From: Hexactinellida sp. DTS-2022
Taxonomy: Eukaryota > Porifera > Hexactinellida
Direction: 5' to 3'
DNA length: 64,000 nt
NCBI GenBank assembly: GCA_028753945.1
Contig: JAPNXP010000004.1
Coordinates: 5,084,001-5,148,000, forward strand
Part shown: positions 1 through 64,000 of the stretch, piece after piece
How the letters are laid out: every line of letters begins with the position of its first letter
How positions within the stretch are numbered: position 1 is the first letter of the stretch
Position numbers and translations under genes: made by a program
Notes under the pieces: generated by a model
Seen by the model: the letters and a program-made list of their open reading frames with translations, nothing else
Databases searched by the model: none
Told to the model about the DNA's origin: nothing

Positions 1-92
1 TAAACTGGCTATACAATGTACCGTAGTATGAATATGCATTATTATGATTGTTATTGTTGTTGTTTATCTCCACTATCAACACTTATCCGTAG
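1..92 (+). other. Beclin 1 intron, 3' part
   Basis: Non-coding sequence ending in a pyrimidine-poor acceptor (CTTATCCGTAG) directly before the Beclin exon. No other feature seen. Confidence 0.7.
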
Positions 93-800
93 GAAGATAT
101 AAAAGCCCAAGAAGAGAAAGAGAAAGGAATTTGCGAGAAGGAGGCTGTCTACTGGAAGGAGTTCAACGAGTTTCTGAAACAACATTTACAATTCCAGGAC
201 GAGGAGCAGAGTGTTGGTAACCAACTCCATTACGTCACAGCTCAGCTTAACAAACTGAAGAAAACCAACGTCCTAAACAGTGCATTCCATATATGGCATA
301 ACGGACATTTCGGTACAATTAACGGCTTTCGGTTAGGTCGACTCCCGAGTGTATCAGTTGAATGGAATGAAATTAACGCGGGCTTGGGACAAGCTGTTCT
401 CCTATTACATTGCTTGGGAAAGAAATGTAATATTGAGTTCACAAATTTCCGTCCTATTCCATACGGGAACCATTCGTATGTAGAAGAAATAGCCACCAAA
501 CGAGATCTGCCTTTATATAGCACTCAATCGCTTCGGATATTCGCAGATACAAAGTTCGATAATGGACTAGTAGCTTTCTTAGACTGTGTGAATCAGTTTA
601 AATATTCGTTGGAGAGTCGAGACGCTCATGTGTCTTTGCCTTACAAGATTGAGAGAGATAAAATAGGGAGTGAGGAATCTGGGTTTTATTCAATAAGAAG
701 ACAATTAAACTCTGATGAACATTGGACTAAATCTCTGAAATTTATGCTCACAGATTTACGCTGGGGACTTACAATACTAGCTGCTAACCCTGATCTGTAG
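93..800 (+). CDS. BECN1: Beclin 1, C-terminal exon (partial gene)
   Basis: Last exon of Beclin 1, the autophagy and endosomal-sorting scaffold of the class III PI3-kinase (VPS34) complex. An acceptor AG at 91-92 opens the exon in phase 0 and 235 codons follow to TAG at 798-800. It starts in the coiled coil (EAVYWKEFNEFLKQ, then QLNKLKKTNVLNS) and continues through the evolutionarily conserved/BARA domain with family hallmarks FHIWHNGHFGTINGFRLGRL, VEWNEIN, PYGNHSY, VAFLDCVNQF and WTKSLKFMLTDLRWGL. Animal Beclin 1 is about 450 residues, so roughly the N-terminal half, including the BH3 region, lies left of the window. A family R3 MITE lies 80 bp beyond the stop, so the 3' UTR is probably short. 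Identification is firm from the motifs. Confidence 0.95.
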   Translation, partial: EDIKAQEEKEKGICEKEAVYWKEFNEFLKQHLQFQDEEQSVGNQLHYVTAQLNKLKKTNVLNSAFHIWHNGHFGTINGFRLGRLPSVSVEWNEINAGLGQAVLLLHCLGKKCNIEFTNFRPIPYGNHSYVEEIATKRDLPLYSTQSLRIFADTKFDNGLVAFLDCVNQFKYSLESRDAHVSLPYKIERDKIGSEESGFYSIRRQLNSDEHWTKSLKFMLTDLRWGLTILAANPDL

Positions 801-879
801 TTATACGAACAGTTATGTTCTTTGGAAGTATAGTGACATTTGTAGAAATATATAGAGAAGTGTAACTATTCGTTTGGTT

Positions 880-1137
880 AAGAGTTTATTATGAACATTC
901 AAGGGAATAATATTGTGTTTATAATAGAGGGACTTCATATTAAGCGAACTCAACTTAATACGAACCCTATGTAAGTTGTTAAATTGGGACCATAGGGCTT
1001 GTTCATAATAAGCAGACCTGACTGTATACATATAATGGACTCCGCTTAATAGAGCCACCGGTTAATAGATTTCTTCGCTTAATCGGTCAAAGTAACCTGG
1101 TCCCGAGGTGACTCTATTAAGCGGAGTCGATTGTATT
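880..1137. repeat. MITE R3 followed by MITE R9
   Basis: The spacer between Beclin and CHCHD2/10 holds an R3 copy (about 880-1027, ends in CCTGACTGTA) and an R9 copy (about 1033-1135), whose ends GACTCCGCTTAATAGAGCC and its complement form the terminal inverted repeat. R3 recurs near 8.1, 8.6, 11.8, 20.9, 43.1, 57.6 and 60.8 kb; R9 recurs near 6.8 and 56.5 kb. Confidence 0.75.
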
Positions 1138-1179
1138 TCTACAATAATACGTTTCCTAGTTACCAGTTACTAGCTAGGA

Positions 1180-2536
1180 ATGCCTCGCAGACGCGGAGGA
1201 GGTGGTTTCGGTTTCGGTTCCAAGTCCAGTTCCCCCTCCAGAGGGATAGGGGGCACTTCTCGCCCGCTTAGCACGGCCCCCTCTCGGGCCCCCCCCGCCC
1301 CGGTTAAGCCGCAGGTGCCCGCCACCTCTGCTGGCGCTGCTCAGCCTAGTATGATGTCTCAGATAGCCAGCACTGCTGCAGGAGTAGCCATCGTTAGTTA
1401 AATTAATAACATACAGTGGAGTATTAAGTGATAATTATAGGGTATGGTAAATAGGTACAGTAGATGTCGGATATAAGAACACTATGTTGGAAAACGGTTG
1501 CCATCTACCCTATATAATTTATGTCGGTTATAAGAACATGCCGGTTATAAGCACATCAAGTGCAGTTCCCGACGATGTGCTTATAACCGGCATCCACTGT
1601 ACTATAGTATAAGCTCGTTAGTAGGACCACTATTTCAGTACCCTTCAAAACCTTTTCAATAGAAATGATATTGGTTAATACAAATTCTGGTTAATACGAA
1701 CACTATTTTAGCCCCTTTAAAGCCTTTTCAATACAAATGGCATTTGTTAATACGAATTCCGGTTAATACGAATACTATTTCAGTCCCTTCAAAACATATT
1801 AAATACAAATGGCATTGGTTAATAGTAACTTAATACGAATTCCGGATAAGGCGAACGCATTTTAACGATCCCCTGGTGTACTACTAGTTACTAGGCACTA
1901 CTGCTATATTACGTTACACTGTGTATGTAGGGTCACACAGTGGGACACGCTATGGTGGGAGCTATGGGAGGAGGAGGAGAAGAGGCGGCACAAGAACAGC
2001 CTGCTCAGTATATGTTAGTATTGCATACATTTGATAGAAATAGTACTGTACATAGTATGATTGATATTAGAGGAATTTACTGTTAAATGTAATTCACATA
2101 CTGGTGTTCGCATAATAGCAATTCGTTTTTGCACGAAATTTGCTTGCTAATATTATTAGGAACATAATTAACATTAAATGCTCGCTTGCATTTCGGTGAA
2201 CACCACTATATGTCAATTGTTTACAATATAATTAACAATTAAGAATTACTATATCTAAGCGGAAATATTTGAGTCGCCTTTATACTGTTATTATTCAGGG
2301 ATCAGCCTTCACCGGGTCAGCCTCCCCAACAACAGATGCGGGCAGGTGGAATGCCGTGCGCCAGAGAACTAGAAGACTTCATAAAGTGCACTCAAACAGC
2401 TAGCGACCTAAAGTTCTGTGAGGGCCTCAACTACATGCTGAAACAGTGCAAAATGGACCAAGGTAAACTGTATAGGGAAATGTGTTATAGTATATTGCAG
2501 GCTTTATTTGTATTTCTTCTTTTAGGTTTCGCTTAA
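1180..2536 (+). CDS. CHCHD2: CHCHD2/CHCHD10-type twin CX9C mitochondrial protein
   Basis: Exons 1180-1392, 1931-2007, 2299-2462 and 2526-2536 join in phase to 154 residues. The N-terminus is Arg/Gly/Ser/Pro-rich (MPRRRGGGGFGFGSKSS), typical of the mitochondrial targeting region of this family. The middle carries the hydrophobic glycine-rich segment (MSQIASTAAGVAI, then GHTVGHAMVGAM) and the C-terminus a CHCH domain with two Cx9C motifs (C-ARELEDFIK-C and C-EGLNYMLKQ-C). In other animals these proteins act in the intermembrane space on MICOS, respiration and stress signalling. The last exon is only 11 nt and gives the ending DQGFA, echoing the short ending of vertebrate homologues. CHCHD2 and CHCHD10 are vertebrate duplicates, so the symbol marks the common ancestor. 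Confidence 0.9.
1454..1870. repeat. MITE R4 and degraded R1 copies in CHCHD2/10 intron 1
   Basis: An R4 copy (about 1461-1603, words GGTTATAAGAACAT and its complement, right end GCATCCACTGTA) is followed by tandem degraded R1 fragments with repeated GGTTAATACGAA words. They fill most of the 538-bp intron. Confidence 0.7.
2093..2215. repeat. MITE R7
   Basis: Copy of family R7 in CHCHD2/10 intron 2: complementary ends built on GTGTTCGCATAATAGCAA. Related copies lie near 26.1, 29.7-30.0, 31.9, 37.3 and 55.9-56.1 kb. Confidence 0.65.
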
Positions 2537-2624
2537 TAATACTGAGAATATTCTGAACTTTACCCGTAGTTTCTTAATAACTCTAGTTATGTATTGATTA
2601 TTTAGTCAATATACTGTCGAATCT

Positions 2625-2900
2625 TTGTATTTGTTCGTTTGTTTATTTGGTGGTTTATTTGTTTGTTTGTTTGTTTGTTTGTTTGTTTGTTTGTTTGTTT
2701 GTTTGTTTGTTTGTTTGTTTGTTTGTTTGTTGTTTGCTTGCTTGTTTGTTTGTTGTTTGTTTGTTTGTTGTTTGTTTGTTTGTTTGTTTATTTGTTTGTT
2801 TATTTGTTTGTTTGATTGTTTGTTTGTTTGTCTGTTTGTTTGTTTGTTTGTTTGTTTGGTTTGTAGTTTGTTTGTTTGTTTGTTTATTTGTTTGCGCTTA
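2625..2900 (+). repeat. (GTTT)n microsatellite
   Basis: About 275 bp of nearly pure GTTT units with scattered GTT and ATTT interruptions between CHCHD2/10 and GGA. The Cys/Leu/Phe/Val reading frames across it are artefacts of the repeat. A second array sits at 12836-13080. Confidence 0.95.
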
Positions 2901-2997
2901 TAATCTGGTTACAGCGATATAAACGAATTTCCAATTGACCTCAAATTCGGAACACAACTGAATTGCAATACCATCGATTAGATTCCTATAGTACAGA

Positions 2998-5900
2998 ATG
3001 GTAACAAAGGACGATGGATTTGAGTCTATCTTCAATAAAGCTAAGAACACAACAAACCGCTTCCAGGATTGGGAGTTCGTGATGACGTTCTGTGACAGAG
3101 TTAACGAGGAACCAGACGGACCCCCGGCAGCTATGAAAGTACTCGCGGATAAACTCAAAATAGAAGATGAGGAAACACAATTGTTAGCAATAGCAGTATT
3201 GGAAGCTTGTGTTAAGAATTGCGGAGCAAAATTCCATACTGAAGTTGGTAAATTCAAACTTCTGAACGAACTTATAAAACTCATTTCTCCCAAATACAGT
3301 GGGGAAGTTAGTTCGGAACAGTTAAAAGCAAAAGTTAGGAATTTATTCTTTCAATTGCGAAGAGGGCTCCCTAAACAAGGTAAGATTGTAGACGCTTACG
3401 AAATGTTAAAGAAAGAGGGTTTAATCGACGACGAAGGGAATTTACCAGAAGAGCCTCCTCCCCCTATCGATGATACTCCGAGAGATTCGATTATAAAGGA
3501 CGAGAAGGAAATAGAAACTCTGGAGAAATTGCTGAAGTCTAAGAAACCTCAAGGTACTATATACTGAATTATATTAGCTCATTTATGTGTAAAGTTTTAA
3601 AGCTAGATATATACAGTCAGGGAATTATCCAGGAGCGCGAGACGCTCCTTTTGGGGCATGATTTTTGGAAAATTTGAATTTAGGAGCGCGTAAATTTGGA
3701 ATCCTCTCCTATACCGTAACATTAATTTGTGATTTAGGCGTATGAAAATTGGATAATACCAGGATTAGGAGCGTATATACAATTGGCTGTATAATACACT
3801 GTATACAGTAGAACTTCGTTAGTAGGAACGCCAGGGACGGTCAAAATGTGTTCGCCTTATCCGTAATTCGTATTAACCTATATCATTTGTATTGAAAATA
3901 CTTTTAAGGGGACTGAAATAGTGTTCGTATTAACCGTGTTCGTTCTATTGTAAAGCTTGATTTATGGAGGGAGTATCTAATTTTCAGGAATTTGAATTCG
4001 AAACGTTCAGATGTCCCTTTAATATTTAGATTTTGTTTAGTGGTTATGACACTATTACAAATTAATTGCAATATACCTCTAATTAGAATAACATTATATA
4101 AGATTACATAGGCCAGAATATATGGTGCCTAATGATTAATACGATTTATCCACAAATTTATTGCTAATTTACCTTTTGTTGTTTACATAGCTGTTGTTGT
4201 TTGTGTGTAGACTTGGCAAAAGCTAACGAGATGATACAAGATCGCTTCAAGAAGGAGAACAGTAAGTTAGAAAAGCTACAACACAGGTCTAGAGAGTTGG
4301 ACTTAGTCGATAATAACGCCAAACTTCTGGATGAACTTTTGGGACATTATTCTGCTAACTCATCTCAGTCCGAAACAGATCTTATAGAGGAACTGAAAAA
4401 GTTAGATTCTTATTTACAGTAAACTCCCGTTATAACGAAGTCGGATATAACGGAATGGATATTTTCCCCCAGAGCACTAAATGCATTAGTTATTATCCGC
4501 TTATAACGAATATCCGGATATAATGAAGGGATTTACAGGTCACAAGCACTTCGTTATAACGAGAGCTCACTGTATTCTTAAAGATAATGGAATTACGTAC
4601 AGTAACTCCCGTTATAACGAAGTCGGATATAACGAAATAACCGCTTATAACGAAATGGAGATTTTTCTCCAGAGCACTAAATGCATTAATTATTATCCGC
4701 TTATAACGAATATCCGGATATAACGAAGGAATTTACAGGTCCCAAGCACTTCGTTATAACGAGAGTTTACTGTATTTATCTCGGTCAACACTGTTCTAAT
4801 GTAATTCTAAGACACATACAAGATTATTTCTAACATCACAAATTCTCCTTTGCGAAGCCGGGTTTTTATTATGGTGGCCGATAAGCTGAAATAAATAGTC
4901 TAATCTTTACTAGCAAGTTATAGTTACTTTCAGAAATTACTATACTAAGTTCTGATAAAAATTACATTACTTTTAGTTCAGAATTGAGGCAAGAACTAAT
5001 TCTATATTGTAATATAAATTAAGTCATTTTTTGTCTGTCCACAGAATTGAACTGAAATAACTTGACACACCCAAACCTTTGCGTCTATGCATGATTAATT
5101 TACCACAAATACTGAACTATATTAGTTCCTATAGTTCCTAATTACATTGTCTATCTACTAAATATACTTACGTTTTAATTTAATTAATCTATAGAATTCA
5201 TTGGAAATATTACTCTGTTTACGGTTAATTTATTAAAACACTTACTTCATATCGAAACCTAAATAATTGCTCTATTCCAAGAGAGACTTTTATTGTTTTT
5301 TGCACCTTTTAATATGGCAAAATAACAGCTTACAATTTATCTATTCAACCAAAGGTTATTTTAATAGAGATTATATTTATTGGATTCATACTAGAGCTTA
5401 TTTATATATCGGCCAACACCTTTTCAATATACAACCTTGCTTTTAATGGGTCAATTTTTATGTTAAAAATGACATTGGTAGTGCTGGAATTTTCATTAGA
5501 AAAGGTGATAGAAAATACATTATAACTCGGTTATAACGTACCTGGGTTAGTACGTACTAATTTTGTTAACTAAGTTTATAAAACAGTATGTATTTCTATG
5601 TAGCGTAAACTAAGTTAGTACGTACTTATTCCATTCCCGAGGGGGTACGTTATAACCAAGTTGTACTATAATTCCTTCGTTACTAACGAGCTATCCCAAT
5701 TGAATTGTGTTACAGGTCCTGTGTCGCCATGAGAGAGAAACTCCTGAAGATAGCAGAACAATGTACTGAGGACGATAATCTGCTTAATAAGGTTTGCACT
5801 AGCAGTGATGGGCTAGTCAAAGTGCTAGAGAAATACGATACAGTAACCGCTGGCATTAATGAACAAAAACTGAAGTTAAGTAAAGATATTCCGTCGTTAA

Positions 5901-6598
5901 TATCATCCCCACCAAAGCTTGTTCCTCCACAGAATAATACAGAATCTATACTCGACTCATTAATAGACTTAGACTTAACATCAACTGTACCAATATCAAA
6001 TCCAATTGAATCTAATATGAACTCGGATATAACGTCATTGTTAGATGATTTCGGTCCGTTTAATTCTATGCCAATAAATATATCACCTGCACCCCCTATA
6101 CCACCTAAAAATTTTGATGAAGCATCCTTATTTCCGTTAACAGAACCTGTTTTATTACAACCACCGCCACCGTCATTCGATTTAGACTCATTTCAAGTTA
6201 CAAATAATTCCATACTAATATGTCTTATTCCAGCTATTATTCCTTATAACAAAGATAATATTATTATAACGCTGTCAACTGGTAGGCTTATTTCCCCACC
6301 AATAGAGGCGCCTGAATTGAGATTAGTTGTAGTTGCACTGATCAATTTGAGTCCGTTTGGAATTGAGAACTTTGTTTTGAATGCCGCGACCCCGAAAGAT
6401 TCTAAAATTAAACTTTTCCAGCCTTCGCAATTATCGCTTCTTCCATTCACTCCTATTCAGTCACCTCCAGTTATTAACCAAATCCTAGTGATACAAACAG
6501 AACATAGTAATTTAGTGTTGAAACTGAAATTCTCACTTTCTATTGGAGGAAGGCAGTTGTCTGATATTATTGATGTTTCCACCTTAAAATGGTTATGA
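2998..6598 (+). CDS. GGA1: GGA-family clathrin adaptor (VHS-GAT-hinge-GAE)
   Basis: Three exons (2998-3553, 4211-4418, 5716-6598) join in phase 1 and phase 2 to 548 residues. Residues about 8-145 form a VHS domain (WEFVMTFCDRVNEE; KFHTEVGKFKLLNELIKLIS; PKQGKIVDAYEMLKKEG), which in this family binds acidic-dileucine tails of sorting receptors. Residues about 185-300 form the GAT domain that binds Arf-GTP and ubiquitin (DLAKANEMIQ, DNNAKLLDELLGHYS). The hinge carries a clathrin-box-like LIDLD, and the C-terminus (about 400-548) is a gamma-adaptin ear that recruits accessory proteins. The protein sorts cargo from trans-Golgi to endosomes. Vertebrates have three paralogues; GGA1 stands for the single ancestral gene. 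The exon 2 donor lies inside a transposon end (see the 4411-4774 entry). Confidence 0.92.
3615..3955. repeat. R10 element followed by MITE R1 (GGA intron 1)
   Basis: R10 (about 3615-3805) begins near AGGAGCGCGAGACGCTCC and ends near GTATAATACACTGTATA; copies recur at 19370-19540 and 43425-43612. It abuts an R1 copy (about 3808-3955). R1 is the commonest family here, with terminal sequence CAGTAGAACCTCGTTAGTAC and TA at both ends. Confidence 0.75.
4411..4774. mobile_element. Two tandem R2 MITEs; the first supplies the GGA exon 2 donor
   Basis: Two R2 copies (about 4415-4575 and 4598-4774) each run from an AACTCCCGTTATAACGAAG end to the inverted end. The first starts exactly where GGA exon 2 ends: the exon's last two bases (CA, 4417-4418) and the donor GTAAAC (4419 onward) are the first bases of the MITE terminus CAGTAAACTCCCG. 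The next exon joins in the matching phase (CA|G TCC). Confidence 0.8.
5398..5672. repeat. R6 and R8 elements (GGA intron 2)
   Basis: R6 (about 5398-5515) carries TATATCGGCCAACACCTTTT. R8 (about 5525-5672) has complementary ends based on CTCGGTTATAACGTACC. R6 recurs at about ten places; R8 recurs near 51.4 and 55.2-55.5 kb. The rest of this intron (4775-5397) shows nothing recognisable beyond an R6 remnant near 4845-4890. Confidence 0.65.
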
Positions 6599-8412
6599 AT
6601 TGTAATAATAATAATAATACTTGTTTGTTATATTGTTTATTTGTTGGATGAGTTTATGACTAACTAGATAGGTCAATTCATATTGAGTGTTACATACTTA
6701 TACATATATATATATATATATCTTCAAATGGAATTTTATATATGGAATTACTTATATTTCGGCCAAACTGTAATTCCGTCCTATAAATCCCATGAAATTT
6801 TGACCCGATTAAGCGGAGAAATCTATTAACCGGTGGCTCTATTAAGCGGTGTCGACTGTAGCTGTATTTGTCTCGGTCAATATTATATTAAGTTATTTTG
6901 TACCTCAGGGAAGCAATACTATTAATATTATATCATATGTTGCAATGCTGTAATCTAATTTTGTTGCTAATTTTAGCAGACATAATTGCTGGCTTGCTCA
7001 GACAAGTTTGCATTAATTTATGATCTAATTGAAACTCGCCTGAATTAAATAAAATAGTGTTATATAGTGAACTCCTGTTATAACGAAGTTGGATATAACT
7101 ATTTAAATTAACTGCTTATAACGGAATGGAGATTTTCCCCCAGAACACTAAATGCATTAATTATTATCCGCTTATAACGAATATCCGGATATAACGAAGG
7201 GATTTACAGGTCCCAAGCACTTCGTTATAACGAGAGTTGACTGTAAATATGTATTCCACAAACAATTATTTATCAATTTATGTTGAAATGTGTCATCTTA
7301 CTTGCTAACTAAATTCTAAATACAAATAATTATAAACCTAATAACTAAAGTAAGATATTTACTTCAGAGCTTCCTTTATATGTAGACGGTCTATAAAACC
7401 CCATACAAACTAAGCAAAAAATTGTAGACGGTCTATAAATTATGTAGACCAAAAGCCCTGCCGTCTATGGGTAATAGTATTTTAGCAAAAAAGTGGTCTA
7501 GAAATAGGAGGTCTACATAAAAGTTATTTCATTAATTAACTATGCATTTACACCAATGCACATTTTATTAGGTATTATTTGTGTAATACCTCAGCTAGAT
7601 TATAAGGAGTCTTAAGATTTGGCTGTAATATATATATACAGTGAGTAGACTCTCGTTAATACGAACACAGATAAGGGAAATATCGGTTAAGGAGTACAAG
7701 GTTAATTCCCCTAGCCTTTACAAATGCATGCAATTAACTCCGGTTAATACGAACATATTTCGATGGTGTTCCTATTAACGAGAGTTTACTGTATATTTAT
7801 TTCTCACTTTTTTCACCATTTAATTTAGTTTTAACTCCTATTTTAGAATTATTATATTATTAAACCTCTGTTTCTCAATAAATGAGTATAATGCTACCTC
7901 CTTTAACATCGGGTAAGCATACATTTAATACCTTGTTTGTATATATTTCCTTTTGTGTTTCATAATTGGTAAACAACAATAGTTTGCTTCAAAATTTGCA
8001 GAGGTAACTATATGACACGAATATTGGTAAACAATTAATTCGATTTGTATTCCATCAATTCTCTCACTTGATATTAAAGTCAGGTGAACAATTTCCGTCT
8101 GCTTAATATGAAGAACATTTAATATGACAAGCCCTATGGTCCTAATATACAGTTTAAATAGGGTTTGTATTAAGTTGAATTCGCTTATTGTGAAGTCTCT
8201 CTATTATGAAATATGAACACATTTTTGGCCCTTTGAATGTTCATAATAAAAAACCTGACTATATTGCTATTATATATCGTGATTAAATATGAACTCATTA
8301 TAGAGTATATCAATTGTTGGGTTTAATAGGTATATAATAGTGGGTTTTAATTGGATATCTTATTCTGGTATATGCGCTTCAATTCTAAATTGCTGTATTG
8401 TTATAATTCAAA
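6599..8412. repeat. Spacer with R9, R2, R5, R1 and R3 MITEs
   Basis: Between GGA and the OTULIN-like gene: a short TA run (about 6706-6721), R9 (6793-6860), R2 (7068-7243), R5 (about 7373-7520, ends in TATATGTAGACGGTCTA), R1 (7647-7795) and R3 (8083-8268). No coding sequence seen. Confidence 0.75.
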
Positions 8413-11400
8413 ATGGGAATAAATCTATTATTATCAAACATTTTCCTCCTTATGTGTGTAATTTGTGGAACCTGTTCTGATTCTAAAGGTGAATATTTGT
8501 ATTTTTATTCGTATTTCAAAAGCGAACTCATTTTAATGTGATACAGTCAACTCCCGTTATATCGAAATTGTAACTACAGTCAGGTTATTTTACCAAAATT
8601 GTGTTCATAATAGAGAGACTTCATAATAAGCGAACTCAACTTAATACAAACCCTATGTAAGTTGTTAATTTGGGACCATAGGGCTTGTTCATAATATAAA
8701 GTTTTCATATTGAGCAGACGAAAAATAGTTCACAATAAGCAGACCTGACTGTATACTAAGAATAGCCCAGATCTAATTAACTTAATTATATCGAAATCCG
8801 GATATTTCGAACTTATTTATAGCACTCGATATAACGGCAGTTTAGTGTAATTATGTCACAGTCTTTGTATTATAAATGTTTGCTAATAATAGTATTCCGT
8901 ATGTAATTTTTTATACCGTTTGTTTTATTTTAAATTTTTATTTTCAAGCGATCATCTTGGCCATTGCAGGAGTTATTGCGATTGCAATAATATTTGTTCT
9001 TATCGCTATAGCGATTGCCTGTTGTTGTTGTCTCCGAATTAGAAGAAGAAATAAAGGACAACCAGTTCCAAAGGTCAGTATCTTATTTAGAATTGTTTAA
9101 CATAATGCACTGATATGTTTAATTATGTATTATTTGGTTTTGTTAGTTGGTTAAACATACACACACTTAAACGCTTAAACACGTTGGCATCGAAAAAATA
9201 TTTATGCATTGGACATATTAAATCCGGGTGTAATGGGATTCTACTTATTTAGTATTTTTTTTAGCAAAGTTTCCAATCAATTTCTTTAATCTAAACTTTT
9301 CAAATCATCTATTTGTTAGCGAACCTTTAAAAATCATACCTTTAAAAATAGTGACATATAACCTCATGCAAACAATAGTTAGTTATTAATGAATAATGAT
9401 TAAACTAACTAATTAAACTTCCCAGTTTAAACTTGAATAGTGAACTAATCATTTCAGATAGAATTATATTGATTAATTAAACTAATACATTATAATTATC
9501 AATTTATTATGATGTTGGATTTAGGTTAATTGTTCACTAAAGAGTAAACAATACACAAATTAATTTGAATTTATAGAATTACAACCAAATATATATCACG
9601 GAAAATATATTAAATAACAGAAATATGCATATAATTATTCTAATTCAGTGTACGAAAATTTAGAGTTGAAAAAGTTAGAATTAACCTTTCCAAATCAGTT
9701 TAATATAATGACATATGAGGATTATTAAAAGGTCATTTTGTAACCCCTGTTCTCACCTTTTGTGTACTTTAGTATAATTACTTTTCCCACGTGAATTGCA
9801 CAAGATTTGTGTCTGCTTTTTGTACATTGCATAATATCGCAAATACAAAATACTAAAATAAGTATTTATAGACTATATACATACCTCTCTTGTCTTATGG
9901 TTGTCATGGTATTCACATGCCATTTGGACTTATTTGATCATCTGTACTTTGTAATTTATCCATTGAATTTAAACAATCAACTTAGTTACACAAATGCCGT
10001 TATGGTATTCACGCCGTTAACATGATTAAATATTAATTTGCATTTCATCTCCCAATCCATAATCCAATTGCATTAGACACATAATATTATATTATATAGT
10101 CTTAGTTCTCAATAAAAAGCATTATATTGTTGTATATATTTTTCTTGTATGATTCGATATTTGTCACCTTTTGTAATATATAATCGACCAAAATAATGTT
10201 TCTGGACTTGAGTTTATTCAATATTGTCAACAAAGTGTTGTGCTTACTAATTATACTAAGTTTCAATTCATATTTGAGACTAATGTTTCGATTTGTTCAT
10301 GAGAGTTTTATCAGATACAGTACTTTAGTTGTTGCTAGTACTATTTGTACTTTGTTAATCGCAGTTAATTTTATACCTCCTAGGAAGGTGAGTTTATGTA
10401 TATTAATTAATAAAGTACAGTAGACTCTCGTTATTACGAGCACAAGGGGACCGTCAAGATTTATTGTATTATCCGGATAATCGTATTGCATGCATTTGTA
10501 TAGGCTAGGGGAATAAACCTTATTTCGCCTTATCCGTGTTCATATTGACGAGAGTATGTTAATATTTTTACTGTGCCGACACAGTTCTAATCTTACTGCC
10601 TTTATTATTTTAAGATGTTCAAATTAGGCGCTCATTAATTACTGCTTAAATCTGCTATAAAATTGGATGCATTTCAAATCAGCCGTTTTAGCTTGCATTC
10701 TAATAACAAAAGTTATATTTTTGGGATTATGAGATTTTATATTGTTTAGCAGCCAATTCTTCCTAAAAAGTTTGCTTTAATTGACAGAAAACATAATTTC
10801 GAACTAAATATGAAATATAATATCTGAAATTCTGAACGAACATATGGATATTCATTGATTACACTTTATAAGCTTTATGACATTAAATTCACGGCTAATT
10901 ACTATGCCATATAAATTAGTATAGAAATACGTACAACTGTGCATACAACAACTATATTATTATTAACAGACCTTATAGAAACCTGTTTATATCAGTGTAT
11001 TTATCCAATGCAATTTATATAGATTCAGTTTATATAATTGTATTTATGTTATTGCGAGCTATTTACAAAAATATTATACGATTTTATATCCGAAAGATGT
11101 TTGGATTATACATGTTTCTTTTTTGTTTTATATCATGGCTAAAAAGACGTAAATCTAAGATAATAAATGATGTCGAAAAAAAAATTGATAATGACTTGGT
11201 AAGGATAATTTTATGCCATTATATTTCCATCTTCCTTGATAGTTTTATATTTTGAGTTATATTACCAGGAACCCACGAATACTTTTCGTCCAAATTTTAT
11301 CAACAAACTTATATATGCAATTAACTCTCGTTATAACGAAGTGCTTGGGACCTGTAAATCCCTTCGTTATATCCGGATATTCGTTATAAGCGGATAATAA

Positions 11401-14400
11401 TTAATGCATTTAGTGCTCTGGGGGAAAATATCCATTTCGTATAAGCGGTTATTTTCTTAGATCCGAATTCGTTATAACGGGAGTTCACTGTAATCTAGTT
11501 TCTACTGAATTAGTTTGTAAGCTTATTTCGATCCTTTTGTGTAAACTTTCCTTTTGTGTAAACTTAATCCAATATGGTAAATGCATTGTGCTCTGATTAA
11601 CAAATGATGCAACCATTAACTTGGTTACTATTTATACTCGTAATCCAGTTGTATAATAAAACTATAAATATATTTACACTGTTTATTACAATGATTGTAA
11701 TTATATATTTTCCACAGGATACCAATCAAGATTGTGAGAAGTGAGTTGAAGGCTGAGTTATTGCTTATTCTTATTATAGACTTTATTATTTCGTATAGAA
11801 ATACAGTTAGGTTCTTATTATGAACATTCAAGGGCTCAAAAATTGTGTTCATAATAAGCGAACTCAACTTAATACAAACCATATATATGTTGTTATTTGT
11901 GACCATAGGGCTTGTTTATAATAAAAAGTTTGTCATATTAAGCAAACGAAAATTGTTGACAATAAGCAGACCTGACTGTACATTGTAAATACTATTAGCG
12001 ACAAATATTTCAATTCTTTTTTTCTGACATTTTTCTAACAATTTTAACATGAGCTTCTTTTACTATTAATAATTTAATATTTTTGCTGTCTATTTAGTGC
12101 TAGAGAGCTTCAACCATCGCAAGGAGCTCGACCAGGTAATTAAATTATTTATTTACAGTATTATATGTCACATTCCTTTTTTTGCACAATTCGTAGTTAC
12201 AGCCCAATTTATTACAGTCGAAACCGGTTTTTCTAATTAATCTTTTTTTTTTCTAATAACTATTTATTCTAAATGTGTAAGAAATTCCAATTTTGTGTTA
12301 TTTCCAATCGGTTTATTATAACTATCGGATTTTCTTACTTTATTCCATGCAAAGAATTGGTTAGAAAAAACCAGTTTCGACTGTACTACTTTTGATTTTA
12401 TGAACAATTATTTGTTTCTAATTCCAATTAGATCTGTGTTAATATTGTTTGCGTTTGGTATACAAATTACTGTGTATACGATTTAATTATTATTCCTTTA
12501 GATTTAGAACCAACTGAATGCAATCCTATGTTAACGGACAATGCAGTTTCTGTATATAATACATCCGTAAGTAGCTATATAGTTATCACACAGTAGAACC
12601 TCGTTAGTACGAACACTGTTATTAGTAACTTAAGTTAATATATTATAATATTTATAATAAATTATTCTATTGACAAGCATAGGTGTGCAATTTTGATAGA
12701 AATTAGAATCTAGTAAGCATAATATATTTGTGTTTTCAGATTAAAGCTTCTCCCACTAAACCTAAGACATCTACACCGAAAAAAGTTACAAGCTCTCGGA
12801 GCGAATCACAACGGGAACTGGTAAGATTATATTAGTTGTTTGTTTGTTTGTTTGTTTGTTTGTTTGTTTGTTTGTTTGTTTGTTGTTTATTTGTTTTTTT
12901 GTTGTTTATTTGTTTGTTGTTTATTTGTTCGTTTGTTTATTTGTTTGTTTGTTTGTTTGTTTGTTTGTTTGTTTGTTTGTTTGTTTGTTTGTTTGTTGTT
13001 TGTTTGTTGTTTGTTTGTTTGTTTGTTTGTTTGTTGTTTATTTGTTTGTTTGTTTGTTGTTTATTACGTATTTATTTATTTTAGTTACCCAAACATAATC
13101 ATGAGACTTCAGATGAGCTATATTCTCCAGTTAGGACGCCAAGTTTTCAATCTGCAAAGGTTAGTCACATAATTCCTAACTTCATAATTAGATTATAGAG
13201 AACTCAATTTAATTCAATCCCTATTTAAAGATGTACAGTAGACTCTCGTTAATAGGAACACCAGGGGATCGTTGAAATATGTTCGTATTAACCGGAGTAA
13301 CTTACATGAATTTGTATAGGCTAGGCCCTAGGGGAATTAAACCTTGTACTCTTAACCGATATTCGCCTTATCGTTCCTATAACGAGAATCTACTTAAATC
13401 AATATATCAATTCTGTTCTGTTTATATATTCTATGTTTATAGCAATCACCAGAGTCTACCGGAGCATTTGCTCAATCGCTATACACTACTCCCACATATC
13501 AAGTTGGTATTGTACAAAAAGAGGTTAGTTTAGTGATCCCCTTGGGGGTCCACAAGGTCTCAAAATTTGTATTACGGTCAATTGGTCTACAGAATGTTTA
13601 ATATTTGTATAGTGGGTCCATTGTTAATAAATCGCTGGGTTAATTAAATGTACTAATTCCTAGGTGAACTTTTTCCTTTCGCAGTCTTTTTTTGATCGAC
13701 TACTTTGATCACCTTGTCCAAAAATCCATCACTGAAAATGAAATTAAATAAAAATTTAATGCATTAATTATTATCCGCTTATAACGAATATCCGGATATA
13801 ATAACGAAGGAATTTACAGGTCCCAAACACTTCGTTATAACGAGAGTTCACTGTACAAGACTGTGTATATACCCCTACCTAGCCTACCTAGTATAGGGTT
13901 TTTTGAAAACCCTATACTATTTACTATTGGGATTATATAAGCAGATTGCTAACTCATATTGCTATAGGAACAGCCAAGAAGAACTACATTCAGTGGGGAC
14001 ACTCAACGGAAAGTACCAATACACGTGGAACCGATTCTTCGATGCAACACTGCACCTCCCAGCAAGATGGAAACCCGGTTAATATCAGTATCCCCACTCC
14101 CTATAGCTATGAACCAAACATTGCTTAATGAAGCCTTGAAGCCAAACTCTCCTCTACTGGTACTTAATTTATATTTTGTTAATAATCTAGGATGCCCTAG
14201 GGTCCAAGGTATAAATAGTTAACTTTTCTTTCACTTGGCAACTAAACGTTCACTTATTTCCTTCTTTAAAACTTAAAATATAGTTTAGAATACATTAGTG
14301 ATTAGAACCTCGTTAGTACGAACACCAGGGAACCGTGAAAGTTTGTTCACCGCGCCTTACCTGGAATTCGTATTAACCAATATAATTTGTATTGAAAAGG

Positions 14401-17286
14401 ATTTGAAGGAAATTGAATTACTGTTCGTATTAACCGGAATTTTGTACTATAACGAGGTTCTACAGGCAACAATGTTAATATACGAACCCGACTTTGTAAA
14501 GGTAAATTTTAAAAATGACCTTGCTTGCCAGTGCCTGAAATTTGTATTAGAAAAGAGTCGATATAAGTAATTTCTTACAAAACCCTTTAATTTAAAACTA
14601 AGTTTATTAGCATCATTTCTTTTCACGCAACTATTATTTCCTAATTATTTCTAGGACCAGATTGTGCCTATTTATTCCACCAACGATCCTCCTACACTGA
14701 TTGAATTGAAAGGAGGCGAATTCCAATTAGACCACTCGGTTACCATGAAATCTATGGAAGATATGCACAGTAGCATTAACGTAATTCGGTCTGTCAATTC
14801 TCAGACTAGCATTACTGCTGCACACAAACGGAAGAGTTCTGATAATGCAGAAATACTGGACACGAATGGTAACAAGAAATGTCACTTAGAGCCTATTGAT
14901 GTGACCCTGTCATTAAGCGAGGGCATTGAGAGTGTTCTGGAAACTAATCACAATATAAACACTGCACAGTGTTATATTAATATGGAACAGTCTCTCAATA
15001 GCAATCCTAGCTCTAGACGTAAGTATTATGCTATACAGTAGAACCTCGTTAATAGGAATACCAACGTACGGTAAAAATGTGTTCGCTTTATCCGGAGTAA
15101 TACCCATTGAATAGCCATTGTAGGGACCTGATTTTGTGGAACTGTTTGTTCGTATTATCCGGAATTCGTATTAACTGGAGTCACTTGCATGCATTTGTAT
15201 TAGGCTAGGGGAATAAACTTTGTACCCCTTAACCGATATTTCCCTTATCGGTGTCCTATTAACGAGGTTATACTGTTTATTTATTTTATAACTAAGGTTT
15301 AATTTTGAACTAATTCTTGATGGCGAAACAAGTACCGTATTCTTAATTAATTAACTAAGTTGGCGTGGGCTGAAGTATAAATAGAAAACCCCCAGTTTAA
15401 TTACCAATTTCAATTGAAATTGAATTAACTTTTAGTTTCAGTTTCACATTCCGAGCCAGCTTTTAGGTTTAATATAAACACTCGCTTGTTATTCATTTCA
15501 TAATTTGTTACTGACGTAAATCTAAATTATCTAATAGCTTGTTATACGTTATTGTTATTGCGAAAGTATTTTCCTAAACGCAAGTTCGATTGTTACTAAA
15601 AATAGCATTTATGAGTTTATCATACCTTATGAAGTATTGTTTGTTTCAAATAGCTGTTTTACCACAAAACCTTGATTGTTGTTTACCAAATATGGTATCA
15701 GCAAGATGTTATTCAAATTCCGGTCTTGTTTATCACAAAGTTATAAAAACATATATAATCTCATTCTTGAGTAAGTAGTTATTTCTAAATCAAAGTTACA
15801 TGTTTACCCCATAAATATTCTTCTTAAATATTTTTAATAAATATACGCGCTCAATTGATTTAATTCTTATATGTATAGACAGTATAGTATACGTAGTTAA
15901 TATGTTTGTAAAATATTATATTTTGACTAAATTGACTAGATTGACCAAACTACGTGAAGCGAATTTTGTTAAATTTATTCAATTTTATTTTGGGAAATCC
16001 ATACAGTCAACTACACTGTTTACTTCGATATAAGCGGGGCAAAATCAACCTTTTATCCTTCCTGGGAATTCATATATTTTTAACTTTTAAGCGGGTATTT
16101 CGTTATACTTATAACCGACTTCTTATATAAAGGGAGTTCGCTGTATTATATTAATATCGTTATTTTATTATAGTGAGTGATACAGAGATGCCTTCATTGC
16201 TGTTAGGCAAAGAGGTTACTATTTCCGAAACAGATTCTGAAGGGGGAAAGAATTACATACAATACACTTATGGACCTGAATCTTATAATAAGCCTATTCG
16301 CCGGGATACAGAAGATGAGTCGGAAAAGAGTGTATTTACTCCTGTCAGTCAAAGTGTTTTAGACAGACATGTACCAGATGGTTTGGAGAATAATTCCGTA
16401 GATTCTAGTGTGACCAGTGACTTGATTACAAACAAATCTCTATCACCGATTATTCCTAAAGATTTTGGGATTGTAAATAACAAGAAATGTTCATCTCTTC
16501 CAGATAATAACTTGACTGTAGACAGATCTCAGTCGCCTTGTGTTGCATTGTCCGCGGATGAAATTGGGAATTTGACCAACGCGAAAACCACATCTCTTCC
16601 AAGTACAAATTCCGCAGTTTCAGTTACAAATTCTGGAGATTTAGATACAAACCCCACAGTTCCATATTCAAATACCAATGTCCCTAACCCGGAACTAGGA
16701 TACCCAGATATTTTGGAATCTAACGCAACAAAACCGGACGTTATTTCTCACGTCACACACCTGCCCGCTGAACCCATCCTAGACGGACCTAATCCCGATC
16801 TAATTGGTCGAGACTTTATAGTTAATTCTATCACAGGCACGATTCACTCTTACAATCCGAATTCCACTATCAGTTCCCTGGATACGACAAATTTAAATGA
16901 TTCAATTCCGTTGCAAGAATCGGATATTTCCCCACAAGAACCTGGCAATGAAAAGTACAATCCTGATCTGAGTGTGAATTCCGATGTATCAGTTGCATAT
17001 CTAGGGACAATGCCTGGAATGGGAACAGAATTTGATCAGAATAATTTATCTGAAATTAACGTTAACGAGGGCCTAGGGCCAAATCACATGTACAGAGAAT
17101 TAGTAGCACCAAACACAGTGAATTCGTATGGGGAATCTGAAAATGAATTTAGCTCATTTAAATCGGATAATATCTCAATTTCAGATACTACAAGTATTTC
17201 CCCTCTGTCTCTTTTTGAAGAAGGAGTAACTTTGGATCCACAAATAGATTATGATGCCTTACTCCGTGATACAGTATCACCTAATC

Positions 17287-17326
<40 letters not shown>

Positions 17327-20300
17327 TGCTAATTTGGATAACATTTCAGATTTTTCTATGATAATGCAGAATCCATTACAAATTCCAGAAACGGATATAA
17401 CTCCAACTTCTTCTCTGCAACCTGTAAGTTACAAATAAATATTCTTAACAATAATATTATGCATATAAACTACATAGTTATACAGTAAATTAATGGCTAT
17501 TTTAACTTTCTTATATTTGTGGGAAAAAATTGACTCAGTGTCCCTTAACTATAATATCATAATTGTTGTTGTCTGCTATTCGACTGACATAACACACTAC
17601 AGTATATTTATTCTTCTTACAATAAATAAAATGAATTTACGTATAACGAACGTCTACTACGATCATTTTATTTTTAATAGTCAACATTGACTCAACAAAC
17701 GTAAATAATTTCATTCATTATTATTGAGAGTAGTCGAATTTTCAAACAGTGTGTAACCATTATTGTTATGATGAAACTGACTGTAATCAATCTAGCAATT
17801 ATGTCAAAATATTAAATTTATTAACAGATCTTTTGGTCACAAGTTAATAGTTGTATAATATACAATCGATTAAGTAAAATTGTGTTTACATACAGTAGAC
17901 TCTGTTAATAGGAATACGGATAAGGAAATATCGGTTAAGGAGTACAAGGTTTAATTCCCCTAGCCTATACAAATGCAAGTGACTCCGGTTAATACGAATC
18001 TCGGATAATACGAACATATTTCAATGGTCCTCTGATGTTCCTATTAATTAACAAGAGTTTACTGTAATCAAATAGGATTTGTGTTTATTTATGTTTACTT
18101 TTTATAGGTGTTGATTAGTGGAAAGTCAGTTGATTATTCGTTCGTGGGTCACATTTCAAATTCCCCCCAAACAACTAATGACACCTTAGCACAATATCTG
18201 CCTACTAATGACAACGACACAATTATATCCGAAACTGGTAGTACCACAGATCCTTACATGACTACGCCTAGCTTATCTGGAATGTTAGAATCAGATTCCA
18301 TTGCACCTAGTAACGACGCTATACCTCTTAACGAGGATTCTATTGTACCACTGTATGTACGGCACCAGAGTCCTAACCAGAGAAATGAGACGGATTACGC
18401 TAATAATCCTAACCAGAGAAATGAGACGGATTATGCTATACCACAATACGATAATACCCAGGATATATCTCCTGTATTTCAGTTAGCCCCTCAGTTACCC
18501 CCTGATGCTCCTTATATACTTCCCGCGATCCAATCGCCCATTCAACAGCCGCTGCGCAGTGTGAATAGTCCCATAACATTCCGGGACTATGTTGCTAAGG
18601 AATGGCTAGGCACCTCTGACAACGCTAAGAGAGTTAGGAATGTGAGTTCTCAACTTAAGCTATAATAAGTTTTCTCGACTAATAGCAATACAGTCGAACC
18701 GGTTTTTTTCTAACCAATTCTTTGCATGGAAATAAAGTAAGAAAATCCGATAGTTAGAATAAGCCGATTAAAATAAAACAAATTCCGGATAAAACGAACA
18801 AATTTTTACCTTCCTTTGGTGTTCGTTTTAACGAGGTTCTACTGTACGTATAGTATACAAGTCTGACAGTATGTATAATTTACCCTAGCCTATCAAATAC
18901 ATGTAAGTGACTACGGTTAATACGAATATCCGGATAATACGAACAAATTTCGACGATCCCCTGGTGTTCCTACTAACGATATTATATTGTATCTATTAGC
19001 AAGTTACTTATTTCCTCAATCTAGCAATTAAAGTTAATTAAGTTCCTCTATTTGCAATCAAATATTACTTACTATTACACGAATATACGTATTCCCATAT
19101 AGAATACTATTCCCTTATATACATATCTCTCTAGGGCTATAAAGAGCTAGAGAAGATGGGCTACACGCACCTAATGTCGATACGCGGAGACAACTACTGT
19201 GCAGTGCGCTCCACTCTCTTCCAGACATTCTGCATTCAGGATTTCGGTCTCTCCTCTTTCCTCTCTGGAATGAAACCACCAGCCGAAGAGCTCAAGGTTA
19301 GTAGGAACTGCATGACAACCATATTGGCATATGGTATGCTGGAACCAAGGAAGTATCCAGCAGCGCGAGACACTCCTTTGGAGTGTGATTTTTGTGAAAA
19401 TTTGTAATTAGGAGCGCGAAAATTTTGAATCCTCTCCTATACCGTAAGTCCGTAACATTGATTTGTGATTTAGGAGTATTAAAATTGGATCATACCAGGA
19501 TTAGGAGCCTATTTACAAACGTCTGTATAATACACTGCCTGGAACAGTTCCTTTACTTGTTGGTTTTTATCATAGATCGTTTATACTGTGCCGATGATAG
19601 TATAGTATATTGGCCCAGTATTTAAATTACTGCCTTGTTTTGTTATCTGTTTCTTTATATAATAGATCGTTTTTGTTATCTGTTACTTGTTACCTGTTTG
19701 TTTACACTTTAGATAGTAGCACCTATTATGGAGAAGTATCCTTACCTCAACAAATGGGCGTTTGCGAATAAGAACGAATTCAATAAGCTGGGCACAACTC
19801 GAGAAGTATTGGAGCTCTGTATTGCCAACTTAGCTCTTGAGGTTAGTGCACTACTTATACAGTATAGTAGAACCTTGTTAGTAGGAACACTAGAGTGAAC
19901 TCCCGTTATAACGAAGTCTGATTTAACTAAATAAGTTCTTATAACGAAATGGAATATACAATACAGTAGAACCTTGTTAGTACGAACACGGTTAATGCAA
20001 AATTCCGGTTAATACGAACACTACAGTGAACTCCCTTTATAACAAGTCGGATATAACGGAATTTCGCTTATAAAATGAAATGGATATTTTTCCCCAGAGC
20101 ACTAAATGCATTGATTATTATCCGCTTATAACGAATATCCGGATATAACGAAGGAATTTACAGGTCGCAAGCACTTCGTTATAACGAGAGTTGACTGTAT
20201 TTCAGTCCCCTTCAAAGCCTTGTTAATACAAATGATATTGGCTAATACTAATTCCGGATAAGGCGAACGTATTTTGACGGTCCCCTGGTGTTCGTACTAA

Positions 20301-21674
20301 CGAGGTTCTATGTAGTTCGAATTTATAGTGTTGCTAGACTAGAATATGATAAAATTCGGCTTGAACCCGACAATAGTAGAATAAAGTTGTAATATTTCCT
20401 ATTTTGGTTCGAAATTTTTTCAATATTTAGAAAGTCGAACTAACGAGGTTATACTGTATCTGGTTGCTATGTATATTGTTAAGGAATGTACTGTATGTAG
20501 GTTGACACCGTTAAGCACTGGAAGCCGTTGGACAGAATGGTGTACATATACAGCAAGCTGAACGAACAAAACGAGATATTTGATTTCTCATTAATGGAAG
20601 CACTTAAGTTCTACATGTTCATAAAAGCTGCTGAATTTTGGGAGGCTTTTAATAACGGAAAGGAACTTCCTGGTCAAATGTTTATTTTATTTCTGAGAGA
20701 AGACTCGAGTAATTTAGAAGAATTTCTGATGCATCATCTCAACAATGTTGGGGACGGAGGGGGACTTGAAATGGTGAGAATTTATTCTAGAACTTTCTTA
20801 TTTCTTATATGTATACGGTCTATAAAAGCCATACTAACTAAGCTAAAAATTGTAGACCAAAAGTCAGTCTTTTCATCTGCATAAGTTAATATTTACTTTT
20901 TATTATGAACAAGCCCTATAGTCCCAATTTAATAACTTACATAGGGTTTGTAATTTTGTATTAATTTGAGTTCGATTATTATGAAGTCTTTATTATGAAC
21001 ACACTTATTGGTCCCTTGAGTGTACCTTACAAAATAACCTGACTGTAATAAGTAAGTTTTACTTACTAACATTTGTGATTACAGTTGATACGATTACAAA
21101 GGGTTTATTTAATTCTAAGGAAATTGGCTCATGATTACACATGGTTACATTATTGTGTAGTTGTATAATGTAATAAATTATAAAAAGTTATATTTGTTGA
21201 CCCTGATGTTCGAATTAACGAGAGTCCACTGTATTATATTTAGTTTGATACAGTAGAACCTCGTTAGTACGAACACCAGGGGACCGTCAAAATGTGTTCG
21301 CCTTATCCCAAATTCCAAATTCGTATTAACCAACATCATTTGTATTGAAAAGGCTTTGAAAGGTACTGAAATAGTGTTCGTATTTTTAACCGTAATTTCG
21401 TATTAACTGGAGTTTACTGTATATATTTTGTTAAATATTTACCCTAATCTAGATTGAGATGTTCTTATTGGGTTACACACTTGATTTACAAATAAAAGTG
21501 ACTCGAATTTCATCGTTTGGAAATGAGGACTATCTAACTTATTTCCCCCCAGGGGATTATCCGCGAAATAAAATAATAAGTATTTCCGCAGAAGATGACC
21601 GACATTACAACGTGTTAGCGACCCTAGCAAATACAGACGATTTCTTTATTCCGCAAGGTAAATTCCGGAAATAA
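8413..21674 (+). CDS. OTULIN: Membrane-anchored OTULIN-like deubiquitinase with long disordered linker
   Basis: Seventeen exons join in phase to about 1241 residues: 8413-8488, 8949-9073, 11718-11740, 12098-12135, 12502-12566, 12740-12820, 13085-13159, 13443-13523, 13968-14159, 14466-14501, 14655-15018, 16174-17423, 18108-18641, 19135-19296, 19713-19841, 20501-20773, 21453-21674. Residues 1-25 resemble a signal peptide; a TM helix (AIILAIAGVIAIAIIFVLIA) follows at once, then CCCC, a likely palmitoylation site, and RIRRRNK. About 890 Ser/Thr/Pro/Asn-rich residues with 13 CAA-coded glutamines (17286-17324) lead to the OTULIN domain. RGDNYCAVRSTLFQ holds the catalytic Cys; EDDRHYNVLA holds the His and Asn of the OTULIN triad. 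Human OTULIN cleaves Met1-linked ubiquitin; its relative OTULINL is membrane-anchored but inactive. The exon 13-14 join gives KEWLG..RNGYKELEKMGY, matching the OTULIN helix before the active site. Transcription as one unit is inferred. Confidence 0.8.
8545..8855. mobile_element. R3 MITE nested in an R2-like MITE (intron 1)
   Basis: An R2-like element starts CAGTCAACTCCCGTTATATC at about 8545 and ends in GATATAACGGCAGTTTAGTGTA at about 8850. An R3 copy with both ends (ACAGTCAGGTT .. GACCTGACTGTA, about 8574-8755) interrupts it, so R3 moved after this R2-like copy had landed. Confidence 0.7.
10196..10387 (+). other. Possible alternative first exon B (membrane anchor)
   Basis: From ATG at 10196, 64 codons run to a strong donor (AAG|GTGAGT at 10387/10388) in phase 0, the phase needed to enter exon 3 at 11718. 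The peptide has two hydrophobic stretches (VLCLLIILSFNSYL and STLVVASTICTLLIAV) and ends IPPRK. This could be an alternative membrane anchor for the OTULIN-like protein. AT-rich intron DNA readily gives hydrophobic reading frames, so transcript data decide. Confidence 0.35.
10995..11198 (+). other. Possible alternative first exon C (membrane anchor)
   Basis: From ATG at 10995, 68 codons run to a donor (TTG|GTAAGG at 11198/11199) in phase 0. There are two hydrophobic stretches (YIDSVYIIVFMLL and MFGLYMFLFCFISW) followed by the basic stop-transfer LKRRKSK. It has the same phase and layout as exons 1-2 and cassette B. An internal version starting after AAG|ATG at 11097 (102 nt, phase 0-0) is also possible. 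Confidence 0.35.
11741..12435. repeat. R3 and R11 MITEs around exon 4
   Basis: R3 at about 11808-11982 in intron 3. R11 at about 12218-12380 in intron 4 starts CAGTCGAAACCGGTTTTTC and ends in the inverse; R11 is also seen at 18690-18768. Confidence 0.65.
12836..13080 (+). repeat. (GTTT)n microsatellite in intron 6
   Basis: About 245 bp of GTTT with GTT and ATTT interruptions, nearly filling the intron between the exons at 12740-12820 and 13085-13159. Confidence 0.95.
13235..13857. repeat. R1, hAT-like fragment and R2 fragment
   Basis: R1 at about 13235-13395 in intron 7. In intron 8, a fragment at about 13535-13620 (GGGGGTCCACAAGGTCTCAA) resembles the arm of the hAT-like palindrome at 52.1-52.6 kb, and a truncated R2 lies at about 13745-13857. 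Confidence 0.6.
14300..14466. mobile_element. R1 MITE whose end forms the exon 10 acceptor
   Basis: R1 begins AGAACCTCGTTAGTACGAAC near 14305 and ends AACGAGGTTCTACAG at 14465. Exon 10 (14466-14501) starts immediately after. The usual R1 end reads TTCTACTGTA; here CTG is CAG, which makes the acceptor AG. Confidence 0.75.
15019..16173. other. Intron 11 with R1 and R2-like elements
   Basis: A compound R1 copy lies at about 15037-15275, starting about 20 bp after the donor. An R2-like copy (CAGTCAACTACACTG .. GGGAGTTCGCTGTA) lies at about 16005-16145, about 30 bp before the acceptor. The middle shows nothing recognisable. Confidence 0.6.
17424..18107. repeat. Intron 12 with R1 MITE
   Basis: R1 copy at about 17893-18066, just upstream of the acceptor at 18106-18107. 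Otherwise plain AT-rich sequence. Confidence 0.65.
18690..20320. repeat. R11, R1, R10, R1/R2 nest in OTU-domain introns
   Basis: Intron 13 (18642-19134) holds R11 (18690-18768) and R1 pieces (18780-18845, 18890-18990). Intron 14 holds R10 (about 19370-19540). Intron 15 holds R1 pieces (about 19866-19900, 19970-20030, 20215-20315) split by R2 copies (about 19893-19960 and 20030-20200), i.e. repeated R2 insertion into R1. Confidence 0.6.
20774..21452. repeat. R5 fragment, R3 and R1 in the last OTULIN-like intron
   Basis: Partial R5 near 20800-20870, R3 at about 20900-21055, R1 at about 21247-21425. No coding sequence. Confidence 0.6.
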
Positions 21675-21884
21675 AAGATGGAAATTTAATTTCTAGATTC
21701 ATTCGTTGTTCATATACAAGACAATCAATACTAGATTAGCTTATGAGAGCTAACTTGTTCACAAATATTAATTTTATGATTACTATTATTATTTACTTTT
21801 TGCCAATTATTTTTATTGGAACTATTACTGTATTTAATTATTTCTCTATTAAATCTTACAAGTTATAATATTTAATTTTAATGG

Positions 21885-22015
21885 AATTACTTATATTTCG
21901 GCCAACACCTTAAATAATATAATTTTAAGGTACTGACAAGGTCATTTTTAACATTAATAATTCACCTTTGCGAAGCCGGGTTTTATATTAAAGTGTTGGC
22001 CGATTTATAAGTAAG
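21885..22015. repeat. R6 element
   Basis: R6 copy with TATTTCGGCCAACACCTTAA at one end and GTGTTGGCCGATTTATAAG at the other, in the spacer between the OTULIN-like gene and the S18A gene. Confidence 0.7.
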
Positions 22016-22108
22016 CCTTTAACAAACATAATAAGTTTAATAACTTGGCATAAAGTTGCTATTAATAGATCAATTCTATTATTCTTACATAGCAACAATA
22101 TAGGGTTA

Positions 22109-22564
22109 ATGTTATTCCTGTATGGAACAAAGGCCACTCGATCTCTTACACAAATAATTATAACGCAAAAAAGATTGAAAATAGACACAAACGAAAAGCG
22201 TGGAATGCCGAAAATATTCATTCGGCAGCCAATAGAAAGTGAGGAACCAATGGAATTAATTCGCGAGAAAATAACCGGAATATACGAAGAAAACGGAAAT
22301 ACTTTTAAACGTGCCGGTTGCCAATTATGTTGGCAAGGTTTAGACGAGTTTACTTATCGAGACGTGTTAATTATAAGTCAGTTCATATCCCCTATAGGGA
22401 GAATATACGATAGACACGAGACTGGGATTTGTAAGAGAATGCAAGCCAAGTTAAGAGTTGAAGTTAAAAAAGCTAGAAATATCGGATTGATACCCAAAGC
22501 AATGACTCCACAGCAAATACAGCTTTTGAAGGAAAAGCCAAATGAAGAGAGCGAAATTTTATGA
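22109..22564 (+). CDS. MRPS18A: Mitochondrial ribosomal protein S18A (mL66)
   Basis: Single-exon 151-residue protein. An Arg/Lys-containing N-terminus without acidic residues (MLFLYGTKATRSLTQIIITQ) suits a mitochondrial leader. The core matches the bacterial S18 family: CQLCWQGLDEFTYRDVLIIS then QFISPIGRIYDRHETGICKR, with the CxxC pair and the conserved QF..P.G....R.TG.C pattern, and a final GLIPKA. The residues before the CxxC (IREKITGIYEENG) resemble S18A more than S18B or S18C, hence mL66 of the large mitoribosomal subunit. The paralogue choice is less sure than the family. It lies 435 bp downstream of the OTULIN-like gene, in the same direction. Confidence 0.82.
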   Translation: MLFLYGTKATRSLTQIIITQKRLKIDTNEKRGMPKIFIRQPIESEEPMELIREKITGIYEENGNTFKRAGCQLCWQGLDEFTYRDVLIISQFISPIGRIYDRHETGICKRMQAKLRVEVKKARNIGLIPKAMTPQQIQLLKEKPNEESEIL

Positions 22565-22639
22565 ATTATTTCTTTAGTTAATATTCGTATTTAATAATGA
22601 GATAACTAATCGAGATCTGTTATATATAGAACTTAAAAT

Positions 22640-22797
22640 TATCACCAGGGGACCGTCGAAATATGTTCGTATTATCCGGAATCACTTGCATATGCATGTA
22701 TTTGTAATTTTGTGTAGGCTAAGGGAATTAAACCTTGTACTCCTTAACCAATATTTGCCTTATCCGTGTTCCTATTAACGAAAATCTACTGTATTGT
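22640..22797. repeat. MITE R1
   Basis: R1 copy lacking a clear left end, in the spacer between the convergent S18A and ADHFE1 genes; right end AACGAAAATCTACTGTA. Confidence 0.65.
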
Positions 22798-22924
22798 GTA
22801 ATAAATAAAACCATAAGCTATTTCATTATATCGCACAGTTTAATTGCTATTAAATTAATACACTAAACCCTATACAAATAGGAAATAGAATACGTACTTT
22901 ATACAAGGCAATTGGATACACTAA

Positions 22925-25900
22925 TTAATCGTATATAGTTAGTGATCTGTGTAGGATAGATTCTATGAGAGTCTCGCACACTGGAATAGGACTGAGATCC
23001 GTGATACTCTTCTGGGAAATAGTTCTCTCTATCAGGAAAGGGAAGTCCTCTTCTGTTACCCCGATACCAGAGAGGCCGTTAGGAATGTTCAGGTATTTCA
23101 TGTATTTACACAGCTGTTCCGAGAGACACCGGCCCGCGTCTGAATGCTTAACACTTCCGGTCTTAGCACCTACGGTAGAATAATATAGTATAACCAGGGG
23201 CTATAGGTATATTACAGTATAACAGTATATAATAGGGAATTATAGATTAACTATTAAACAAACTTAACACTCGGGTAATACAGTAGAACTAATAAGTACA
23301 CTCTTCTGGACATGTCTCTCCTAGACATGTCTCTTCTGGACATGTCTCTTCTAGACATGTCTCTTCTGGACATGTCTCTCCTAGACATGTCTCTTCTGGA
23401 CATGTCTCTTCTGGACATGTCTCTTCTGGACATGTCTCTTCTGGACATGTCTCTTCTGGACATGTCTCTTCTGGACATGTCTCTTCTAGACATGTCTCTT
23501 CTGGACATGTCTCTCCTAGACATGTCTCTTCTGGACATGTCTCTTCTGGACATGTCTCTTCTGGACATGTCTCTTTTGGACATGTCTCTTCTGGACATGT
23601 CTCTTTTGGACATGTCTCTTCTGGACATGTCTCTTCTGGACATGTCTCTTCTAGACATGTCTCTTCTGGACATGTCTCTTCTGGACATGTCTCTTCTGGA
23701 CATGTCTCTTCTGGACATGTCTCTAATGGACATGTATCTTCTGGACATGTCTCTCCTAGACATGTCTCTTCTGGACATGTCTCTTCTGGACATGTCTCTT
23801 CTGGACATGTCTCTTTTGGACATGTCTCTTCTGGACATGTCTCTTCTGGACATGTCTCTTCTGGACATGTCTCTTCTAGACATGTCTCTTCTGGACATGT
23901 CTCTTCTAGACATGTCTCTTCTGGACATGTCTCTTCTGGACATGTCTCTTCTGGACATGTCTCTTTTGGACATGTCTCTTCTGGACATGTCTCTTCTGGA
24001 CATGTCTCTTTTGGACATGTCTCTTCTGGACATGTCTCTTCTGGACATGTCTCTACTGGACATGTCTCTTCTGGACATGTCTCTTCTGGACATGTCTCTT
24101 CTAGACATGTCTCTTCTGGACATGTCTCTTCTGGACATGTCTCTTCTGGACATGTCTCTTCTGGACATGTCTCTTCTGGACATGTCTCTTCTGGACATGT
24201 CTCTTCTGGACATGTCTCTACTGGACATGTCTCTTCTGGACATGTCTCTTCTGGACATGTCTCTTCTGGACATGTCTCTTCTGGACATGTCTCTTCTGGA
24301 CATGTCTCTTCTGGACATGTCTCTTTTGGACATGTCTCTTCTGGACATGTCTCTTCTAGACATGTCTCTTCTGGACATGTCTCTACTGGACATGTCTCTT
24401 CTGGACATGTCTCTTTTGGACATGTCTCTTCTGGACATGTCTCTTCTGGACATGTCTAACACAATACTAAACACAACTACTTATACTATAATTATACTAA
24501 TTCACTAGCTATACTAACAGTAACTATATACTACATAGTAACTATATACTGGAATAACGAATAACGAATACCCGCTTATAACGAAGTAAGCCCCCTTGGC
24601 TTTATTTTAACCAAAGTTCAATAAAACGAATTTACGAATATAACATTACCGATCAGCTTAGCCAATAGAATGCATCTCTCCGGCATTGCATATCCCATCT
24701 CATAGAACACTGCTGGTGCTGTTATTATAGCAGCGAGACCATGGGGTATCATAGGACGGTCTACAGGGTACCCTTCTGATATAAACTCTGTTTCCAATGA
24801 GGATATTGCGTAGGCAAGGGCGTGACATAGATGTCCCCCTCCGCTTGAGAATCCTATGCCTGTTATGACGGTAGCTAAACTCATCTGAGACTTGGCTTCT
24901 GTGTCTCCGGAGTATTCAACTGATCGAATGAAATATCTGTTTATCAGTCTAGGAGAGGAATAGTATCAATAATATTACACCTACAGTAGAGTCTCGTTAA
25001 TACCAAGGGACCGTCTTAATTTGTTCGTATTATCAGAATTCGTATTAACCAGAGTTACTTGCCGTCTTGCATGCATTTGTATAGGCTAGGGGAGTTAAAC
25101 CTTGTACAGTACTCCTTAACCGGTATTACCCCTTATCAGTGTTCCTATCAACGAGTCATAAGTACGTAATTCTATCTACAGTAGAACCTCGTTAGTACGA
25201 ACATGTTATTACGAAATTCCGGTTAATACAAACACTATTTCAGCCCCCATAAAGCCTTTTCAATACAAATCATATTAGTTAAACAAATTCCAGATAAAGC
25301 GAATACACTTTGACGGTCCCTTGGTGTTCGTAAATCGTACTAACGAGATTCTACCCTAGTTACCATTCGAGTCAACTGGCATGCATATACTCACGTGAGA
25401 GCCTGTACCACCGCTATATCGGAGAAGGGATTGCTCCCCTGTCCCATGGGTCTCTCGATGGGATCAGCTGGCCTGGGTTCTCTCATCGTATAAGGCAGCG
25501 TAGTGTATGCCTCCATTGCCCGACACAACAAGTAGAACCCGGAGTGTATAGCAACATTAGTGGGCATTAGGAATGTGTTAAGCGGATCCACTATCGCAAG
25601 CGTGGGACACATAGCGCGACTCGAGAGAGATAATCTCACATTTTTTGAAATTAAATCGAAAATCGCCGAACCAGATACCTCGCTACCTGTCCCAGAAGTT
25701 GTCGGAATACAAATCAGTGGTTTCAACTGTCGATTTATGACGTCACCTTCTCCAATTGGTGGCGCTACGAAATCTAACAGCTGTTTGTCTCTGTATGTGT
25801 CGAACAGCCTGGCAGCTTTAGCCGTGTCCATGACAGAGCCGCCGCCCACCGCCAGGAACCCTTCGTACTGGCCCCGCTGAGCTCTGTGTATCGCTTCTCG

Positions 25901-26698
25901 GAAGCTCTTGTCTGTCGGCTCCACGCGGACCTACACACAGGTGCAGCTGTGACGTCACTGGCATGTACAGCTGTGACCTCGGTACCGGGTAACCGTTTGT
26001 ACACAAACATACTTAGTACAACTTAATATACAGTGGTGCTCCCTAATAGCAATATTGCTATTTTAGCAAGTTATTTCAGTCGGAAATGAATTGATTTTCA
26101 AAGGGCGAAATATATTTCAACCTTTGTAATTTCGACGTTATTACACAGTAGGAAATTCATCAATCAAATAGCAATTGAATAGCTTTATAAAATTTGAGTT
26201 ATGTTCATTCAAAATTTCAAAAATTTAAATTTCTCGATAACTCATTAAATCCTTAATACAGCCCCTGTACCATACATATCCTATACGCCACTACTCACAG
26301 GAGTGACGTAGACTCACCTCGCTGAACACGTCGCACTCGAGGCCCTCCGTCTCGAGAGAGGCCCGCGCCGCGGAGACAGGGAGCAGCGGCAGCAGACTTC
26401 TGTCCGTCAGCAGCAGCACCCGCCGCACGCCCCTGTTCGCAAAGTCCTTCCCCACCTCTCCGGTGACCCCCCTCCCCACGCGGACCCCGCAGGCAGAGAC
26501 CTCGTACGCGTAGTCGGTGGAGAGGGCGCCTGCGTCGGAGGAGAGGCGTCTCTCCCGCGACAGAGGGGGGGCCGGGGGGCTGGCGGGGCCCGCCGAGTGG
26601 GAGGGACACCTGCAGGAGCCTCCGGACAGGGACTGGAGGCTCTCTGCTATCACCTCTCTACGGGACCGACTCGTTAACACACTCACTCCACGCTTCAT
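22925..26698 (-). CDS. ADHFE1: Iron-containing alcohol dehydrogenase / hydroxyacid-oxoacid transhydrogenase
   Basis: Four exons on the minus strand (26698-26318, 25930-25395, 24948-24650, 23169-22925) join in phases 0, 2 and 1 to 486 residues; human ADHFE1 is 467. The family enzyme couples 4-hydroxybutyrate oxidation to 2-oxoglutarate reduction in mitochondria. Visible hallmarks: VRVEPTDKSFREAIHRAQRG, the nucleotide-binding AVGGGSVMDTAKAA, PLICIPTTSGTGSEVSG, SGFYLLCRAMEAYTTLPY, and the metal-site region HLCHALAYAISS with VPHGL-type IPHGLAAIITAP. The first exon is Arg/Ser-rich, as expected of a mitochondrial leader, and strikingly GC-rich. Intron 3 (23170-24649) contains the 77-copy ACATGT minisatellite; introns 1-2 hold MITEs. 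Confidence 0.93.
23308..24457. repeat. 15-bp minisatellite, 77 copies of GGACATGTCTCTTCT
   Basis: Exactly periodic at 15 bp, from GGACATGTCT at 23308 to the one at 24448, which gives 77 units. Variation is limited: TCTGGA, TCTAGA, CCTAGA, TTTGGA and ACTGGA before CATGTCT, plus one unit with TAATGGACATGTATCT. Each unit holds the 10-bp RRRCWWGYYY palindrome GGACATGTCT or AGACATGTCT. Because 15 is a multiple of 3 and the unit is near-palindromic, both strands stay open (MSLLD and MSRRD repeats). It lies in ADHFE1 intron 3. Confidence 0.97.
24985..25355. repeat. Two R1 MITEs in ADHFE1 intron 2
   Basis: Copies at about 24985-25150 and 25178-25355, in opposite apparent orientation, between the exons at 25395-25930 and 24650-24948. 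Confidence 0.7.
26031..26260. repeat. MITE R7 fragment in ADHFE1 intron 1
   Basis: Begins AGTGGTGCTCCCTAATAGCAA near 26032 and runs into degraded sequence; the only feature in the 387-bp intron. Confidence 0.5.
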
Positions 26699-26787
26699 AC
26701 TAAATACAGCTCTATTAGCAATATGCTATGTAATAACAGTCAAAGTATATCTACCGATTTCCTCATCTCTATTTATAGAATTTATAT

Positions 26788-26906
26788 ACAGTCGACAACC
26801 CTTAATTCAAATACCGGTTAATTCGAACAAATTTAGTTTTCCCTTGGAGTCCCCTCCCATAGAATATCTCTTCGATAATTCGATAATTAACGAGAGTCTA
26901 TTGTAT
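26788..26906. repeat. MITE R12
   Basis: Starts CAGTCGACAACCCTTAATTC and ends AATTAACGAGAGTCTATTGTA; a second copy is at about 57246-57372. It lies in the spacer between ADHFE1 and the orphan membrane protein. Confidence 0.65.
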
Positions 26907-26946
26907 TAAATACTACTGACATAATGTATCTCTAATGTTTTCTCAA

Positions 26947-27819
26947 TTAAATGTACAAAAGTGTATATTTGATAATTAATAACAGAAACGATTCAAATAA
27001 TATAAAATTAATTATAGAATTCAATCCAAATATTTTCAGTGCAGTCAATAAGAAGCTTGTCTTCACAAATAAAATATTTGAGTTTGAATAAGCGATCAAA
27101 ATTTGATGGAATTGAAACGTAAACAAAGTGTTTACATAGTTTGTTTGTATAATAAACACTGGTAAGGATAGTAATAGAGATATTGAAAAGTTATAAATAA
27201 TAATTTCAGAAATTAGTGGCGTATATCTAACTTCAATTTCAGATAGAATTTTGATAAAAATAATAGAAGAAATTCCATGTAATATTAAACTGAGAATTGT
27301 GGAGTTATTAGCGAAGAAATATAAAATTAGAAGTGATATCAAAATAAGAGCTGATATACTTAATATCTTATAAATTAAACTTTTCTTATAAACACCCAAT
27401 TTGAGAAATAAAAAACTGAATAATTTCGTGAATAACAATCCTTTAAAACTCACATTTGTTTGTAAATAGAGAGTACAAATAGATTCAACTGAATACCAAA
27501 AAGATAGAATGAAATACAATAAAATGGGACAACTACGGTTGATATTAGGTCGCAGGACTTTTAATACAAAAGCGAATATTGTAATAAATAAATTTTGAAA
27601 CAAATTAATGGTCGAAATATCTTCACTCGAATATTCAATTGTTGATAAAAGCGTTTGAATAGAAAATGTTATTAGAAATCCGGAACATACAAATATATAC
27701 TGTACTGTATATGGGAATATTGATAGAGGGAATCCAAATATTGTCATGTTAACATGCCCTGTTGTTGTTGTTGTTGTTGTTGTTGACATTTTAGCTATAA
27801 GTATGTTAAAAATTTTCAA
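26947..27819 (-). CDS. Orphan multi-pass membrane protein
   Basis: A 290-residue open frame, very rich in Ile/Leu/Phe/Ser, with roughly eight to ten hydrophobic segments (for example YIFVCSGFLITF, NLFITIFAFVLKVL, ILISLLILYFF, LILHGISSIIFIKIL, IINFILFESFLLLII). The start could be 27819 or the internal ATG at 27789, which precedes a run of eight Thr codons written with CAA/ACA-type repeats. Layout and length resemble nucleotide-sugar or drug/metabolite transporters (SLC35-like), but no diagnostic motif is visible and the family is not claimed. The frame is long for AT-rich DNA and sits 125 bp from the DHCR24 end, so it is probably a real but fast-evolving gene. Confidence 0.6.
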   Translation of the reverse strand: MKIFNILIAKMSTTTTTTTTGHVNMTIFGFPLSIFPYTVQYIFVCSGFLITFSIQTLLSTIEYSSEDISTINLFQNLFITIFAFVLKVLRPNINRSCPILLYFILSFWYSVESICTLYLQTNVSFKGLLFTKLFSFLFLKLGVYKKSLIYKILSISALILISLLILYFFANNSTILSLILHGISSIIFIKILSEIEVRYTPLISEIIIYNFSISLLLSLPVFIIQTNYVNTLFTFQFHQILIAYSNSNILFVKTSFLLTALKIFGLNSIINFILFESFLLLIIKYTLLYI

Positions 27820-27943
27820 TTACTTGTATATATAATCTGAATAAATAAAATAATTATATCGACAAAGCGGATTTATTTCTAAACACAAATATATCACCAA
27901 CATAAATAAATAAAATAAATAAATCTAAATTCAGAACAAATCC

Positions 27944-29434
27944 CTATTTCCACGCGAGTTTACCGACTTTATCATAAATCTCCGGATATGCCTTTTCGCA
28001 CCCTAGCTCTTGTCTCATTTTATCGTACAACTCGTGGTCAAACATTTCGCGAAATTCCTTTCGTGTCATTCGTGTATCCGCGTACAACATTTGGAATCCA
28101 TTCACTTCTCTCGCGAATTTCTCAACATTTCTAAGTGCCTTATTGGCATCAAAATCTGCTATATTTGGTACCCCAACATCTACTACGTACATAACAGTGC
28201 GATACCCTTAGGGTGTACTAATCCTGAATTGTTTGGTAGTTGAAAAGGACATAACCATAAGGGGTATACATTAAACTCATTATTGAATAGAGTTAGCGTT
28301 TCTATTAGAGTCGCCATTGGTAACATAATATCCTGTGTAACATGCTTTTGCTCGTATAATCGTTTTGCTGTGTTAGTTAGTGTGAGTTTAAGAAGTGAGA
28401 TTTTTGGTGGAACCATCCATCCACAAGTGTATCTAAAAATAGAATTATTCCCAAACGGGATTATATCTCGCATTTCCCAGAAAAAGCTACGATTATGTCG
28501 GTGATAGTAATCGCGTGAAGGAATGTATTCGGTTGCCAAGCCAGTTTTCAGGAATGTATTCACATGTGTGAAAAACCAAGGTTTCCAAAATTTACCAATT
28601 CGGTTGATCGCTTTTTCAGAATTCGGTGCTTCACTGAAATTGCCAGTCATCACAACACCTTCGGTCTCTGTTAAAAGAATTCCTTCAACAAAATCGTTTT
28701 CTTTCTTTTCCGATTCGGTTTTGAATTTCTCAACAAAAGATTCTTTAGTATTGAAAGGAAAATAGTTAAGTTTTACAAACGGTTTTGCTGGAATTATTGT
28801 TATTTCGACTGTGACGAGAAATCCGATTGTCCCATAAGACCAGGGAATAGCATGGAATAACTCCTCATTTTCACTTAAGCTACAATGCACTACTCTGCTA
28901 TCAGCAAGTACAATATCATACGAAACACAAGTCTCTTTGAACAGACCGTATATATGCGATGAGGTTTCTATTCCTACTCCCATTATGAGCCCCCCTACAG
29001 TGAGATCATCTAGCTCAGGGAGAACTGGTAGGTTCAACTTGGCATGTTCTATTTCCGGTATCTATATTTAGAATGTCATGTAGGTTAACTGGTACTTTCC
29101 AATGAGTATCTTTATACGCGCTATATTTCATAGAAACTGTTAGGAACGAAGGTCTTGCTGTACACATTTTGCGACCGCTACCTTCTAATTTCCATCTTTT
29201 CACACATTCCTGTATTTCTATAACGCGGTTATTATGGTTCGCAGGTGCGCTATGTAATCGCATGATAAAGCTATTCCGCATATAAAAGTATATTTCGTAT
29301 AGAAAGGAAAGCGGAAGTAGGAAGAAACAAACGAACACCCATCTATGGTTAGTTAGTACGTACTCGAATTTGAAATAGAGGAACAGAAGAATTGCAATTA
29401 ATATTGGAAGGAAATAATAAACCAAATTCCACAT
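27944..29434 (-). pseudogene. DHCR24: DHCR24 (delta24-sterol reductase) with two frame breaks
   Basis: Minus strand, no introns. Frame 1 (29434 to about 29036) has the N-terminal TM anchor and ..[20 protein letters not shown]. Frame 2 (about 29037-28190) has [20 protein letters not shown], the FAD-binding part, then [25 protein letters not shown] and [13 protein letters not shown], ending GLVHPKG. Frame 3 (28192-27944) has YVVDVG, NGFQMLYAD and CEKAYPEIYDKVGKLAW. The FAD-dependent family enzyme reduces the sterol side-chain double bond in the ER. At break 1 the family normally has about 17 more residues (the VTMGQ..GW stretch), so about 53 bp seem deleted with a frameshift; break 2 is a small indel. 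No room exists for introns. All other conserved blocks are well preserved, so the damage is recent or due to assembly error. Confidence 0.8.
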
Positions 29435-30512
29435 TTGATATCTGTAAATGAGCTAATAAGTTTATTAATATTTAATAATTTTTTATAAAATTTGTAAAAT
29501 TCCACAATCACAAATTCCACAATTTCTTAAAGCGAAGCGTCAAAATTTGAAGGATTTAATCGGCTAATACCTTTTCTAATTAAATATTAACTGCAAGTCA
29601 TTTTTAAACATCATAAATTCACTTTTGTGCTCCGGGGATTATTGAAAGGTGTTTGGCCGTTGTATAAGTACAGTGGTGTTCGCTTGGTAGTAAGCGAACT
29701 TGCTATTATAAGGAACATACCATATCTCTATAATAGTAGCCCCTATTCGAATAATCGCCTACGTCCAATAATAGCCCCCCCAAATTAGCAAATACAAATT
29801 TACTACCGGTACCCTGAGTAAATTTCTTAGTCGCAATACGATTATCAACCGACTCTACTAAATAAATTGTATCAACATGTGATATTCTCGAAATGTCACA
29901 AAAATTATTGGTCAGAGAATGGCCTAAAAACAATAATCGCCTAGGCTACTATCCGAAAAATACGGTAATTAACATTAAATGCTCTCTTGGGGACTAACAG
30001 AGCAATTCCTGCGGAAACTTGATTATTATGGATATGATTGTAAACCAAATTCAGGTGGACAAATAGAGAAGTGGACAATTAGAGTACTAAAATAATTAGC
30101 AACAAATGCACTAAAATAATTAGTATCCAATTAAACACCGAATAACGAGGAACTTTACAAGCTGTAATACTACAGTCGACTCTCATTAATTAATGGAACA
30201 CCAGGGGACAGTCAATATTAGTTAATGTTATCCGGAATTTCGTACTAACCGGAGTCACTCGCATGCATTGTATAGGCTAGGGGAATTAAACTTTGTACTG
30301 CATATAATAAGTAGATAATGTATCTAATTCCAATTGGCATTATGGTCACTATGCAATCAGCCACGTGTAACCAAAAAAAATTCCCTAACTTTCCAGTTAT
30401 TTCCATAGTAACCAATAAGCTGCTATGGCATGCTCAGGTTACAAAGTATTTAATAGAATCTGCAGAATCCAAAATAAATTACTCGAACAAACTAACTTCA
30501 AACAACAATCAA
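29435..30512. repeat. Spacer with R6, R7 and R1 elements
   Basis: R6 at about 29560-29668. R7 begins CAGTGGTGTTCGCTTGGTAG at 29671 and ends near 30000; it is split by a further element of about 230 bp with complementary ends (AATAGTAGCCCCTATTCGAA .. AATCGCCTAGGCTACTAT). R1 at about 30172-30300. The open frame at 29706-29933 lies wholly inside the inserted element. Confidence 0.6.
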
Positions 30513-31751
30513 ATGGCCACTAATCTGCCACCAAATGTGCCACTAAACACATTCGCACAGTTCGAGTTCGATGCTGTTGCCATAGAGATAGCCCAAACCT
30601 TTGACCCTCTTATCGCACAGCTGATCGCGAGGAGGGACGCTCTCCTACTCGAACTGTCCCAGCTCCGAGAGGACTACACCATCAAGGAGACCACGCGTAA
30701 GGCTGCCATTCAGGAACTGGAACTAACGAGACAACAGTTGCAGCTGATGAGTCTCAAAGTGAATACGAATATTCCTATTGACCAACAGGCCACTGAGGTG
30801 TACCAACAGGGCCTAGAGGGTCTGTCGACACCTACCAAACTCCCGTGCCCTCTCTTCGACTGTCCGACTCTCCAAACGCTACGGAGTGTAATCTCAGGAT
30901 TCGGGGAGCTGTCAGTTTGGGAGGTACCCGACTATTCCAAGAAAGTGGAACCGACACTAACAGCTGGGAAGACAGGGAAAGGTGTAAAAGAACTCGATGC
31001 AATTGGTCTCTCGATTGATGAACCAAACAAGCTAATCTATATAGCTGATTGTCACAACTCCCGAATTCAAGTGGTGTCATTTGAAGGGAAGTTCGTAACA
31101 AGCTTCGGAAAAGGAATACTCAAGGGACCATGGAGCATAGCTGTGACAGACGAACACATATTAGTTACGGACATAACACACCACTCTCTGTTCCAGTTCG
31201 GTAAGAAAGATCTGAAACTAAAGAACAGAACTGGAACTAAAGGGAAACAAGAAGGACAGCTTTATTATCCTAACGGTCTCTCCATCGACACAAGTGGAGA
31301 TGTGTTTGTTGCAGATTGCTGGAATCACAGAATAACAAAGTACTCCAAAACGCTTCAACACAAAACGTGTTTTGGAATTAAGCAACTAGATTACCCAGTA
31401 GATGTGAAACTAACAAAGTATTGTGTCGTGGTGCTCGACGGGAGTCCCAACTGTGTTAAGTTCTTTTCAAGGAATGGATCCCTCCTCAGTTCCTGTATCT
31501 CTCGGGGAGAGGATTGTTTGGTGTATAACCCTTGGTTCTTCTGTTTGGATCTAGCTGGAAATATCATCATTAGTGACTTTGAAAACAGTGCTATAAAGAT
31601 ATTCTCAAAAAGCGGACAGCACATCCATACCATTGGCAAGAAAGGAAACAAAATAGGAGAGTTCATTGCACCATTTGGCATTTGCATATCTCAAAAAGGA
31701 ATTATATTTGGTGTGTCTCATAATCCTAATTACTCATTACAATGTTTCTAA
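30513..31751 (+). CDS. Coiled-coil NHL-repeat protein A
   Basis: Intronless, 412 residues from ATG 30513. The frame is open from 30318, but MATNLPPNVPLNTFAQFEF aligns with the start of the NHL proteins at 45337 and 47107, which decides the start. Residues about 20-100 form a coiled coil (IARRDALLLELSQLREDYTI, KAAIQELELTRQQLQLM). From about 145 there are NHL repeats, e.g. LIYIADCHNSRIQVVSFEGK, YPNGLSIDTSGDVFVADCWN, SDFENSAIKIFSKSGQ, enough for a six-bladed propeller. The layout is that of a TRIM-NHL protein without RING or B-boxes. NHL propellers bind RNA or protein; function here is unknown. Confidence 0.85.
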   Translation: MATNLPPNVPLNTFAQFEFDAVAIEIAQTFDPLIAQLIARRDALLLELSQLREDYTIKETTRKAAIQELELTRQQLQLMSLKVNTNIPIDQQATEVYQQGLEGLSTPTKLPCPLFDCPTLQTLRSVISGFGELSVWEVPDYSKKVEPTLTAGKTGKGVKELDAIGLSIDEPNKLIYIADCHNSRIQVVSFEGKFVTSFGKGILKGPWSIAVTDEHILVTDITHHSLFQFGKKDLKLKNRTGTKGKQEGQLYYPNGLSIDTSGDVFVADCWNHRITKYSKTLQHKTCFGIKQLDYPVDVKLTKYCVVVLDGSPNCVKFFSRNGSLLSSCISRGEDCLVYNPWFFCLDLAGNIIISDFENSAIKIFSKSGQHIHTIGKKGNKIGEFIAPFGICISQKGIIFGVSHNPNYSLQCF

Positions 31752-31814
31752 TTTCTGTGTTTGAAGTTTGCTAATAAATATACCTATTAGTATATAGATT
31801 CTTCCTATATAGCT

Positions 31815-31945
31815 AAACTCACGTAATTGCAAGTCGCATTTTGCATGAAATTTGCTTGCAAATATGCAAACTTGCAATTAGAGGAACAGAAAAAACATTA
31901 ATGCTCTCTTGGGGACTGAAATAATAGAGCAATTGCTATTACACG
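31815..31945. repeat. MITE R7
   Basis: R7-like copy with AATTGCAAGTCGCATTTTGC and ATAGAGCAATTGCTATTAC segments, between NHL gene A and UQCC5. Confidence 0.55.
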
Positions 31946-32020
31946 AATCACTGCACTATCAGACCAATTTTTAATTTCTGTATAATTATTTCTATAGCTA
32001 TCTGTATAGCAAATCGCTTT

Positions 32021-32215
32021 ATGAGCGTTTGGGAACGATTTGGTGTAGTGAGATCCTGGTCAGTTTGCTTTCTACTTGGATTCGCGATTGAATTATTTAT
32101 GATAAAAGTCCGCATTGGGAAAGAAACATTTTACGAGACGGCTTTACGTAAAGAGTCAGAAAGAAGGAAAGATAGAATTATCCGCCAATACAACATACTA
32201 TTTCCCAAGAGCTAA
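32021..32215 (+). CDS. UQCC5: UQCC5/SMIM4-like complex III assembly factor
   Basis: Single-exon 64-residue protein with one TM segment (WSVCFLLGFAIELFMI) followed by KVRIGKETFYETALRKESER. This corresponds to the invariant region of UQCC5 (SMIM4; Drosophila Sloth1): membrane helix, then IKVR.G.ETFY and .RK.SER. UQCC5 is an inner-membrane factor that acts with other small proteins on cytochrome b during complex III assembly. Its stop codon (32213-32215) lies two bases before the ATG of UQCC6, so both are probably read from one mRNA. No ribosome-binding logic is expected in a eukaryote; reinitiation or leaky scanning would be needed. Confidence 0.88.
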   Translation: MSVWERFGVVRSWSVCFLLGFAIELFMIKVRIGKETFYETALRKESERRKDRIIRQYNILFPKS

Positions 32216-32217
32216 TA

Positions 32218-32430
32218 ATGCCATTTGGAATGTCATACAGTAGATACTTTATACTGATAGGTGGTGGAATTGTATCAGCGTTATTTGGCGGCTCAATAGT
32301 GAATAGAATATACAGACCGAATATGGAACTGAATTTGGAACCAGAACTAATTGAGATGGAGAGAGAAATCGAAAAATTCAAACGTGAAAGTTCTATCAAA
32401 ACAATTTTAGATCGAATTAAAAAGGATTAA
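32218..32430 (+). CDS. UQCC6: UQCC6/BRAWNIN-like complex III assembly factor
   Basis: Single-exon 70-residue protein starting MPFGMSYSRYFILIGGGIVS, with one TM helix then VNRIYRP and a charged, helical tail. The pattern MP.G..(W/Y)S.Y, small-residue-rich TM, V.R.YRP is that of UQCC6 (BRAWNIN, C12orf73; Drosophila Sloth2), an inner-membrane factor required for complex III assembly. It begins at 32218, overlapping nothing but only 2 nt after the UQCC5 stop (sequence TAATAATG), in a different frame (+2). Confidence 0.85.
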   Translation: MPFGMSYSRYFILIGGGIVSALFGGSIVNRIYRPNMELNLEPELIEMEREIEKFKRESSIKTILDRIKKD

Positions 32431-32495
32431 TTTATACTATTTACTTATATTATTAATGATTAAATTGCATAATACTATTCATATTAAGAGATATC

Positions 32496-32665
32496 TTATA
32501 TGTAGACCGTCTAGAAATAGACCAGGTTTTATTCCCTATGCATTAGTATTACCCATAAAAAGCAGGGCAAGTGGTCTACAGAATTTATAGACGGTCTACA
32601 AATTTTTGGCTTATTTGTATGGGCTTTTATAGACCGTCTATTTCTAGACGGTCTACATATAAGGA
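32496..32665. repeat. MITE R5 (long palindrome)
   Basis: TTATATGTAGACCGTCTAGA at the left end and the inverse, TAGACGGTCTACATATAAG, at the right. Other copies: 7373-7520, 36190-36335, 53325-53480, 61782-61957. Confidence 0.8.
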
Positions 32666-32782
32666 TGCTCATTAATTAAATATTAGTTATTATAGGAAAA
32701 AATTTTTAATATGATTTTCTAAATTTATTGACAATACAAATACAATCAAAAAGCAATCAAAATATAAAATTACAAATAACAA

Positions 32783-34042
32783 TTAAACAGAATTTAAATG
32801 AAACAACGCAATTTCCTTTCTAAATATATGTTTAATCGGTATCATATAGAAATAAGTCCCAGTATTAACATACACATAGGTACCCGGTATAGGGTTATAT
32901 AACCCAGCAAAGAATGGGTTAAACAAATACACAACAATTTGAACAGGGAACAATTGACCACCATGAGTGTGTCCCCCTAATATTAACTCCACTCCCCATT
33001 CTATTGCCTCCCGCATTGCATTAGGTTGATGCGCGATTAGAATAGTAGCGCGGCTTTTGTCACGGCCTGATAAAGCAGCATGGATGTCTATTAAATGGTT
33101 TTTGTCACTTAAACTACGAGTTACAATATCTTCAATTCCAGCTAAATAAAACCAATCTTTCGAATCGGTTTTGGACACAATTTGAACACGTTCGTTTAGC
33201 AAAGGTATAACGTGTAGAGATCTGAGTTTTGAAATAAGATTATTCAAATCGAGTATATAATAGTCATGATTACCAGTAGCGAAATAAGTACCGTATTTAG
33301 ATTTGAGATTTTTTAACGGATCCATTGCAAGCCCACCTCTTTCTACCGATAAATCGGTTAAATCTCCGCTTATAATGATTAAATCTGGGTTCAATTTGTT
33401 TACCAATTTAACTACTTCGCTCACTTCTTCTACTCCTATTATGGGACCAATGTGTATATCTGAAATGTGTGCTAAAGTAAACCCGTTTAATCCCTTAGGG
33501 AAATTGTTTAAATTGAGATGTACATGGTTTATATTGTGTTGTGTGCTAGCGCGTATAACTCCATCTACTGTGAGGATGATAGCGAATAAATACAGCGAGA
33601 GAGAAAGCACGAATTTTCTCGATTTTAGAAACCGGTTAATCAGGAATATTTCTCCTCCAAAGAACGCACTCATTATAGATAAATGTCCCAAACACAAAAA
33701 TGCAATCTTACATATAAACACCGATTTGTGGTTTGCCAATAAGTATCCCAAAGGAAATGAAATGTAGCCCAAAATAAACACGATTGAATAGAAAACTAGG
33801 AACAATTTTGTTATCCAAAATGGGAAAATTCGTGAAAATATGAATTTCAGAGATTTGTAGCTGATATATATTCCAATTGAGAATCCAATATAGAATATTA
33901 AGAATAATTGAGAGCGAATCATAATAATTCTAGGTAAGGGTGTGAATTTGTATAATTTAATATCAACAAAAGCGATTAATATACTTGACAGGATTGGAAT
34001 TGCTAGGATTTTCACATAGTTTGGTATCTTCCTTGACAACAT
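32783..34042 (-). CDS. TMPPE: Transmembrane metallophosphoesterase (TMPPE-like)
   Basis: Single-exon 419-residue protein. About five TM helices occupy residues 1-165 (e.g. ILAIPILSSILIAFVDI, LFLVFYSIVFILGYISF, FVLSLSLYLFAIILTV). A calcineurin-like phosphoesterase domain follows from about 185 with all metal-binding blocks: LAHISDIHIGP, IIISGDLTD, FATGNHDYY, ILIAHQPNA and LILGGHTHGGQLFP. This order of membrane region then phosphoesterase is that of TMPPE. Its substrate is not established. The minus-strand gene converges on the UQCC5/UQCC6 pair, with an R5 MITE between. Confidence 0.88.
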   Translation of the reverse strand: MLSRKIPNYVKILAIPILSSILIAFVDIKLYKFTPLPRIIMIRSQLFLIFYIGFSIGIYISYKSLKFIFSRIFPFWITKLFLVFYSIVFILGYISFPLGYLLANHKSVFICKIAFLCLGHLSIMSAFFGGEIFLINRFLKSRKFVLSLSLYLFAIILTVDGVIRASTQHNINHVHLNLNNFPKGLNGFTLAHISDIHIGPIIGVEEVSEVVKLVNKLNPDLIIISGDLTDLSVERGGLAMDPLKNLKSKYGTYFATGNHDYYILDLNNLISKLRSLHVIPLLNERVQIVSKTDSKDWFYLAGIEDIVTRSLSDKNHLIDIHAALSGRDKSRATILIAHQPNAMREAIEWGVELILGGHTHGGQLFPVQIVVYLFNPFFAGLYNPIPGTYVYVNTGTYFYMIPIKHIFRKEIALFHLNSV

Positions 34043-34405
34043 AGTTAATCTATAAATAGAATACGTAATAGTTTATCTTATAAAATAACAGAATAAATAT
34101 TATGCAAAATTAGTTAGCATTTATTAATAGTATTAATCAGCATAAATTAATATTATTTCAAACCAAGGCATTTTCTGACCCAAATTTAATATTCCTTTAA
34201 TTTTAATCTCATGACTGCTTGATAATGAATATACGGTAGAACAATATCCGTTATATACAGATGACCGGTATACACAGGTTGATTATAATATGGGAAATTA
34301 TGTGGGGACCTATTCTATTTGGCCGTTTATATAGACAGGTTCTATACTTTATACAATCAAAATATAAATTATTATTACTATTATGAGTATTATGAGTATT
34401 ATTAC

Positions 34406-34436
<31 letters not shown>

Positions 34437-34605
34437 CCTTGTTATACCCTATAAAATAACAAAATACTAGTACTCTTTGGGTGTAAACAATTTTGTTAGA
34501 GATGGCTGCTATTTAGGGATAATATTAACAACTTTATACAATAACTTAGCTTAGTATATACATACAACATAAATAATGCAACAATTAGCTTATATATACA
34601 GCATG
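34043..34605. other. Spacer, AT-rich with ATT microsatellite
   Basis: No gene seen. A short (ATT)n run lies at about 34380-34435. Confidence 0.6.
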
Positions 34606-35663
34606 TTATATGAAGTACTTTTGCAATACAAAGTTAAGCTGCGCATCTTTAAGAGCTCTCGTTAATCCCTTCTTGCTATAGGGAGGCATATCACTTATTG
34701 CTACCTCACTAATATCTAGATTAGGAGCCTGTTGTTTCCACTGAGTAAATACTGTAAGAGTTGCATCTAGTGTGTTCTTAGAATCATATTGAGCGCGTTG
34801 TATTACAATAAACGGAAGTTTAAAACCTTTAACTCCCAATTGCCAGAGTTCATCAGGCCCAATATCATCTGTACAAAAACGGAGTATAAATTGGTCTGTG
34901 AGGATTTCTTTATCAGAAATAGAGACGCTTGGTTTTGGTAGAGTATACTGGTGGTTGTCTCTTAGTATTGAAATGAGTTCATGTCGTTTTAAAGCGAAGA
35001 ACGATTCAACTAATATCTGTGTATTGTTAGGCCCGATTAATCCCTGTTTTATGAGCAGCGAGAAGAGAGAAGTAGGTTCCTGTATGTCGTCATTAAGGGA
35101 TGGGAAATATTTCTTCATTTGGTGATGGAAATAGTAGACGTCGCTACGAGTCATCTTTCTGGATACTTTCAATAGTTTTAGTCGGAATTTAACCATCGGA
35201 TCATCTAACTAAATAATACAAACATATTTAATGTAAATTCTAGTTACTAATAGGAAGTTGAAATTTGGAACACCAAGGGACCGTCTTAATATGTTCGTAT
35301 TATCCTGAATTCGTATTAACCGGAGTCAATTGTATGCATTTGTATAGGCTAGGGGAATTAAACCTTGTACTCCTTAACCGATAATTCGCTTTATCCGTGT
35401 TCCTATTAACAGAGTCTACTGTAGTATAAATATATAATAAGTATGTAATTCTGGTGAAAACTATAATAAGTATAATTAATTAAAATTACCTGAATGGGTG
35501 GTTTAACCTGTACTTTAGGTCTTATATCCTCTCTATGTAGATTCATTTCTGTATTCTTATTCTGTGATTCAGAATCTCTCGCAAAGGGTGTACTCATGTA
35601 GGATGAATAATTGTTGGGAAATACTTTTGGTATAACTTGATAAATGCCAGAGAAAGAACTCAT
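34606..35663 (-). CDS. FADD: FADD-like adaptor (death effector domain + death domain)
   Basis: Two minus-strand exons (35663-35490 and 35208-34606) join in phase 0 to 258 residues. After about 58 residues of unrelated N-terminus, residues about 60-140 form a death effector domain: MVKFRLKLLKVSRKMTRSDV, LFSLLIKQGLIGPNNTQIL, FFALKRHELISIL. Residues about 160-255 form a death domain: DDIGPDELWQLGVKGFKLPF, DATLTVFTQWKQQ and the final LTRALKDAQLNFVLQKYF. DED followed by DD is the FADD layout; FADD bridges death receptors to caspase-8-type enzymes. The long N-terminal extension is unlike vertebrate FADD. Orthology is inferred from layout and pattern. Confidence 0.75.
35262..35425. repeat. MITE R1 in the FADD-like intron
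   Basis: R1 copy filling most of the 281-bp intron between 35209 and 35489. Confidence 0.75.
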
Positions 35664-38075
35664 TGTATGCCTTTTATGTTTTGAATATTTCTATTCACAT
35701 TTATAGTCTAGAGGAATAAGGAAAAAGAGTTTTAAATTACAGGTCAATAAACATGTGTGTTGTTTAAGGATGAAACTTTAACCAGATTTGGCTTTGGCAC
35801 AATGTAAAGGAAATAACAATAACAACAAAATTAATATTAACAGTAAGTTTATTAGAAATATTATTACAAACTTATCTACTTTATCAATAACTAATATTTG
35901 TATATTGTTACTAAGTAATAAATGATGTTAGCTAGTGTACTGTGCATGTATAATCAGAATTTAGTAAATTGTAATATTGAACCTTGTATTTTGAAATTTA
36001 ACAACTAATATTAATTTCAGATATTTTTTGTTAACTAATGCTAAGTTAATAAGCCAAATGTACTTAATTCTTATAATTGATTTGCTTTATAAAACTAGCC
36101 TATTATGTAGTAGATACTACAAAAAATTAGTAATTTTAATTTCATTTTGAGAGCCAAGTTACTTATACAGTATTTCTTTAAGAACCAACTTATATGTAGA
36201 CCGTCTATTTCTAGACCAGGTTATTTTTACTAAATAGTATTACACATAGACGGCAGGGGCTTTTGGTCTACAAATTTTAGCTTAGTTTGTATGGGCTTTT
36301 ATAGACCGTCTAGAAATAGACGGTCTACATATTAAGATATTTTCTTAAAACAATTATTTATAGTATAGCAAGTTAATACAACTTGTCGTAAGTTGTTGTT
36401 GCAAAAAAGAAATAATTAATGAAAATAGTTTCTTTTATAATAAAATCTGCTGAAATGTCTACATGAAGAAAAAAACGGTAAATTCCTTAAAATATTATTA
36501 TAGACCATAGTCTAAAGGGTGATGATCTCATAAAGTATATTTTATAAAAATTGTATTACACTTGATGAGTTTTAGTTAATTAAATTTAATAAAAATCAGG
36601 TAATTTTAGGTAAATTGCTAAATTTACTTATATAATAATAAATATTTGATTTGAGGTTATTATGATCTTTATATAGTTCTTATTATTCTAATTAGGTAAC
36701 AGATAATTGTTAATATGGCAGTATACTTTCATAAGTTTAGTGGAATTAAGACATTTGGTTACAATACTGATAAATTAGTTCAATAAATTCCCTGAAATTT
36801 ATTTGTGAATTTGACTTGATTAGCAATAACATTATAAGTAATATTAGCTTACCGTATTTAGAATGTTAGTCTTTAAATGATTCATAAGAAATTAATTATA
36901 CCCGAATACACCGGTATTAAACTGAGGAAGTTTATAGGAATAGTTTTCTAAATGTTTCAAATTATATCATACTATTGAACCTATAAACCTTATTTTAGAG
37001 TTTACTTATCCACCGATCATCGGCGTTTGTATTAAAAAACCTCGCTACTTTCTACCGATTGTTTTTTATGTTTATAATTAACGGGAATTTCAACTTGATT
37101 GAGTAATGTATATTTAGGAGATTTATATAACTTATGAGGGAAATATCGTTTTCCACCCTTTATATAAAATCATGTCAGTGTACAAATTACTCACCTATAT
37201 ATTATTAGCTCGAGGCATATTTATATACTATAGTAGTGTTCGCCTAATAGCAATTGTTCTAATAGCAAATATGCAAACATTGCTCTATTAGCAAGTTATT
37301 TTCAGTCCCAAAACGTGTTTAATGTTAATTCTGTTGCTCTAATAGCAAGTTCGCATATTAGCAAACATAAATATTCGTGCAAAATGCGACTTGCTATTAT
37401 GTGAACACTACTATTCAAGAATCACATTCTTACATATAAAAATTTAATTAAAACTGAAGATAAATAAGTAGATGGGTGTAGATTATCGGAAATTACCTTC
37501 AAGCCACGAATAATATAAAGCTTCGATAAATAAATAGAGTTAAACGAATAAAAGTTGAAGTCTCAATCACATATCTAATATATATATAGTATACCCTATA
37601 TACCAAGTATATGATATAAACCACTGGAATTATTGGGAATTTTATTATTAGTTTTCACTTTAAACTTTTAAGGAAATAACAAATAGGTTATATTACAACG
37701 CACATAATTATTTAAGAGCTTACTTTTTTATCGCTCAACTTTTAAATATAAAAAGTCAAAAACCCGGATTCACAATTGTGAATCTTAGATGCTAAAAAGT
37801 GACCTTGATGTGCCTGAAAATTACAATACAAAAGGTGTTGGCCGATATATAATTAATTCCTGTTATTTTGGCTCTGGAAAGCAAGTTTTTTACTATTTTT
37901 GATTAAATTATCACTGACATGTTGCTATATACTAGCAATACTCAAACATTGAAAACATTTTCGTAACTCAATTTAACAACTCAATGCATTGAAAAAAAAT
38001 AAACAAATTACAACAAATGTTATAAAACATATAAAAGGAAATTCAACCAATTTACACAATAACAGAATAAGAATC
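35664..38075. other. Gene-free spacer with R5, R7, R6 and half of a hairpin element
   Basis: No coding sequence seen in 2.4 kb. R5 (36190-36335), a single arm of the palindrome found complete at 54767-54926 (about 37013-37078, with CCGATCATCGGCGTTTGTAT), R7 (37225-37415) and R6 (37735-37850). The rest is AT-rich with no visible structure. Confidence 0.65.
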
Positions 38076-41000
38076 TCATTGCATGATATGACAATGGGGA
38101 TTAAATAGGTTTAATATTAACTCCTGTTTTTCAATATTTTGGCATTTCAGTGCATTTATGAGTCTAATCTTGGGATGGTGCGAGAACGAATATAACCCTT
38201 GTGGAGTTACGTTCTTACACTCACTGATGTCCAGATGCCTGAGATTTGATAGGTTAGACAGAATATGCATACTTTCGTCTTGTATAAAGGGACAAGCTGA
38301 TATACCTATTGAATAGTATAAATACAGTAGACTCTCGTTAATAGGAATAAAGCGAATATCGGTTAAGGAGTACAAGATTAATTCCCCTAGCCTAGATAAA
38401 TGCATGCAAGCGATCGGTTAATACGAATTCCGGATATTAGAACAAATTTTTCTGTTTTGAAATTTGTTCGCATTATCCATAATTTTTATTAAAATAAAAA
38501 CATGTTTAATTAAATAAAAACATATTAAATTAAAACATGTTTTAAAAAAAACATGTTTAAATAAAAACATGTTTAAATTAAAACATGTTTCAATTTAAAT
38601 TAAAACATGTTTAAATAAAAACATGTTTAAATTAAAACATGTTTAAATAAAAACATGTTTAAATTAAAACATGTTTAAATTAAAACATGTTTTAAAAAAA
38701 ACATGTTTAAAAAAAAACATGTTTATATAAAAACATGTTTAAATAAAAACATGTTTTAATAAAAACATGTTTAAATTAAAACATGTTTTAAAATACATGT
38801 TTTAATTAAAACATGTTAACCGGAGTCACTTGCATTAATTTATATTCGAAAGCAAAATTAAACCTTGTACCCTTTAACCGATATTTCGCTTTATCCATGT
38901 TTTTCCTATTAATTAACGAGAGTCTACTGAATATAACGAGTGTAGTTGGCTGGTTATACTGTTGTAGAAATAGGAACCATGGATAAAAAACAATACAGTG
39001 GATGCCGGTTATAAGAACATCGTTGGGAACTGCATATAATGTTCTTATAACCGGCATAAATTATATAGGGGTATATGGCAACCGTTTTCCAGTAGAACGT
39101 TCTTATATCCGGCATCTACTGTAAGTAACTAGCTAACTACAGTAGAACCTCGTTAGTACGAACACGGTTAATACGAACACTATTTAAGTTCTCTTCAAAG
39201 CTTTTTCAATCAAATGACACCAGTTAATATGAATTCCGGTTAAGGCGAACAAATTTTGACAGTTCCATGGTGTTCGTACCAACGAGAGTCCACTGTAACT
39301 AACAAACAATCAACTAACATACCATGGATTAACAACAACAATAACTCACCTAACTTCTCTAGTTTGATAACTCGCTTAACTAACATCTCGAATACCTTAT
39401 CATCCGTCTTAGTACAAGACAGGTCGAGACACTTGAGATTAACAGCTGACAATAACAAGTTAATAATCCCATCTCCGGATATATCTACTAAATCAGAGAT
39501 ATCTAGGTCTTCCAATGCATGACAGTAGTTAGCTATTTGTACCATACAATCGTTATTAAGTAGAGTACAACGCTTTAGTATTAGCTTTGTTACGTTCTGG
39601 AAGTAAGGCACAAGACGATTGAACATTGTAACTGTCATATCTAGTAAGCCTGTTAAGGATAATGTCTTTAGCTGGGGGGTAGATCGAAACATTCGTAAGA
39701 GAGTCTCGTATACACATGTATGTTGGTACCTGAATAGGATACAATTGAAGTGAGATAATACTTATAGAGAGATCAGTTTTCTAATAGTAAATGAACCAGG
39801 CTTACTTCTTAAAGGTCAATTTTAAAACTGTAAAATATACTGCCTTTTCTTAGTGCTTGAATTTAGTATTAGAAAAACTGAGCTCTGTAAATAAGTATTT
39901 TTTAAGTTAATAGACACATGAATTACTAATATATCGGCCAACACTTTTCCAATGGAATTTCAGGCACTGACAAGGCCATTTTATCTAAAAATCATTTTTG
40001 CTAACGTTGGCCGATATATAAGTAAGCTCATGGATAACTGGCATACACGTTGTTCCTAATTAAATAACCATGGATGTTAACTGGATAAATCATTTGTTTT
40101 GTTTGCATGTTTTAAGACATAAAGTTGACCTTCCTAAGTAGAAAATTAAGTTGAATGTTATTTGGGACTTAAATAACTTTATATTAAGCGAACCTGTCTA
40201 AAATGAGTACAGTAGAACCTCGTTAATAGGAACACGGTTAATACGAACACTATATTAGTCCAATTCAAAGCCTTTCCAATACAAATGATATTGGTTCATA
40301 CGAATTCCGAATAAGGCGAACGCATTTTCATGGTCCCCTGGTGTTCGTACTAACGAGGTTCTACTTTATATCTAAATAAATGTATACTACAATTTACAAG
40401 AAATAACTTACGTAATATATAGTGTGCTCAATCGAGCAAAAACTCCTCGACTGGGACCAATAAAATCCGACCAAATTAAAGATAGTTTTTGTAGATTTGG
40501 GCAGTTAATAGCTAACTCAGATCCGTCTAACTTTATATATTCCATTCTTAATTCTTGGAGGAAAGGAATTTGTTTGAATACGGAACTAGAAATAACAGCA
40601 GGTCCAGATAAATCGAGTTTTAATAAGCCAGGTGCCATTGATAGTAAGTTTGATATCTGTAAATTATCATAATCTTCGTTGAAATGGAATGCTAGATATT
40701 TCAATTTCTCAAATTGAATTTGAGAAATTGGACTCAAAGATTCATGAATTCCTTCGGTAATAGTGCAATAACGTAATTTTAAGAAAACTATATTACAAAG
40801 GAATTTTGGTAAAACCGCCAAATTAACTTGTGTATATTCTAAACGCAAATGAGTCAGTAATGAAGTGTTAAACAAAGAACTAGTTAGGTCACCTTCAATT
40901 GATTTCAATTCCAATTTACGAATATAACTGCCATACTCATCACTCATACTTTTCAAACTTAAAACCTTCATTTTTGTGACAGTTAATTCATTCCACAGAT

Positions 41001-41706
41001 CTTTAACTTCAGTTAAATCTTTCCATTTTTTACAAACACAACGCAGATTACCGATATCTCTCAAAGTTAAATAAGAAAATATTTTAGCTACAGCATTTAA
41101 TTCCAATCGAATTAAATCCGTTCCAATCTGTATATAAGGGGTTTTTGGGTAGTCGGATATGCTAGTAGATAAATTGAACCTTTGGAAAATAGTCCGATTT
41201 TTTTGTAAAGGATGTGATTCTTCAAATGAATCGTATTTTTTCACCCAAATATGTGAATCTTTTGACACCTCATTTTCACCATTAGAACGACGGGCACTTG
41301 GACAACTTTTGCTCATTAAAATTGGATGTGGAAGTATTTCTTCCAACTGTGATTCAATCGCTTCAATCCATGAATTCCTTTGCTCGATACTTTTCGCTAC
41401 TATAAATAGCGACAAACCAACGTGTTCTAGCATAAAGCAATTCTGTTTTTTTAACACAACCTCATTTACAGATGCGATTTTCATGATATTTCTCAAAATA
41501 ACTATTCCTTTCAGGTCACCACGTGATTGAAGGGAAACACCATCGTAGTATAAAAGTGCTTTAGAAGTTAGTGTGAATAACCTAGCTCTGTAATTCTTGA
41601 GGTGTTTGTTATTCCTTCCTTGAGCCCGCTTCATCATGACGTCATGTTTTAACACCTTTGTGAATTCTTCTTCGTCAATAATCGGTTCCCCAATACTGTT
41701 ACCCAT
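38076..41706 (-). CDS. PH domain / F-box / leucine-rich-repeat protein
   Basis: Three minus-strand exons (41706-40412, 39729-39350, 38305-38076) join in phases 2 and 1 to 634 residues. Residues about 15-120 form a PH domain of the Btk/GAP1 type (VMMKRAQGRNNKHLKNYRAR, LFTLTSKALLYYDG, ending SIEQRNSWIEAIESQ). Residues about 205-250 form an F-box (LNAVAKIFSYLTLRDIGNLR, CVCKKWKDL), which would bind SKP1 in an SCF ubiquitin ligase. The remainder is leucine-rich repeats (LEDLDISDLVDISGDGIINL, LRHLDISECKNVTPQGLYSF) that would select substrate. A PH domain ahead of an FBXL-type protein is not an arrangement I recognise. MGNSIGEP could accept N-myristoylation. A minisatellite sits in intron 2. Confidence 0.85.
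38325..38935. mobile_element. R1 MITE interrupted by an ACATGT minisatellite
   Basis: R1 starts ACAGTAGACTCTCGTTAATA at 38323 and ends AACGAGAGTCTACTG near 38933. Its middle (about 38490-38820) is replaced by 19 units of AAACATGTTT separated by short A/T spacers (unit about 14-20 bp). Each unit fits RRRCWWGYYY. The element lies about 20 bp upstream of the exon 3 acceptor on the minus strand. Confidence 0.85.
38994..39297. repeat. R4 and R1 MITEs (same intron)
   Basis: R4 at 38994-39122 (CAGTGGATGCCGGTTATAAG .. GGCATCTACTGTA), R1 at about 39138-39297. Confidence 0.8.
39930..40365. repeat. R6 and R1 MITEs in intron 1 of the F-box gene
   Basis: R6 at about 39930-40030 (ATATATCGGCCAACACTTTT) and R1 at about 40207-40365 with both ends intact. 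Confidence 0.75.
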
Positions 41707-42210
41707 TTATTTAATTTGAGGCTAAAATAAATTCAAAGTTATATAATACGTGAATTATGTCTCGCGGATAAAAGTACGTGTTTTAATAAAGTGTAAAAAT
41801 AAAAAACTAATTCCCTGTTGTAAATTGTATATATACTCTGAGTATGTCACAGGTGTTCACATAAGTGGAACTGTACTAGACTATACAGAGAATAACACCT
41901 GCATACAAACATCTGCTATTCTGTCTGTGATACAGATAGCAACACCTGCAACAGTAGCACGAAAAGTATAAATACAGTCAAGTTGTGAGATCTAAGAACA
42001 GAATAGATGCTCTTATTGGAGCCACTGTCGCTCCTATACGAGCATCGGATAGGAACGTGTATTGTTTGATGTAATTAGTAATTTGATGGATAATTATAAT
42101 ATTAGTTAAAGCATACAGATTCTGATGGACTAATCCATTGCACAAATACAAACTATACTTCATATCGTTTTCATGAAAATTAATAAACGAGCCGTTTCGC
42201 CTATAATACA

Positions 42211-42395
42211 ATACAGTCGATGCCGGATATAAGAACACCGCTTATAAGAACATTCTACTGGAAAACGGTTGCCATATATGGTAACTGCATATAATGTTCT
42301 TATAACCGGCATAATTATATAGGGGTATATGACAACCGTTTTCCAGTATAATATTCTTATAACCGGTGTTCTTATATCCGGTATCTACTGTAGCA
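42211..42395. repeat. MITE R4
   Basis: CAGTCGATGCCGGATATAAG at the left and CCGGTATCTACTGTA at the right, between the F-box gene and CDO gene 1. The remaining spacer (41707-42210) shows nothing. Confidence 0.75.
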
Positions 42396-42539
42396 ATTCT
42401 AATTAAGAACGGTTTACAAGTAGTAAACAATTCGTACAATCTATAGTAAATGACTAACGGGGTAAAAATCATGGAATAGCTGACAATAAATATACGAATT
42501 AGAGTCTATTTATAGAACACAAGTTAGTATACATATATC

Positions 42540-43620
42540 CTACAGTCCTATTCCCACTGGTTGAGGTTGATACTCTCCTCCCTTAGTTGTGTATACAATC
42601 GGAACAGACTGTATTTCAGCTGTTTCCTCACTGAATATCTCAGTAGTCTCATACGGCGGCGTATATAAGTGCAATGTAATAGCACCCTCATGTGACACGT
42701 TTGACATTGAATGGATTGATATATCGTCCCGTAAATGTATTACGTCACCCGATATAAGTTTACGTGTTTGCTGTAATATAACTTTATCCCCTGGTAAGGT
42801 TGGTTTCGTGTATAACTGTTCCTCTATTTCTCCAGATAACATTCTAACAAAACAGTTAGCCCCAGGGTGACTGTGTATAAGGGCCCTATGTCCTGGCCCC
42901 CAACACATTATCATCATGTTATACAAACCGTTTCCTTGATCTATAAGGTTACGAGTGTACTTATCTGGCTTCCAAGTTACATACTTAGAGTAATCTGCTG
43001 CGACTGGTTTGTAGTTGGAAAATAAACTCTTTATTTCTTCTATTTCATTGCCCGCTCCTATAATAGTACATACAGTCAGGTCTGCTTATTGTGAACAATT
43101 TTTCGTCTGCTTAATATGACAAACTTTTTATTATGAACAAGCCCTATGGTCACAATTTAACAGCTTTGCATAGGGTTTATATTAAGTTGAGTTCGCTTAT
43201 TATGAAGTCTATGTTATGACCACAATTTTGGTTCCTTAAATAGGAACACCAGGGGACAGTCAAAATGTGTACTTCAGTTCTTATTCGAAATTCCTATTAT
43301 TCGGTCTCATTTGTATTGATAACGCTTTTTTTATAAACCCAACTTCAGCAAGGAGAATACAGTCAAATCTGTTAATAACTGCCACCCAAGGGACTCGCCA
43401 AAAATGGCCGTTATGTACAAGTGAACAAGGAATTATATAGGAGCGAAAGACACTCCTTTTGGAGTATGATTTTTTGAAAATTTTAATTGGGAGCACGAAA
43501 ATTTGGAATAATCTCCTATACCGTAACATTAATTTGTGATTTAGGCGTATGAAATTTGGATCAGACCAGGATTAGGAGCGTATTTACAAATGGCTGTATA
43601 ATACACTGTTCTACTAGCAG

Positions 43621-43655
<35 letters not shown>

Positions 43656-43771
43656 ACAGTCTGTCTTAGCCTCTTAACCAACTGAGAGAATGAAGTTGTG
43701 TCCATGTCATGAGCTAAGAAGCGAGCTGGTCTTGTAGTGTATAATCTCAGGAGGGTACATAGAGTGAGCAT
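42540..43771 (-). CDS. CDO1: Cysteine dioxygenase 1-type, copy with possible mitochondrial leader
   Basis: Two minus-strand exons (43771-43654, 43057-42540) join in phase 1 to 211 residues. CDO oxidises cysteine to cysteine sulfinate using a three-His iron centre. Visible: YTRNLIDQGNGLYNMMIMCW, the cupin motif HSHPGANCFVRMLSGEIEE with two iron-ligand His and the Cys of the Cys-Tyr cofactor, ISIHSMSN with the third His, and LHLYTPPY with the partner Tyr. The N-terminus MLTLCTLLRLYTTRPARFLA is hydrophobic and basic with no acids, like a mitochondrial presequence. Translation could instead start at the internal Met (MDTTSF). The donor is followed by an (AAT)n run at about 43623-43653. Confidence 0.88.
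43072..43653. repeat. R3, R1 fragment and R10 in the CDO intron
   Basis: R3 (about 43072-43230, CAGTCAGGTCTGCTTATTGT), an R1 fragment (43240-43330), R10 (43425-43612) and an (ATT)n run (43615-43653) adjoining the exon 1 donor. Confidence 0.7.
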
Positions 43772-43841
43772 TATACCAGCTAAAGCAGGGAATCTATACG
43801 ATTATGATATCCGAGCTAAATGGGATAGCCCAGCTATAAAC

Positions 43842-44035
43842 AGTAGAATCTCGTTAGTACGAATGCCAGGGGACCGTCGAAATGTGTACTTCTTATTCGA
43901 AATTCGTATTAACCGGTGTCATTTGTATTGAAATGCTTTGCTTTGAAGGGGACTGAAATAGTGTTCGTATTAACCAATATCATTTGTATTGAAAATGCTT
44001 TGAAGGGGACTGAAATAGTGTTCGTATTAATCTAT
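43842..44035. repeat. MITE R1, partly duplicated
   Basis: R1 copy between CDO gene 1 and NHL gene B; its TTGTATTGAAAATGCTTTGA part is present twice, in tandem. Confidence 0.65.
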
Positions 44036-44161
44036 TTTATAATGACATGAATTCGGGAACGAACGGAACCTACAGTAATTTTGACCTCGGACCGAATTCA
44101 GAATGTGTACAAGAAATAAGTTTATTAGTAACAAAATAAATGGATAGTAAACAACAACAAA

Positions 44162-45337
44162 TTAGTAAATGTATACAACACCATCATCACAAACACAAAT
44201 AATATTATTATTATTATCAACAGCTATTCCGTTTGGATTACTCTCACAAACTATTTTGTGTATTAACTGTCCTTCAATTGTAAATATTTGTATTGACTTA
44301 CTGACATAATGGCTAACAATAATATTATCATAAAAATCAAAACACAAATAAATAGCACCAGTTCCATTATCTAATTTCACAAAACTTTTAATGATGTCAC
44401 CTGTTTTTGTGAATATATGTATGTTATTCTTTTCATTAATGTCTGCTACAAAAATGTTGTTATTGTTTATTTTCACATCGCGGGGGTATTTGAGTTTATC
44501 TTTTCCTATTTCTCTAACTAATTTCAATTCTGAATTTAAGACTGCTATTCTATTATTTATACGATCTGCCACTAACACATCTCCATTTGTATCTACTGTT
44601 ATGCCAGTAGGGAAAGCCAGATCTCCTTTAGTACTCCGACAAACAAATGCATTGTTTGTTATTTGGAACTTAAATACAAAATCCAGATTAGCATCACTAA
44701 CAAACACCCATTTGTCACAGAGTGCTATGGAGCAGGGATAACGTAGTCGTCCCTTACCAAATTCCGCTATGAATTTACCAGCTGTTGAGAATATCTGAAT
44801 TCTGCCATTGTTTGTGTCAGCAATGTAAATAATCTCATTTCTGTAAAGAGTTAAACCAGAAGGCAAGTAAAATTCTCCTTTCTTGATTCCTTCTTTTCCG
44901 AATTTCCTGAGAGGATTAATCTTAATTCTGTAAGGTTCTGTTACCTCATAAACAGTTCCAAATCCCCTCAGCTGTTCCAGGAGAGATTCCAATCCCTCAG
45001 TACTGAATCCAGGGAAAGGGACTGGAGTTGGCTTTTCGAATTTATTTTTTTGTTCTTCTAAATTCTTGATTTGATCCTCTTTCAGTTTGACAATTGGATT
45101 TTGCTGGATATTCACCTGGTTGAGTTGTTTTATCATCTTGTCTATTTCTGACACTTGTTTGCTTCTTGTCTCTTCCTTGTTGAGATAGTCCAGCCTCATG
45201 TCATTCAGCTGGACTAGCAACTGGTCTCTCCTCTCAGTCGCTGTTCCGATTATTCTATCAAAGGTAGAACGGATCAGCTGTTCCACTTCAATGAAGGTGT
45301 TAATTGGGAGCTCGCTTTGTGGGAATCTTTCAGCCAT
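44162..45337 (-). CDS. Coiled-coil NHL-repeat protein B
   Basis: Intronless, 391 residues. The start MAERFPQSELPINTFIEVEQ parallels protein A. A coiled coil spans about residues 30-100 (TATERRDQLLVQLNDMRLDY, KQVSEIDKMIKQLNQVN). NHL repeats follow: LTLYRNEIIYIADTNNGRIQ, PTGITVDTNGDVLVADRINN, YPRDVKINNNNIFVADINEK. The first propeller region is preceded by the shared FGTVYEV/GELSVWEV-type segment. Same family as 30513-31751 and 47107-48333. It is transcribed away from NHL gene C, with 1.8 kb between the starts. Confidence 0.87.
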   Translation of the reverse strand: MAERFPQSELPINTFIEVEQLIRSTFDRIIGTATERRDQLLVQLNDMRLDYLNKEETRSKQVSEIDKMIKQLNQVNIQQNPIVKLKEDQIKNLEEQKNKFEKPTPVPFPGFSTEGLESLLEQLRGFGTVYEVTEPYRIKINPLRKFGKEGIKKGEFYLPSGLTLYRNEIIYIADTNNGRIQIFSTAGKFIAEFGKGRLRYPCSIALCDKWVFVSDANLDFVFKFQITNNAFVCRSTKGDLAFPTGITVDTNGDVLVADRINNRIAVLNSELKLVREIGKDKLKYPRDVKINNNNIFVADINEKNNIHIFTKTGDIIKSFVKLDNGTGAIYLCFDFYDNIIVSHYVSKSIQIFTIEGQLIHKIVCESNPNGIAVDNNNNIICVCDDGVVYIY

Positions 45338-47106
45338 TCGATTTGTTGTTTGTTGTTTTGTTTTATGATTAATCTCAGATCCTGTCTGTATTTATACCAG
45401 TTAATATGTGGCATTATCAGAGGTGTCAAGTGGTGAAATAGAAAGTACACTATTCACATTTCCCTGTACTCTACCACAGATAATAATCATAAGGGAAGTG
45501 AGGTATTCTCTCACAGGAATACTCACGTGTTAGCTCAGATGGCTTTCAACATACAACTCAGTTCCTATTATAACTAGCCACATTCCTTATAAGGAACTAG
45601 TTGATATGCTAATTCAGTATCAGTTTTAATTCATAAACTACTGTAAGAACTTAGTATACGTTCTATCCTTTGCAAGCTAGATTTTTTCCCATAATTCTGA
45701 AATTGGGCAAATATGTAGCTGAAATTTTTACCAAAATGAGCAAACTAGACCACATTAAACTGTATTTCTACAAGAATTTATCCATTCCACAACCCCCACA
45801 AGCAGAAATACATGTCTACTACAGTCTCGACGAAATGAAATTTTGATGGTGGCTAACTAAGCCACCATCCACCTGGCTTAATGGCTTAAGAAATATTTTT
45901 GGTGGCTAAACCACCTGATTTGTCGAGCACTGACTCTACTATCCGAACTCACCACAGACTATCAATTATCCTACTAGAAAGGGACTCTTACCATGAGAAA
46001 TTCCGTTTGGAAACCAATCCTCCATAATCCACGAACTAGCAATAATGTCTAGCATCGAACAACTAATCGAGTTATAACCAGTAACAGTAGCCCTTGCCTA
46101 CAAACGCCAGACAAAGGATATGCAGTACACAGCCTTACCCGTACAACAACAACAACAACAACAGCGGTGTACTGACTCGAGAATCCTAGTTAGAACCTGC
46201 GACTGAAAATAGGAACCCCCTTCTTAATTACCCAAAATCCAACCCTTTCTAGCAATACAAATCAACTACACCTAATAAGGATAATCTTATAGGTTGTTCT
46301 AGGTAACTTACTGCAAACTTATAACGAGAGTTTACTGCAGTATATTATACCCCAGATCTGATAAAGTAGTTTATTTTACTACTTATCTAAGCAAAATAAA
46401 ATGTTTTGGAAACCGTTTATATTTATATAACTACTTTTCGAAATTTAATTTAATCTTGATAATTTGTATACATTCTTTATTTATTGTTGTCAACAACAAA
46501 CATTTAGTTTGTCTTATTTTCACAAATTATGAGTATTTAAGACTTATGTTTATACGCTCCTAAGAATTCAGGTACTATTTGTAATCGCTCTGATTTACAG
46601 ATTATTATTGTAACATAAATTGTTAATTACAGTGCAACCAATTATCCGAAATCTTCGATCATCCGAACACCCTTGATACTAGTTACATACCTTGCAATTA
46701 TGTAGTTATATGTATAATTATATTTTATATTTTATAAAAATAAAAATTGTTTTAATTAAATAGTAAGAATTGCAAGAAATTTGATTCTAAGCTAAGAAAG
46801 TAATTTTGTACTTTGCACTGGGTTGTGCCACATTCCATTTGAGCTATCTGGTATCCTAGCAGAGCTCTCTCTCATTAATTTAACTAATTATTTACAAAAT
46901 GAAAGTATTTCCTTTCACTACATTCCTGACTGGATGGAGTCACCATGTGCATCAGAAGAGGCGGCACACAAACAGATGCCACGTTCCACTCAGTTCCACC
47001 ACCTAGCTCTGCTATAAGATACGAGACACATTCTCTATAGCATTCTACTAACAAACTACTTTCCTTTCCAGAACAACTAACTAGCTAACTAGCAAATAAT
47101 AACAAA
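45338..47106. other. Bidirectional spacer between divergent NHL genes
   Basis: Contains the left copy of a direct repeat (46321-46690, listed separately) and a (CAA)n run at about 46144-46161. No convincing coding sequence; the frame at 46823-47017 has no family features. Any shared promoter of the two NHL genes would lie here, but no element can be named. Confidence 0.55.
46316..46690 (+). repeat. Direct repeat, left copy
   Basis: About 370 bp nearly identical to 49546-49913: both begin AACGAGAGTTTACTGCAGTA, pass through TAAAATGTTTTGGAAACCG and end ACACCCTTGATACTAGTT. The two copies flank NHL gene C in the same orientation. Confidence 0.85.
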
Positions 47107-48333
47107 ATGGCCGTTCGATTCCCTGACCCGATACACCCCGTAGACCCTGTCGAGTTGGAAATACACCAATTATTCGACCACATAATTATGTGTGTCCAGC
47201 AGCGACGAGTGGCACTCATAACCACATACCGCGACACACGCGACCAAATAGCTGCTAGGCCCATAGCCCGCGCGCGAAAAGAAGAAGAATTGATCGCACT
47301 GAAAGCACATACCGAACAAAGTCTCCAAATGAACGAACTGAGAGAGACCCAGGAGCGAATCCTAGCGGAACTAGAACAAGCGCTAGCAGAGGTGAGGGTA
47401 CCCCAGCCCGAGACACGCGTGGTGTTCCGAGGCACCTGTGGACACCTGGAGCAGGTGATCGCAGGTGTGGGAGAGGTAGTCGAGGAGGAGGTGCCCGTTG
47501 TACCCCGATATGAACAAATGAGACCGATTATAGCTGTCGGGAAGCAAGGACAAGCTCCTGGAGAGCTCTGGTGTCCTCGTGGTGTCGCTATCGACGAGAA
47601 CACAAATCTAATTTATGTCACAGAAGGGGAATATTCCTGTAGAGTCTCAATCTTCTCAGAGACAGGCGAATTCCTGAATACCTTCAAACATCGAGAAGTG
47701 AGATCGCCATACGGTATAGCGATCCATCGAAACAACCTGTACGTGACGGACACAGAAGTACACGCTGTGTTCCGATTCAAAATAGAGGCTGACATGCGTC
47801 TCGTCGCTAGCCTAGGGAGTAGGGGATCTGGTGTGAGACAGTTCTATAGCCCTAACGGACTCACCGTCTCTACCAACGGAGATGTGTTCGTAGCGGATTC
47901 TAACAACAGCAGAATTCAAGTAGATTACTCCCTACACTTCCAAAGATCCATAACGCACCAAACAATGAAACAACCGTGTGACGTTAAACTGACACCAGAT
48001 GAGGTGTACGTGCTCTGTAATGGCTCTCCCTGCATACTCGTGTTCTCTCACGCAGGAGAGAAGATACGCTCCCTAATCACACGGGGTATAGGAATGCAGA
48101 TAAGGTCAGCTGAATTCTTCTGTTTGGACAGACAACAGAATTTGCTGATCAGTGATTGCAGGAATAGTCAAATTAGAATATTCTCTAAAGAAGGGACACA
48201 TCTCCACACTATAGGAAAACCAGGACAAGAAGTAGGAACGCTTCATAACCCCCAAGGAATAATTCTAACTGAAAATCTAAAATTAATAATTGTGTCTTTT
48301 AATAATGACTACAGACTACAATTATTTTCTTGA
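47107..48333 (+). CDS. Coiled-coil NHL-repeat protein C
   Basis: Intronless, 408 residues from ATG 47107. Coiled coil about residues 25-100 (QRRVALITTYRDTRDQIAAR, EELIALKAHTEQSLQMNELR). NHL repeats from about 140: RGVAIDENTNLIYVTEGEYS, YGIAIHRNNLYVTDTEVHAV, SPNGLTVSTNGDVFVADSNN, LISDCRNSQIRIFSKEG. It shares its build with proteins A and B, but its codons are more GC-rich. Function unknown. Confidence 0.87.
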   Translation: MAVRFPDPIHPVDPVELEIHQLFDHIIMCVQQRRVALITTYRDTRDQIAARPIARARKEEELIALKAHTEQSLQMNELRETQERILAELEQALAEVRVPQPETRVVFRGTCGHLEQVIAGVGEVVEEEVPVVPRYEQMRPIIAVGKQGQAPGELWCPRGVAIDENTNLIYVTEGEYSCRVSIFSETGEFLNTFKHREVRSPYGIAIHRNNLYVTDTEVHAVFRFKIEADMRLVASLGSRGSGVRQFYSPNGLTVSTNGDVFVADSNNSRIQVDYSLHFQRSITHQTMKQPCDVKLTPDEVYVLCNGSPCILVFSHAGEKIRSLITRGIGMQIRSAEFFCLDRQQNLLISDCRNSQIRIFSKEGTHLHTIGKPGQEVGTLHNPQGIILTENLKLIIVSFNNDYRLQLFS

Positions 48334-50513
48334 CAATAATTATTATTATTTTCTTGTAAAATATATATTTTCCACATTTTTCACCTTTAATTATATATCA
48401 AATAAAGATTATATTAAAGTCAAAGTTGTTAAACAATGCTGACACATCACGTCTATATCTATACTATTAAAACACAAACCTCTATATACAGTAGATTCTC
48501 ACTAGGGGTGAGTCGAGTTGCCAAGGGGTGATTAGTTCACCAGAAAATTAGATAAAACCACCAATTTTGTCGATTTCCATTGTATTTGGTATATGTATGC
48601 CTTATAAATATAATACATACATTATACTGATTAAAATGGTAAAATCACCCGATTATCAATTTTTTTTAATAAGACCCCACAAAAAAATTACCTTTCCCCA
48701 AAAATCCTGAGGGTCTTGTGCATATTTTTACCTCACATGGTCTGCAAACTTTAAATAGTGTCCATACGTTATGTATAATGGTATATATATACTAATGAGA
48801 ATACTTTGTTATATCTATTTGCATTCGCCCATCAATTGATTTTTTGAGGGTGAGTCGCCCCGCGGGGTACCCCCCTCTCCGACCTCTCCGGAAGCCTGAC
48901 GCCGAGAGAATCTAAACCACTAGTCCGATTTTTAAACTCACCGTTTTTCGATAGATCTTAAAAGGGACTCGCGATTAAGTGCAGCGTTTTTAACTAATAG
49001 ATAAAAAGTACTTACTAAAGATCCATAAATCTCAAATTTTTGGAGTTTTTTCTATGGTAGGTTCAGGAACCTGAGAAATTTATTATTTACAGATATCAAT
49101 GTTTCGTTATACTACTTAATCGATCAATTGACTGACAAATGAGCCATTTAAACAATAAACACTCATAAATTTTTTTGAAACACTTACACAATATACTCAG
49201 TATGAAATTTCAAATATTTTTTATTAGTGAGATCAGATTTTATTGTAGTTTTGGCGGTTTCTCTGCGGTGCGATTAAACATATAAAATGTCAAATCAATT
49301 GGTTCAGTATTCTATAGTTATGTTTTATTGTATATTTAGCAAGCTCTATATGTTTAGAGATTCACTGAAAGTCTCATTCAAAATTCAAAATACTTTAGGA
49401 AATATGGCACCGGAAAGTACATTATTCTACATATAAATGCATTATTTTAGAAAACTTATTTGAAAAGCAATGACATGTGCAGCCCAAAAAAATCAAAAAT
49501 GTTTTTTAGATATTTTATAGATTTAGAATTATTAAATTCCCAAGCACTTCGTTATAACGAGAGTTTACTGCAGTATATTATTCCCCAGATCTGATAAAGT
49601 AGTTTATTTTACTACTTATCTAAGCAAAATAAAATGTTTTGGAAACCGTTTATATTTTATATAACTACTTTCGAAATTCAATTTAATCTTGATAATTTGT
49701 ATACATTCTTTATTTATTGTTATCAACAACAAAAATTTCGTTTGTCTTATTTTCACATATTGTGTGTATTTACTTATGTTTGTACGCTCCTAAGAATTCA
49801 GGTATTTGCAATCGTTCTGATTTACAGATTATTGTAACATAAATTGCTAATTACAGTGCAACCAATTATCCGAAATCTTCGATTATCCGAACACCCTTGA
49901 TACTAGTTGCATAAATTTTCCTAACTAGAGATTATACGGACATGTTTTACTGTAATATGTTTTCACTGTAATATTGTATAATAAATACTGTAATAATCCT
50001 TGCAATTATGTAGTTATAATCATTTTAATGTAAAGTAAATACTGTAATAATAATTTTAATTATGTAGTTATAATAATTTTACTTATGAATGAAGTTATGA
50101 TCCATTTGAGATCCACTTGTCGATTATTAAAGTCATATAACTACAATGTTTAAGGCAAGTTCATTAAAGGAGTTCACTGTTTTCCTTTAAGTTTAAAGTA
50201 CATTAGAAAGAGGTCACTGATTTCCTTTAAAATTGATTTTCATGTAATACAATATTCTATTCACAAATTCTCTGAAATTATACTTCACAAGGTTTAATAA
50301 ATGTACTTTAGCAATTAATAAATGTTGCAAAATGCATAATCCCTAAATTAGCTGTGATTGTTTAGACTATGAGAGCAATTTACTAAAAAAAGCTTTTTAC
50401 AAATATAGTTGAATTTGATTCGACCAATAATCATAGCTCCACTTTCAAAGAGTATAAATAAGACACAAATATGCTTATAACTAATTCATCCCGTTATTTT
50501 TACTATTTTTGTA
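48334..50513. other. Spacer with right copy of the direct repeat
   Basis: Holds the right direct-repeat copy (49546-49913). The stretch 48480-49540 has no recognisable gene or repeat. Confidence 0.6.
49546..49913 (+). repeat. Direct repeat, right copy
   Basis: Partner of 46316-46690, with small indels. Its first bases (CACTTCGTTATAACGAGAGT, 49544 onward) are an R2 MITE end, so the repeat may have carried or been primed at an R2 terminus. Confidence 0.85.
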
Positions 50514-51113
50514 ATGTGTTCGAAATCACCATACGTTAGTCACGATACTGATGACCAAACTGAATTTTCTAAATTAATTATTGAGATCCGTAAAGAATTT
50601 GAAACACCAAGCGATGTAAATATCGAACGTATAAAAACAATTTTATCCGGATACAAATCGAACCCTAAAGATTGGGAAAAATACACCACTTGGGATCCAC
50701 ATAGGTATACGAGAAATCTTGTTGACGAAGGAAACGGGAAGTATAATATGATGGTTTTATGCTGGGGGGAATCCCAAGTTAGTCCGGTGCATAGCCATCC
50801 GGATTCTAACTGTTTCGTAAAACTATTATCCGGGGTAATGCACGAGACGCGATTCATTTTGCCTTCGAGTGAGAGCAATAAAAAACTCCAAATTATCAAA
50901 GAGGAACAAATAAAAAAAGACGACGTGACGTATATCAATGACTCGATTGGTTTGCATGCAATGGAGAATCCAAGCCATAGTGAAGGGGCCGTTTCTCTCC
51001 ATTTGTACGTGCCTCCGTTTATAGATTGTAGCGTGTACGATATAAGGACTGGTAAGGCTTCCACGTGTAGTATGACATTCACCACAAAAGGAGGGGTGCA
51101 AGTGACTCAATGA
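50514..51113 (+). CDS. CDO1: Cysteine dioxygenase 1-type, intronless copy
   Basis: Single-exon 199-residue protein, the usual size of CDO1 (about 200). Visible: WDPHRYTRNLVDEGNGKYNM, the cupin motif HSHPDSNCFVKLLSGVMHET (two iron-ligand His and the crosslink Cys), IGLHAMENPS (third His) and LHLYVPPF (crosslink Tyr). It has no leader sequence, so it is expected in the cytosol, as in other animals. It is divergent from the copy at 42540-43771 and lacks that copy's intron. The flanking intronless NHL gene lies upstream in the same orientation. Confidence 0.93.
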   Translation: MCSKSPYVSHDTDDQTEFSKLIIEIRKEFETPSDVNIERIKTILSGYKSNPKDWEKYTTWDPHRYTRNLVDEGNGKYNMMVLCWGESQVSPVHSHPDSNCFVKLLSGVMHETRFILPSSESNKKLQIIKEEQIKKDDVTYINDSIGLHAMENPSHSEGAVSLHLYVPPFIDCSVYDIRTGKASTCSMTFTTKGGVQVTQ

Positions 51114-51969
51114 ATACTGAAGAATTACATATTTGTTTATATTGTTGTTGTTTTTGTTTTTTTGTTTTTTGAATATGTACTTATTGTTGAACATTGATGA
51201 ATAAATCTGATTGTTAACTATTCATGTCTGATTCGGGAATGGGACAACTTATTTACAAACATTTTCTCACAATTATAATCAGTTAACATTTAATTCACCA
51301 TGTCCATATGTAGTAATTGATCTTTTTCGGGATTTTAACGAACAAAATACTGTAAATCTCGGTTATAACGTACCTGTTAGTAGTACGTACTAATTTGTTT
51401 AACTAATAAAGTTCATAAAGCAGTATGTATTTCTTAGTACGTAAACTCGGATAATTTCCATTCCCGAGGGGTACCGTTATAACCGATTAATCTTGTGGGC
51501 TATTTATTTATATCCCAATTACCATGACAAGTAATTAGGTAACCTTGGTTTTATTGTATTTATCTGAATGTAAATAGCCCTGTTAGGAAACTAATGAACG
51601 TATTTATATTTCCTTTTGAAATTTCATAGATTTTATTCTAAGACAATTCAGTTTCTGGTACAAATTCTAATTATTTTTAAATATTTTTTAAATAAACCAC
51701 TTGTTGAAATAAATATTAAATTTCTCAAATAATATAAAGTATAAACACAATCAACAATGATTGTACGATTCTATATTTATCAATTGTCTAACATTTAGTG
51801 TGAATAACAAAACTCTTTTGTCTAACTAAGTAAGCTTTTGATCCCTAGTAACTCTTTTGATGTAACAAGCGAATAGTAAACAATGCATATTACTTAGGCA
51901 TAAAGCTAGATACATCTCTGTTTAGACAAAATGCGCTAATATTATTCGTTCAAGAAAAGAGATATTATA
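51114..51969. repeat. Spacer with R8 element
   Basis: R8 copy at about 51345-51495 (CTCGGTTATAACGTACC and its inverse). Otherwise nothing recognisable. Confidence 0.6.
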
Positions 51970-54900
51970 ATGAGCAAGTATAAAGTTTGTTTGGAGCAGT
52001 ATCACGATTTAGCTGCTTCCTTATTACAGACAGGAAGGTAAGTTGTATCAATAGGCCTTGTAGTGGCAGTGTTATTTATTCAGTTTATACGAACACCAGT
52101 TTATTTGGGGAAAAGGGGCGATCCAAATGTTACGATTCAGAAGTTCCCAACCAGGGGTCCGCGGACGTATAAATTGGGATATGTTTGCGTTTAGGAGCGC
52201 GAAAACTTCCGAAAGTCCCACAGAGTAATACATAACTAACCTTTTAGGCGAACAAAATTCATACTCTAGTACTGACCTTAGGAATGATCAATTTGAGTCC
52301 TGTATAATACCCTGTGCAAAATCTCAATATTTGTATTACAGTCAATGGGAGGGGGTCCACAGAATGTCTAATATTTACTATAGGGGGTCCACGGTTGAAA
52401 ACATTTGTGGATCGCTATGTTGAACAGGGTATTATACAGGATTATAATTGAACACTCGTAAACACTCCTAAGGTCATTAGAGAAAGTATTTGTTCGCCTA
52501 AAATGTTAGTTTTGTATTACTCTATAGCTCTGTGGGGACTTTCGGCAGTTTTCCCGTTCCTAAACCAAAAGATATCCCAATTTATACGCCTTTATGCGTA
52601 TGGTGCGCTCCTGGGTAAACCCCTGGTTAGGAACTCTTCCAAGGGAACAACTAATGTGTGACAGACAGAAAATCCTTTTTGTATTATGAATTGAACAAAA
52701 ATGCGTGACATAGGGAGGGGGTATTTTGCCTTATGTAACGTTTGAACGGCCCTAATTGGTATATTCTATTTATGAGGATATTATGTATTATCCTTTCTTA
52801 AAACTTTGTACATTCATTTATCTTTTGGGGATAATTTATAGTTAGAAAACCTTTTACAGTCAACCCGATTATTCGAACACACTTGACTAATAAGTTACAA
52901 TTTTATTCTATAAATTAGTTCAGCGAATTCGGATAATCGAGGTTACACTGTAGTACAGTAGAACCTCGTTAGTAGGAATACCAGGGGACCGTCAAAATGT
53001 GTTCGCCTTATCCGGAATTATAATTTTTACCTGGTTTCATTTGTATTGAAAAGGCTTTGAAGGGGACTGAAATAGTGTTCGTATTGACTGTATTCCTACT
53101 AACGAGGTTCTACTGTATATTCAAAAGTATTATATTTCAGAAACAATTTTAATATACAGTCAACTCCCGTTTCTCCTTCGTTATATCCGGATATTCGTTA
53201 TAAGCGGATAATAATTAATGCATTTAGTGCTCTGGGGGAAAATATCCATTCATTATAACTTATAAGCGATTATTTCGTTATATCCTAATTCGTTATATCA
53301 GAGTTCAATGTATTTCGAAAATATATCTATTTCTAGACCAGGTTTTCTTACATATACATTAGTATTACCCATAGACGGCAGGGCTTTTGGTCTACAGAAT
53401 TTATAGACGATCTAGAAATTTTGGCTTAGTTTGTATGGGCTTTTATAGATCGTCTAGAAATAGACCGTCTACATATAAGGATGCTCTTTCGAATTTGTAT
53501 TGTAAACACTATATTACTTTTATCTAATTTGTCTGTCACTCTTTTCTCATCGTGACGTAACCAACAGGATGTTTGTTTATAGTGGCGAAGGAAGGGAAGA
53601 TGATTTCTTCATGGCTTTGGAGGTACGTAGTTGCACGTTTGTTAAGAAAGTATAAATATAGTTTGTATAGAAATAGTAGCGTAATAGGGCAATTCATCCA
53701 ACTTCCTTTACATAGAGCTGTGAATTTATTTATTGAAGTGTTTGTTTAGATTTATGTTTACGTACTCATTTTAATTTTAACCAATAATAGATTGCAAATG
53801 CAAACGCTATACTGTACTAATTTTGGACAATTTATATTTTTATAGAGGGACAAATTTTTTAGAATCTCTATGTACAGACACAATAATAGGTGTCTCTATA
53901 GAGGAACTGATTCTTGTTAGAATCTCTATGTACAGACACAATAATAGGTGTCTCTATAGAGGAACTGATTCCTGTTAGAATCTCTATATACAGACACAAT
54001 AATAGGTGTCTCTATAGAGGAACTGATTCCTGTTAGAATCTCTATATACAGACACAATAATAGGTGTCTCTATAGAGGAACTGATTCTTGTTAGAATCTC
54101 TATGTACAGACATAATAATAGGTGTCTCTATAGAGGAATTGATTCTTTTTAGAATCTCTATGTACAGACACAATAATAGGTGTCTCTATAGAGGAACTGA
54201 TTCTTGTTAGAATCTCTATGTATAGACACAATAATAGGTGTCTCTATAGAGGAACTGATTCCTGTTAGAATCTCTATGTACAGACACAATAATAGGTGTC
54301 TCTATAGAGGAACTGATTCTTGTTAGAATGTATATTAATTTGTATTATATGATAGCGTGGAGATGTTGAAGGAATTAAATGCATTCTAAACTCTATACAG
54401 CCTCTTGATATCAAGGTAACCCTATTTGTATATACCGATTATTAATTGTACTTACGTATTATATTAGCTATCAAATTTACTAAAATTATCTAGTATTTGC
54501 TAGCATAATTAGTGGAATCCATTATATACTTAACTTGATCCTAATGGCATTTAATTTGGTTAACCAATTTACATTAACACTGTAATTAACTGTTATTAAT
54601 TTTTATTAATTTGCAGTTTATTAACAGTGTTATTTATTTATTAACACTTTTATTATACTGTTATTAATTAATTATCAAACACTGTCATTAGCACAGTAAT
54701 TAACACAGTTATTGATAGTTATAAACAATGGTTATTATTATTGAGTTTACTTATACAAGCCTACAGCGATCATCGGTATCACCGATCATCGGCGTTTGTA
54801 TTAAAAAACCTGGCTAGTTTCTACCGATTGTTTTTGTATGTAACTACATATGTACTATGTTTATAAAAAACACCATCGGTAGAAACTAGCCAGGTTTTTT

Positions 54901-57900
54901 AATACAAACGCCGATGATCGCTGATAAGTAAATTCATTATTAATTATCACTCCTATTAATTAACACTCTTATTAACACTATTACTGCACTCTTATCAGTA
55001 ATCACCAGTATATATGTGTATGTGTGTGTGTCTGTAGTCGTGGGTTAATCTGAAGAAAGGAGATGAGGTTAGAGACACCCCGCTTATAATAACAGCCAGG
55101 AGAGGATACCCAGAGGTAGCTACATACATATGTACACTTAACTTCTAGATATAGGCTATATGTTATAATAACGTACTAATTTACTACTAATTTAACAAAG
55201 TTTACAAAGGTAATACAGTAGAACTCGGTTATAACGTACCCCCTCGGGAATGGAACGTATTATCGAGTTTACTCTACATAGAAATACATACTGCTTTATA
55301 AACTTGGTTAACAAATTACGTACAGTGGATGCCAGTTATAAGAACATCGTCGGGAACTTAAATATAATGTTCTTATAACCGGCATAATTATATAGGGTAT
55401 ATGGCAACCGTTTTCAAGTTGAATGTTCTTATATCCGGTGTTCTTATAACCGGCATCTACTGTATTGTTAAGTACATACTTGCCAATATGGGAAACCATC
55501 TACTGTACTAACCGAATTCTACTTTATAATTATTCTGTTTAGTTAGTAAAGCTTTTAATACAAATGGGTGCCGACCCCACTCTGACAAACGCGCTTAATT
55601 TAACACCTCTACATGTCACCAAGGACAATTGCAGGGAACTTATACTGAGTAAGTTATAAGTACAGTCATGTTCTGTTAAGTGTTGAATGTTATAAGTACA
55701 GTCATGTTCTGTTAAGTGTTGAATGTTATAAGTACAGTCATGTTCTGTTAAGTGTTGAATGTTCTGTTAAGTGTTGAATGTTTTGTTAAGTGTTGAATGT
55801 TTTGTTAAGTGTTGAATGTTCTGTTAAGTGTTGAATGTTTTGTTAACTGTTGAATGTTTTGTTAATAACTATTGAATATTTTTTGCTTTATTAGCAACAT
55901 TGCTCTATTAGCAACCAATTTACAAGTCCCGATCAAAAGTATTGGGAATTCTATACAGTTAAGTTCCCCTATTAGCAACTCGCTTAATTAATAGCAATAA
56001 TATTATTTGCGTTTAGTAGCAATATTATATTCGTTTATTAGCAACCTATTTTCTGTTTTCTGTTCCCCTATAAGCAACTCAAAGTTGCAAATAGACAAAC
56101 CGAGTTGCTAATAATTTAATAAAGCAACTCTACTGTAACTTCGTTATAAGCGGGTATTTCATTGCACGGATTGGAAAAGTAGCGATAATAAGAGATTTCT
56201 CTATAAATTACCAACACAAATTTTCTTGTAACAGTCACAAAATGGATTTTAGCGGATTTTAGATATGTTATTCTACGTAAAATGCTCTTCTAATGATACT
56301 GAAATCTGCTAATTCTTAATTTTTCCAGGTTCAAACATCAAAAGACCAGACGATATGGGTTTATAATAACTGCATTACTATAGGTGTATAATATTTGCAA
56401 CACTATGGGTCTAGAATAACTATTATTATAAGTTTATAATGATTGCATTAACTTGTGGGTGTATAATGATTGCATTAACTTTGTGTGTATAATAGATTAA
56501 TACAGTTAATCGGTTTCTCCGCTTAATCGGGTCAAAACAACCTGGTCCCGAGGTGGCTCTATTAAGCGGAGTTGACTGTAACTGCATTACTATGGGTGTA
56601 TAATAACTGTAGAAAGTGCACACAGATCACCGTCTAAAACAACTGCTCTACTCGCCTCATCTTGGTTGGGAAATAAATACACAGTACAAGATCTACTAGT
56701 AAGTTGTATGGGAATAGTATCTAATGTTATTTATATACTGCCAACACCTTTTATTAGTGTAATTTCAAGGCATTTGTGGAGTAATATCTATTGTTTAATT
56801 ATATATCGGCCAACATTTTTTCCAATGTAATTTTCAGACATTGGCAAGGTCATTTTTTAACATACAAATTCACCTTTGCGACTATTGAAAATGTGTTGGC
56901 TGATATATAAGTCAGCCCTTGTATCTTTTGCATGGGTCAATTATGCACTCCAGGGCTAATTTATATTATTGTTGTTGTTGTTTTTAGAAGAGAGGACAGG
57001 TTGATGTCAATACACGGAATTTAGATTATTTCACACCTCTCTTACTAGTGACAAGAGATATACAGATATTCGACAAAAGTAATTATTACAAATATTTTAC
57101 AGTAGACTCCCGTTATAACGAACACTAGGGGAGTGTCGAACTATGTTCGTATTATCCAGAGTCACTTGCATGCATTTGTATAGACTAGGGTAATTACACC
57201 TTGTACTCCTTAACCGTTATTTCCTATTAATAGGAGAATACTGTATACAGTCAACCGTTAATTCGAACTTTTCACTAATTTATTTTGCCCTTGGAAGCCC
57301 CTCACATGCAATATCCGTTCGATAATTTGTCCAAATTTATTTTTTCCCCTTGAGTATTCGAATTAACAGAAGAATACTGTATATTTATAAACCCTATAAC
57401 ATGTTTAGTTACTTTGGATGATTCAGTCGAGTATGAGCCTGTACAGGTAGCAGCAGAGCTTATCAGCTATAATACGTAAGTTAGTTCCTATTGGAACTGA
57501 AACTAAATACTGTATTGGTACATTGATTGTCCTGTGAGCTAATTTTTCGTAATAACCGAACCATTTAAGATTGGTAAGAAAAAAATGTTATACTTAATAT
57601 TACAAGACTCTCTAATACAGTCAAGGTCTGCTTATTGTGAACAATTTTCGTCTGCTTAATATGAAAAACTTTTATTATGAACAAGCCCTATGGTCCCAAT
57701 TTAACAACTTACATAGGGTTTGTACTAAGTTGAGTTCGCTTATTATAAAGTATCTCTATTATGAACACAATTTTTGGTCCCTTTAATTAATGTTCATAAT
57801 AAGAACCTGACTGTATTGTGTTTAATGTCTCTACTGCTTAATATTACGACTCTAATATAATGTCTCTAACTGCTTGACACTGAGACTGGTGCATAGGAAT

Positions 57901-60900
57901 GTTATGAAGGCCTGTGACGACTTGGGAAGGAATGCAGTGCATTTAGCAGCTGGTCACACAGGGCCCACTGCCCAGGAATTGGTAGAGCTACTGCTTAACA
58001 ACTGCCAGGAACAAGAATTAGGTTTGTATTTTGATTATCTCTCTCTATATATTAACAATACAGTGTATGGCTGTATACAGGTTATAACTATAAGAACATC
58101 GTCGGGAACTGCATATAATGTTCTTATAACAGGCATAAATTATATAGGGTATATGGCAACAGTTTTCCAGTAGAATGTTCTTATATATTATACCTGCATG
58201 TTCTTATAACCGGTGTTCTTATATCCGGCATCTACTGTATAAATCTTACCTTTCTTTGGTATATTTCTCAATAGCTAAGTTGTATAATACGTAATACAAG
58301 AATAACAACATTATAAAAACAAGCTAACATATTTTACAGATACTGTATATAATATTAGCAATTTCTTTGTGGCACCCCTAAGGTTCCTATTTAATAACAC
58401 AATTATTTGCTTATTATATGTTAGTCCAGTATTCTATTTTTTAAAGTAAGTATTTATACACCACAACACACACATTTATTGGTAAAACCAGGATACAAAC
58501 AAGCAAACAAATAGAAAAAGAATACATATGTATAAACATACAAATAATAACAAAAATAGAAACAAACAAACAAACAGGTGGTAAACAACTTTTTCTGTAT
58601 TTCTTGTTACTTTGATAACGCTAAGCGTACATAGAGCAATACAGTCATTATAGTGCTTATAGCACGTTATAACTTGGGTTTATAGAAATGTAGTAGAGAG
58701 TCAATAACAGGTTTATATGTACCCTTTGTTGTTAGTGGAGTTGTATTGGCTCTATTGAGCTAACATAAACCGTATCAACTCTCCACTTATCAAATGTATA
58801 AGTGTGAAGTCCGAACAAACTAGTTTGATACAATGACAGGAATGAGAATATCAATAGGAGATTGGAAATGGTTGGTATAGATTTGTGATGGATATTGGAT
58901 ATGGCTGCATTTATTGGTGTTATAGCGAACGTTGGCATTTTGTGAATAGGACAATTTCTTGAGTTCTTGTACAGTTCCTGGATACAGCTTTGGCAATAGG
59001 AATGCGTGTAATCTGAACATCCCAATTGGCAATTCCAGGCAAATAACGGAAGTGTGTTCTTAGATAAAAGTTGGTAGAATATTTGTTTACAAAGCAGACA
59101 GGTGTTGTTTGTTGTAGAGCCTGGTTTGTAACAAATATTGATGGAATAATGTCCGTAGCTAAAAACCGTATTTTGAAAGCCTTTGGAATTGCAGCGAACG
59201 GAACTGTAGAGTTGGAAAGAATCGCCAGTCGAATTATAGTGCGCTGTGAATTTATATGCTTTGTGTGCCTATAAAGTACATAGAAATGTTTTGTGGTTTC
59301 TGTCGTAGGGAAAATGAGCCAATTTAGAAATTACTTTCACTTATTTTGCAACATGTGAGTCCTATGCAGATAGATAATAGATATCTGATTGTTTATAAAC
59401 ACAAATGTTTAAGTCATAAATTTTATCCAGTCTTCTTTTATTTTGAGACCAGAAACCTGATTAATATTTTCCATGTTGGGTTTTCCTTATTTATATTACC
59501 ATACTATGTTAGCTTATTACTGAGTTATATTACTTAGTAATATCTGTTTACTGTTATATGAATTTATAATCATTTTACTACTTATATGCTACTAATAGAG
59601 TAGCCAAGGTATCATCAAGGGTTGTAATTAGAAAGGGCTTACTTACATCGGCCAACAACTTTTCGATATAAAAACCCGGCTTCGCAAAGGTGAATTTTGA
59701 TGTCACAAATGGCTTTGTCAGTGCCTGGAAAATACATTAAAAATGGTGTTGGCCAATATACGAACACCAGGACCGTCAAAATACGTTCGCCTTATCCGGA
59801 TTTCGTATTACCAATATCATTTGTATTGAAAAGGCTTTGAATGGGATCGTATTAACGAGGTTATACAGTATTTTTGATTAGAATTAAGTTTCAGACGCCT
59901 ATAAGGGAGTGGTATATGTACCACATGTAAAGTTAGTAAGCATATACCTATAACCTATTGTATACACTGGATATATATTGTGTGTCTCGGGTGGTAGACA
60001 AATAGGAGATCTATATATAACTTGTTTATGGAAATATAATATTCTAACCGCCTATGGGTTGAATATATACATTTCAGAATGTGTATTATATCTCACAGCT
60101 TTGCTGTCTCATATTACTCGAATTGTAACCTAGGCAAATACAGTAGAACCTCGTTAGTAGGAACACGGTTAATACGAATTTCCGGATAAGACAAACAAAA
60201 TCAGGTCCCTACAATGGCTATTCAATGGGTATTACTCTGGTTAATACGAACTCCGGATAAAGCGAACAAAATTTTTACCGTCCGTTGGTGTTCGTATTAA
60301 CGAGGTTCTACTGTATTAATTTTATTATTTGAGTAGAGCTACTATTTCATTTTGAGGAAATATGTTAAATAACATTAATTAACCCGTTAATTAACCAACT
60401 CCCCTCAAGTGCTTATGTGGTGTTGTATGAAATTTATTCCGGATTTTTTGGGTCTTTATTGGGTCTCTATTATTATTGCTGAAAGGTGTTATTTAACTCC
60501 GTCATTCTAAAACAGTAAACAACTACATTCACTAAGTTAAACATAGAAAATCGTGACCATGTCAAAACAAAAAGCAAAATTCCGACGATCTAACATTAAT
60601 TGGGTCTCTATTATTAATGCAGTCACCTCTTCGGGTTTACGATTAACTAAAAATGTTTTGTTTATCTTGTAATTTATTAGCATGATTGTTGTGTTCATTA
60701 AAATTATCCCAATTAAGCGTTTACTCCAATTAATTAACCAGTGACCCATTATGGAATCACATAATTTTAAAATCATTTATACAGTGAGGATATTTTATTA
60801 TGAACATTCAAGGGGGAAAATGTGTTCTTAATAGACTTCATAGTAAGCGAACTCAACTTAATACAAACTTAATCCTATGTAAGTTGTTAAATTGGGACCA

Positions 60901-62930
60901 TAGGGCTTGTTCATTATAAAAACATGTTCATATTATTGTAATACTAAAATGTATTAATTAATTTATTAATCACAAAATAGATCAAATGGAATTATTATAA
61001 ATTATAAATTATAATATAAGAAAAGGGAATTTCAATTTCGATAAAATATTTTCTTAACAACAGCAACTAACACAATAAAACAACCCAAAGTACAACATTG
61101 CACAAACAGTACAATTACATGTCGTAAACTGTGTTCCGGTGAATTTGATATCAATAATTCCCTCAATCTTCTTCGGCGATAAAGTGTTAACTCGTCTTGT
61201 TGTCCTTGGAATAGAATTCTGGAAGGATGGTTTATTGTTACCTTGTTGTTGTTTACATCTAGGTGTAGTATACTACTGAAAGGGTTTTTACAAATCGGAC
61301 AATTCTGTATATTTTTATCTCCACGCCAATTCTTGATACATTCGAAACAGAATTTATGTATACAATCGATAACTCCTTTTTCTTCATCAATTTCACTTAA
61401 ACAAATCATGCAAATATCAGTTGTCTCGATAGAAGCTGACATTTTGCGATATAATGTAAATCTGAATTTATTTATATACCCTGTTAAAAGCCTATACAGC
61501 TAAATTGATAGAGTAGGAGTAACTAAGTGACACACCTAATTATATTAGTTTAATTAATTTATAATTTATCTGCTACTATTTCTATCTCAGTGACTTTACA
61601 CTATGATTTATTGGTGGTTTAATTAAGAAATGTGTCCGTTATAGACGTATATACTTTACAGAAGTGTTAAGAATTTATATTTATATCATTTATATGATAC
61701 AATTTCATTCTATGTCATTTTTATTGCAACATTATTAGTTATTTTTAGCGTAAATACAGCAAATTCTATTTAAAATGAGAGCATCCTTATATGTAGACGG
61801 TCTATTTCTAGGCAATCTATAAAAGCCCATACAAATAAGCCAAAAATTATAGACCGTCTAAAATTATGTAGACAAAAGCCCTACCGTCTATGGGTAATAC
61901 TAATTTATATGTAAGAAAACCTGGTCTAGAAATAGACGGTCTACATATAAGTTTATTTCGAAAAATGACTTTATATTAATTTATATAGCAAGCAATTCAG
62001 TGTACAGACAATCATGCCATGGCATGACCACTCGTGTTAAATAGAAAACACAATATTTTTATAAGGATTCTATTGCAAATATTCTATTTATTAGAAAATA
62101 GAATATTCAATTGAATATAATTTATAGTGTAACTGGATTTATGGACTTGTAAACTTTCACATTCAAATACATATGTGCCTTTGTATATTATTCAATGTTG
62201 CAGACAGACTAATGAGCTCTGAACAAAAGGGAAAATAACGAAATTAGAATTCAATTTTTTTTTAAATCATTGACCTCCTTTCTTCCTAAGTCCCTTCACA
62301 TGCAGCGTAAACAATACTCCCGAGTGTATCAAACGATTCTGTCATTGCTTAAATTATAGTCGCAAAATCGCAAAAAATTAGTATAAATTTACACTCTAAT
62401 ATGTCTCAAAACCTGCACATACTTACCCCAGGCTTATATTAAGAAAATTAGTAATTAATTTTTTGGTTAATAAGTCGCATTAGAGCAGTGGTTTCCAACC
62501 TGGGGTCGACACAAGATCTCAATTTGTATTACGATCAATGGGAGGGGTCTACTAATACAGTAGAACCTCGTTAATACGAACACCAACGGACGGTCCAAAT
62601 ATGTTCGTCTTATCCGGAATTCGTATTAACCGGAGTAATAGCCATTGTAGGGACCTAATTTTTTGTAATTATCTGTTCGTCTTATCCGGAATTCGTATAA
62701 CCGTATTCCTACTAACGAGGTTCTACTGTATTTACTACAGGGTATGTATTTACTGCTGTTTATCTACAGAAATGAAAGACTCGAGAGCTAATACTCCCCT
62801 ACACTACGCGACCCAGTCAGGAGACAGAGAGATAGTCGCGTGTCTGATTAGACACGGGGCTAATCCCAACGCAGTGGGGGACAGAGGATACACACCTCTA
62901 CACATCTCAGTTAGTCCCAATTCAATATAA
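51970..62930 (+). CDS. Ankyrin-repeat protein
   Basis: Ten exons join in phase: 51970-52037, 53568-53622, 55038-55115, 55543-55648, 56329-56358, 56613-56698, 56988-57078, 57409-57475, 57885-58021, 62770-62909 or -62930. The protein is 292 residues if it stops at 62930. Ankyrin units are clear where exons meet: DTPLIITARRGYPE|LVKLLI, MGADPTLTNALNLTPLHVT, DLGRNAVHLAAGHTG, ANTPLHYATQSGDREIVACL then IRHGANPNAVGDRGYTPLHI. The last frame breaks off inside a repeat, and a donor (TCA|GTTAGT at 62909) is present, so the gene probably continues beyond the window, over the antisense kinase. No other domain is seen. Family not identified; exon joins rest on phase and repeat pattern. Confidence 0.75.
52130..52650. 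mobile_element. Long palindromic hAT-like non-autonomous element
   Basis: Arms of roughly 190 bp face each other: AGTTCCCAACCAGGGGTCCG at 52141 and its complement at about 52642, then blocks (CCCACAGAGTAATACATAAC vs its inverse near 52510, GTATAATACCCTGT vs its inverse near 52430). The terminal GTTCCCAACC..GGGGTCCG is typical of hAT-type ends. Lies in ankyrin-gene intron 1. Fragments at 13535 and 62490. Confidence 0.7.
52963..53480. repeat. R1, R2 and R5 MITEs in ankyrin-gene intron 1
   Basis: R1 (52963-53118), R2 (about 53158-53312) and R5 (about 53325-53480) in a row. Confidence 0.75.
53858..54325 (+). repeat. 58-bp tandem repeat, about eight units
   Basis: Unit begins TAGAATCTCTATGTACAGAC and contains the inverted pair AGACAC / GTGTCT around ATAATAG. 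Units differ by a few bases (TATGTA/TATATA, CTTG/CCTG). In ankyrin-gene intron 2. Confidence 0.92.
54767..54926. repeat. Long hairpin, arms about 65 bp
   Basis: Left arm CCGATCATCGGCGTTTGTAT..CTGGCTAGTTTCTACCGAT (about 54781-54832) and right arm its complement (about 54874-54922), with a loop of about 40 bp. One arm alone is present at about 37013-37078. Confidence 0.85.
55213..55525. mobile_element. R4 MITE nested in R8
   Basis: R8 begins ACAGTAGAACTCGGTTATAA at 55213 and ends near 55525; a complete R4 (about 55321-55466, CAGTGGATGCCAGTTATAAG .. CGGCATCTACTGTA) splits it. Confidence 0.75.
55655..56117. repeat. Short tandem repeats and R7 MITE
   Basis: Three 36-bp units with TTATAAGTACAGTCATGTTC and then several 19-bp units of GTTCTGTTAAGTGTTGAAT / GTTTTGTTAAGTGTTGAAT (55655-55870), followed by an R7-like element (about 55880-56117) with several TTAGCAAC words. 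Confidence 0.8.
56400..56580. repeat. Short tandem words and MITE R9
   Basis: Repeats of TATAATGATTGCATTAACTT-like words, then R9 at about 56505-56578 ending GGAGTTGACTGTA, immediately before ankyrin-gene exon 6. Confidence 0.6.
56735..56915. repeat. MITE R6
   Basis: TATATATCGGCCAACATTTT and its inverse GTTGGCTGATATATAAG flank the usual internal CCTTTGCGA segment. Confidence 0.65.
57100..57372. repeat. R1 and R12 MITEs
   Basis: R1 (57100-57245) then R12 (about 57246-57372) in the intron between the exons at 56988-57078 and 57409-57475. Confidence 0.65.
57620..57818. repeat. MITE R3
   Basis: ACAGTCAAGGTCTGCTTATT at the left and AACCTGACTGTA at the right. Confidence 0.75.
58068..58242. repeat. 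MITE R4
   Basis: GGTTATAACTATAAGAACAT near the left end and CGGCATCTACTGTA at the right; lies 50 bp after the exon at 57885-58021. Confidence 0.7.
58732..59268 (-). CDS. RING-like zinc-finger protein with C-terminal TM (partial, antisense in an intron)
   Basis: Minus-strand exon of 178 codons opening after an acceptor (TTTATAG at 59271-59269) and ending at 58732. It contains a divergent RING-type pattern: CLLC, then CQLGCSDYTHSYCQSC, then CPIHK, about 50 residues in all. After about 20 residues comes a hydrophobic stretch (TISNLLLIFSFLSLYQTSLF). No in-frame ATG lies upstream within the exon, so a first exon must be further right, or the copy is decayed; I found no convincing one. It lies inside the 4.7-kb intron of the ankyrin gene on the opposite strand. 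Confidence 0.45.
   Translation of the reverse strand, partial: AHKAYKFTAHYNSTGDSFQLYSSVRCNSKGFQNTVFSYGHYSINICYKPGSTTNNTCLLCKQIFYQLLSKNTLPLFAWNCQLGCSDYTHSYCQSCIQELYKNSRNCPIHKMPTFAITPINAAISNIHHKSIPTISNLLLIFSFLSLYQTSLFGLHTYTFDKWRVDTVYVSSIEPIQLH
59640..60318. repeat. R6, R1 fragment and R1
   Basis: R6 (about 59640-59757) runs straight into an R1 fragment (59757-59870). A full R1 lies at 60141-60318. Confidence 0.65.
60780..60935. repeat. MITE R3
   Basis: ACAGTGAGGATATTTTATTATG at the left; right end degraded near CATAGGGCTTGTTCATTATA. Confidence 0.6.
61032..61442 (-). CDS. RING-HC finger protein with C-terminal membrane helix
   Basis: Intronless, 136 residues. A complete C3HC4 RING near the N-terminus: Cys11, Cys14, Cys27, His29, Cys32, Cys35, Cys48, Cys51 (CMICLSEIDEEKGVIDCIHK, CFECIKNWRG, CPICKNPF), the spacing of a ubiquitin E3 ligase. 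A basic segment (YRRRRLRELL) and a C-terminal hydrophobic helix (VIVLFVQCCTLGCFIVLVAV) suggest tail-anchoring with the RING in the cytosol. It lies antisense inside an intron of the ankyrin gene, 1.8 kb from the second RING-like frame. The closest family is not identified. Confidence 0.85.
   Translation of the reverse strand: MSASIETTDICMICLSEIDEEKGVIDCIHKFCFECIKNWRGDKNIQNCPICKNPFSSILHLDVNNNKVTINHPSRILFQGQQDELTLYRRRRLRELLISNSPEHSLRHVIVLFVQCCTLGCFIVLVAVVKKIFYRN
61782..61957. repeat. MITE R5
   Basis: TTATATGTAGACGGTCTATT .. AGACGGTCTACATATAAG, with the usual internal CCGTCTATGGGTAATAC. Confidence 0.8.
62490..62735. repeat. hAT-like fragment and MITE R1
   Basis: CAGTGGTTTCCAACCTGGGG at about 62484-62503 starts a hAT-like fragment. 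R1 (62555-62735), with intact ends, lies just before the last visible ankyrin exon. Confidence 0.65.
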
Positions 62931-62980
62931 TTTCCCAATTCAATATAATTTGATAAAAATATCGACAAGTTATCAGTTGA

Positions 62981-63997
62981 CTAAATCGATTTGTTCCGTA
63001 GTTTGAGTTTGTTTAAGTTTTCAAGCATTTTGTCTGTCAGTGTTGTTATTTTCCCTGTTTCAATTTCTGTTTTACGGACTGTATTGAAATCCCTTTGTTT
63101 TGACGCTTTCACGTTGGTTCCAGTGTGCTTTATACTCAACTTAGAATCTGGAGTTTTACAGCTGTTCCTTGGTTCTTGTGTAGTGTTTCTAATCTGAGCT
63201 ATTTTCTCTTTGTTCGGCAAACTGCATTTACCTGTTTGCTTTCCTTTCTCTTCATTTGCTTTCCCCATGGTGACCTTTGACCCCGGGTTAGAATTAACAG
63301 CTGTTTGATAGCTGTCAGTGGAAGAACAGTTTGAGTTCGTATCTTCAGATTCTGAGCGCAATTCCTCCATAATGACATCACAGGATCTCTTCCTAATCAT
63401 CCACTTGTGTTCCTGCATTCTGCTAAGTTGTATTCTCTGAGCTGGACAGCTGTCTAGTATTGAGTATAGAATGCTAATACACTCGTCTGATATTATGTGT
63501 GGAAAGTTTAGGTTAAGATTCCTCTCATTTCCTTTCTTAGCAGTTAGCTCGTTCTCTGTGAATGGGAGTTTCCCTATAACCATTGCGTACAGTACAATTC
63601 CCATGCTCCAAATGTCTGAGAAAGTTGCTATATACGGTTTGCCATCTATTACTTCAGGTGCGGCATAGGCTAATGAACCACAATATGTATCACAACGTTT
63701 GTGACTGATCTGTGTTGAGAATCCGAAATCTGATATTTTGAGTTTGTAGTTCTTATCGATTAGTAAGTTCTCGCATTTCAGATCTCTATGAGCGTATCCA
63801 CTACTGTGTATGTATAACATTCCAGCGATTAAATCTATAAAGAAATGTTGTGCAATATCTTCTGTCAAATATTCCCTTGCGATTACGAAATCTAATAAAT
63901 CTCCACACTCTGCTAGATCCATAACAATGAATATGAATTTGTCGTTCATAACAACTTCGTGAGTTGCAACTACATTCGGATGGTTTAGGGAACGCAT
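62981..63997 (-). CDS. TSSK-like serine/threonine protein kinase (partial, N-terminus beyond window)
   Basis: The visible 338 residues begin at the alpha-C region (RSLNHPNVVATHEVV) and include the catalytic loop YAHRDLKCENLLI, the metal-binding SDFGFS, activation segment CDTYCGSLAYAAPE and SDIWSMGIVLYAMVIGKLPF. KCEN in the catalytic loop and CGS.AYAAPE are features of the testis-specific serine kinase (TSSK) group within the CAMK class. After the kinase fold ends (about HKWM, residue 203) comes a Ser/Thr/Lys-rich tail of about 130 residues, longer than in most TSSKs. The glycine loop and the ATP-binding Lys must lie beyond 64000. The gene is antisense to the probable continuation of the ankyrin gene. 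Confidence 0.85.
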   Translation of the reverse strand: MRSLNHPNVVATHEVVMNDKFIFIVMDLAECGDLLDFVIAREYLTEDIAQHFFIDLIAGMLYIHSSGYAHRDLKCENLLIDKNYKLKISDFGFSTQISHKRCDTYCGSLAYAAPEVIDGKPYIATFSDIWSMGIVLYAMVIGKLPFTENELTAKKGNERNLNLNFPHIISDECISILYSILDSCPAQRIQLSRMQEHKWMIRKRSCDVIMEELRSESEDTNSNCSSTDSYQTAVNSNPGSKVTMGKANEEKGKQTGKCSLPNKEKIAQIRNTTQEPRNSCKTPDSKLSIKHTGTNVKASKQRDFNTVRKTEIETGKITTLTDKMLENLNKLKLRNKSI

Positions 63998-64000
63998 AAT

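Follow-up and report, generated by a model that had tools for sequence, protein, structure and literature searches.

Organisation of the locus

On the plus strand of the window (the whole 64-kb stretch of DNA analysed), 16 exons between positions 8413 and 21674 join without an internal stop to encode a predicted protein of 1229 aa, details of which are given in Table 1. The preliminary description had linked 17 exons without a phase conflict; 16 of these do join in phase, but the other, ending at 11198, would need a poor phase-0 acceptor (11097, score −1.1), and a series of 17 was therefore rejected. A pseudogene was also rejected: no stop interrupts the 16 joined exons and the catalytic residues are intact, and it is instead a copy on contig C1 and two copies on contig C4 that are partial.

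Table 1. Exons and other features of the predicted gene and of its candidate alternative first exons.
Feature	Position	Strand	Basis and remarks
Putative exon 1 (alpha): ATG, signal-peptide-like hydrophobic start, leaves 1 base	8413-8488	+	ATG context AAAATGG; donor score 2.4
Putative exon 2 (alpha): transmembrane helix, CCCC, basic stop-transfer RIRRR, ends in phase 0	8949-9073	+	Best acceptor fits exon 1 phase
Candidate first exon beta: 64 codons, hydrophobic, phase-0 donor AAG/GTGAGT	10196-10387	+	ATG-started, single-copy
Candidate first exon gamma: 51 codons, phase-0 donor	11046-11198	+	ATG-started, single-copy
Linker exon, 23 nt	11718-11740	+	Phase-consistent; provisional
Linker exon, 38 nt	12098-12135	+	Phase-consistent; finder picks same boundaries, frame score favours another frame; provisional
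Linker exon, 65 nt, in-frame ATG as possible start of a soluble form	12502-12566	+	Phase-consistent; omitted by finder; provisional
Linker exon, phase 0-0	12740-12820	+	Finder picks same boundaries at intron costs −7 to −3
Linker exon, phase 0-0	13085-13159	+	Finder prefers 13135-13159; boundary uncertain
Linker exon, phase 0-0	13443-13523	+	Finder picks same boundaries, other frame
Linker exon, phase 0-0	13968-14159	+	Finder prefers end at 14077; boundary uncertain
Linker exon, phase 0-1	14655-15018	+	Strong frame preference, 13.1 against −37.3 and −70.6
Large disordered linker exon, 1250 nt, 13-residue polyQ run	16174-17423	+	Strong frame preference; 4/5 indels against C1 copy are multiples of 3
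MYR, like core of OTULIN PUB-interacting motif	17088-17096	+	Residue 679; kept in C1 copy
Linker end and first OTU helix (ITFRDYVAKEWLG...RVRN)	18108-18641	+	Aligns with human OTULIN across Tyr91/Trp96; donor position common to two other OTULIN genes
OTU exon with catalytic Cys (RGDNYCAVRSTLFQ); Cys codon of DNYC at 19198-19200	19135-19296	+	PF16218 and human OTULIN match, alignment; dN/dS 0.07 against C1 copy
OTU exon	19713-19841	+	PF16218 and human OTULIN match, alignment; dN/dS 0.26 against C1 copy
OTU exon	20501-20773	+	Best PF16218 exon match in genome search, 8.6e-14
Last OTU exon: EDDRHYN (Asp336 equivalent; catalytic His, 21603-21605, and Asn, 21609-21611) and stop	21453-21674	+	PF16218 genome search, human OTULIN match, alignment

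A catalytically complete OTULIN domain

The five OTU exons together encode a full OTULIN domain (PF16218, E = 1.9e-56; 191.9 bits, where the cut-off is 27, over positions 2-264 of 265), which matches human OTULIN (E = 4e-41; 34% identical to the human catalytic domain when aligned) and FAM105A/OTULINL (E = 2.5e-33). Equivalents of Tyr91, Trp96, Cys129, Asp336, His339 and Asn341 are invariant in an alignment of four sequences, the numbering of Cys129, His339 and Asn341 and the roles of all but Trp96 being those given in the available text of PMC3690481. At Tyr91 and Asp336, residues of the substrate-assisted, Met1-specific mechanism, the aligned OTU domain is identical. The Cys (DNYC) and His/Asn (HYN) reported in the preliminary description are thus present, in a domain that is complete by PF16218. 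The C-terminus, GKFRK, is, judged by eye, unlike a PDZ ligand for SNX27.

Both splice sites previously proposed for the entry into the domain, a donor AAT/GTGAGT after 18641 and an acceptor before GGC at 19135, were found, and their joining does restore the helix before the active site, exon 18108 supplying a helix that bears the equivalents of Tyr91 and Trp96. Since two further OTULIN genes of the genome, on contigs C4 and C13, have this junction (RVRN or RMKN before GY) at an identical place in the protein, exon 18108 belongs to the OTULIN gene. An end of this exon at the TAA at 18663-18665, the contrary outcome named at the outset, is disfavoured, because the first OTU helix comes from this exon and the junction recurs in those two genes. 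Judged from the sequence, the predicted linker and the OTU enzyme are clearly one gene.

The disordered linker

The linker was described as disordered and about 900 residues long, and 873 residues were counted, rich in S, P, T and N and devoid of Trp, with 60-64% of FoldIndex windows unfolded compared with 7% in the OTU domain. Comparison with the partial C1 copy shows that the predicted linker evolves as coding sequence: 5/6 indels in linker exons were multiples of 3, against 0/8 in intron 17424-18107 (p = 0.003) and 6/27 in all introns and flanks (p = 0.0096). The C1 copy itself carries a frameshift of 11 nt and is missing the final two OTU exons, indicating that it is decaying. Constraint on the linker is weak (dN/dS 0.74-0.78), and that on the two testable OTU exons is stronger (0.07 and 0.26, from few changes).

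The last comparison bears on a reading modelled on Caenorhabditis elegans RIC-7, in which the chief role (organelle targeting or scaffolding) would fall to the N-terminus and disordered region, the OTU domain being secondary. In the available text of PMC10369933 the OTULIN-like C-terminus of RIC-7 is largely dispensable for mitochondrial localisation, but here the catalytic set is intact and it is the OTU exons that are the more constrained, so that such a division of labour seems very unlikely.

A single MYR occurs in the linker (approximately 0.012 expected by composition), flanked by NH (in place of ED) and EL, and resembles the core of the OTULIN PUB-interacting motif (PIM; EEDMYR in the accessible part of PMC4017264), through which vertebrate OTULIN binds the HOIP PUB domain. 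Of the PIM only MYR is retained, with conservation seen only in the C1 copy; it may dock HOIP.

Towards the 5′ end, a home-made exon-chain score (hand-set splice matrices, with dinucleotide shuffles as the null) reached 30.9 for 8001-14500, against a maximum of 9.1 in 100 shuffles, and 22.9 for 11601-14500, against a maximum of 9.3 in 150 shuffles. The exon finder's best paths never took 8413-8488, took no more than part of exon 2 (9012-9073), omitted 12502-12566, and took 13135-13159 and 13968-14077 with other frames; a start at 8413 ranked 11th (143.2 against 153.2 for the best), on a path that skips exon 2. Because these paths differ from the model at the 5′ end, the exon list for 8.4-14.2 kb is provisional. 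Per-exon codon p-values were discarded as a test, since their null sampled open segments and hence included real genes, and only the frame comparison and raw scores were kept. The first 373 aa (exons before 16174) had no significant match elsewhere in the genome (8/9 matches were the gene itself, the ninth having E = 0.058) and are therefore without a comparative test. Pfam returned WBP-1 for this part at E = 0.0045, short of the family's cut-off, along with five matches that were weaker still, none of which was counted as evidence.

A putative membrane anchor

The gene is predicted to start at exon 1, just upstream of whose ATG lies an in-frame stop (8404-8406); this exon has no match elsewhere in the genome. 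It leaves the phase needed by the best acceptor of exon 2, which in turn ends in phase 0, the phase in which exon 11718 starts. The transmembrane (TM)-plus-basic pattern of exon 2 is the only occurrence on the plus strand of the window (seven occur in 308 kb of strand sequence). Within 9074-11717 no listed open reading frame of the plus strand exceeds 111 aa. Codon scores of the two alpha exons are negative (−3.5 and −1.4), the chosen frame being the best of three in each case, and the last OTU exon also scores −1.4. Of the membrane tether first proposed, then, the signal-peptide (SP) and TM exons look real and join exon 11718 in phase, but their splicing to the remainder is a prediction of the model; an anchor joined to the linker-OTU gene is likely.

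Translation might instead yield a long soluble OTULIN from an internal first exon (with the ATG at 11691, for example, or that in 12502), 8413-9073 then being a separate small TM gene of approximately 75 codons. In-frame ATGs do lie downstream of the TM helix, and the finder is able to begin a path at 11691; no other intron of the model is as long as 9074-11717, the alpha exons have low codon scores, and the C4 OTULIN looks short and soluble. Were the donor at 9073 unused, the exon 2 frame would end in VSILFRIV and a stop. However, the donor of exon 2 is a proper one and has the phase that exon 11718 needs; a stand-alone TM peptide would leave it idle, and the strand order fits one gene. An internal soluble start at either ATG is possible; this reading as a whole, a soluble OTULIN and a separate TM gene, we consider distinctly unlikely.

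Candidate alternative first exons

As beta and gamma also end at phase-0 donors, alternative N-termini are possible and, neither having a decent phase-0 acceptor, both would, if real, be first exons. Alpha (8413-9073), beta and perhaps gamma would then run from separate promoters into the same linker-OTU body, furnishing it with different membrane-targeting N-termini. Both exons are single-copy and open from an ATG (64 and 51 codons), and exons of this kind (≥45 codons, donor ≥2.5) numbered five in 308 kb of reversed/complemented control, none of them TM-like, from which 0.04 would be expected in 2.6 kb. Nevertheless, the thresholds were set after beta and gamma had been seen, real strands, genes included, carry 31 such exons in 308 kb, and at the rate of the window's minus strand (5 in 64 kb) the chance of at least two is 0.018. 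The codon score of beta is −13.2 (with the two bases beyond its donor, to 10389, included) and that of gamma −13.5; the ATG context of gamma is weak, its hydrophobic peak of 1.34 falls below the TM threshold of 1.8, and neither exon (the sole pieces of 9074-11717 put to Pfam) had a match there. We consider separate promoters an unlikely arrangement. In its fullest form, which we think quite unlikely, tandem first exons (SP and TM as a pair, a hydrophobic exon of two helices and perhaps one more), each joined in phase 0 to 11718, would give one catalytic OTULIN body different membrane addresses, the promoter choosing the compartment of a protein with a RIC-7-like layout and an intact active site, possibly in an early-branching animal.

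Other OTULIN genes and linear-ubiquitin partners

The OTULIN genes at C13:5.56 Mb and C4:4.54 Mb (third copy) share the complete catalytic residues and the intron position described above, although in rough models their N-termini are apparently short, unlike the long linker here. No TM-plus-basic pattern occurs in sense near the C4 gene (minus strand of a 40-kb stretch), and in the C13 stretch the interval 3-24 kb has one match, far off in C-rich sequence at 22.6 kb, the entire strand of 30 kb having two. With no comparable TM helix near these two complete genes, the anchor may be specific to the 8413-21674 gene. Pattern searches for OTULIN relatives in viral and genome contig collections gave 111 and 73 matches, none confirmed.

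HOIP, which makes Met1 chains, is encoded in the same genome, by an LDD exon matching RNF31 (best E = 2.9e-16) together with IBR and UBA_HOIP-like exons. A PUB-like exon at that locus had no Pfam match, and matched RNF31 only at E = 0.46, behind an unrelated match. The PUB family search also found L056, presumably UBXD1 (UBXN6) by its appearance, and L057, which we take to be a PUB-UBA protein. Searches for NEMO-type CC2-LZ and TNFR_c6 gave no match, a result that does not show absence.

Discussion

OTULIN is a soluble Met1 deubiquitinase, delivered to the membrane in mammals by SNX27. Vertebrate OTULIN (FAM105B; MEROPS C101, PF16218) shares with the protein described here the whole OTU domain, Cys/His/Asn, and the Tyr91/Trp96/Asp336 equivalents, but the human protein has 352 aa, a PIM just before the OTU domain and a PDZ-binding C-terminus, compared with an 873-aa linker, a probable SP/TM, a partial PIM and the GKFRK end. 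OTULINL/FAM105A places an OTULIN fold at the membrane by N-terminal sequence, a predicted membrane motif (as the SP/TM of the predicted model would here), although its triad is disrupted (Asp139/His350/His352, in the available text of PMC7862380), whereas Cys/His/Asn is intact here. The suggestion that an ancestor-like enzyme links OTULIN and OTULINL is unsupported: a 2015 review (PMC4765238, in the part available) attributes the two to an early gene duplication, with a single active gene in Ciona, and the anchor may be gene-specific.

The closest layout in print, among the texts available, is that of RIC-7, whose N-terminus (1-99) directs it to an organelle, whose middle (100-470) is disordered and whose C-terminus (471-709) is OTULIN-like (PMC10369933); the likeness to the predicted protein is one of layout. 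RIC-7 targets mitochondria, and its OTU domain is reported to be mostly dispensable; a word search of the main text of that paper, as available, found no mention of ‘catalytic’ or ‘deubiquitin’. No membrane-anchored catalytic OTULIN was found in the portion of the open-access literature searched.

We favour, as reasonably probable, a single plus-strand gene encoding a single-pass membrane protein, in which a signal-peptide-like start and tiny ectodomain would be followed by one TM helix, CCCC and a basic stop-transfer, and then by a cytosolic disordered tether of approximately 870 residues ending in the OTU domain. The tether would let the enzyme sweep nearby membrane complexes, where it may remove linear chains made at the membrane by HOIP. 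The gene probably encodes a covalently membrane-tethered, active Met1 deubiquitinase. The membrane relative OTULINL is dead, and the OTULIN-like domain of RIC-7 lies, for a purpose that is unclear, behind targeting and disordered regions; if the present reading is true, a layout of targeting sequence, disorder and OTULIN domain can carry a catalytic enzyme, a single chain combining an intact active site with an anchor and a tether, and Met1-chain editing at membranes would become testable in an animal whose genome encodes HOIP.

An intact OTULIN domain

The gene modelled at 8413–21674 is real and unusual. Sixteen exons join stop-free to encode 1229 aa, and the donor (18641) and acceptor (19135) named in the preliminary description are both found in the sequence. 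Searches covered the 112.4-Mb, 18-contig assembly, in which the window is C13:5084001–5148000; the genes encountered there seem to be those of an animal. The OTU exons match the Peptidase_C101 profile over positions 2–264 of 265 (E 1.9e-56); against human OTULIN they reach 4e-41, against FAM105A 2.5e-33. The domain had been proposed to be catalytically complete, and this is borne out: the equivalents of Cys129, His339 and Asn341 are identical in alignment with human OTULIN, as are those of Tyr91, Trp96 and Asp336 (counted along that alignment). PMC3690481 gives all of these but Trp96 a part in a Met1-specific, substrate-assisted mechanism: Cys129, His339 and Asn341 form the catalytic triad, Asp336 is autoinhibitory and Tyr91 coordinates the Asn.

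Exon 18108 is, by homology, part of the OTULIN gene, since the first OTU helix comes from it. The junction that follows lies at the same place in two other OTULIN genes (RVRN|GY in the third copy on C4; RMKN|GY on C13 at 5.56 Mb), which argues against the alternative raised earlier, that this exon ends at the TAA at 18663–18665. All five OTU exons were recovered by tblastn in the third C4 copy only, the other two copies looking partial; the long ORFs between them resemble, by eye, cytochrome P450.

The linker, previously put at about 900 disordered residues, comes to a slightly shorter 873 aa and contains no Trp (Ser 12.5%, Pro 9.0%, Thr 8.7%, Asn 8.6%). Against the segmental copy on C1, 5/6 indels in two linker exons were multiples of three, compared with 0/8 in the well-aligned intron 17424–18107 (p 0.003) and 6/27 across every intron and flank taken together (p 0.0096), a pattern that speaks for a coding linker. 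Values of dN/dS were 0.78 and 0.74 for the linker exons, and 0.07 and 0.26, based on few changes, for the two shared OTU exons. We judge the C1 copy to be decaying, because it carries an 11-nt frameshift and its last two OTU exons were not found by genome search or tblastn.

Features of the window and of related loci (L-numbers denote stretches taken from contigs of the same genome)
Feature	Location	Strand	Description
HOIP/RNF31 gene	L058–L059, C12:5412801–5425198		IBR, UBA_HOIP-like and LDD exons, possible PUB exon
C1 segmental copy	L015–L016, C1:8083400–8087350	minus	linker and first OTU exons, partial; spans window 16124–19953
C4 OTULIN copies	L012–L013, C4:4535000–4547000	minus	three in tandem, interleaved with repeated long ORFs
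Domain-bearing ORFs	window 2992–6595, upstream	plus	VHS, GAT (below cut-off), adaptin C-terminal
Intron 1 repeat	window 8595–8755		high-copy; at least 45 further genome matches, mostly 93–95% identical
Candidate first exon beta	window 10196–10387		64 codons
Candidate first exon gamma	window 11046–11198		51 codons
Ribosomal protein S18 gene	window 21992–22564		single ORF, directly downstream (PF01084, 1.2e-15)
Minisatellite	window 23254–24508		long, 15-base, TGGACATGTCTCTTC units; several frames open on both strands
NHL-repeat ORFs	window 30315–31748, 44165–45391, 47089–48330		three in about 18 kb

Around the gene, the upstream domain-bearing ORFs suggest a GGA-like gene, and the S18 gene may be of mitochondrial type. 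The last of the NHL-repeat ORFs has a near copy (L010, 4949–6199) adjoining the second OTULIN gene on C13.

The 5′ exons and a probable membrane anchor

Exon signal is truly present in the 5′ part, chain scores lying far above those of shuffled sequence: the best chain into exon 14655 scored 30.9 over 8001–14500 (100 dinucleotide shuffles, mean 2.3, maximum 9.1), and for region 11601–14500, where 150 shuffles peaked at 9.3, the score was 22.9. Exon boundaries across 8413–14159 are nevertheless provisional, because the finder's best path departs from the 16-exon model (exon 1 and 12502–12566 skipped, exon 2 used in part only, boundaries or frames altered at 13135–14077) and the modelled frame, best of three by codon score in 12/16 exons, is tied at 11718 and not top-scoring in 12098, 13085 and 13443.

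The ATG that opens exon 1 (context AAAATGG) lies six bases beyond an in-frame stop codon. In exon 2, 19 residues with a mean hydropathy of 3.34 are followed a few residues later by CCCCLRIRRRNK. Across 308 kb of strand sequence this pattern of TM plus basic residues was seen 7 times, and on the window plus strand once. Exon 2 has three positive-scoring acceptors (8949, 8970, 9012), all of which need one base, as exon 1 leaves, and it ends in phase 0, the phase in which exon 11718 starts. Neither exon has a match elsewhere in the genome. From these sequence features, the signal-peptide/TM exons are quite probably spliced to the rest of the gene. The basic stretch flanking a TM lies on the cytosolic side (the positive-inside rule), so that the linker and OTU domain would be cytosolic in the predicted topology.

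Intron 9074–11717 also holds two ATG-started open stretches, beta and gamma, each ending at a phase-0 donor, single-copy in the genome and poor in codon score. Under thresholds fixed post hoc, with both candidates already known, reversed or complemented controls gave five such exons in 308 kb, none TM-like (0.04 expected in 2.6 kb; P of two or more, 0.0009), the window minus strand 5 per 64 kb (0.2 expected; P 0.018), and real strands, genes included, 31 in 308 kb.

A TM scan around the remaining complete OTULIN genes (C13, C4) found no comparable TM, and the anchor may therefore be specific to the present gene. OTULINL, comparable in its membrane placement, is catalytically dead (PMC7862380), whereas the catalytic residues are intact here. 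RIC-7 (PMC10369933) is comparable in layout, with the same three-part order.

The HOIP pathway and a proposed role

HOIP/RNF31 is, judged by homology, encoded in the same genome: the LDD exon matches RNF31 at a best E of 2.9e-16, the IBR exon IBR_1 at 7.7e-21, and the UBA_HOIP exon scores 1.3e-4 (22.3 bits, slightly below the cut-off of 22.4). An upstream exon is weakly like the HOIP PUB (RNF31, E 0.46), with no Pfam match. PMC12778051 reports RNF31 to be conserved widely among metazoans; PMC4765238 had in 2015 described LUBAC expression as chordate-restricted. In the genome searches neither CC2-LZ nor TNFR_c6 was matched, a zero that does not speak for absence. According to PMC4017264, the HOIP PUB is bound by OTULIN via an EEDMYR-containing motif; the linker has a single MYR, at residue 679, present also in the C1 copy.

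Transcript, topology, activity, substrate and docking of the tethered enzyme are putative. The product would most likely be a membrane-tethered Met1 deubiquitinase. In mammals SNX27 takes OTULIN to the TNF receptor complex (PMC8314547); the C-terminus of the predicted protein is unlike a PDZ ligand. Here a covalent anchor would stand in place of the adaptor, and the enzyme's targets would be chains made close to membranes.
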